Below are positions 1-37,978 of a DNA stretch of 37,978 bases, in pieces. The first letter of the stretch is position 1, and each line of letters opens with the position of its first letter. This DNA is from Candidatus Firestonebacteria bacterium RIFOXYD2_FULL_39_29 (GTDB lineage Bacteria > Oederibacteriota > D2-FULL-39-29), in assembly GCA_001778375.1 (NCBI GenBank), contig MFGV01000020.1:1-37978 (forward strand), in the 5' to 3' direction. The position numbers were made by a program, and so were the translations under genes. The notes below the pieces were generated by a model. It saw only the letters and a list, made by a program, of their open reading frames with translations. It was not told where the DNA came from and did no database searches.

Positions 1-2
1 AT

Positions 3-254
3 TGCTATGATAATTTTGTAAGCGTCCGCGGAAGCTATGGGATTGGCTATGACGTAAATAATGTAAACGTAGGAGCCGGAGTAAAACAAAACCTGGAAGG
101 AATGATCTGCAGTCTGGATTACAACTTCAGCCTCTTCGGAGATTTAGGAAGCGCGCATAGAGTATCGCTTTCTGTAAAGTTTGGAGAAGAAGGGAAAAGA
201 AGCAAGGGAAGTAAGAGAAGCAAGAACAGCAAATATAACAAATATAGAAGATAA
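3..254 (+). CDS. PorV/PorQ-family outer-membrane beta-barrel protein, C-terminal fragment
   Basis: Only the last 83 residues lie in the window; the reading frame is open from base 3 to the TAA at 252-254. The fragment has alternating beta-strand patterning (VRGSYGIGYDVNNVNVGAGV) followed by SLDYNFSLFGDLGSAHRVSL and SVKFG. This matches the closing strands of PorV/PorQ (UPF0164-type) barrels, which usually end in a D-Y-x-F...LG-x-x-HR-x-S-x-x-KF motif. Proteins of this family act in the outer membrane, and PorV is the shuttle of the type IX secretion system. Here the barrel is followed by an unusual basic low-complexity tail, (K-x-S) repeated four times and then K-Y-x. Two giant proteins with T9SS-like sorting domains lie just downstream on the same strand, so a role in their export is plausible. 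The family call rests on the C-terminal motif only. Confidence 0.72.
   Translation, partial: CYDNFVSVRGSYGIGYDVNNVNVGAGVKQNLEGMICSLDYNFSLFGDLGSAHRVSLSVKFGEEGKRSKGSKRSKNSKYNKYRR
195..230 (+). repeat. 9-bp minisatellite, four units, encoding (K-x-S)4
   Basis: Four consecutive 9-base units of the type AAR-RRN-AGY run in frame and encode K-R-S, K-G-S, K-R-S, K-N-S at the C-terminus of the PorV-like protein. The DNA is almost pure purine on the plus strand. The core RAAGYRA matches, in inverse orientation, the units at 11774-11836. Confidence 0.7.
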
Positions 255-425
255 AAAACCATGAACCATTTAAGACTTCAGGTTCGGTACTGCACCCGAA
301 CGTAGCGAGTGGTACAGGAGCCTGGTCGCAGGCACCTGGGTGGGCAGTCTATAACACTTGCGTGGTGAGACCTCTCCTAATGCGGGGCCACCAAAGCTTT
401 GTGGCGGAAAAGAAAAAGGAAAAAT
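255..425 (+). other. GC-rich structured leader, possible H-type pseudoknot or cis-regulatory RNA
   Basis: The 171 bases between the PorV-like gene and the first giant gene hold a compact GC-rich block: by hand count 77 of 127 bases from 281 to 407 are G or C, far above the AT-rich surroundings. Stem 282-287/296-301 (GTTCGG/CCGAAC) has an 8-base loop. That loop can pair with 309-314 (TAC+CAC with GTGGTA, two-base bulge), which makes an H-type pseudoknot. Next comes hairpin 315-338: a 10-pair stem with one A-A mismatch and a GTCG loop. Hairpins 363-367/389-393 and 387-405 follow; they overlap and exclude each other, the second ending just before the ribosome binding site AAGGA at 416-420. I could not match it to a known riboswitch class. 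It could be a structured 5' leader or a small RNA. Confidence 0.55.
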
Positions 426-3400
426 ATGATGAAGACAATTATTCATCTGCATAAGTCAATAAAATTATTGTTTATATTTCCTCTTTCTTCTCTTCTTGTA
501 CTATCCTTGCTTCATTCGCCTTGTTATTCGGACAATTGGCCTACAGCTTTGCATGATGTTTCGCATACGGGAACCAGCCTTGATACTTTAGCTTTGCCTC
601 TTAAGTTAAAAATAAAAAAAGAAGAAGTGCATTCTCAATGGTATCCATACTACGGAAAGCTTGTTGCCTATGGAGATCGTTTAAATGTCACCTGGCTTCA
701 TGGATTGCATATTTGCTACGATATAAATACATTAGAAAGCAAGTGGAGTTATTTCAGTTGGGGTGTTGGATATAACGGGAGGGATCATTACCCTGCCGTT
801 GGCGGTAATAATAATGAATATGTATTTGTAGGAGGCGGGCATGGAGGGGTGTATCAGCTGGAAATAAGCAGCGGTGCCGTGGTTAGAGCGTGGAGCGGTA
901 TGGATGCGGGATTTGGGGCGAGTATTGTGTTTAATGGATATTATTATCCTTTATTTTCGTCTGAATCACAAGGAAGCAATGTTCTAGCGCGGTGCTTACC
1001 ATATCCCGGATACAATTCTGATATGACGTACTCGTTTCTTACTAATACTTTCTGGGGCAGATCTTCAACTTTTGAAATGGATACAACCTATCCATTTTTA
1101 CCTGCTACGTACATGAGTTGGATGTTTAATACCCCTTGTATAGGCGGCAATACATTGTTTATGAACTGGGATGGTATAATGCATGGAATAAACCCGGAAA
1201 CCGGATATAGTAATTGGTCAAAAGGTAAGAATATGCAGTATTCTACATCTGCAGCGTATGAAAACGGAAAGGTGTTTGTAGCTGGTACGGAAGGTTTTAC
1301 AAGTACAGATGATTTTAAAAAAGTTCATCAGGGAATCATATATTGTTTAGACGCAAAAACAGGTGAAGATTTATGGAGTTACACATTTACTAACTCTATG
1401 GTTATTGATAATAGTACAAATGTAGGGATGGACCCGATAGTCAGTAATGGTACAGTGTATTTTGGCAGTAACGAGGGGTATTATTTTGCTTTGGATGCTT
1501 CAAACGGTACTTTGAAGTGGAAGACGAGAGTGGAAGGATCTTGTTCTGATCATAACACTTCGGCGATATCCGGGGATATTGTGTATTTTGGAACAGCAGC
1601 TCTGAAAGGTTTCTCGACTGCAGCGGGACCGAAAGCTAATAACAAGGGCTGGATATATGCCTTGAATAAAAATACCGGAGTGATAGAGTGGAGTTGGAAC
1701 AATCCTGATCAAGTGAGCATAGGTCCTGTAATAATAGCAAATAAGAAGTTAATAGCAACGGGAATAAACGGGTATATATATGTATTTGAAGAAGACGCCC
1801 CTGGTACGGATCTTGTAATAACGCCAAAGACGGCGTTACCCGGAATTGTTCAGTCCGGAACTAATTTTACAATAACCTGTAAAGGAAATTTGTCTGACAG
1901 CGGATGGAATGCAAGTCTTGTAAAGTATAATACAACGATAAGTTTAACAATAAGCGCAAGTTATGATGTAAGTAAAGGTTGCTGGATAATTTCAGCAAGT
2001 ATCCCGTCTTCAGCGAAAGAAGGAATGTATGATCTGTCAGTGGGTAACAACATAAAAACGGAAAAAGTAACGAAATCAGTCAAGGTGATAAACATATTTA
2101 AGACGGATTATTATTATGTGCACATAACCAACCCGAGTTATTCCTTGAATAGAAACGACTTAAACCTTGTATTAGATCAAGTGAAAATAATTAATCCGGA
2201 GTTTGTATTGATAAGCGGGAATCTTACGGGTAATGGAGATACGCAGTTACTACAATGCTTGGTTGAGCTGCTAAAGAGCAAGGATATTCCGGTGTTTGTA
2301 ACTCCGGGTGAGATGGATTGTTACGGTGGTGTAAATTCCGATACCCATAAAAGTTATGAGACAAATGTGGGTCCGAGATATTTTAGTTTTTCTTACGGTA
2401 ATCATAAGTATTTAGGAGTTGATACCACGGATGATAACGGAAAGATAGGAAGTAGTCAGATAGATTTTATAAGAAACGAATTAAGAGGAACCGGGGATTT
2501 AAAGTCAATATTTTATTATAAAGACAATATGAATCAAATACCGGCGTTATGCGATGAGCTTGGTATAAATGCAGCATTAAGTTATGGAAATAATAGTGTG
2601 ACAAACAGCGGATTAACACCGACAAAGTATGTAGTAACCCCGTCATGCATAATGTTTTCAGATGCAGCCAATAGCGGCTATTTTAGAGTAGTAAAAGTTT
2701 CGAATAATAAGGTAGTATTCAGTAATTTACTTGGCAGCACATATTATGGAGCTTACCGGCCTGCAATGGAATCTGTATTTACGACATATTATGACGGAAA
2801 ACCTGCTAACGACGGTATTTCCAGTGTGAATGCATTCAAGGTAAAGAATCACAGTACGGAATCATTTGATAATTGTTTTATGGAAATATTAATGCCTTAT
2901 TCAAGCAGTTATGTTGCTCATAATGCAGAGGTAATAAGAGTTGTTGATAAAGGAAACGGAAAGAATCTTGTAACAGTTAAATTTTCCATGGACACCGGAA
3001 GTACAACGTATACGACTCCTTATGTCAAGCCGATACATATAGGAACGTTAGACAGTGCGTGTGTGACATATTATAGCGATACAGCATTATTAAACGAGAT
3101 AAGTGAGTATCAAATAGGCGGTTTAAATCAATTGCCGACAAGGAAGTATCTAAAGGAAGGAAGGACATACTTTAAGATATTTATCCCAAGCGGAGATTGG
3201 GCGTCATATAAGTTAGACCAGCAGGGTGCGGCGGATATACTTTCCGGGCAGACGGAAAAGCTGGATGGAACGGGGTTGATTTACAAAGGTTACTATGATG
3301 TTGTAAGGGAAAACGGAACTGAATATAAAGACGGTGAAGCGAATATGTCTATTATATCCTCAGGGAAGGTTATAACTCCGGATATAGGGAATTTAGTAAC

Positions 3401-6400
3401 GATAAAGACAGGAACGCCGGAACCGTATTTTAAGTATTGCTCGAGCGGATCTACAGGTGTAACTATTTCCGGTGAAGCGATTCAAAAGATATTCATAGAT
3501 TATTATTGGAATTATAACAAAGGAGTTGATATATATAGAAAGACCATACCGTCGGGCAGTTGGCAAGTTGTATATACACATGCCGGTACAGGATTATATT
3601 TCACATATAACGATACAAACATCGTTACAGGTACCAATTACAGATATAAATTAGTGCAAAGAGATGCTCTGAATATAACTAGTTTGGATACGGATGAGTA
3701 TGAGGTAACGGCCGGAAGTTTTACAATTACATCACCTGCTGCCGTAAGCATTACAACAACCGGAGCTATAATAACATGGACAACCAGCGTATCGACAACA
3801 TCACAGGTAGAGTATGCGGCGTATGCTGGGGGAGGATATTCAACTTTCACATATACTGATGTTTCGAGATTGTCTGATATTATAGTAACGTCTGAAAACA
3901 GCAGTCTGGTAACTGCTCATAGTGTTACTATAAGCGGTCTTAAATGCTCCACCACCTACGGTTACAGGGTAATATCGAAAACAATAGACGGGAAAATAAA
4001 TACATACGGAGGGATAAAATACCCCATTTTAAATTTTGCGACACCGGCGAACAGTTCGACTGTAGTAGCTCTTTCGGCGGAATCAAATGTATCGGCTGTT
4101 TATCCCGGAGATGCATGTGGAATATCGGTATATGGATTGGATAATACCGGGAAGAGAGCAGGTTTTGCTTTAGGTTCGACAATAAATTATCAGGTAATTT
4201 CCGGTGGAGGAGTTGTAAATCCGGCATCGACAACAAATTCGTATACGACGGTGTTAACGGCCGGATCTAACGAGGGAATTAATCAAGTTGCATTTACAAA
4301 GACCGGGGCGACAGCGGGGACGATAAGCATATCGGCTATAACGCCGGATCATTATAAGTTTACCACACCCTTGACTATAACTGCCGGAGGGATGGTAAAT
4401 ATAACAATAACGGCATATAGTGACGCGGCAGAAACCACTATACTTCCGATAACAACAAACAATATAAATCTTAATATAAAAGCGGTTGCGGGGGATAATC
4501 CGAGTAATCTTGCAAGTACGTTGTTGTTAAACAGTATAAGTAGTATGACAAAAGGTGTAGGTTTCCCGTTCATTGGATATACGAAAGCAGAAACAAACGG
4601 GATAAGAATAAAAGCAGAGGATGTAAAAGGGAAGACTGGATTAAGTGATGTAATAACAGTACTGGCGGACAGTACAAAGCCTTCGAAATTAGGATATATA
4701 TCCGGTAAGGAAGAGGCAACTTCAGGTGAGACTGTAACGATAACCGGGAGTGTACTGGATATATATGGAAATCAGATAAAGACCGGCGGGACGGTTATAA
4801 CATTTACAAGAATACAGGGAGCCGGGACTTTAAGCGGTACAATTGCTACAACTGATAGCAGCGGAGGGGCAGCAGTTGGGTTGACATTAATATCAAATGA
4901 AATAAATGTAGTAGAATTAACAAGCGGGAGTTTGCAGAAAGTGGAAGTTATAGTAAGAACAAATACGATAGGGAGTTTAGTCTTAACACCTGAAAGTTAT
5001 AGTGTAAAAGCCGGGACAAGATGCAATATATTTGTGGAGACAAAAGATGCAGGAGGTAATGCTGCCGCGGGAATAAGTTTGAAAAGCAGCATAACAAGCG
5101 GCGGAGGGAATTTAGAATCCAGTTCAGTAATTACGGATAACACAGGTAAGGCGAATATAGGGTATATAGGAAGTACGGTCCCGGGAGTAACTTCAATAAA
5201 AGTGGAGACACTGAATAGTTCGGTTTCATCCATAGTTAATTTAACAATAATAGTTGGAGATATCGATCATTATGCAATAGTGACTCCGGATACAAGCAAT
5301 ATAAATACAGCTTTTTCAGTAGTAGTAACAGCTAAGGACAGATATGAAAATACAGTATCTGTGAATAATGATATATCTATATCTGTCGTCCCTTGGAATA
5401 ATACTTATGGCACACTTAGCGGCACTTTGAGTATAACTAATGCTTCGCTGATAAATGGAAGCACAAATATTACGAATGCAACATATGACATTACGGAAAA
5501 AATAAAGATTAAAGCAAAAGATTCTAACAATAAAGAAGGTTATAGCGGAGTGACTGATATAAAAAGCGGTGCTGCTTCTCAGCTACTGACTGTTTTGCGA
5601 AAAGTATACACAGTCACAGGATCGTCGAAGATATATTTTACGGATTGTCCGGAAAAGTGTGCTGCGGGTTCGAGTGTGGATTTAATAACGTATGTGAAAG
5701 ACGCAGATATGAATTCTATAGGCGGTAGTCTTGTAACATATAGCAGCAGCGCGGGAACTTTGGCGTATAGCGTGATAACGAGTGACAGTTACGGAATGGT
5801 CAAAAATAGTTATACTGCAGCGTCCGGGTCAAATAAGATAACTATCATATGTAATAGCGCTTCAACGGTTTTCACTATTCAAGGTTTAACGCCAAATAGT
5901 TTAAGTGCATCTCTAAATCCGGCGGTTTCCCCGTCTGTAGGTTCCCCCAGTATGCCAATAGTAACCGTAAAAGATGCATCCGGAATTACGATTCCTTTTG
6001 CTGCTGTTAACTGTACGGTAATAAGCGGGAGCGGGACATTGTATGTTCAAAACACTGATAATATCACTCAGAAGTGGAGCGGTGTGTCATCCATGATTAC
6101 GGATAAAAATGGTGCGGTAGTTCTTAGCATGTCCGGATTAACTGTTGGAGTAGATACGGTAGTGAGGTTAACATGCAGCGGCATTATTTATAATCTGACA
6201 TTTCAATCGAGTAATAATCAGTTATCAAATCAGAATTCAGCTACTATGTATCGCGGAATATCCGGATCAATCGTAAAGCTTGGATTTATTCTGCGAACAC
6301 AATCATATGCAGGTGTTCCCGGCAAAACAACTAATTTTACGATAACCTCCGGAGGTGGGAGTTTAAGCAATAATAGCGGAGTTACGGATTCGTCCGGATT

Positions 6401-9400
6401 AGTATATACATATTTAACGCTTCCAGCGCAGGAGGGAAATGTTGTTATATCTGCCAGCTGTGAAGGATTAAAGACGGATATTTCTGCAACATCAATAAAT
6501 GGTAGTATAGGAATATCCTGTAGTCCCGCGGTAATAGTACCTTCTTCTGCAACGCAAATAACCGTTAATCTTTTTGATTTAGCCGGGAAGATTATTAAAT
6601 CAGAAGGCAATGGTGATTACTGTGCGCCTGCAATAATAAATTTTTCAACAACTCCTGCCGTTGGCAGTTTAAGTATAGTGTCGGGAGCCCCGGATATGTA
6701 TACAGGTATGATTACTCTTTCATACACAGCGTCAGGGACGGCGCAGGATGTAGATATTATTGCAACCTCCGGAAGTGTTTCCGGGACCTTAACACTTAAA
6801 GTCGCAGTGGTTTCAAGCATAGAAGCAAATGCGGATCCATTGACTGTATTAACAAACTCGGGTTCATCTTCAATAAAGGCAATAGTGAAAGAAGTGAATG
6901 GATATCCTGTGAGTAATGCGGCGGTTACATACAGTTTAATAAGCGGAACAGGGAGCTTAAGTCTGACTACGGCTGTCACAAATAGAGAAGGTGCTGTTAT
7001 ATCGAAATTGCAAAATGTAACTTCTGTTGGAGATAATGTAGTGAGAGTCTCTTCAAACGGAATTTCGAAAGATATTACGATAAAAAGCGTTGGGAACCTT
7101 ATAGGATATAAAGTAAAATTAGTAGCACCTTCAACTATTCCATATCTGATACCTACAACCAGTTTTCCAATGATTTACTATGATAAAAAAGACGTATATG
7201 GAATTATTGTGGATAATCTGGATCAGCCGGTAAGCGTTTCAGGAACAACTGTTACTCTTAAAAGTACAGGAGGAACGTTTAAATATAGCGCAAGTGGTTG
7301 GCAAAGCATATCTACAGTGAATGTTACGACGGATATCTATGGAAAAGCATATGTTTCGAACAATGCAACGATGAATTCACTGAATTTCTATCCGACATTA
7401 GGGCTAAACACGGTTACTGCTTCTGTGTCAAATTTAGGGTCTGCGACAGTGACTATTCTGGGCTCTTCTGTAAACCCATATTCTTTTGATATAAAAGCAG
7501 ATCCGTCAGGAGTGAAGCCGAATTCAAACTGTAAAATTACCGCAGTGATGAAAAATGGAGGTGCAGCTATTGTCGGAGAAGGAGTAAATTTCTCTATGTT
7601 GTCCGTAGAAGGTGTATTGTCAACAACAACAGGGACAACGGATATGAATGGTGAAGCTGCCGTTATATTGAGTTCAACAAATTCAACAAATAGGAATTAT
7701 ATTGTGCAAGCTTCATGTGCGGATCTGGGATTGTCAAACGTAATAACAGTGACAACAGCGCAAAATGAGTTGTCAGCATTTAATTTGACTGTGCCGGAAA
7801 GTGTAATAAATAATCAAGTATTTGAAGTAAAAATAAAAGCATGTGATATAAACGGAGGGCCTGTTATTTTGGCAACTCCTGTAACTATTACGGTAAGTGC
7901 AGTAAAAGCTTCAGATGGAGTAACACCCGGAAGCGGTGTATTAAGCGTTGGGACAGCGATAATATCAAATAATGCGGATAGTTCGGTTACTTTGTCAAAT
8001 GTAACATATACGGATGCAGAAGAGATAAAGATAAAAGTATCAGTAGGGGAAAAGTCAGGACTTAGCAGCAAGATTATATTAACAAAACAGGTCAATAATA
8101 TTACTGCGACAAGCGATCCCAGTACCTGTATAGCCGGACAAGCGGTGGTAATAAACGGAGTTGTTAAGGATATAGACGGTAAAGGAGTAAGCGGTCAGGC
8201 CGTAACGGTTGTATCAAGCGGCGGAACGTTAGATAAATCAACATCAACTACGGATATAGACGGAAAGGTTTGCTTTATACTTATAACTTCTGGAGCAACA
8301 GGTATAACCTCCGTTACGATAACTTCAAGTGCGATAACCGGGACAGCATCAGTAACAACAACAGGAGTGATTGCTTCATATACTGTGGCTGCGCCTGCAA
8401 CAGCGGATATAAGCGGGTTTTCATTATCGGTGACGGCAAAAGATGCCGGCGGAAATATAGTAAAGAGCAGTCCTGTAGCAGTATTAAGCCTTGCGGCAGG
8501 AACCGGGACATTAGGAATAACTTCCGTGAGATTAGTTGACGGTACGGTAACATTAACGGAAACATACAGTAAGGTAGAAAGTGGAGTAAGAATAAAGGCA
8601 ACGGATGTAAACGGGAAAACAGGAACAACAGGTGTTACGATTAATATGACAAATAGTATGCCTCAGGTATTAAGTTTAGCGCCGGCTGCTGTTTCAAATA
8701 TTTCGGGCGGGACGATACAAATTACAGGAAAGAATTATTTTAGCGGCGGCTCGAGCAGTGATGTTACGAATATAAGATTAAATGATACAGGAAGCACGGT
8801 ATTAACGGGATACTCTGTAACAAGTGATACCGTGATTGTGAGCGCAATTGTTCCGACAAAAATAAAAGCAGGGAGTTATGATGTCCTGATAACTACCTCC
8901 AAAGGAACATCTGCAGGCGGAGCGAAATTAACCGTAACTACATCTCCACCCGTATTAAGTTCTATTACTCCAAATAGTTGTGTAACGGGAGAGACGAAGA
9001 CTATATCAATAGCAGGTTCCGGGTTTTACGCCGGGACAACCAGCGCGGATGTAAGGGCATTAAAGGTAGGTGCAACAACTATTACGGCAGCATATATAGT
9101 TGCCTCGGACACAGCGATTACAGGAGTAATTATTCCCGGTACATTGACTTCCGGGACATATAACGTCGTAGCAACAACCGGAGGCGGGGATAGTTCCGGT
9201 GTGTCATATACAGTTAGTGTATTTATTCCTGTGCCGGCAGTAGCAGGTATTTCTCCGGTCAGCGGATATAGGCACGTTACAAATACGCTTAATATCTCCG
9301 GAAACGGATATTTTGGAGGGTCAAGTTCAAACAGCGTGAGCTCAGTACAGTTGGTAGGAACAAGCACAGTAACAATAACAACATATAATGTAGTAAGTGA

Positions 9401-11699
9401 TGTGTCAATCCAAAATGCAATTGTTCCTGCAGGGATAGCCGGGGGTACATATAATCTGAAAGTGACAACTGCGGGTGGAACAAGTTTAACAACTGCAAAT
9501 ACAAAATATGTTGCGCTGGTTGATGCTATATCTCCGACAGTTTTGACGGTAACAGCAAATATATCGCAGGTGAAAGTGACATTCAGTGAGGATATGACAT
9601 TATCGGCAGTAACAAACAAAGCGAATTATACAATACAGTCGCCGACAGGAACAGGGAACGTGAATTTAGGCTCAACAACTATATCATATTCCGGAAATAT
9701 GGTAACAATAGGGAATTTAAGTTTGACAGCGGATGCAACATTTACGACGACCGTATCAAATGTGACGGATCTTGCAGGGAATGCAATAACCGGAGCTTCA
9801 GTTGCAGGAGTAGTACAAGGAACAGATTTAACGGGGCCGACGAATTGCAGTATAGTAATAAACGGGGGAGTCGGATATACGGGAAGTACAAACGTAACAT
9901 TAACGTTGTCAGCGACGGATGCGAACTCCGGAATGGGAACAGGGGCAGAGATGCAGTTTAGTAATACCGGAACAACATGGGTGACGTATGCGTATGCAAC
10001 AACCTCAGTATGGACATTGGATGCGGGAACAGGAACAAAGGCTGTATCTGCCAGGTTCTCGGATGCCTTAGGAAACTGGTCTGTCGGGAGTGTGACAGAT
10101 ACGATAGTATTGGATACAACCGGGCCGGCAAACTGCAGTATAATAATAAATAGCGGGGATGAATTTACGAACAATACAAGCGTCAACCTGACATTATCAG
10201 CGGCAGATGCCGATAGCGGTCTTAGCGAAATGAGATTTAGTAATGATGGATCTATATGGACGACAGCTGAGGCGTATAGTATAACAAAGAGTTATCCGTT
10301 ATCAGTAGGAGACGGCCCCAAAATTGTTTATGCGCAATTTAAGGATAATGCGGGTAACTGGAGCGGAAGTATAGCCGGGAATATAACATTGGATACTCTA
10401 GGCCCTGTAGGGAGTATAGATATAAATAGCGGAGCTTTATATACAAAAAGCGCCGTTCTCACCTTGATCCTGAATGCGGCAGATGAATTTAGCGGAATAA
10501 ATCAGATGCAGTTTATGGAAGGTACCGGGAGTTGGAGTACCTTGGAAAGTTATACAACAGGGACAAAAATATTTACAGTTACAAATACAGATGAATTGAA
10601 GACAATTACGGTAAGATACACGGATAATCTGAGTAATAGCAGTACTTATAGTAAAAATATTAAATTATGTACGGTAACAAAGTTGGAAGTTCTGTCGCAA
10701 ATAGAAGCAGTTGCAGGAGAAAGTATTATCGTGACAATTAGGGCGGTAAGGGAAGAAGGAATAAACAGTACATTGATAACAGGTTATTTGAATATGATCA
10801 GCTTTAATGTTAAGGACCTTAATGCCGCAACCTTGCCGGATTATACATTTGCCGGGACAGATTCGGGAGTAAAGCAGGTAATGACAAGTTTAAAGACGTT
10901 AGGAGATCAGGAGATAGAGGTATCAGATAAAGATATCGAAGGAATATCGGGAAAAGTAAAGGTAAAAGTATATGCAGCGATAGCAGCAGACGGAACAAAT
11001 GGGACAATAATAACAAATGCGGACGGAACAAGTATAGATATCCCGGCGGGGGCGTTTAGCGGAAATAAAGAAGTTGGATTTAAAATAACAGAAAATCCGA
11101 AATCAGCAGGGACGGGATACAGATATAAGGAAACGGTAAAACCCGTAAGCAGGGATTTCGGAGAGTTAAATAGAACAACAAGTCCGTGGCAATTCGCCGG
11201 AATGACCTTTAGTACTCCGGTTAAGATATCAGTGCCGTACAAACCGGAAGAGGTAGGAGATGTGGATGAAAATAGCCTCCGGTTATTCTACTACGATGAG
11301 ACATCAGGGAAATACATAATAGTCCCGGGAAAACAAACAGTAAGCGGCGGGAAGATAACAGCGCAAGTAAATCATTTTAGCACTTATAGGATACTCGGAA
11401 CGTATGTGAGCAGTAATTTGAATAATGTAATAGCGTATCCGAACCCATATAAGCCGAGCACAGCGGTAGACGGTAAAATGAAAATAATAAACCTGCCGGT
11501 GGATTGCACCGCGACGATATATAATATAGCAGGAGAGAAAATCAAAGAAATAAAAGAATCAGACTTAGGAAACCTAGGCTGGATAGACTGGGACGGGAAG
11601 AATGATGTAAATGAATTGGTAGCCCGTGGGGTTTATCTGTATGTGATCAAAGCACCGGATGGTAGTAAGAAAATAGGAAAAGTTGGCCTAATAAAATGA
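426..11699 (+). CDS. Giant secreted multidomain surface protein 1, T9SS-type sorting domain
   Basis: 3,757 residues from ATG 426 (AAGGA five bases upstream; ATG 429 is equally possible). A Sec signal peptide ends near residue 35 (LLFIFPLSSLLVLSLL core). Then: PQQ-like beta-propeller, about 38-460 (blades such as LDAKTGEDLWSY, ALDASNGTLKW); calcineurin-like phosphoesterase fold, about 559-770; FN3, about 1098-1195 (AIITWTTS, VTISGL); a stalk of about ten invasin-type Ig-like units carrying G-G-x-L...T-D-x-x-G, interleaved with a second Ig-like type, about 1210-2740; three IPT/TIG domains, 2745-3032; SbsA-type Ig, to about 3135; three D-x-x-G-P Ig-like repeats, to about 3420; ZU5-like domain, about 3519-3658; and a FlgD-like/T9SS type A sorting domain from 3667 (VIAYPNPY, IYNIAGEKI, DWDGKND, RGVYLYV). 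The phosphoesterase ligands are replaced (N-P-S, GN, GEMD). Probable cell-surface adhesin or scaffold; its ligand is unknown. The stop overlaps the start of the next paralogue. Confidence 0.9.
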   Translation: MMKTIIHLHKSIKLLFIFPLSSLLVLSLLHSPCYSDNWPTALHDVSHTGTSLDTLALPLKLKIKKEEVHSQWYPYYGKLVAYGDRLNVTWLHGLHICYDINTLESKWSYFSWGVGYNGRDHYPAVGGNNNEYVFVGGGHGGVYQLEISSGAVVRAWSGMDAGFGASIVFNGYYYPLFSSESQGSNVLARCLPYPGYNSDMTYSFLTNTFWGRSSTFEMDTTYPFLPATYMSWMFNTPCIGGNTLFMNWDGIMHGINPETGYSNWSKGKNMQYSTSAAYENGKVFVAGTEGFTSTDDFKKVHQGIIYCLDAKTGEDLWSYTFTNSMVIDNSTNVGMDPIVSNGTVYFGSNEGYYFALDASNGTLKWKTRVEGSCSDHNTSAISGDIVYFGTAALKGFSTAAGPKANNKGWIYALNKNTGVIEWSWNNPDQVSIGPVIIANKKLIATGINGYIYVFEEDAPGTDLVITPKTALPGIVQSGTNFTITCKGNLSDSGWNASLVKYNTTISLTISASYDVSKGCWIISASIPSSAKEGMYDLSVGNNIKTEKVTKSVKVINIFKTDYYYVHITNPSYSLNRNDLNLVLDQVKIINPEFVLISGNLTGNGDTQLLQCLVELLKSKDIPVFVTPGEMDCYGGVNSDTHKSYETNVGPRYFSFSYGNHKYLGVDTTDDNGKIGSSQIDFIRNELRGTGDLKSIFYYKDNMNQIPALCDELGINAALSYGNNSVTNSGLTPTKYVVTPSCIMFSDAANSGYFRVVKVSNNKVVFSNLLGSTYYGAYRPAMESVFTTYYDGKPANDGISSVNAFKVKNHSTESFDNCFMEILMPYSSSYVAHNAEVIRVVDKGNGKNLVTVKFSMDTGSTTYTTPYVKPIHIGTLDSACVTYYSDTALLNEISEYQIGGLNQLPTRKYLKEGRTYFKIFIPSGDWASYKLDQQGAADILSGQTEKLDGTGLIYKGYYDVVRENGTEYKDGEANMSIISSGKVITPDIGNLVTIKTGTPEPYFKYCSSGSTGVTISGEAIQKIFIDYYWNYNKGVDIYRKTIPSGSWQVVYTHAGTGLYFTYNDTNIVTGTNYRYKLVQRDALNITSLDTDEYEVTAGSFTITSPAAVSITTTGAIITWTTSVSTTSQVEYAAYAGGGYSTFTYTDVSRLSDIIVTSENSSLVTAHSVTISGLKCSTTYGYRVISKTIDGKINTYGGIKYPILNFATPANSSTVVALSAESNVSAVYPGDACGISVYGLDNTGKRAGFALGSTINYQVISGGGVVNPASTTNSYTTVLTAGSNEGINQVAFTKTGATAGTISISAITPDHYKFTTPLTITAGGMVNITITAYSDAAETTILPITTNNINLNIKAVAGDNPSNLASTLLLNSISSMTKGVGFPFIGYTKAETNGIRIKAEDVKGKTGLSDVITVLADSTKPSKLGYISGKEEATSGETVTITGSVLDIYGNQIKTGGTVITFTRIQGAGTLSGTIATTDSSGGAAVGLTLISNEINVVELTSGSLQKVEVIVRTNTIGSLVLTPESYSVKAGTRCNIFVETKDAGGNAAAGISLKSSITSGGGNLESSSVITDNTGKANIGYIGSTVPGVTSIKVETLNSSVSSIVNLTIIVGDIDHYAIVTPDTSNINTAFSVVVTAKDRYENTVSVNNDISISVVPWNNTYGTLSGTLSITNASLINGSTNITNATYDITEKIKIKAKDSNNKEGYSGVTDIKSGAASQLLTVLRKVYTVTGSSKIYFTDCPEKCAAGSSVDLITYVKDADMNSIGGSLVTYSSSAGTLAYSVITSDSYGMVKNSYTAASGSNKITIICNSASTVFTIQGLTPNSLSASLNPAVSPSVGSPSMPIVTVKDASGITIPFAAVNCTVISGSGTLYVQNTDNITQKWSGVSSMITDKNGAVVLSMSGLTVGVDTVVRLTCSGIIYNLTFQSSNNQLSNQNSATMYRGISGSIVKLGFILRTQSYAGVPGKTTNFTITSGGGSLSNNSGVTDSSGLVYTYLTLPAQEGNVVISASCEGLKTDISATSINGSIGISCSPAVIVPSSATQITVNLFDLAGKIIKSEGNGDYCAPAIINFSTTPAVGSLSIVSGAPDMYTGMITLSYTASGTAQDVDIIATSGSVSGTLTLKVAVVSSIEANADPLTVLTNSGSSSIKAIVKEVNGYPVSNAAVTYSLISGTGSLSLTTAVTNREGAVISKLQNVTSVGDNVVRVSSNGISKDITIKSVGNLIGYKVKLVAPSTIPYLIPTTSFPMIYYDKKDVYGIIVDNLDQPVSVSGTTVTLKSTGGTFKYSASGWQSISTVNVTTDIYGKAYVSNNATMNSLNFYPTLGLNTVTASVSNLGSATVTILGSSVNPYSFDIKADPSGVKPNSNCKITAVMKNGGAAIVGEGVNFSMLSVEGVLSTTTGTTDMNGEAAVILSSTNSTNRNYIVQASCADLGLSNVITVTTAQNELSAFNLTVPESVINNQVFEVKIKACDINGGPVILATPVTITVSAVKASDGVTPGSGVLSVGTAIISNNADSSVTLSNVTYTDAEEIKIKVSVGEKSGLSSKIILTKQVNNITATSDPSTCIAGQAVVINGVVKDIDGKGVSGQAVTVVSSGGTLDKSTSTTDIDGKVCFILITSGATGITSVTITSSAITGTASVTTTGVIASYTVAAPATADISGFSLSVTAKDAGGNIVKSSPVAVLSLAAGTGTLGITSVRLVDGTVTLTETYSKVESGVRIKATDVNGKTGTTGVTINMTNSMPQVLSLAPAAVSNISGGTIQITGKNYFSGGSSSDVTNIRLNDTGSTVLTGYSVTSDTVIVSAIVPTKIKAGSYDVLITTSKGTSAGGAKLTVTTSPPVLSSITPNSCVTGETKTISIAGSGFYAGTTSADVRALKVGATTITAAYIVASDTAITGVIIPGTLTSGTYNVVATTGGGDSSGVSYTVSVFIPVPAVAGISPVSGYRHVTNTLNISGNGYFGGSSSNSVSSVQLVGTSTVTITTYNVVSDVSIQNAIVPAGIAGGTYNLKVTTAGGTSLTTANTKYVALVDAISPTVLTVTANISQVKVTFSEDMTLSAVTNKANYTIQSPTGTGNVNLGSTTISYSGNMVTIGNLSLTADATFTTTVSNVTDLAGNAITGASVAGVVQGTDLTGPTNCSIVINGGVGYTGSTNVTLTLSATDANSGMGTGAEMQFSNTGTTWVTYAYATTSVWTLDAGTGTKAVSARFSDALGNWSVGSVTDTIVLDTTGPANCSIIINSGDEFTNNTSVNLTLSAADADSGLSEMRFSNDGSIWTTAEAYSITKSYPLSVGDGPKIVYAQFKDNAGNWSGSIAGNITLDTLGPVGSIDINSGALYTKSAVLTLILNAADEFSGINQMQFMEGTGSWSTLESYTTGTKIFTVTNTDELKTITVRYTDNLSNSSTYSKNIKLCTVTKLEVLSQIEAVAGESIIVTIRAVREEGINSTLITGYLNMISFNVKDLNAATLPDYTFAGTDSGVKQVMTSLKTLGDQEIEVSDKDIEGISGKVKVKVYAAIAADGTNGTIITNADGTSIDIPAGAFSGNKEVGFKITENPKSAGTGYRYKETVKPVSRDFGELNRTTSPWQFAGMTFSTPVKISVPYKPEEVGDVDENSLRLFYYDETSGKYIIVPGKQTVSGGKITAQVNHFSTYRILGTYVSSNLNNVIAYPNPYKPSTAVDGKMKIINLPVDCTATIYNIAGEKIKEIKESDLGNLGWIDWDGKNDVNELVARGVYLYVIKAPDGSKKIGKVGLIK

Positions 11700-14600
11700 G
11701 TTTTGATTTAAACCGCCATATATTATCCGCTAAAAAACGCAGGCGGGTAATATTGCTAAAATGTTTACATAGTTCACTTCGTTCGCTCTTTTACTTAACT
11801 TCACTTTGCTCACTTCTTTCACTTTCTTCACTTCTCACCGCTGACAACTGGACTACTGCCATGCATGATGCGGCGCACAGCGGAAGAAGTTCTGATACCT
11901 TAACCCCGCCTTTTTCATTGAAATACAGAGCGAAGGTTATGCCGGCATATGGTCCGACAAACCCTGTTTATGATAATGATGTGGTTGGATTTACAATATC
12001 CGGAGGAGGGGCTTCTTGTGTCGGAGCAGCTAACATTAAAACGGGGAAAATATTATGGTCAGGTCAGTATACAAATGCGGTAATAGCAACTCAGGATTAT
12101 TATCCCGCAATATACAGAGGAAAGTATTTGTCTTATGCCGTGTCAGGTGATGCGGGTATATATTCTGTAGATCTTTTTAGCGGGCAGAACAGGTTCCATG
12201 CTGCAGCTTTTGATGCCAGTCAGGTCAGCAGCGGTGATACTTATTATAATAATTTCGTGTTCCGCATGGCCAGTTTTTGGCCGGGAGATCCGGGGAGCTA
12301 TTCTATCGGGGGCTTGACAGTTAATGAAGACGGTACTTTAAATAAGATTTGGACCCGTATTCCTGGCTCGGATTCAAATCAGGATTATCCATTAAAGGAA
12401 GGAGTTTCTTTTCCTGATTTAAAATCAATTCCTTGTGTCGGAAATAATGTTTTGTATTTTCAGTATACCGGTGAAATTCACGCAGCTGATATGCTGACCG
12501 GACACAGTTTTTGGAAGACTGGAAACGGAAAATTTGTAAATTCAGTTGCTTATGAAAACGGAAAGTTGTATTGTCCGGGTTCAGATTCATTTTTCTACTG
12601 TCTGGATGCCTCAAACGGTTCGGAATTATGGAAATTTCCTGTTGTTGGTTCCGGGTCCCCGGTAGTTAGTAATGGAATTGTGTTTTTTAGAGGGGGCGGT
12701 TCTTTTTACTCGTTGGACGCAAATAGCGGCAGTTTAAAATGGAAATTTCCGGCAAATGGGCACGGGTATCCGGCTATTTCAGGAAATATAATATATTTTA
12801 GCGGTGAATCTCAATTATATGGCTGTAAAATAGATACAGCAAATTCTAACGGTGAAGTTATTTGGCAAGCATCAATCCCAAATCCGGAGACAAGTTTCGG
12901 GACGGTCATTATAGGTGATAATCAATTAATAGCCGCCGGCGATAACAGTTATTTGTATATATATGAAGCAAATGCTGCCGGAAGTATTTCGCTAATTCAA
13001 AAACCAAGAATAGGTTCCCCTGTTATAGTTAAAGACGGGGAGAATTTCAGCATAGAATGCAAGGGCGATCCTTCAGTCAACGGCTGGCTGGCAAAGCTAA
13101 GAAAATATAATACAGTCGCTAATTTAACCGTAATAAGTAATGTATATGATCCTTTAACATGTTTATGGAAGCTGACAGCGCAGGTACCTGCCGGTGCAAA
13201 TGAGAGTTTGTATGATCTGGAAGTAACCAATAATATTGGTTCTGATATTTCCGTTAATTCAGTTAAAGTAGTAAGAGAGATAAGAAGTAATTATTATTAT
13301 ATACATATCTCTTCACCGTTGAATAATTTTGGAACTTTAATGGATCAGTTTACTTTGATTAACCCCGAATTTGTTGTTATAACCGGTGACACTGCAAATA
13401 ACAGCAGTAGTTATGAATATGAAAAGTTGATAAATGATTTAAATAGTATGGAGATTCCCGTATTTATAGTTCCCGGAGAAATTCAATGTTATGGGGATAG
13501 GAATTCAGACAGCCATAAGGTTTATGAAAAATATTTAGGTCCGCGTTATTATAGTTTTAATTATGGAACCCACAAGTATGTCGGAATAGACACGACAGAT
13601 TCAAATAATAGTATAGGAAATGAGCAGATGGAGTGGCTGGGAAATGAACTAAATGCGAGTGCCAATATGAAAACAGTGTTTTATTCAAAAGACAGAAGTA
13701 ATCAAATGCCGGCAATATGTGACCGTTATGGAGTAAATTGCGCCTTAAGTTACGATGTTGAAGCCCCGAGCAGCGGTGTTTCTCTTTCAGGAATTACACC
13801 GACTTTATATTTAAAGACAGATAAAACCAACAGGTTGTATTACAGTACTCCTTTCAACGGGTTTAGGGTTGTAAAAGTTAATAACAATAAGGTGGTTGGT
13901 TATCCGGTAGATCCATATTGGCGGTATGGAAAAATAAGTGTTCAGTATAAATTAAGAGATGACGGAAGCGCGGGGAATGACGGAATATTGAAAGGAAATA
14001 TAGCGCAAGTAACAAACTATCTTAGTTCAAGCTTTGATAATCTGCGGATTAAGTTTCTTATGCCTGTGGCAAGCTCATATCTTTCTAATAATGAAATAAT
14101 AAGCAAAATAGATAGAGGAGACGGGGTTAATATTTGTAAAGTAAAAGCAGCTATTTCCGGTACCAGTACTGTTACGGCAGTGAAAAGCAGTGATATTTAT
14201 ATAGGAGACAACTCTAGGCCAACTTCAATAATTACGTGGTATAGAGATAACAGTTTTATTAATGAGGTGCCTAGAATTATAGCAGATCCTGGAAGCGTAA
14301 CAGTTACAAGCATTTCTCTGGGAACAGGCAGATACTATATGAAAATATTTGTTACAGACGGAAAGGTTCCGTATATTACAGAACAAGGCGGCAGCAATTT
14401 TGTTATAGGAAATACCGTTTCTTTGGACGGGAGCGGGACTCTATACGAAGGTTATTGCGATCTGGACAGCGGAAGTAACTGTATTGTGAATGTTCTTGTT
14501 AACGGATTTTCTCCGGAATTAGGAAAAACTGTAAGCGTCAGAAGAGTTCCTGCGTATTCTCCTACAATGATATATTCCGCCTATACTCCTGCCGGTATTG

Positions 14601-17600
14601 TTATAAGCGGTAATGCGAGGTATTACTGGGGTTCACTTGACGGTCCTGCTGATTTTTATTATGGAAGTGTTCCCGGAGATCCTTATAGCAGTGCTAATGC
14701 GGTGTTTCGAATTTATCGCAGTATAGCAGGGTTAAATGATTGGTCGATGATAAATCAGTTTATAAACCCGGGTAATCAGGCATACGCATTTACATGGACT
14801 GATACAACTACTTCTCAGGGTATAACATATAAGTACAGGCTTGTTACTGTAGGAAGAACTGAAGTTGAAAGCAGTTTTTCAAAAGAATATGATGTGACGA
14901 CAGGTTCACCGGTCTTTACTAATATTGCAAGGTCAAATATTACCAGCAGCAGCGCTGTTATAACATGGACAACTGATATTTCTGCTACAACACAGGTGGA
15001 ACTTTCAAAGATCGCCTTTGACGGCAGTACCGCCTTTACATTTAATAATTCGATACTATTACCTGAGGATTCCGCGCTGGTAACAACTCATACTGTGACT
15101 ATAACCGGATTACAGCCGAATACACAATATAATACAAGAATACTTTCCAGAAGCGGCGACGGTAAAATTAATAGTTTCAGGTACCAACCTGTTGCGCTTC
15201 AAGGCGGTAATTTCACTGATGCTTCGAGTTTTAAAACTCTGGCTAATACCGGAACAACAATATCAAGTTTGAAGGGTGTATTTGAATGTCCGGTAGTGTT
15301 CCCCGGGGATAAAAATAATATAACAATAAGTGCTTTAGATGCTGCCGGTAAAATTGTTCAGATAACCTCCTATACGAATCTTACTCTTAAAGTATTAAAT
15401 GGCGGAGGAGTCTTTAGCGATAACAGTTCGCAGCGTAATGTTACTCTTTATAGCGGGGTATTGAATATACAAGATATCCTTACTACCGGCATTACGGAAG
15501 GTTTAAATAGTATATCCGCTTCTGCTTCCGGAGTGACTCCGATCACTATGAATTTAATATCGGCATATCCGGATCATTATAAAGTTGAAGCTCCTGCCGA
15601 AATTATTGCAGGTGAAAATTTTATTATGAAAATAACGGCATATAGTAATGTCGGGGAAACAATGATACTGCCGGTAACAATTACTGATAAGAAATTAACT
15701 TTAACTGCATTAAAAGCGGATAATTCGCCTGCTACGGATTCGTTATGGAATGATTCAGCGAGTTTATTTAAAGATGGTGTTGGATTAACTAAGGGAATAT
15801 ATAACAAGGCTGAACAAGTAAAAATAAAAGTGCTGGATGCAGGAGGAAAGACGGGCGTAAGCAGTTTAATAAATGTAAAGGCAAATGAAAGCAATAAATG
15901 GAAAGTAACGGGAGAATTAAGTAAGCCGGTAGCAACAATTGGGGATAATATAACGATATCAGGTGCAATATTGGATGTTTATGAAAATACAGTAAAAACA
16001 TCGGGAACGATTGTAACTTTCAGCAAACTTCAAGGGAATGGAAATCTGAGTAATATCACAGCCGCTACTGATGTAAATGGAGTTGCAACAACCGTACTGA
16101 CTGTAACGGACAACATAATAAATGTAGTTGAATTGTCTTCGGGATCTCTGGATAAGGGGACTGTATATGTAAAGACAAACGATATAAGTTCATTAAATCT
16201 TACAACTTCTGCCGGTATATTGAAAACAGGTGAACTGACAAATGTAACGATAGAAGCAAAAGATTCCGGTTTGAATCCGGTAAGCGGGGTAGAAGTTGAT
16301 TTAAGTTTAGTAACCGGAGGTGGAAGTTTATCTGCGAATAAAGTGATGACGGATGCGAATGGTCAATTTGTAATGCAGTATTTGGGAAGTAATGTTAGTC
16401 AGATTAATACGATAAGAGGACAGGCTGCGGGGTCAAGTATAACAAAAGATATTAATATAACGACAGTTGCGGGAGATCTGGATCATTACAAAGTGGACAG
16501 TTCAGTTGCCGGGGCTAAAGCAGGAGAGAATTTCACGTTAACAATAAGCGCGATGGATAAATGCAACAACCTGATAAATTCAATTAATAAAGGTTTAAGT
16601 CTGTCATCAGTTTTGAGCGGATATACGGATATTAATGGAAGAGGAACTTTAGCGATAGTCACTGCAAATATAGTGAACGGGACAACAAGTATAACAAACG
16701 AGAATTATACCCGGGTGGAAGCTATTCAAATAAAAGCAGTTGATAGTAATGGCGTCGCAGGGTATAGCCCAAGTATAAATATAATAAGCAATACTACTGT
16801 CTCAACAATTAATGCTGTATTTAAAATAGGATCTGTTGATATTACCAAAGTAATAAAAAGTAAAACAGTAAATATACTGGCAATTTTAAAAGATGCGTAT
16901 AGTAATCCGTTGAATGGATCAATTTTGACTCTCAGTGCAAATAAAGGAACATTAGGGTCAACAAAAGTAACAACGGATATAAACGGCAGGGCTGTAGCTG
17001 CATTTACAGTTGGAGATGGTATATGTACAGTGACTATGAGTTCCGGAAGCGTGCAAATCCAGTCGGTAATTGAAGGAATGACACCGTCTCAGATCGTTAT
17101 AAGTCCGGCAAATCCAATAATTTGTTCGGGAAGCGGGTCTTTAATAATAACCATAAAAAACAGTAACGGAGATGGCGTTCCATTTGCTTCAGTGGGAACA
17201 AGTATATTAACAGGAACTGCGACATTTACCCCCGTAACTCCGGCGGATACTGATGCTCAAGGTGTCTTAAAATTACAATTTAACAGTATAAACAGCTCAA
17301 TAGATAATGTTGTTAGGATAAGTTGCAGCGGATTGACTTCGGATGTGACGATAAGATATTTTAATAATATTTTTCTGTTCTATTCTAATATGACTTCTAA
17401 TCAGGGCTTGACAGGGTTGGCGAAGCAAATAAATGCTTCTTTGCATTATAGTTTCTTTGCATGTTCCGGACAATTAGTAAACTTTGATGTTATATCAGGC
17501 GGTGGAAGTCTAAGTTCTATTTCTGCTATATCAGATTCTAACGGAGATGTAACAACTAATTTAACAATAAGCACAAATGAAATAGATAATATTGTAAGGG

Positions 17601-20600
17601 TACGTGCTGATAATATAAGTGTTAATATTTATGGTACTGTCTATACTGGCTCATGTTCGAGTTTGATTACAATACAAGGCATAAAAGCAGGGAGCATTGC
17701 TGTTAATGGAGATTCACCTGTAGCAAAGGGCGGTACTGGAGGCGTGAGAGCAAAAGTATATAGGACAGATGGGTCGGTATTTACAGTAGCCGGAATGGGA
17801 ATTTCTTTTTCAAAAACATCCGGAGTAGGTTCAGTAAGTTCTGCAGGAACTACAGACAGTAAAGGAGAGGCTGCAGCTGTTTTTACTGCGGGAAATACCG
17901 CGGGTGACTCGGTTATAAACGCAGCTGCTTCGGGAGTTTCAGGTCAAACTACAATAAAAGTAGTGGATGTTTCGGCTATAGAGGCAACGGCAACACCGGT
18001 GATAATTTTGACAAATTCCGGAGGATCCGAAATAAAAGCTCAAATAAAGGACGCTAACGGGTATCCTGTAAAAGGAGCGGATGTTTCATTTAGTTTACCG
18101 ATAGGAACAGGAAATTTTACTTTAAATTCAGGGGCTACAGATATTTTAGGTAATATTAAGACAATGTTTAGCAATACTGCAACAGTCGGAGACAATGTTA
18201 TAACTATTAGCTCAGGGGCTGCGACTAAAAATCTGACGATTAAAGGGATTGATAATGTAACCGGCGGAAAACTAAAGCTGACAGTTCCTGCAAACATGTT
18301 CTATTTAGGTGCCTCTTTAGTATATTCTCTTCCTGTAATTAATAATATATCTGTTCAAATCGTTAATGGTAATGGAGAAGCTGTGGGTGTTTCAGGGATG
18401 GCAATAACAATAAAAGCAACCGGAGGTGCGTTTCAATATTATAGCAGTACTGTTGTTACCACAACTGCATTAACAATTGCTGCAAATACATATGGTAAGG
18501 TTGATTTGATAGGAGCCGGATTAAGTAAACTTAATTTTTATCCTGTTTTAGGAAATAATACAATAACGGCCTCTGCAACCGGATGTACTCCTGTATCAGT
18601 AATAGTAAATGGTATTTCAACTAATCCGTATTTATTAGAGCTAAGTTCAGATCCTTCGAGTATTAAACCTTCAAGTTCAGTCAAAGTAACAGCAAAAATA
18701 ACATCAGGAGGAGTGCCTTTTATAGGGGCAAGTGTAGCTTTTAGTCTTTCAAGCACCGGAGGAGGAAGTTTATCTTTGATTAGCGGTGCTACAAATGATA
18801 ATGGTGAGTTAAGCTGCAATCTGTTTTCCACTTCGAGCCAGACGATGAGTTATGTTGTAGTTGCGACAAATAGTGATTATAGTTTGTCGGCTAATTCAGG
18901 GATCCCGACAGCCTCTGCATCCGTTGAAAGTTTTGGAATAGAAACTCCTGAGAGTGCGGTTGTAAATCAGGGATTTGCTCTTAAAATTAAAGCGTTGGAT
19001 TCGAACGGGTTTTCTCCAATTATAACAAGTCCGGTAACCGTGACAATAAGCGCGGTCTCTGCTTCAAATGTAACTGTTATGGGCAGCGGTACGTTGAACT
19101 TAACAATAGCGACTATAATAAATAATATAGACAGCAGTGTAAGTTTAACAAATGTGACATATACAGCAGCTGAAGATATAATGCTAAAGGTAACAGGCGC
19201 AGGGAAATCAAGTTTAAGCCCGTTAATGTCATTTACCAAAACAGCAAACAGTATAGATCTGACGGCGATACCAAACGGAAGCATCGCCGGATATGCCGTT
19301 ATAATACAAGGTATAATAAAAGATATAGACGGTAAAGGAGTATACAACAAAGTAATAAGTATTGGCTCAACGGGCGGAACCTTAATTACGAACAGTTGTG
19401 TAAGCGACACAGATGGTAAATTTGGAGTATTACTGACAACTCCCGGCACAGCCGGTTTAACTACAGTAACTGCAAATTGCGGGGCAATAATTGGTACAAC
19501 AATAGTAACAACAACGAACTTAATTACAACGTATACTGTAACTGCGCCTGCAACCGGGGATACAAACGGATTCCCGATGACAATAACCGCAAAAGACAGC
19601 AGCGGGAATGTAGTGAAAAGTTCAACTACAGTGGCTCTTGGAATAAAAACAGGGACAGGCACAATAGGTATAACCTCTGTAAGATTAACAGATGGACTGG
19701 CAAGTTTTACACAGACGTACAGTAAAGCGGAAGGAGGAGTAGTAATAACCTCTGCGGATGCAAAGAACATACCCGGAACAAATGTAACTATCACAATGAC
19801 CAACAGCTTCCCTCAAGTAATAAGTTTAGCTCCTGTCGGCGTATCAAATATAACAGGCGGAACAATACAAATAACCGGAAAGAACTTCTTTGGCGGAACA
19901 GCAAGCAATAATGTAACAAGTATAAAATTAAATGATACAGGAAGTACTGTATTGTCAGGATACACAGTAACAACTGATACAAGTATAGTGAATGTTGTTA
20001 TTCCGACAAAAATAAAAGCAGGAAGTTATGATGTTTTGGTAACTACCTCAAAAGGTACGTCTACAGGTGGGGTGAAAGTAACTATAACGACATCTGTTCC
20101 TGTTTTAACCTCAATTACACCAAATAGTTGTGTGGCGGGAGAAACAAAGACCATCTCAATAGCCGGAACAGGATTCTTTGGCGGAACAACGAGCAGTGAT
20201 GTGAGAACATTAAAGGTTGGAACAACGACTATAACTACTGCATACACAGTAGCAGGAGATACAGCTATTACAGGAGTTATTATTCCAAATATATTAGCAG
20301 CCGGTACATATAACGTAGTAGCAATAACCGGAGGAGGAGATAGTGAAGGCGTTACATATACAGTTAATACGTATGTACCTGTCCCAACAGTCGCAAGCAT
20401 AACTCCAGCAAGCGGGTATAGACACGTATCAAATACGCTTAATATCTCCGGAAGCGGATATATGGGAGGAACAGGGTCAAACAGCGTAACATCGGTACAG
20501 TTGGTCGGAACAAGCACGGTAACGATAACGACATATAATGTGGTAAATGACGGATTGATACAGAATACAGTTGTTCCTGTAGGTATCGCGGGAGGAACAT

Positions 20601-22849
20601 ATAATTTAAAAGTAACAACTACAGGCGGCACAAGTTTAACAAATACAAATACGACGTATGTTGCACTGGTAGATGCAACCGTGCCGACAGTATTGACTGT
20701 TACAGCAAATGTATCGCAAGTAAAAGTAACGTTTAGCGAGGATGTGACCCTGTCAACAGTGACAAATAAAGCCAATTATACAATTCAGTCTCCGACAGGA
20801 ACTGGGAATAAGAATTTGTCCTCAGCGACAATTACTTATTCGGGAAATATGGTGACAATAGGGAATTTAAGTTTAACCGCGGATGCAACGTTTACAACAA
20901 CCGTCTCAAATGTGACAGATCTTGCAGGGAATACTATAGTTGGAAGCTCAGCCTCGGGAATAGTTCAAGGAACGGACTTAACAGCGCCGACTAACTGCAC
21001 TGTAGTAATAAACGGAGGTGCAGGCTTCACAGGAAGCACAAATGTAACACTAACACTGTCAGCAACGGATGCCAATGCAGGGATGGGAGCCGGGGCAGAA
21101 ATGCAGTTCAGCAATACCGGAACTACATGGGTAACGTATGCGTATGCAGCGACATCAACATGGACGCTGGCAACCGGGACAGGAACAGCGACAGTTTACG
21201 CCAAGTTCTCTGATGCGTTAGGGAACTGGACAAGCAGTAGTGTGACGAATATGATAGTACTTGATACAACCGGGCCGACTAATTGCAGTATAGTAATAAA
21301 TAATGGGGATTCATATACAAATAATACAACTGTGGCTTTAGCGGTATATGCAGAGGATGCGGATAGCGGAGTAAGCGAGATGCAGTTTATGAATGAAACA
21401 GGCTCCTGGTCAACGCCTGAAGCTTACGCCGTGACCAAGAGTTGGAATATAACAGGTGGAGATGGAGTAAAAACGGTAAACGTAAGGTATAAAGATAACG
21501 CAGGGAACTGGAGTGAGATCATATCGGGAACAATAACATTAGATACAACAGGACCTGTTGGAAGTATAGATATAAATAGCGGAGCAATATATACAAAGAG
21601 TACCATTGTAACATTAAACTTAAGTGCAACAGATCATTATAGCGGAGTGAATCAGATGCAGTTTAAGGAAGGAATAGGAAGCTGGAGCGTATTGGAAAGT
21701 TATGTAACAGGAACAAAAATACTTACAGTAACAAATACAGACGAATTGAAAACAATATCAGTAAGATACACTGATAATCTGAATAATATAAGCTTGTATA
21801 GCAAGGATATAAAGTTGTGTACGGTGACAAAACTTGAAGTGTTGTCACAGACGGAAATGGTAGCAGGAGAAAACATAGCAGTCACAGTAAGAGCAGTAAG
21901 AGAAGAAGGAGTAAACAGTGTTCTTGTCACGGGATATTTGAATAAGGTTGGGTTTAATGTGAAGGATGCTAATGCCGCAGCGTTACCGGATTATACATTT
22001 GCCGGAACAGATTCAGGAATAAAACAGGTGTTTTCAAACTTAAAGACATTGGGAGAGCAGGAGATAGAGGTTACAGATAAGGAGATAGACGGGATAACCG
22101 GAAAAGTAAAGATAAAAGTATATGCAGCGATAGCAGCAGACGGAACCAGCGGAACAATAATAACAAATACAGACGGAACAAGCGTAGAGATACCTGCGGG
22201 AGCATTTAGCGGGAACAGGCAGATAGGATTCAGTGTTACAGACCATCCAAGAATAGCAGGTGTAGGATACAGGTATAAGGAAACTGTAAAGCCGATAAGC
22301 CGAGATTTTGGAGAGTTAAATAAAACAACAAGCCCGTGGCAGTTAACAGGGATGACATTCAGTACTCCGGTAAAAATCTCCGTACCGTATAAACAAGAAG
22401 AGATAGGAGATGTGGATGAAAACAGTCTGAGGTTGTTCTATTATGATGAGTCATCTGGTAAATACATAATAGTCCCCGGCAAGCAGATAATAAGCGGCGG
22501 AAAGATAACCGCGCAAGTAAATCATTTCAGTACTTATAGAGTGCTTGGAACGTATGTAAGCAGTAATTTGAATAATGTGATAGCATATCCGAATCCGTAC
22601 AGACCAAACGCCGGAGCAGACGGCAAACTAAAGATAATAAACCTGCCGATAGACTGCACGGCTACTATATATAACATAGCGGGAGAAAAGGTAAGAGAAA
22701 TAAAAGAAGCAGATGAAGGAAACCTTGGCTGGATAGATTGGGACGGGAAGAATGAGAGCAGTGAGACAGTATCCAGAGGAGTTTATCTGTATGTGGTAAT
22801 AGCTCCGGATGGAAGCAGGAAAATAAGTAAAATCGCATTGATAAAATAA
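11696..22849 (+). CDS. Giant secreted multidomain surface protein 2, paralogue of the preceding gene
   Basis: 3,717 residues; ATG 11696 overlaps the upstream TGA as ATGA, suggesting translational coupling. No good ribosome binding site precedes this ATG. TTG 11753, six bases after AGGCGG, would leave a more ordinary signal peptide, so the start is uncertain. The signal core is (S-L-x)7, then TADNW. Domains match paralogue 1 in order: PQQ-like propeller, about 49-428; degenerate phosphoesterase fold, about 525-722 (YYYIHISSP, ITGD, VPGEIQCYG); FN3, about 1070-1178; about eleven Ig-like stalk units; three IPT/TIG domains (nt 19800-20670); SbsA-type Ig; three D-x-x-G-P Ig repeats; ZU5-like domain; FlgD-like/T9SS sorting domain from about 3627 (VIAYPNPY, DWDGKNESSE, RGVYLYV). 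The C-terminal quarter is very close to paralogue 1, the N-terminal head only about half identical. No terminator is evident after it. Confidence 0.9.
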   Translation: MSFDLNRHILSAKKRRRVILLKCLHSSLRSLFYLTSLCSLLSLSSLLTADNWTTAMHDAAHSGRSSDTLTPPFSLKYRAKVMPAYGPTNPVYDNDVVGFTISGGGASCVGAANIKTGKILWSGQYTNAVIATQDYYPAIYRGKYLSYAVSGDAGIYSVDLFSGQNRFHAAAFDASQVSSGDTYYNNFVFRMASFWPGDPGSYSIGGLTVNEDGTLNKIWTRIPGSDSNQDYPLKEGVSFPDLKSIPCVGNNVLYFQYTGEIHAADMLTGHSFWKTGNGKFVNSVAYENGKLYCPGSDSFFYCLDASNGSELWKFPVVGSGSPVVSNGIVFFRGGGSFYSLDANSGSLKWKFPANGHGYPAISGNIIYFSGESQLYGCKIDTANSNGEVIWQASIPNPETSFGTVIIGDNQLIAAGDNSYLYIYEANAAGSISLIQKPRIGSPVIVKDGENFSIECKGDPSVNGWLAKLRKYNTVANLTVISNVYDPLTCLWKLTAQVPAGANESLYDLEVTNNIGSDISVNSVKVVREIRSNYYYIHISSPLNNFGTLMDQFTLINPEFVVITGDTANNSSSYEYEKLINDLNSMEIPVFIVPGEIQCYGDRNSDSHKVYEKYLGPRYYSFNYGTHKYVGIDTTDSNNSIGNEQMEWLGNELNASANMKTVFYSKDRSNQMPAICDRYGVNCALSYDVEAPSSGVSLSGITPTLYLKTDKTNRLYYSTPFNGFRVVKVNNNKVVGYPVDPYWRYGKISVQYKLRDDGSAGNDGILKGNIAQVTNYLSSSFDNLRIKFLMPVASSYLSNNEIISKIDRGDGVNICKVKAAISGTSTVTAVKSSDIYIGDNSRPTSIITWYRDNSFINEVPRIIADPGSVTVTSISLGTGRYYMKIFVTDGKVPYITEQGGSNFVIGNTVSLDGSGTLYEGYCDLDSGSNCIVNVLVNGFSPELGKTVSVRRVPAYSPTMIYSAYTPAGIVISGNARYYWGSLDGPADFYYGSVPGDPYSSANAVFRIYRSIAGLNDWSMINQFINPGNQAYAFTWTDTTTSQGITYKYRLVTVGRTEVESSFSKEYDVTTGSPVFTNIARSNITSSSAVITWTTDISATTQVELSKIAFDGSTAFTFNNSILLPEDSALVTTHTVTITGLQPNTQYNTRILSRSGDGKINSFRYQPVALQGGNFTDASSFKTLANTGTTISSLKGVFECPVVFPGDKNNITISALDAAGKIVQITSYTNLTLKVLNGGGVFSDNSSQRNVTLYSGVLNIQDILTTGITEGLNSISASASGVTPITMNLISAYPDHYKVEAPAEIIAGENFIMKITAYSNVGETMILPVTITDKKLTLTALKADNSPATDSLWNDSASLFKDGVGLTKGIYNKAEQVKIKVLDAGGKTGVSSLINVKANESNKWKVTGELSKPVATIGDNITISGAILDVYENTVKTSGTIVTFSKLQGNGNLSNITAATDVNGVATTVLTVTDNIINVVELSSGSLDKGTVYVKTNDISSLNLTTSAGILKTGELTNVTIEAKDSGLNPVSGVEVDLSLVTGGGSLSANKVMTDANGQFVMQYLGSNVSQINTIRGQAAGSSITKDINITTVAGDLDHYKVDSSVAGAKAGENFTLTISAMDKCNNLINSINKGLSLSSVLSGYTDINGRGTLAIVTANIVNGTTSITNENYTRVEAIQIKAVDSNGVAGYSPSINIISNTTVSTINAVFKIGSVDITKVIKSKTVNILAILKDAYSNPLNGSILTLSANKGTLGSTKVTTDINGRAVAAFTVGDGICTVTMSSGSVQIQSVIEGMTPSQIVISPANPIICSGSGSLIITIKNSNGDGVPFASVGTSILTGTATFTPVTPADTDAQGVLKLQFNSINSSIDNVVRISCSGLTSDVTIRYFNNIFLFYSNMTSNQGLTGLAKQINASLHYSFFACSGQLVNFDVISGGGSLSSISAISDSNGDVTTNLTISTNEIDNIVRVRADNISVNIYGTVYTGSCSSLITIQGIKAGSIAVNGDSPVAKGGTGGVRAKVYRTDGSVFTVAGMGISFSKTSGVGSVSSAGTTDSKGEAAAVFTAGNTAGDSVINAAASGVSGQTTIKVVDVSAIEATATPVIILTNSGGSEIKAQIKDANGYPVKGADVSFSLPIGTGNFTLNSGATDILGNIKTMFSNTATVGDNVITISSGAATKNLTIKGIDNVTGGKLKLTVPANMFYLGASLVYSLPVINNISVQIVNGNGEAVGVSGMAITIKATGGAFQYYSSTVVTTTALTIAANTYGKVDLIGAGLSKLNFYPVLGNNTITASATGCTPVSVIVNGISTNPYLLELSSDPSSIKPSSSVKVTAKITSGGVPFIGASVAFSLSSTGGGSLSLISGATNDNGELSCNLFSTSSQTMSYVVVATNSDYSLSANSGIPTASASVESFGIETPESAVVNQGFALKIKALDSNGFSPIITSPVTVTISAVSASNVTVMGSGTLNLTIATIINNIDSSVSLTNVTYTAAEDIMLKVTGAGKSSLSPLMSFTKTANSIDLTAIPNGSIAGYAVIIQGIIKDIDGKGVYNKVISIGSTGGTLITNSCVSDTDGKFGVLLTTPGTAGLTTVTANCGAIIGTTIVTTTNLITTYTVTAPATGDTNGFPMTITAKDSSGNVVKSSTTVALGIKTGTGTIGITSVRLTDGLASFTQTYSKAEGGVVITSADAKNIPGTNVTITMTNSFPQVISLAPVGVSNITGGTIQITGKNFFGGTASNNVTSIKLNDTGSTVLSGYTVTTDTSIVNVVIPTKIKAGSYDVLVTTSKGTSTGGVKVTITTSVPVLTSITPNSCVAGETKTISIAGTGFFGGTTSSDVRTLKVGTTTITTAYTVAGDTAITGVIIPNILAAGTYNVVAITGGGDSEGVTYTVNTYVPVPTVASITPASGYRHVSNTLNISGSGYMGGTGSNSVTSVQLVGTSTVTITTYNVVNDGLIQNTVVPVGIAGGTYNLKVTTTGGTSLTNTNTTYVALVDATVPTVLTVTANVSQVKVTFSEDVTLSTVTNKANYTIQSPTGTGNKNLSSATITYSGNMVTIGNLSLTADATFTTTVSNVTDLAGNTIVGSSASGIVQGTDLTAPTNCTVVINGGAGFTGSTNVTLTLSATDANAGMGAGAEMQFSNTGTTWVTYAYAATSTWTLATGTGTATVYAKFSDALGNWTSSSVTNMIVLDTTGPTNCSIVINNGDSYTNNTTVALAVYAEDADSGVSEMQFMNETGSWSTPEAYAVTKSWNITGGDGVKTVNVRYKDNAGNWSEIISGTITLDTTGPVGSIDINSGAIYTKSTIVTLNLSATDHYSGVNQMQFKEGIGSWSVLESYVTGTKILTVTNTDELKTISVRYTDNLNNISLYSKDIKLCTVTKLEVLSQTEMVAGENIAVTVRAVREEGVNSVLVTGYLNKVGFNVKDANAAALPDYTFAGTDSGIKQVFSNLKTLGEQEIEVTDKEIDGITGKVKIKVYAAIAADGTSGTIITNTDGTSVEIPAGAFSGNRQIGFSVTDHPRIAGVGYRYKETVKPISRDFGELNKTTSPWQLTGMTFSTPVKISVPYKQEEIGDVDENSLRLFYYDESSGKYIIVPGKQIISGGKITAQVNHFSTYRVLGTYVSSNLNNVIAYPNPYRPNAGADGKLKIINLPIDCTATIYNIAGEKVREIKEADEGNLGWIDWDGKNESSETVSRGVYLYVVIAPDGSRKISKIALIK
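11774..11836 (+). repeat. 9-bp minisatellite, seven units, encoding the signal-peptide core (S-L-x)7
   Basis: Seven in-frame units of TCR-CTY-NNN type (one degenerate as TAC-TTA-ACT) encode S-L-R, S-L-F, Y-L-T, S-L-C, S-L-L, S-L-S, S-L-L. Together they form the hydrophobic core of the signal peptide of giant protein 2. The strand is almost purine-free. Read in reverse complement the units are RAAGYRA-NN, like the plus-strand units at 195-230. Confidence 0.8.
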
Positions 22850-22990
22850 ATATATCCTCCACTAAATGATATAATACTCTACAAAACCGTATATTCTACT
22901 AAATAAAACAATAATTTACTGTAAAAAATCAATAAATGTGATAACATAATTCAACTTATTAAGTAAAATAATGCTAAGGAGGTTTTAGAA
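22850..22990 (+). promoter_or_regulatory. AT-rich intergenic region upstream of the NHL gene
   Basis: 141 very AT-rich bases. A TATAAT hexamer lies at 22870-22875 but has no convincing -35 partner at 16-18 bases. A strong ribosome binding site AAGGAGG is at 22976-22982, eight bases before ATG 22991. I see no terminator hairpin for the upstream giant gene. Confidence 0.3.
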
Positions 22991-25306
22991 ATGATGAAGA
23001 TACTAAAGATGTTTTTGTTTTTTGTCTTTTTGTGCTCAAATATAGGATTTGCTGCTGACAAAACGATTGTGAAAATAGTTGGCGAACCAAAAGTGAGTAA
23101 AGCTGCAACAGGTACAGGATATAATATTTCATTTGCTATTTCTAAACCTGTTGATGTAACTATCAGAATTGTTGATAAAGGCGGGAATGTTGTAAGGCAT
23201 TTGGTGAGCGGTATTGTTGGGGCAAAGAATTCTCCAAAACCTTTTTCTGATAAGAATATGAATCAAAATGTCCTATGGGACGGGAAGGATGATGACGGGA
23301 AAATAGTCAAAGCAGAAGACTGTAAAGTATTTATTGGAGCTGGTTTAAATCCAAAATTTGATAAATTTATAAGTTACAACCCTGATGCGTTTGATTCGAG
23401 AAGTAAAATTATACAGGCGCCTGATAATGAATATTATGTGACCGAGGCAAGTAGCGCTCATCAGGATGTAACCAGGGTTTTTAGCGCAGATGGCAAACTA
23501 TTAAGGAGTTTGTGGCCTTATAGTCTTAATAAACCAAAAGAAATTATTGAAGGATTAATGAAAACAGAAGGTGCGGAAGATTGGGATGGGAATGCAATAC
23601 CCAGCTCAATCAACCAGAGTGCTAATTATTATTTTGCTACAAGATACAGTAATGCAATAGTTACAACTGATGGTTATATGATAGGAGTTACTACAGAACC
23701 TGCCGCATATATTTGTATTTTTAGTATGGATCCGAATGGTTTTCCCCATACAAAAATAAGTATCTGGGGTCCTCCGTGGCATAAGGCGCTTGGTAAAGAA
23801 AGAATTTTTGCGAAAGACAAATGGCGTTTAGCTGCCGGAAATAACGGGGATTTTTATCTTGCGGATTCAATACATCATGCTGTCGGACATTTTAAGGCAA
23901 AAGATATGAGCCCTATAAATGACTTTACTTCTTCAGGCAATAAAAAACTTGGATCTTCAAGATGTTATATAGGAGAGGTTGATCAGACAGGGGATAATGA
24001 ATCGCTTTTTACTGGTCCGGATGATATTGTTGTGGATAAAAACGGTAATCTGCTTATTGCCGATGGAAACACCGTAAAAGTCTATGATAAAACAGGAAAA
24101 TATTTAAGTAAGTCGGAAAAGCCCAGAGATTTTAATAAGCCTGTAATTCCTAAACCATTACTTGATTGCGGCAGGAAAGAAGTATTAGTGTTTCCTCATT
24201 TTCTTTTAATAGATAATAAAGGAAAGATTTATGTTAAAAACGCCTCCACTACATCTGGACCGTATGTTACAACTGATATTGAGGGCAAAAGTTTTAAAAC
24301 TATTAATTTTCCGTGGGGATATAGTTTAGGGCAGGGTTATTCCGCAGTTGATTTACAGGGTAATTTTTATATGACTGTTCATAAAGGGCAGGCCCCGGTT
24401 GCAGATTTTCTCTGGAAATTTAATCCGGACGGTTCCAGGGCTAAATTTGGAAATAAGGATCAAATTGATATAGAAGATGATGTGCATGAGATAAAGGGTG
24501 TTAGAGTCACAAAAAATGGGGATATTTACCTGGGTGTGCTTCCTACTCATTGGAAGCCTGTTGCAGCCGTACAAAGCGGAGCGGGACGCATGGGGCCGAA
24601 GGGGGATAATTTTAATATTACGAGGGTGGATGTTTATGATTCCAACGGCAATTTAAAGAAAAAAGGAGTTGTAAATTTACAGGCTATTAATGATGTGGCC
24701 GTTGATAGAGACGGAAATATTTATGCTATGGACGGAACTATGTGGCATGGAGCTCAGACTTCAGGCGCGGCCCGTGCCGGTACAAATGGCTGGCCTCCTT
24801 ATTATATTGCAGAGGAAGAACAAAAACTTGATCCGGTCAAACATTTTAATAGAAGGTTCAGCATACTGCAGAGGCTTTTGAAATTTGCGCCTGCCGGCGG
24901 ATCAATGGATAGTGAAAACGGTCCAAAGCAATTATGGACGCATAAAGGAGTGTCAGGGCTTTCTCCGGAAGGTTGCGGGGGTGAATGCCCCGGCGGTCAG
25001 ATTTTTATAGATGATGACCAGAGGGTATGGGTTCCGGATACATATATATATAATATAAAAGCTGTGGATACTGAGGGGAATTTAATTGCCCGGGTCGGTA
25101 AATATGGTAATGAGGACTGCAAAGGGGGCGGCGGAGATAAAAAACTTGCAGGAACGAATATAATAATTGATCCGGAAATTCCGGTAGCAAGGCCTTCAGG
25201 AATAGCGGTGTATAAAGACTATTTGTTTATCTCTGATATGTATGCCCACAGAATAGTGCGCTGTAAGCTGGAGTATTCTGATAAAAAAGAAATAGTTATT
25301 AAATGA
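22991..25306 (+). CDS. Secreted FlgD-like/NHL-repeat beta-propeller protein
   Basis: 771 residues; ATG 22991 has an ideal ribosome binding site, though ATG 22994 is equally possible. A Sec signal peptide runs to about residue 21 (MFLFFVFLCSNIGFA then ADK). Residues about 30-115 form a FlgD-like Ig domain (VTIRIVDKGGNVV, WDGKDDDGK). The rest is an NHL/SMP-30-like propeller with blades such as DDIVVDKNGNLLIADG near 344, NDVAVDRDGNIYAMDG near 567 and PSGIAVYKDYLFISDMY near 735. No sorting domain is visible at the C-terminus, so it is probably periplasmic or released. Family members often bind ligands or act as lactonase-like enzymes, but no catalytic site can be assigned here. It is probably co-transcribed with the beta-helix gene 50 bases downstream. 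Confidence 0.75.
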   Translation: MMKILKMFLFFVFLCSNIGFAADKTIVKIVGEPKVSKAATGTGYNISFAISKPVDVTIRIVDKGGNVVRHLVSGIVGAKNSPKPFSDKNMNQNVLWDGKDDDGKIVKAEDCKVFIGAGLNPKFDKFISYNPDAFDSRSKIIQAPDNEYYVTEASSAHQDVTRVFSADGKLLRSLWPYSLNKPKEIIEGLMKTEGAEDWDGNAIPSSINQSANYYFATRYSNAIVTTDGYMIGVTTEPAAYICIFSMDPNGFPHTKISIWGPPWHKALGKERIFAKDKWRLAAGNNGDFYLADSIHHAVGHFKAKDMSPINDFTSSGNKKLGSSRCYIGEVDQTGDNESLFTGPDDIVVDKNGNLLIADGNTVKVYDKTGKYLSKSEKPRDFNKPVIPKPLLDCGRKEVLVFPHFLLIDNKGKIYVKNASTTSGPYVTTDIEGKSFKTINFPWGYSLGQGYSAVDLQGNFYMTVHKGQAPVADFLWKFNPDGSRAKFGNKDQIDIEDDVHEIKGVRVTKNGDIYLGVLPTHWKPVAAVQSGAGRMGPKGDNFNITRVDVYDSNGNLKKKGVVNLQAINDVAVDRDGNIYAMDGTMWHGAQTSGAARAGTNGWPPYYIAEEEQKLDPVKHFNRRFSILQRLLKFAPAGGSMDSENGPKQLWTHKGVSGLSPEGCGGECPGGQIFIDDDQRVWVPDTYIYNIKAVDTEGNLIARVGKYGNEDCKGGGGDKKLAGTNIIIDPEIPVARPSGIAVYKDYLFISDMYAHRIVRCKLEYSDKKEIVIK

Positions 25307-25356
25307 TAATTTATTAGAGAATATATTGATATGCTGTCTAAACAGGAGGAAAGTAT

Positions 25357-27579
25357 ATGAAAAGTAAAGTAGCTGTAATTGCCTGGGTAGTTGCTGTGTT
25401 TTTGTCCCAGGGGAATTTCAATGCTGAAGAAAATAAATCTTCCGGCAGTATTACTGTGCCAAATATAGAAGCATGGGCAAAAGAGAAAAAAGTCTGGGCT
25501 GATAATTTAATCAATGGTTCGAAAACTCCATGCGGCAAAATGATAGAAGAATGGGTTTACGCGTCTGAGACCTCAGCTGTGATTTACTGGCAGACTGAAA
25601 ATCCGTCGAACAGTTATGTTGAATATGGAGAATCAACCGGCTACGGACAAAAAACGAAACTTACAGAAATTTCTCCATTAAGTACGAGACCATATTGGTC
25701 GCAATTTCATAGAATTACAGGATTAAAACCCGGTAAAACGTATCATTATAGGATGATCTCAATAGGCACTGACAGTAAGGAATTAAAAAGTGCTGATAAA
25801 ACTTTTGATACTGTTAAAGTTACCGGTGCAATAAGAATTCCTGATGATGTGCAAGGTCCTCCGTATGTTTTGGACAAGGAAAATGCTGTATACATATTAA
25901 CAAAAAATATTACGGTGCCGTATTGCGCTTTCGTGATGAAAGCAGGAGTCACATTGGAATTGGACGGTCATACGGTTATTTATAATGAAGAAAAAGCGGC
26001 ATTTAAAGATGATAAAGCGTCCTCCGTTATAGACGGTGAAAATGCTCCTTTTGGAATTAAATCGCTGGGAAAAAAGAAAAAGACTATAAGGAACGGAGTA
26101 ATTAAACAAGGAAAAGGTAATAACGGCGGGAATATATACGGAATGGGAGTAAATCCTTTGTATTCGTACGAATCTCCTGTTGATGTGTCCGGAATGGAAA
26201 TAATATGGGACGGGGGTGATATTTCAGGTTTTGTCTTCCATTGGGCGGGGGATAATTATGTTCATCATTCTGTCTTTGAAGATAAAGGAAATAAAGTTAC
26301 AAACCGGCATCAGGCAATAAGTACAGTAGATGGAAATGGTTATGGAAGTTATGATCATGTCCTGGTTAAATCCACAAGACATCAGGGGTTAATAGGGTCT
26401 ACTGCCGCAATTTATTGCGAAGTTTATGTTGACAGCTATTGTACAAATTCATTTGGTATCGGCGGAAATGCAAGGGCCGGTAAGCCTGTCGTAGTTTCTA
26501 ATAACAAGATATTTGGTCATGGGCAGCATCCTGTAGGGGTTGGTGCTTTTGGAATGTATAAAGAAGGGATTAAAATATTTGATAATTATATTGAAGTCGA
26601 ATGTACCAGAGCCGGGGATGAATATGGCTGGGCAGGCAGCGCCGGAATACGAAGCACCTGGGGCGGGGATAATATTGATGCATATAATAATGTTATCGTC
26701 GGATATTGCTCTACTCATGAGCGCGGTAAATTTGGCGTTACGGGGCAAACCAGAAATATTTGGATAGGACTTCCTATACCCAAGGACAAAAAGGGAGAAG
26801 TAGTCGGTGATGGAAAACCCAGGGCTATATTCCATGAGAATCTTTTAATAGCCAGGGGCCGAGATGCAACGGCAAAAGCGGGGAATATGTGTGTTGTCTG
26901 CGGAAATGAATCACCAAACCTATCCTTCGTAAATAATGTAGCAATAAGCACCTGGACAAACGTTCTTCTTTCTGATAATTACGGAGATTCCGGAGCATTC
27001 CCTAAGTTTTCAAAGAACACTTTTATGAAAGAAGGTGTTTATGATACATATTCTACCATTAAAGGGGAGAACCCGTACGCGAATAACACGGCTACGTTTC
27101 TTATGGATAATGTTTTTAAAGAAGGAGCTTCAATTGATAGTATTAATGTTCCCGGCGCAAATGGAGATAAGTTTACTTCTGAAATAAGATTCCAAAAACT
27201 GGTGGAAATAGTAGTTGTTGGTCAGGATGGTAAGCCTTTGGAAGATGCAGAAGTTATAATTACGGATAAAGATAAAAAAGAAGTATTTAGAGATACAACG
27301 CCGGGTGAAAATACAACCTCTAAATTATTAACAGGCGGTGGGCCGGGGATGACCCTTTTAAAAGATATTACAGCTGAAAGAGAAGTTATGTATGACGTTC
27401 CTATTGAAAAAGGAACACTGAAGGCGGTTCTTACAGTGAAAATTCTTATTCCTAAAAAAACAACTGAAGTGGGAGGATATGTAGTCACGGTAAAGAAAAA
27501 AGGATATACAGAAAAGAGTGTGGATATAAAGGATATAGATAAAACAAATCAGGTGAAAATAAGATTGATGAAAGGCTAG
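25357..27579 (+). CDS. Secreted FN3 plus right-handed beta-helix (pectate-lyase-like) protein
   Basis: 740 residues; ATG 25357 follows AGGAGG (25344-25349) by seven bases. Signal peptide is residues 1 to about 23 (VAVIAWVVAVFLSQGNFNA). Residues about 60-150 form an FN3-like domain of the purple-acid-phosphatase N-terminal kind (AVIYWQTENPSNSYVEYG, HRITGLKPGKTYHYRMIS). Residues about 165-590 form a right-handed parallel beta-helix, with repeating turns such as VTLELDGHTVIY, IRNGVIKQG, NNKIFGHG and IFDNYIEV. Residues from about 615 form a carboxypeptidase-regulatory-like Ig domain (IVVVGQDGKPLEDAEVIITD). The helix fold is common in polysaccharide lyases and surface proteins. I cannot identify catalytic residues, so substrate and activity are open. 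The gene ends 24 bases before a strong terminator. Confidence 0.75.
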   Translation: MKSKVAVIAWVVAVFLSQGNFNAEENKSSGSITVPNIEAWAKEKKVWADNLINGSKTPCGKMIEEWVYASETSAVIYWQTENPSNSYVEYGESTGYGQKTKLTEISPLSTRPYWSQFHRITGLKPGKTYHYRMISIGTDSKELKSADKTFDTVKVTGAIRIPDDVQGPPYVLDKENAVYILTKNITVPYCAFVMKAGVTLELDGHTVIYNEEKAAFKDDKASSVIDGENAPFGIKSLGKKKKTIRNGVIKQGKGNNGGNIYGMGVNPLYSYESPVDVSGMEIIWDGGDISGFVFHWAGDNYVHHSVFEDKGNKVTNRHQAISTVDGNGYGSYDHVLVKSTRHQGLIGSTAAIYCEVYVDSYCTNSFGIGGNARAGKPVVVSNNKIFGHGQHPVGVGAFGMYKEGIKIFDNYIEVECTRAGDEYGWAGSAGIRSTWGGDNIDAYNNVIVGYCSTHERGKFGVTGQTRNIWIGLPIPKDKKGEVVGDGKPRAIFHENLLIARGRDATAKAGNMCVVCGNESPNLSFVNNVAISTWTNVLLSDNYGDSGAFPKFSKNTFMKEGVYDTYSTIKGENPYANNTATFLMDNVFKEGASIDSINVPGANGDKFTSEIRFQKLVEIVVVGQDGKPLEDAEVIITDKDKKEVFRDTTPGENTTSKLLTGGGPGMTLLKDITAEREVMYDVPIEKGTLKAVLTVKILIPKKTTEVGGYVVTVKKKGYTEKSVDIKDIDKTNQVKIRLMKG

Positions 27580-27603
27580 AATATTCGCAAGTTGGAAATT
27601 AAG

Positions 27604-27650
27604 AGGGCAATACCCGGTTGTACTTTTGCAATCGGGTATTGCCCTTTAAT
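27604..27650 (+). terminator. Intrinsic terminator after the beta-helix gene
   Basis: A 13-bp perfect stem (AGGGCAATACCCG at 27604-27616 with CGGGTATTGCCCT at 27633-27645) with a 16-base loop, followed by TTAAT and an AT-rich stretch. The poly-T run is short, but the stem is very stable for this genome. It lies between convergent genes and could act on both strands. Confidence 0.75.
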
Positions 27651-27764
27651 ATTTGTGATGCTTGACAATTTACCGGTGTAGAATGTGTTGTATCGTAAGT
27701 TGATTAATCAGGCGCAAGCTCGATTAATCGAGCAACTACAACCTATTGTGGTACGTCACAAATA
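27650..27764. mobile_element. MITE-like inverted-repeat element of about 115 bp (candidate)
   Basis: The ends are 11-bp inverted repeats (TATTTGTGATG at 27650-27660 and CGTCACAAATA at 27754-27764; one T-G pair), each beginning or ending in TA. The interior has further symmetry: GTTGTA/TACAAC at 27687-27692/27737-27742, and a 16-bp perfect palindrome. There is no coding capacity. TA at the outer edges would fit an IS630/Tc1-type miniature element with TA target duplication. A structured RNA or two-way attenuator between convergent genes is the alternative. Confidence 0.4.
27718..27733. repeat. 16-bp perfect palindrome GCTCGATTAATCGAGC
   Basis: Perfect dyad symmetry with no loop, inside the inverted-repeat element between two convergent genes. 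The half-sequence ATTAATC occurs once more just upstream (27702-27708 region). A protein-binding site or part of a cruciform is possible. Confidence 0.6.
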
Positions 27765-27772
27765 GAAAATGA

Positions 27773-27787
27773 GACTGCGGCACAGTC
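27773..27787 (-). terminator. Weak terminator-like hairpin after the GH31 gene
   Basis: GACTG (27773-27777) pairs with CAGTC (27783-27787) around a 5-base loop. On the minus strand it is followed by TCATTTTCTATTT. It sits about 20 bases after the GH31 stop codon. A stem of only five pairs makes this tentative. Confidence 0.3.
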
Positions 27788-27806
27788 CGGATGGATTGTT
27801 TTACGT

Positions 27807-30170
27807 TTAACAGCTCAATTGTAACTTGAATTTACCTGAAACTGAAAAATTTGCTGAAATGATATTATTTAACTTTTCCGTTTTGATTGTCCTTCCGTTT
27901 AATTTTAAACCTTTTCCGGATTTAATTCCGTTAAAGTTTACAGTATAATTCTTTGCCGAAATCTGGTTAGAAGTAAGAATTACATGTTTTTTTGAACGTG
28001 TTGCCGTGAAATTAATAGTTTCATAGTCGTCTTTGAATGTAAATATGGCTTTTTTTGCGCAATAAATATCCAGAGTTAGATTATTTTCCCGTTCGTCCTT
28101 AATAAATTCTTTTTCATCTCCTGAAACAATTATTGAGTCTTCTTTGATGAAAATGGGGATAATTGATAAAGGCGCGTAATAGTTTATATTAGACTCTCCT
28201 TTGTATTCTTTCTTGCTCCAGAAATCTATCCAATTGCCTTCAGGTAAATATATTGTTCTACGGTTTGATTCGTTAAATATCGGGGCCACAAGTAATTCTC
28301 TGCCGAATAAATACTCCAGATCAAGATTATAAACATTCGGGTCATCCTGATACTCTAAAACCAGCGGTCGCATCATAGGCAAGCCGGTTTTGCTGGATTC
28401 ATAAGCATATGAATAAATATAAGGAAGCAATTTGTATCTTAAATGAGCGTATTTTCTGAATATTTTTACAGTTTCGTCATCAAAATGCCAGGGTTCTCTC
28501 GGTGTTGTTCCATGGTATCTTGGATTTGAACAAAACATTCCGAATTGAAGCCATCGAATATAGAGCTCTTTTGTTGTACTGCCTACAAACCCGCCGATGT
28601 CGGAGCTCCAAAAAGGAACCCCTGATAATCCATAGCTTAAACCGGCCCTTATTTGCTGGGACATGGAAGAGAATTTTGTCTGAGCGTCTCCGCCCCACTG
28701 AAGCGGATATTTTTGAATTCCGGCATAACCGGAGCGTGCCCAGATTATACCTTTGCTGTTATGTTCTTTTGTAGCCTCAAATACTGTTTTACAATATAGT
28801 AGAGGGTAAAGATTATGCATTTCTTTCCCGTCCATACCGTTGAAATACTTGGCTTTTACAGGGGCCCATTCACCGTAGTCAGGCTTAAATACATCAGCGC
28901 CCATTTTAAGTATTGCCATATGTTTTTCTTTATACCATTTAACAGCTTCCGGATTTGTAAAGTCAATTAGCGTGAGTTTTTTATAGGGTTCCGGAACATA
29001 TTTGATATTTGGAGTTTCTACCATAGCCGGTTTGTAGTTTTTTCCAAACGAGGTCGACGTAGGAAAGTATTTTTTCTTCAAACCTTCTTTGTATGAATCC
29101 AGGTCTTTATGAATGTAAGGATTTTCCCAGAGAGATATTTTTATGCCTTTGCTATGCAGCCATTTTATAAAACCTTTTGGATCCGGGAAGGCTTCTTCGT
29201 CCCATTCGAATTCGCAGAAGGAATCTGTCAAATATTTTCTTTTTTTAAGCCAAAGCGGATCTAAGTGGATAACATCAAACGGAAGTTTTAATTCTTTCAT
29301 CTTCATAACTATTTCTTCCGCCTGTTTTCTGGTCTCGTACATGCATCTTGACATCCAGATACCAAAGGACCATTTTGGCGGGATCGGTGATCTTCCGGTT
29401 ATTCCGGTGTATTTGAAAAGAATATTTTTAAAAGTTGGTCCGTAAATAAAAAAGTAATCAAGATATTTTGACTCGACCTCAAATGAAGAAGTTATGGAAG
29501 AAGTCGCGCCAAAATCATAATTAATTTTATTTCCTGTGTTTATAAATATTCCATATCCTTGAGTGGAGATAAAAAATGGAATATTTTTGTATGTTGTATC
29601 GGTAGATGTGTTTCCCATAGGATCGAGTGCCCAGGATATGAGTTTTTTCCCGGATTTATTTATTGGCATAAACTTTTCCCCCAGCCCGTAAATACATTCC
29701 CCTGGATTTAGTTGAAATGTTTCCCTTGTTTTTACGATTTCATCATTATCTTTTGTGAAACCCATCGGGGGTATTACAAAGTTTTGATTATCAACGTCTG
29801 AATTATTTTGTTGATAGACCAGATTGCTTTCCCTGTCAAATATCGATATTTTAAACCTGTCTTTATTGATCAATACTTTTAAATTTCCGCAGCGGATATC
29901 AATAGTGTTTTTAGAATTATTGATCTTCATTTTGTGTTCAATTTGCTTCTCAAGATCCTCTTCGCAGCAAAGTATGTTCTTTAGTAACTTATTCCCGCTA
30001 TTTTGAGAGTACTTTATCCTGAAAATATCATTTTTGTAGAAGATCAATTGTATTGTTCCTGCAGAATATTCATCTTTTTTTGACAATTCAGTCCTGCATA
30101 TACAAGAAAGTGCTATTTTGCCTTTAGATTTCCTTAATAATGATACTTTTTTGATATAAAAATCCTGCAT
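27807..30170 (-). CDS. GH31 family alpha-glycosidase, probable alpha-xylosidase
   Basis: 787 residues; ATG at 30170, with GGAGG (plus-strand CCTCC 30178-30182) seven bases upstream. No signal peptide, so it is cytoplasmic. Domains: N-terminal beta-sandwich, about 1-255 (IYGLGEKF); (beta/alpha)8 barrel, about 265-590 (PPKWSFGIWMSRCMY, FDVIHLDPLW); C-terminal beta domains. The catalytic nucleophile is Asp431 in KPDYGEWAP and the acid/base is Asp495 in QWGGDAQTKF; both match the YicI-type GH31 pattern (KTDFGE and GGD), as does WSSDIGGF. GH31 alpha-xylosidases release alpha-linked xylose from xyloglucan oligosaccharides. Alpha-glucosidase or another GH31 activity cannot be excluded from motifs alone. 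The gene is transcribed away from the amidohydrolase operon from a near-consensus promoter. Confidence 0.88.
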   Translation of the reverse strand: MQDFYIKKVSLLRKSKGKIALSCICRTELSKKDEYSAGTIQLIFYKNDIFRIKYSQNSGNKLLKNILCCEEDLEKQIEHKMKINNSKNTIDIRCGNLKVLINKDRFKISIFDRESNLVYQQNNSDVDNQNFVIPPMGFTKDNDEIVKTRETFQLNPGECIYGLGEKFMPINKSGKKLISWALDPMGNTSTDTTYKNIPFFISTQGYGIFINTGNKINYDFGATSSITSSFEVESKYLDYFFIYGPTFKNILFKYTGITGRSPIPPKWSFGIWMSRCMYETRKQAEEIVMKMKELKLPFDVIHLDPLWLKKRKYLTDSFCEFEWDEEAFPDPKGFIKWLHSKGIKISLWENPYIHKDLDSYKEGLKKKYFPTSTSFGKNYKPAMVETPNIKYVPEPYKKLTLIDFTNPEAVKWYKEKHMAILKMGADVFKPDYGEWAPVKAKYFNGMDGKEMHNLYPLLYCKTVFEATKEHNSKGIIWARSGYAGIQKYPLQWGGDAQTKFSSMSQQIRAGLSYGLSGVPFWSSDIGGFVGSTTKELYIRWLQFGMFCSNPRYHGTTPREPWHFDDETVKIFRKYAHLRYKLLPYIYSYAYESSKTGLPMMRPLVLEYQDDPNVYNLDLEYLFGRELLVAPIFNESNRRTIYLPEGNWIDFWSKKEYKGESNINYYAPLSIIPIFIKEDSIIVSGDEKEFIKDERENNLTLDIYCAKKAIFTFKDDYETINFTATRSKKHVILTSNQISAKNYTVNFNGIKSGKGLKLNGRTIKTEKLNNIISANFSVSGKFKLQLSC

Positions 30171-30217
30171 GATAATTCCTCCAATTTAATTGAGCAAAAT
30201 TTTAATACTGTTTGTAT

Positions 30218-30246
30218 ATTATAAAGAATAATTAACAAAATATCAA
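30218..30246 (-). promoter_or_regulatory. Sigma70-type promoter for the GH31 gene
   Basis: On the minus strand, TTGATA (plus 30241-30246) and TATAAT (plus 30218-30223) are separated by exactly 17 bases. Expected start of transcription is near 30211, giving a leader of about 40 bases. One mismatch to consensus in total. Confidence 0.7.
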
Positions 30247-30336
30247 TAAATACTTAAGTTTCAATGTCTTTCCAATGGTACTATTTATCCGGTTGTTTGA
30301 AATAAAATATCTGTTGTTTTATTCGCTGTCTGAATT

Positions 30337-30345
30337 TGCTATAAT
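30337..30345 (+). promoter_or_regulatory. Extended -10 promoter for the amidohydrolase operon
   Basis: TGC-TATAAT is an extended -10 element (TGnTATAAT). The -35 is weak (TTTTAT at 30317-30322, 17-base spacer). It lies 30 bases before ATG 30375, so the leader would be short. It is back-to-back with the GH31 promoter. Confidence 0.55.
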
Positions 30346-30374
30346 CTTTTAAATTCGAAAATTTGGAGGTCTAA

Positions 30375-31163
30375 ATGGATATAGAAATTATTGATACTCA
30401 CTGTCATGTCGAACCGTGGTTTATGGACTTAAAGACGGAAAAAGTTGATAAAGATGCGTTTAAAAATATATATAAGGGATGCCGCCATAAAACCAGACTA
30501 TGTGTTGCCTCAACAGGCGGTAACCCGGTTTTAGTCAAAATGGGAAATGTTGCTGCAGTTCACAGACTGGCAAAGTTGTTGGGGCCTTTTCCTGAAAAAT
30601 TTATACTCCAATCAATGGTTAATCCTCATGATAAAGAAGGCGCGCTTCAAGCTATTGAGATCGGGGTAAAAAAATATGGTTTTAAAATGGTGGGAGAGTT
30701 AGTTCAGTATATTCATCATTGGCAGACAGATGGCCGTGAGATCCTTCCCGTTATACAGAAAGCAATTGATCTTGATGTTCCATTAATGTTCCATTCCGGT
30801 GATGTTTTTCATTGTGAAGGTGTTGCGCATATAGCTTATAAATTTCCCAGAGCAAGGATAATTATAGCTCACTGTGCCGCAGGTCGTGACTGGTACAGAG
30901 GAATTGTTACTGTTAAAGAATATTCAAATGTTTCAATAGAAATTATGAGCGGTAATGCAGAGCAAATAAAAGCGTTGATAGAATTAGTGGGACCAAACAG
31001 AATAACTTTTGGTACTGATTTTTGTGTTGATTTGGACCCTGCCAGAAGATATACACCCGGAAATGGTTTGCTGGATTGTCTGGAAAAAATGAAACTTTCT
31101 GATAAAGTTATAGCAAGTATTTGTTCCGGTAATGCGAAGAATATATTAAAATTGGAGGACTGA
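30375..31163 (+). CDS. Metal-dependent amidohydrolase (Amidohydro_2 type TIM barrel)
   Basis: 262 residues; ATG 30375 preceded by GGAGG at 30365-30369. The pattern is that of small cytoplasmic amidohydrolase-2/TatD-like hydrolases: His9-x-His11 in IIDTHCHVE, Glu108 in KMVGELVQY, His140 in LMFHSGD, His166 in IIIAHCAAG and Asp215 in ITFGTDF. These supply the usual metal ligands and catalytic Asp, and all appear intact. No signal peptide. Members hydrolyse lactones, amides or decarboxylate aromatic acids; the substrate cannot be told from sequence. It is the first gene of a tight operon (two bases to the next gene), and its neighbours suggest a carbohydrate-derived lactone or amide. Confidence 0.8.
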   Translation: MDIEIIDTHCHVEPWFMDLKTEKVDKDAFKNIYKGCRHKTRLCVASTGGNPVLVKMGNVAAVHRLAKLLGPFPEKFILQSMVNPHDKEGALQAIEIGVKKYGFKMVGELVQYIHHWQTDGREILPVIQKAIDLDVPLMFHSGDVFHCEGVAHIAYKFPRARIIIAHCAAGRDWYRGIVTVKEYSNVSIEIMSGNAEQIKALIELVGPNRITFGTDFCVDLDPARRYTPGNGLLDCLEKMKLSDKVIASICSGNAKNILKLED

Positions 31164-31165
31164 TT

Positions 31166-32878
31166 ATGAGCATTGATGATATAAAACAAATGATGATAAG
31201 AATACAAGAAAAAACACCGGATGAAGTTTTTAATAATATTAAAAAGGAAATGTTGAATGTTGGACCGGAATCCATTAAGTTTGCTCTTTCTTTCCCTGGT
31301 ATGTTGATCACACCCGGTATCAGGTGGGGGGTCGTCAGATTAGCTCTAAAAATGCCTGAAAAAGAAATTATACCTATATTTATGGATGCTCTTTCCACTA
31401 CCGACTGGAGATTAAACCAGATGGCAAAAGACATTTTTCATGCTCTTGGTATTGGGGCAACTGATGCGTTGGTGGAAAATCTTAAAAGATGTAAAGTAGC
31501 CTGGGGTAAAGTTCAAACCTTGTACTGCTTAAATAGATTAGCAGATCCATATTCAACACTGAGGATTGGTGACAAAACATTAATACCTTATATTATAAAA
31601 GCAGTCAAAGATCAATCTGAAGAAGTAAGAAATATGGCAATAGAAGTTCTTTCTAAATCAGAGGCTTTTGAAGCTGAAGCTGTAATAGTAAAATGCATCA
31701 GCGATAATTCTAAAACAACAAAATTAGAAGCAATAAAAGCATCCAGAAGGCTGCGGCTTAAAAAGGCTGTACCGGAATTGATCAAAATATTAAAAAATAA
31801 AGATCCCGAGCTGCGTGCGGAAGCCATATATGCGCTGGATAGAATTGGTGACAGCGAAAAAGCTATATACATAAGACCCCTTTTAAAAGACAAGGATTCC
31901 TATGTCCGTTGGTGTACCGTAAAAGCATTGAAGAGTGTATGGCAGGATGAGAACATTAAAGCTTTGACGGAAGCTGTCGGCGATAAAGATACATCTGTAG
32001 CTGTTGCAGCCTTGGAAGTGATTGCTTTAAAAGCAGCGCATAAAGCTATGGGTGTTATAGAAAAGGCTGCAAAGAGCAAAAATAAAAGCGTAAAAAATAC
32101 GGCAGAATATTACAGGCAAAAAGTATATGTAACAAAGAATATAATAATTGATGAACTTAAAAGAGTTGGTTTAAAAAAAGGTGACAGTGTTTTAGTTCAT
32201 AGCTCATTAAGTAAATTGGGATATGTCGAAGGCGGAGTTGAGAAAGTTATAGACGCATTGCTTGAAACAGTAAATGCCCCTGAACAAGGAACGGTATTTG
32301 TCCCGACTATTACAGGTACTGTTAAGATGAGTAAAGATGATCCGCCTGTTTTTGATCCGATCAATACTCCATGCTGGACAGGGAAAATACCGGAAACTTT
32401 CAGGCTGAGGGTGGAAGCAAAAAGGAGTTTACACCCTTCTCATTCAATTGCTGTTATAGGTAAGCTTTCAGATTATTATATTAAAGATCATGAGAATTCA
32501 CCTACGCCTTGCGGGAAAAACACACCTTACTGGAGACTCGCGGAACAGAACGGATATATTTTATTTTTGGGTGCTGACTTAAGGAGCTGTACTTTTTTGC
32601 ATACCTTGGAAGAGTTAGCCGGCTGCAAGTATCATATGCAGAAAGATAGGGTTAAAGCTAAGATAATAGTTAATGGAAAGGCAGTTAACAAAGAGATGTA
32701 TTTGCATCAGTGGGGAACACCCAGGGATTTTACGAAAATAGAACCGATGCTCTTAGAAAAAGGTATTATGAAAAAAGGTAAAATTGGAAATGCAGAGGTC
32801 AGATTGGTTTCGGCAAAAGGTCTTGCAACGGCATTACTGCCTATAATGAGAAAAAATAAAAAGTATTTGATCAAATAG
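31166..32878 (+). CDS. HEAT-repeat / AAC(3)-family N-acetyltransferase fusion
   Basis: 570 residues; ATG 31166, GGAGG at 31154-31158 inside the end of the preceding gene. Residues about 60-315 are HEAT/PBS-lyase-type helical repeats spaced about 30 residues apart (LIPYIIKAVKDQSEEVRNMA, AVPELIKILKNKDPELRAEA, YIRPLLKDKDSYVRWCTVKA). Residues about 325-570 are a full AAC(3)-type acetyltransferase domain: LKKGDSVLVHSSLSKLGYVE, GTVFVPT, RSLHPSHSIAVIGK (423-427 HPSHS), YILFLGADLRSCTFLHTLEE. AAC(3) enzymes use acetyl-CoA to acetylate an amine on an amino sugar. Non-resistance homologues in polysaccharide loci are common, and nothing here marks antibiotic resistance. The HEAT array may bind a partner protein. 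The fusion is unbroken, with no internal start preceded by a good ribosome binding site noted between the parts. Confidence 0.82.
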   Translation: MSIDDIKQMMIRIQEKTPDEVFNNIKKEMLNVGPESIKFALSFPGMLITPGIRWGVVRLALKMPEKEIIPIFMDALSTTDWRLNQMAKDIFHALGIGATDALVENLKRCKVAWGKVQTLYCLNRLADPYSTLRIGDKTLIPYIIKAVKDQSEEVRNMAIEVLSKSEAFEAEAVIVKCISDNSKTTKLEAIKASRRLRLKKAVPELIKILKNKDPELRAEAIYALDRIGDSEKAIYIRPLLKDKDSYVRWCTVKALKSVWQDENIKALTEAVGDKDTSVAVAALEVIALKAAHKAMGVIEKAAKSKNKSVKNTAEYYRQKVYVTKNIIIDELKRVGLKKGDSVLVHSSLSKLGYVEGGVEKVIDALLETVNAPEQGTVFVPTITGTVKMSKDDPPVFDPINTPCWTGKIPETFRLRVEAKRSLHPSHSIAVIGKLSDYYIKDHENSPTPCGKNTPYWRLAEQNGYILFLGADLRSCTFLHTLEELAGCKYHMQKDRVKAKIIVNGKAVNKEMYLHQWGTPRDFTKIEPMLLEKGIMKKGKIGNAEVRLVSAKGLATALLPIMRKNKKYLIK

Positions 32879-32893
32879 GAGCAAATATTCCTC

Positions 32894-35092
32894 TTGAATG
32901 TAAAAGCAGGTAAAGATATAAAATTATTGCGGTCTAAAAAGCGGATTTATCCGCTATTAAAGAGAATAAAATCGGGAATTCCCGGACTGGATAAAATGTT
33001 CCGTGGCGGTGTTTTTAATGGTAATATTGTATTGGTTGAGGGTGATCCCGGAGCCGGAAAAACTGTATTAGGTTTACAGTTTATTTTAGAAGGCCTAAAG
33101 TCAGATGAAAGTTGTATCTATATTTCTTTTATGGAAGACCCATCTAGAGCACTTCAGTATTTTAACTTTTCAAAAGTAGATTTTACAAAATATATTAAAA
33201 ACCACCGGCTTTCTCTGATCCCTTCAGATTTGAAAAATATTAAAAATTTAAGCAAGCTGCTTAAAAAGCTGCTGTCAACTTCTCATATTTTCAGAGTGTT
33301 TATAGATAATCTTCCTGTGCTAAGCAGGAAAGATAGATATGCTGAATATCTCCCTGAAATGGTAAAAATATTAAGAGAATATAATGTAACAACAGTTATT
33401 ACAACAACATTAAGTAAAGAATCCGGTGACCCTCGTCGAGAATCTACGATGATGCCGGAAATGGCCGATTGTATAATTAAAATGAAACAGATACAAAAAG
33501 AAAATAAGATAATCAAAACTCTTGTGATACTAAAGTCAAAAGGTATTGCCGGTGATTCAGACGTTAAACTGGTGGAAATAAATGAAAGTGGCATGAAAAT
33601 ATCGGGGAATTTTAAAAACAATGATAAACAGTTAGTTAATGCCAATACCGGAAAAGGATTAGAGGTTAATATACCTTTTGAAGAAGGAATACTAAGTAAA
33701 ATATTATCGGGATTTAAAGAAAAATACCCGGAAGTGACTATTGCTAGATCAGAAAATATTACTTCAGCTGTTTCCTACGTGCCGTATTCTACAGTTAATA
33801 ATATGGCGGTTGACGGGTTATTATTAAGTTTAGATACCTGTATAGATAAGGAACTCTTCTCCAGAGAAGCTTTGGATGCTTGTTCAATTGACGGGAAATT
33901 ATATGGGATTCCTGATGATTTTAATTGCAGGTGTCTGCTGTATCGCAAAGATTTACTTGAAAAATACAGTTTACCTGTTCCGGCTGATTGGGACAGTGTA
34001 ATCAGTACCTCGAAATTAATTCTTAAAAAAGAGAATAATCCGGATTTAACCGGAGTTTCATTTCCCTTTGGTGACGGGATTTCCCTGGTTGAACTGTTTT
34101 TAGAGCTTGTTTGGAGCAATGGTGCTGATATTTACGATTTAAAGGGTAATACTCTTCTGGAGGACATCAGGATATTAGAGGCTTTAGAACTTCTAAGAGA
34201 TCTTGTTTTAAAATATAAATTAACAAGTGAAGATATCTGGAACTTGTACAATAAAGGAATAAGAGAAAAAATGACAAATGGAAGTTTGATTTTCGGGTTT
34301 ACATATCCGGAACTTATAAAAGAACTTTATGATTCAAACTCTATTTTTAAAGATAAAATATGGTTTGCTCCTTTTCCTAAAATGTCTAAAGGGGAAATGG
34401 GGTATGCAGTAATTGCCGGGGCTGCATATATTATCCCTAAAAATATTAAAAATCAGGAAGCTGCTGTTAATTTTGTAAAATATGTTACCGGTAATGAAAT
34501 AGCAAAAGAAATAGAAGCGAGAGGAGGATGGCCCTTCCCTTCAAGAATAAGTTTTTGGGCGGATGAAGTCATTCTCAAGAAAAAACCATATTACGCCGAG
34601 GCTGGTAAAATCGCAAGATCGTGTGTTAACCCGTATAATAAAATAAAAAACTATAGGTTGTTTAGTTTGATCACACAAAAGGAGATAGTTAAAGTTCTAA
34701 AAGGCGAGCAGGAACCGCAAAAAGGTATAAAGATTTTAAATGATAAATTAAAAAAATTAAAGAGGTTTAAACTGCATCATAAAATAGTTGAAAAAACCAT
34801 GGCATACCTGGAAAATAATTTAGGAAAAACACATTATATAAAAAGCATAGCGCAAGAAGTAAAGATCAGCCCTAAATACTTGCAGATTATTTTTAAACTG
34901 GAAACAGGAATGTGTATTATTGAGTATCTGAATGAATTAAGAGTGAATAGAGCAAAACTTTTACTGAAAAATTACAAATATAATGTACGAGAAGCTGCTC
35001 TTAAAGTAGGATGTTCCAATATGACATATTTTGGAAGGTTGTTTAAAAAGAAAACCGGAATTTTGCCTAACGAGTACCGTTTAGAAGATTAA
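32894..35092 (+). CDS. KaiC-type ATPase / solute-binding protein / AraC-type DNA-binding fusion
   Basis: 732 residues from TTG 32894, the only in-frame start between the preceding stop and the ATPase core; AGGAG at 32877-32881 is 12 bases away. Residues about 20-245 are a RecA/KaiC-like ATPase: SGIPGLDKMFRGGV, Walker A GDPGAGKT at 50-57, CIYISFMEDPSRAL, Walker-B-like VFIDNL at 135-140, VTTVITTT. Residues about 255-622 resemble a family-1 extracellular sugar-binding protein: LSGFKEKYPEVTI, DGKLYGIPDDF (333-343), LLYRKDLLEKYSL, GYAVIAGAAYIIPKN, AVNFVKYVTGNEIA. Residues about 632-730 are an AraC-type double helix-turn-helix ending FGRLFKKKTGILPNEYR. No signal peptide or membrane segment, so the binding domain would be cytoplasmic. 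Likely a sugar-responsive regulator of adjacent genes; the role of the ATPase is unknown. Confidence 0.85.
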   Translation: MNVKAGKDIKLLRSKKRIYPLLKRIKSGIPGLDKMFRGGVFNGNIVLVEGDPGAGKTVLGLQFILEGLKSDESCIYISFMEDPSRALQYFNFSKVDFTKYIKNHRLSLIPSDLKNIKNLSKLLKKLLSTSHIFRVFIDNLPVLSRKDRYAEYLPEMVKILREYNVTTVITTTLSKESGDPRRESTMMPEMADCIIKMKQIQKENKIIKTLVILKSKGIAGDSDVKLVEINESGMKISGNFKNNDKQLVNANTGKGLEVNIPFEEGILSKILSGFKEKYPEVTIARSENITSAVSYVPYSTVNNMAVDGLLLSLDTCIDKELFSREALDACSIDGKLYGIPDDFNCRCLLYRKDLLEKYSLPVPADWDSVISTSKLILKKENNPDLTGVSFPFGDGISLVELFLELVWSNGADIYDLKGNTLLEDIRILEALELLRDLVLKYKLTSEDIWNLYNKGIREKMTNGSLIFGFTYPELIKELYDSNSIFKDKIWFAPFPKMSKGEMGYAVIAGAAYIIPKNIKNQEAAVNFVKYVTGNEIAKEIEARGGWPFPSRISFWADEVILKKKPYYAEAGKIARSCVNPYNKIKNYRLFSLITQKEIVKVLKGEQEPQKGIKILNDKLKKLKRFKLHHKIVEKTMAYLENNLGKTHYIKSIAQEVKISPKYLQIIFKLETGMCIIEYLNELRVNRAKLLLKNYKYNVREAALKVGCSNMTYFGRLFKKKTGILPNEYRLED

Positions 35093-35158
35093 AGATAAAT
35101 TAGACCAAATAGTCTATAAAAAATACCAATAAGTAGAATAATAACCCTGTTTAGTCGA

Positions 35159-35186
35159 TTGACAAAAATCTAATATTTGATATACT
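35159..35186 (+). promoter_or_regulatory. Sigma70-type promoter for the PL26-like gene
   Basis: Perfect -35 TTGACA (35159-35164), 16-base spacer, -10 TATACT (35181-35186). Start of transcription would be near 35193, leaving a leader of about 150 bases. A short inverted repeat TAGAC/GTCTA (35101-35105/35112-35116) lies upstream and could be an activator or operator site. Confidence 0.7.
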
Positions 35187-35192
35187 AATTAA

Positions 35193-35343
35193 TGTGTATT
35201 GTCTTAATGTATAGAAAAGTATAAAAATACAGATGGAGGTTTTCGGATTTTAGTTTATTAGAACAATATCTTGTATCAGCGGAATCCGATAGTTTTGTAA
35301 TCAGTGAAATCGCTTTTTAAAAAAGATAACCAGGAGAAATTCC
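35193..35343 (+). other. Untranslated leader with unused ribosome binding site and inverted repeat
   Basis: GGAGG at 35235-35239 has no start codon at usable distance. Directly after it TCGGATT (35243-35249) is matched by AATCCGA (35283-35289), a perfect 7-bp inverted repeat with a 33-base loop. The true ribosome binding site AGGAG is at 35332-35336, preceded by a T/A-rich run. Regulation in the leader is possible but not shown. Confidence 0.35.
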
Positions 35344-37911
35344 ATGATAAGAACTTGTATATTGTTTTTGTTGATAACTAAGCTTACTGTTTTGGCAGGA
35401 ACACCGCCGGTAGGAATAATCCCGGATATAAACAAATTAAAAATACCGGTAATTGAGCGGCATGCCCCGGTTGTTTCAAAAGATCTTTTGATGACTGTTG
35501 ATGGCGGGAATATAGGAGGTGCAAGAAAAAATTGGCCGGTAAGATTTGCGGTACCGATTGAAAGAGGGGAACTCAAAAACGCTGAAAATATTAATTTAAA
35601 AACTGCTGACGGGAAGAGTATAATTCCTGTTAGCGGAAAACCGACAGCTTTTTGGCCTGAAGGAGAAGTAAAGTGGCTGCTTCTTGAATTTATGGCTGAC
35701 CTTCCGGAAAACGGGCAGAGCAATTATGTTTTAACTTATGGAACAAGTGTTAAGCCTGTTTTGAAGAGTGATCTTAAAATAACGGAAGACAAAGGGAGTA
35801 TTTCAGTTTCAACCGGTGTTATCTCTTTCAATTTAACAAAAAAATCTGAATTTTTGTCGGATATTATTTCTAACGGCACCGGAATTACTCCCAAGGGTAA
35901 AGGTCTCAGATGTTTTCTTGACTATTCTGTCTCAGGTGTTAAAGCTCCTGAATCAATGTCTACTTATGCCAGAATGAATATACCTTTAACCGAAAGTGAA
36001 CCTTCCGTGGAAATTTTAAAGTCGGATTTTGCAGTGGATACAATATCCATAGTTGAGAAAAATCAAATTCAAGTTACCGTGCAGATTGACGGAAAATACA
36101 ATACCAGTACAGTCTCACATCCGGTCAGGATATATTTAACGGCCTATAATAATTCATCTTTAGTTAAAATAAGGCATTCTTTAATTTATGCGGGATTCAC
36201 TGTCAGAGATTATATAAAAAGTTATGGCTTTGATCTGTCCCTCTCCGGTGATATATCAAAATGTACTTTTGGCATTGAAGGCGGGAAACCGCTTGAAGGC
36301 ACCGGCTTTTGCCAGAGAGATGATCAAACATATATTTTAGACCGCAAAACACAAAAAGACGGGAGGTCTGACGGTTGGGTTAAGGCCGGGAATGTTGCCG
36401 TGGCGGTTGAAAATTTGTGGAAAAATTACCCCTCTACTTTTAGTGTTGCGCAAAATAATAAAGGAACCACTGTTTTAAAAACTTCGGTGTTTGGCCCTGA
36501 AGAAGGTGCCTTTTTGGATTTCAGATACAGGACAGGTAAGGTTTCTGCTGAGGTTTCGGCTATGCGCCCTGGTACAAAAGGGGCTGCGTCGTACTATGTG
36601 AGCACTCTTTCTGACGATTATGACGGAGGCGGCAGCAATGATGCCCGGGGTATTCAAAAAACTCATACTGTTATGTATGATTTTAATATTGGTAAAAAGG
36701 AAAGTACTTCTATTAATCTTTTAGGCAAAGCCCTTGATAAAATGCCGGTGATTTTTACTGATCCCGCGCATTTTGCCGACACCTCGGTGCTGGGTATATT
36801 CTCTGCATATGAAGCAGATCCTGAATTTCAGAAGATAAAAAATGCGGCAAGTGTTGTTTTTGACTGGGCGAGTTTTACACAGGATAAAAACCGTTGGTAT
36901 GGTTTTGTTGACAGCGGTGATTTGAACGCCTCTGCAAAAAAGCCTGACGGGGATAAGCTCCCTCATTATTTTGCGGGGGGGATAGGATGGAGCAGCGGGA
37001 ATCATTACGGTACGGCATTTTTAATTCATGCATTTTTGACTAAACAAAGAAAGTATATTGATTTTACTGCAAACTTTCTTAAACATAAAGTAGATTTTGA
37101 TTTTGAGCATATAGGCGGACAAAATGAAGGTGCGCTGCTTGGTGAATTTACAAGACATAATCAGGTTCATTGGAGAGGCGGAGGCGAGCCAAGACAGGCG
37201 CCGATAGCTGATATGATATTTGACTACTGGATCACCGGGGATAGAGTCGTATGGGACGGCATCACTTTGTCAATGGAGTGGCTTAATAAAGCTGCCTGGG
37301 GAAGATCGGCTATTTTGGATAAGACAAAATTAAATATGAGCTGTAAAGCTGGTGCAATGAACTGGCCTGCGTATCTTATGTGGGAAACGACCGGTGATCC
37401 AAAGTATATGTGGTTTGTTAAACCCTTTGCTAAAGCACTGGAAGATCTTTTGGATGCAGGTATTGGAATATCCTATCAGGAAGGCATAATTCCTGTAAGT
37501 GTTGAAGGAAGACCTGATATTTCAGGATATAGGGACGGCGGAGCTCCGGGGGGATATTTTTTTACGTATGATGCGCATAGTCCGTTAATTGCTTATGTAA
37601 ATTTAACAGGTGATAAAGATGTTACCAGGTCTCTTATTAAAACAGCCTATCTTTTAGAACAAGCGCCGATTAATTGCCCGCAGCATTATGATACTCTTGA
37701 CAGTTTTCTTGATTTTGTTTATGGAATAACCGGGGACAGGACATTCTTAGAGCCTATTTTAAACCAAAGAATAGCTCAGTTTATGGGGTTTAGAGGTGTA
37801 CCTAAGGAAGAATATACGACACAAACACTAATAAGCACATTGGGCAGATTATTTGAAGAAGGAACGAATAATATGGGTCTGGTAAGAGTTATAATCAAAA
37901 GATGTGTATGA
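35344..37911 (+). CDS. Secreted PcRGLX/YetA-like protein (PL26-type exo-rhamnogalacturonan lyase family)
   Basis: 855 residues; ATG 35344, AGGAG seven bases upstream. Signal peptide about residues 1-19 (CILFLLITKLTVLAG). N-terminal RIFT-barrel-like domain from about residue 45: NWPVRFAVPIERGELKNAEN, GKPTAFWPEGEVKWLLLEF. A middle beta domain follows (KTSVFGPEEGAFLDFRYRTG). The C-terminal alpha/alpha-barrel-like domain, from about 480, includes GWSSGNHYGTAFLIHAFL near 548 and FEHIGGQNEGALLGEFTRHN near 586. This layout is that of the PcRGLX/YetA family, whose studied fungal member is an exo-acting rhamnogalacturonan lyase. Substrate here is inferred, not shown. It sits beside the AraC-fusion regulator with its own promoter, a natural target for it. 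Confidence 0.75.
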   Translation: MIRTCILFLLITKLTVLAGTPPVGIIPDINKLKIPVIERHAPVVSKDLLMTVDGGNIGGARKNWPVRFAVPIERGELKNAENINLKTADGKSIIPVSGKPTAFWPEGEVKWLLLEFMADLPENGQSNYVLTYGTSVKPVLKSDLKITEDKGSISVSTGVISFNLTKKSEFLSDIISNGTGITPKGKGLRCFLDYSVSGVKAPESMSTYARMNIPLTESEPSVEILKSDFAVDTISIVEKNQIQVTVQIDGKYNTSTVSHPVRIYLTAYNNSSLVKIRHSLIYAGFTVRDYIKSYGFDLSLSGDISKCTFGIEGGKPLEGTGFCQRDDQTYILDRKTQKDGRSDGWVKAGNVAVAVENLWKNYPSTFSVAQNNKGTTVLKTSVFGPEEGAFLDFRYRTGKVSAEVSAMRPGTKGAASYYVSTLSDDYDGGGSNDARGIQKTHTVMYDFNIGKKESTSINLLGKALDKMPVIFTDPAHFADTSVLGIFSAYEADPEFQKIKNAASVVFDWASFTQDKNRWYGFVDSGDLNASAKKPDGDKLPHYFAGGIGWSSGNHYGTAFLIHAFLTKQRKYIDFTANFLKHKVDFDFEHIGGQNEGALLGEFTRHNQVHWRGGGEPRQAPIADMIFDYWITGDRVVWDGITLSMEWLNKAAWGRSAILDKTKLNMSCKAGAMNWPAYLMWETTGDPKYMWFVKPFAKALEDLLDAGIGISYQEGIIPVSVEGRPDISGYRDGGAPGGYFFTYDAHSPLIAYVNLTGDKDVTRSLIKTAYLLEQAPINCPQHYDTLDSFLDFVYGITGDRTFLEPILNQRIAQFMGFRGVPKEEYTTQTLISTLGRLFEEGTNNMGLVRVIIKRCV

Positions 37912-37978
37912 AGTAAAACAGCGACGTATCCTGTATAATAAGTTTTACGAGAACAAAATTATAAGGAGGAACGTCGCT
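37912..37978 (+). promoter_or_regulatory. Upstream region of a gene beyond the window, with SD inside an inverted repeat
   Basis: TATAAT at 37934-37939 (no clear -35) and a strong ribosome binding site AAGGAGG at 37963-37969 show that another plus-strand gene starts just past the edge. AGCGACGT (37920-37927) is the exact inverse of ACGTCGCT (37971-37978), so the two flank the ribosome binding site. Confidence 0.5.

Follow-up and report, generated by a model that had tools for sequence, protein, structure and literature searches.

A KaiC-type ATPase, a solute-binding domain and an AraC domain in a single chain: a multi-copy family of putative sugar regulators

Btr, the bacillibactin regulator of Bacillus subtilis, carries an AraC domain together with a cytosolic binding-protein fold, which is of the iron-siderophore type and stands in a different domain order from that of the protein reported here. 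SgrR, the enteric regulator of sugar-phosphate stress, also joins a cytosolic helix-turn-helix (HTH) to a solute-binding-like domain. MalT, the STAND activator of the E. coli maltose system, consists of a STAND NOD ATPase, a TPR-like sensor and a LuxR-type HTH. In MalT the inducer drives both conversion of the closed ADP form to the open ATP form and multimerisation, and a sugar-driven, ATP-dependent assembly was proposed (PMC4381067). The archaeal KaiC-like signalling ATPases, including inactivated iKaiC and KaiC-REC fusions, likewise have KaiC joined to signalling modules, and some of their active sites are degraded; in the available part of the source (PMC5847659), no solute-binding protein (SBP) or AraC partner was seen.

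The DNA analysed, referred to as the window, is a stretch of 37,978 nucleotides from the draft genome of Candidatus Firestonebacteria bacterium RIFOXYD2_FULL_39_29 (G000; 3.0 Mb, 93 contigs). It was found to carry a gene in which a KaiC ATPase, an SBP and an AraC domain are encoded as one protein. The openly readable literature disclosed no protein pairing KaiC with AraC, or with an SBP plus AraC, in agreement with the earlier note on this DNA, which knew of no described protein that adds KaiC to an SBP/HTH fusion. The gene and its parts are:

32894..35092, + strand, KaiC-SBP-AraC fusion protein, 732 aa, TTG start (open reading frame, Pfam and structure matches, 19 further copies)
32963..33604, + strand, KaiC-type RecA-fold ATPase domain, residues 24-237 (PF06745, E 2.2e-36; KaiC structures)
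33041..33064, + strand, Walker A GDPGAGKT, residues 50-57, K56 invariant in the family
33134..33136, + strand, Glu81, at the site of the second residue of the KaiC catalytic Glu-Glu pair, the first being Met80 here (alignment)
33305..33307, + strand, Walker B Asp138 (VFID) (alignment)
33656..34759, + strand, family-1 solute-binding domain with a shortened N-lobe and no signal peptide, residues 255-622 (PF13416/PF01547; alignments with TMBP, SmoF and MalE3)
34781..35086, + strand, AraC double HTH DNA-binding domain, residues 630-731 (PF12833, E 5e-18; AraC 2k9s; mostly pLDDT 83-94)

At a probability of about 0.55, the protein is read as a one-component sugar regulator of the cytosol, whose assembly depends on ATP and which would activate local carbohydrate genes.

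All three domains exceeded the Pfam cut-off. The ATPase assigned in the earlier note, with its intact Walker A, was recovered as PF06745 at residues 25-237 (125.8 bits against a cut-off of 26.6), and residues 23-248 matched solved KaiC structures by sequence. The similarity of residues 255-622 to SBPs, which had been put forward for checking, was found with SBP_bac_8 (residues 288-547, 59.4 bits against 27, E 6.5e-16) and SBP_bac_1 (residues 302-537, E 8.7e-15), and about residues 321-629 matched the solved trehalose/maltose-binding protein 1eu8, SmoF 7nbz and MalE3 6dtq by sequence over about 310 residues. The fold is recognisable as a family-1 SBP, but it is not whole in the usual sense, as had been claimed, since the N-lobe near residues 285-300 is reduced and the window copy is about 10-35 residues shorter there than the congeneric paralogues. 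The domain is internal, C-terminal to KaiC, and lacks a signal peptide, as the earlier note had stated; no permease or ABC ATPase was found among the neighbours scanned within the window. TMBP, SmoF and MalE3 are secreted transport proteins, in contrast to the cytosolic, N-lobe-shortened and DNA-binding-fused domain seen here. The C-terminal AraC HTH was confirmed as HTH_18 (residues 652-729, 65.6 bits against 33.6) and by the match of residues 633-729 to solved AraC 2k9s. The predicted structure, built from a shallow alignment, had a mean pLDDT of 54.6 and is reliable for the HTH only.

Comparison with described systems separated the fusion from each of them. Like MalT, it is a single chain with a nucleotide-binding domain, a sugar sensor (here putative) and a C-terminal HTH, but it uses KaiC/RecA, a periplasmic-binding fold and AraC, and the two architectures are not of common descent; the best STAND NOD match, nSTAND3, scored 22.4 bits, under the cut-off of 27.2, and the KaiC match was far stronger. 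With Btr it shares the AraC domain and a cytosolic binding-protein fold; Btr, however, has no ATPase, and the NCBIfam Btr model matched the HTH only, at 48 bits against a cut-off of 900. SgrR differs in its HTH, in its SBP class and in having no ATPase, and its model was absent among the matches listed in the Pfam/NCBIfam profile search of the window protein. A PADLOC search returned a weak P-loop match only. Homology to KaiC could also point to the output protein of a circadian-like timer, a reading that is highly improbable: every copy of the fusion except one has a single KaiC domain, the circadian models PRK09302 and TIGR02655 scored far under their cut-offs (109 bits against 408 and 49 against 546), and KaiB gave no match above the cut-off in any of the eight genomes searched, that of the window included.

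The 732-codon frame contains no internal stop. An AGGAG lies at about 32877-32881, 12 bases 5' of the TTG start, and the first in-frame Met after it is residue 34, within the KaiC domain. A search of 45 genomes of the phylum for the three-part order gave 20 copies over six genomes: eight in the window's own genome, the seven others being on contigs C86, C34, C81, C38, C39, C25 and C57, seven in its congener G001, four in family f2 (one in G005, one with an internal stop in G006 and two in G008) and one in family f10 (G017). A second G017 copy extends past its contig end, so that the N-terminus is not covered. Most congeneric copies share 34-38% identity with the window copy, the one on C57 shares 28% and those from other families 21-24%; the copies are mostly 21-40% alike, with the domain order constant. 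The single uninterrupted frame of the earlier note thus stands. As the window's genome is a draft in 93 contigs, an assembly or binning chimera, or a chance read-through, might be suspected, but these explanations, together with a frameshift, are ruled out by diverged copies in the same order on separate contigs of six genomes, and their probability is practically nil.

The paralogue on C57 (L064:7989-10859, 956 aa) has two tandem KaiC domains followed by the SBP and AraC domains; both of its P-loops are intact and the catalytic Glu is gone from the second KaiC. C10 (L056:5713-5964) and C41 (L055:6239-6703) carry fragments of KaiC domains, akin to those of the family, that are interrupted by stops or truncated. 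They are probably remnants of lost copies and point to birth and decay within the family. Eight of the 13 SBP_bac_1 matches in the window's genome are these fusions, which are therefore not simply paired one to one with transporters. Single-chain fusions of an SBP to an ABC permease were also observed (L109:1363-3765, G000:C1:24381-26570 and frames of about 850 aa in G005 and G008).

Other genomes of the phylum encode KaiC and SBP as separate proteins, and some have KaiC-KaiC-REC. Families f3 and f9 have genes for double KaiC proteins, such as L031:712-2619; this one, the copy scanned, carries a receiver (REC) domain in the same chain, which shows that the phylum employs KaiC in further signalling fusions. 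A GTDB contig scan with the window protein gave SBP-type matches only, in Thermoanaerobacter and Turicibacter, which, being based on six exact peptides, is a weak negative. Viral contigs held no relative by full alignment or by the KaiC or SBP domain, and two AraC relatives, while 667 plasmid records matched with none covering 80% of the query. As far as searched, with weak scans outside the phylum, this multi-copy family is confined to one uncultured phylum.

Family f8 includes a genome, G014, with two complete SBP-AraC proteins without KaiC, showing that the SBP-AraC core can exist on its own. The SBP tree placed the three-part protein of f10 as sister to the short forms of f8 and f10 at full support; provided that the family has one origin, this points to a loss of KaiC in f8. 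All copies fell on one side of a branch with a support of only 51. The KaiC trees did not resolve the positions of f2 and f10, and a single clade for KaiC of the f2 and g1 versions was not rejected (p-AU 0.60); with these two values, separate origins of the two versions were not demonstrated.

All three domains are under purifying selection. In five close pairs dN/dS was about 0.02-0.26 (NG86) for every domain wherever dS could be estimated, several dS values being saturated, and one short HTH pair gave 0.38 by YN00. The orthologues C86 and G001-C167 are 80% identical in KaiC, 68% in the SBP and 82% in the HTH. Such a ranking would be expected if switch and output are conserved while the sensor, or ligand site, diversifies, though it is suggestive only, as the other pairs do not show this order.

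Of 19 KaiC domains aligned, 17 have an intact P-loop (GxxxxGKT; the exceptions are C39 and G001-C29), with the Walker A Lys invariant and the Thr near-invariant. The second catalytic Glu and the Walker B Asp are each present in 14 of the 19, and the complete triad of P-loop, catalytic Glu and Walker B Asp in nine, the window copy among them. As the P-loop is kept more than the hydrolysis residues, nucleotide binding appears more essential than hydrolysis, and, judged from these residues, binding seems to be the common property and hydrolysis optional. The decay of hydrolysis residues in about half of the copies has a precedent in archaeal KaiC-like proteins with inactivated domains (PMC5847659). 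Nearly all domains of the double-domain KaiC proteins of f3 and f9 retain the full set of ATPase residues.

These counts bear on a simpler explanation, that KaiC, with its nucleotide bound, acts as a scaffold or dimerisation module of an SBP-AraC sugar regulator and not as a switch, ATP serving only to stabilise the fold. The scarcity of full triads, the two altered P-loops and the KaiC-free proteins of G014 would fit such a role, which is nevertheless held to be somewhat unlikely, given the invariant P-loop Lys and near-invariant Thr, the three ATPase residues kept by the window copy, and the place of KaiC among the best-conserved parts of the orthologue pair above.

The surroundings of the fusion gene in the window are:

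27807..30170, - strand, GH31 glycosidase, alpha-xylosidase-like, divergent neighbour (NF007940, 593 bits against a cut-off of 606)
30375..31163, + strand, amidohydrolase (PF04909), first gene of the likely operon
31166..32878, + strand, HEAT repeats and an AAC(3)-type acetyltransferase domain, upstream gene, 15 bases 5' of the fusion gene
35344..37911, + strand, PcRGLX-like protein (rhamnogalacturonan lyase family), downstream neighbour

The amidohydrolase, HEAT-AAC(3) and fusion genes, separated by gaps of 2 and 15 bases, are likely one operon, and this is flanked by the GH31 gene and the rhamnogalacturonan-lyase-like gene. Given a sugar operon, the HEAT-AAC(3) protein seems likelier to be an amino-sugar acetyltransferase than a drug-resistance enzyme. 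Further upstream, 399-11699 and 11696-22849 encode adjacent giant proteins of 3766 and 3717 aa with a 4-base overlap and with PQQ-like, Ig-like and fibronectin-like domains. Regions 30180-30374 and 35093-35343, the flanking intergenic DNA that the earlier note had put forward for binding, shared no DNA motif above shuffled sequence.

Several copies, in several genomes, are surrounded by genes for plant polysaccharides or sugars. Each of the three f2 loci read has an FAD oxidoreductase gene 1 base 5' of the fusion gene, and GH28 is on the far side in both loci where that side is covered; the order in G005 is GH94, GH28, FAD oxidoreductase, fusion, GH28, BD-FAE esterase, GH141. A conserved small frame (MEKHGMFYGIGFGSAMAMIISYAHLHS...) is found 5' of the FAD oxidoreductase and fusion genes in L050, L052 and L077 (3/3 loci). 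In G001, the neighbours of the copies include a GH123-like protein (3 bases upstream), a polysaccharide deacetylase, and a xylose-isomerase-like together with an enolase-superfamily protein. Several copies adjoin housekeeping or unrelated genes (typA, a DEAD-box helicase, arg-type/amino-acid genes).

Such mixed neighbourhoods, the shortened N-lobe, and the variation between subgroups at residues 342 and 346, on the strand that precedes YRKD, would be compatible with general regulators with no tie to carbohydrates, the SBP sensing a peptide, nucleotide or phosphorylated metabolite, or having lost small-molecule binding and serving as a protein-interaction surface. The closest solved relatives, however, mostly bind sugars and carbohydrate loci recur in independent lineages, which makes this reading improbable.

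In the regulator favoured here, the SBP domain would sense an imported sugar or oligosaccharide, the KaiC domain would bind ATP and set the assembly state, ligand and ATP together would give an oligomer, possibly a ring, competent for transcription activation, and the AraC domain would bind promoter DNA of nearby carbohydrate genes. An ATP-bound assembly triggered by sugar and read out through an HTH is workable, because MalT shows it. The idea of an ATP-dependent switch tied to sugar sensing was already in the earlier note; we still infer it, now with the conserved P-loop, purifying selection and carbohydrate neighbourhoods in its support. Against the proposed regulator stand the housekeeping neighbours, the catalytic residues lost in many copies, the KaiC-free G014 proteins, the lack of a shared promoter motif and the low-confidence predicted structure.

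To our knowledge, KaiC-like ATPases are widespread and their role is mostly unknown outside the cyanobacterial clock. Here a covalent link joins KaiC to a plausible input, sugar, and to a plausible output, DNA, and the many natural variants, some with intact and others with decayed active sites, make the signalling role of the KaiC fold directly testable. More tentatively, these proteins may possibly constitute a transcription factor class of a new kind: KaiC, having evolved into an ATP-driven assembly switch, would control both the cytosolic sugar sensor and DNA binding by AraC, and the seven to eight copies in a genome would each respond to a sugar of their own. If true, a MalT-like logic of ATP-gated sugar regulation would have been invented independently from RecA-type parts.
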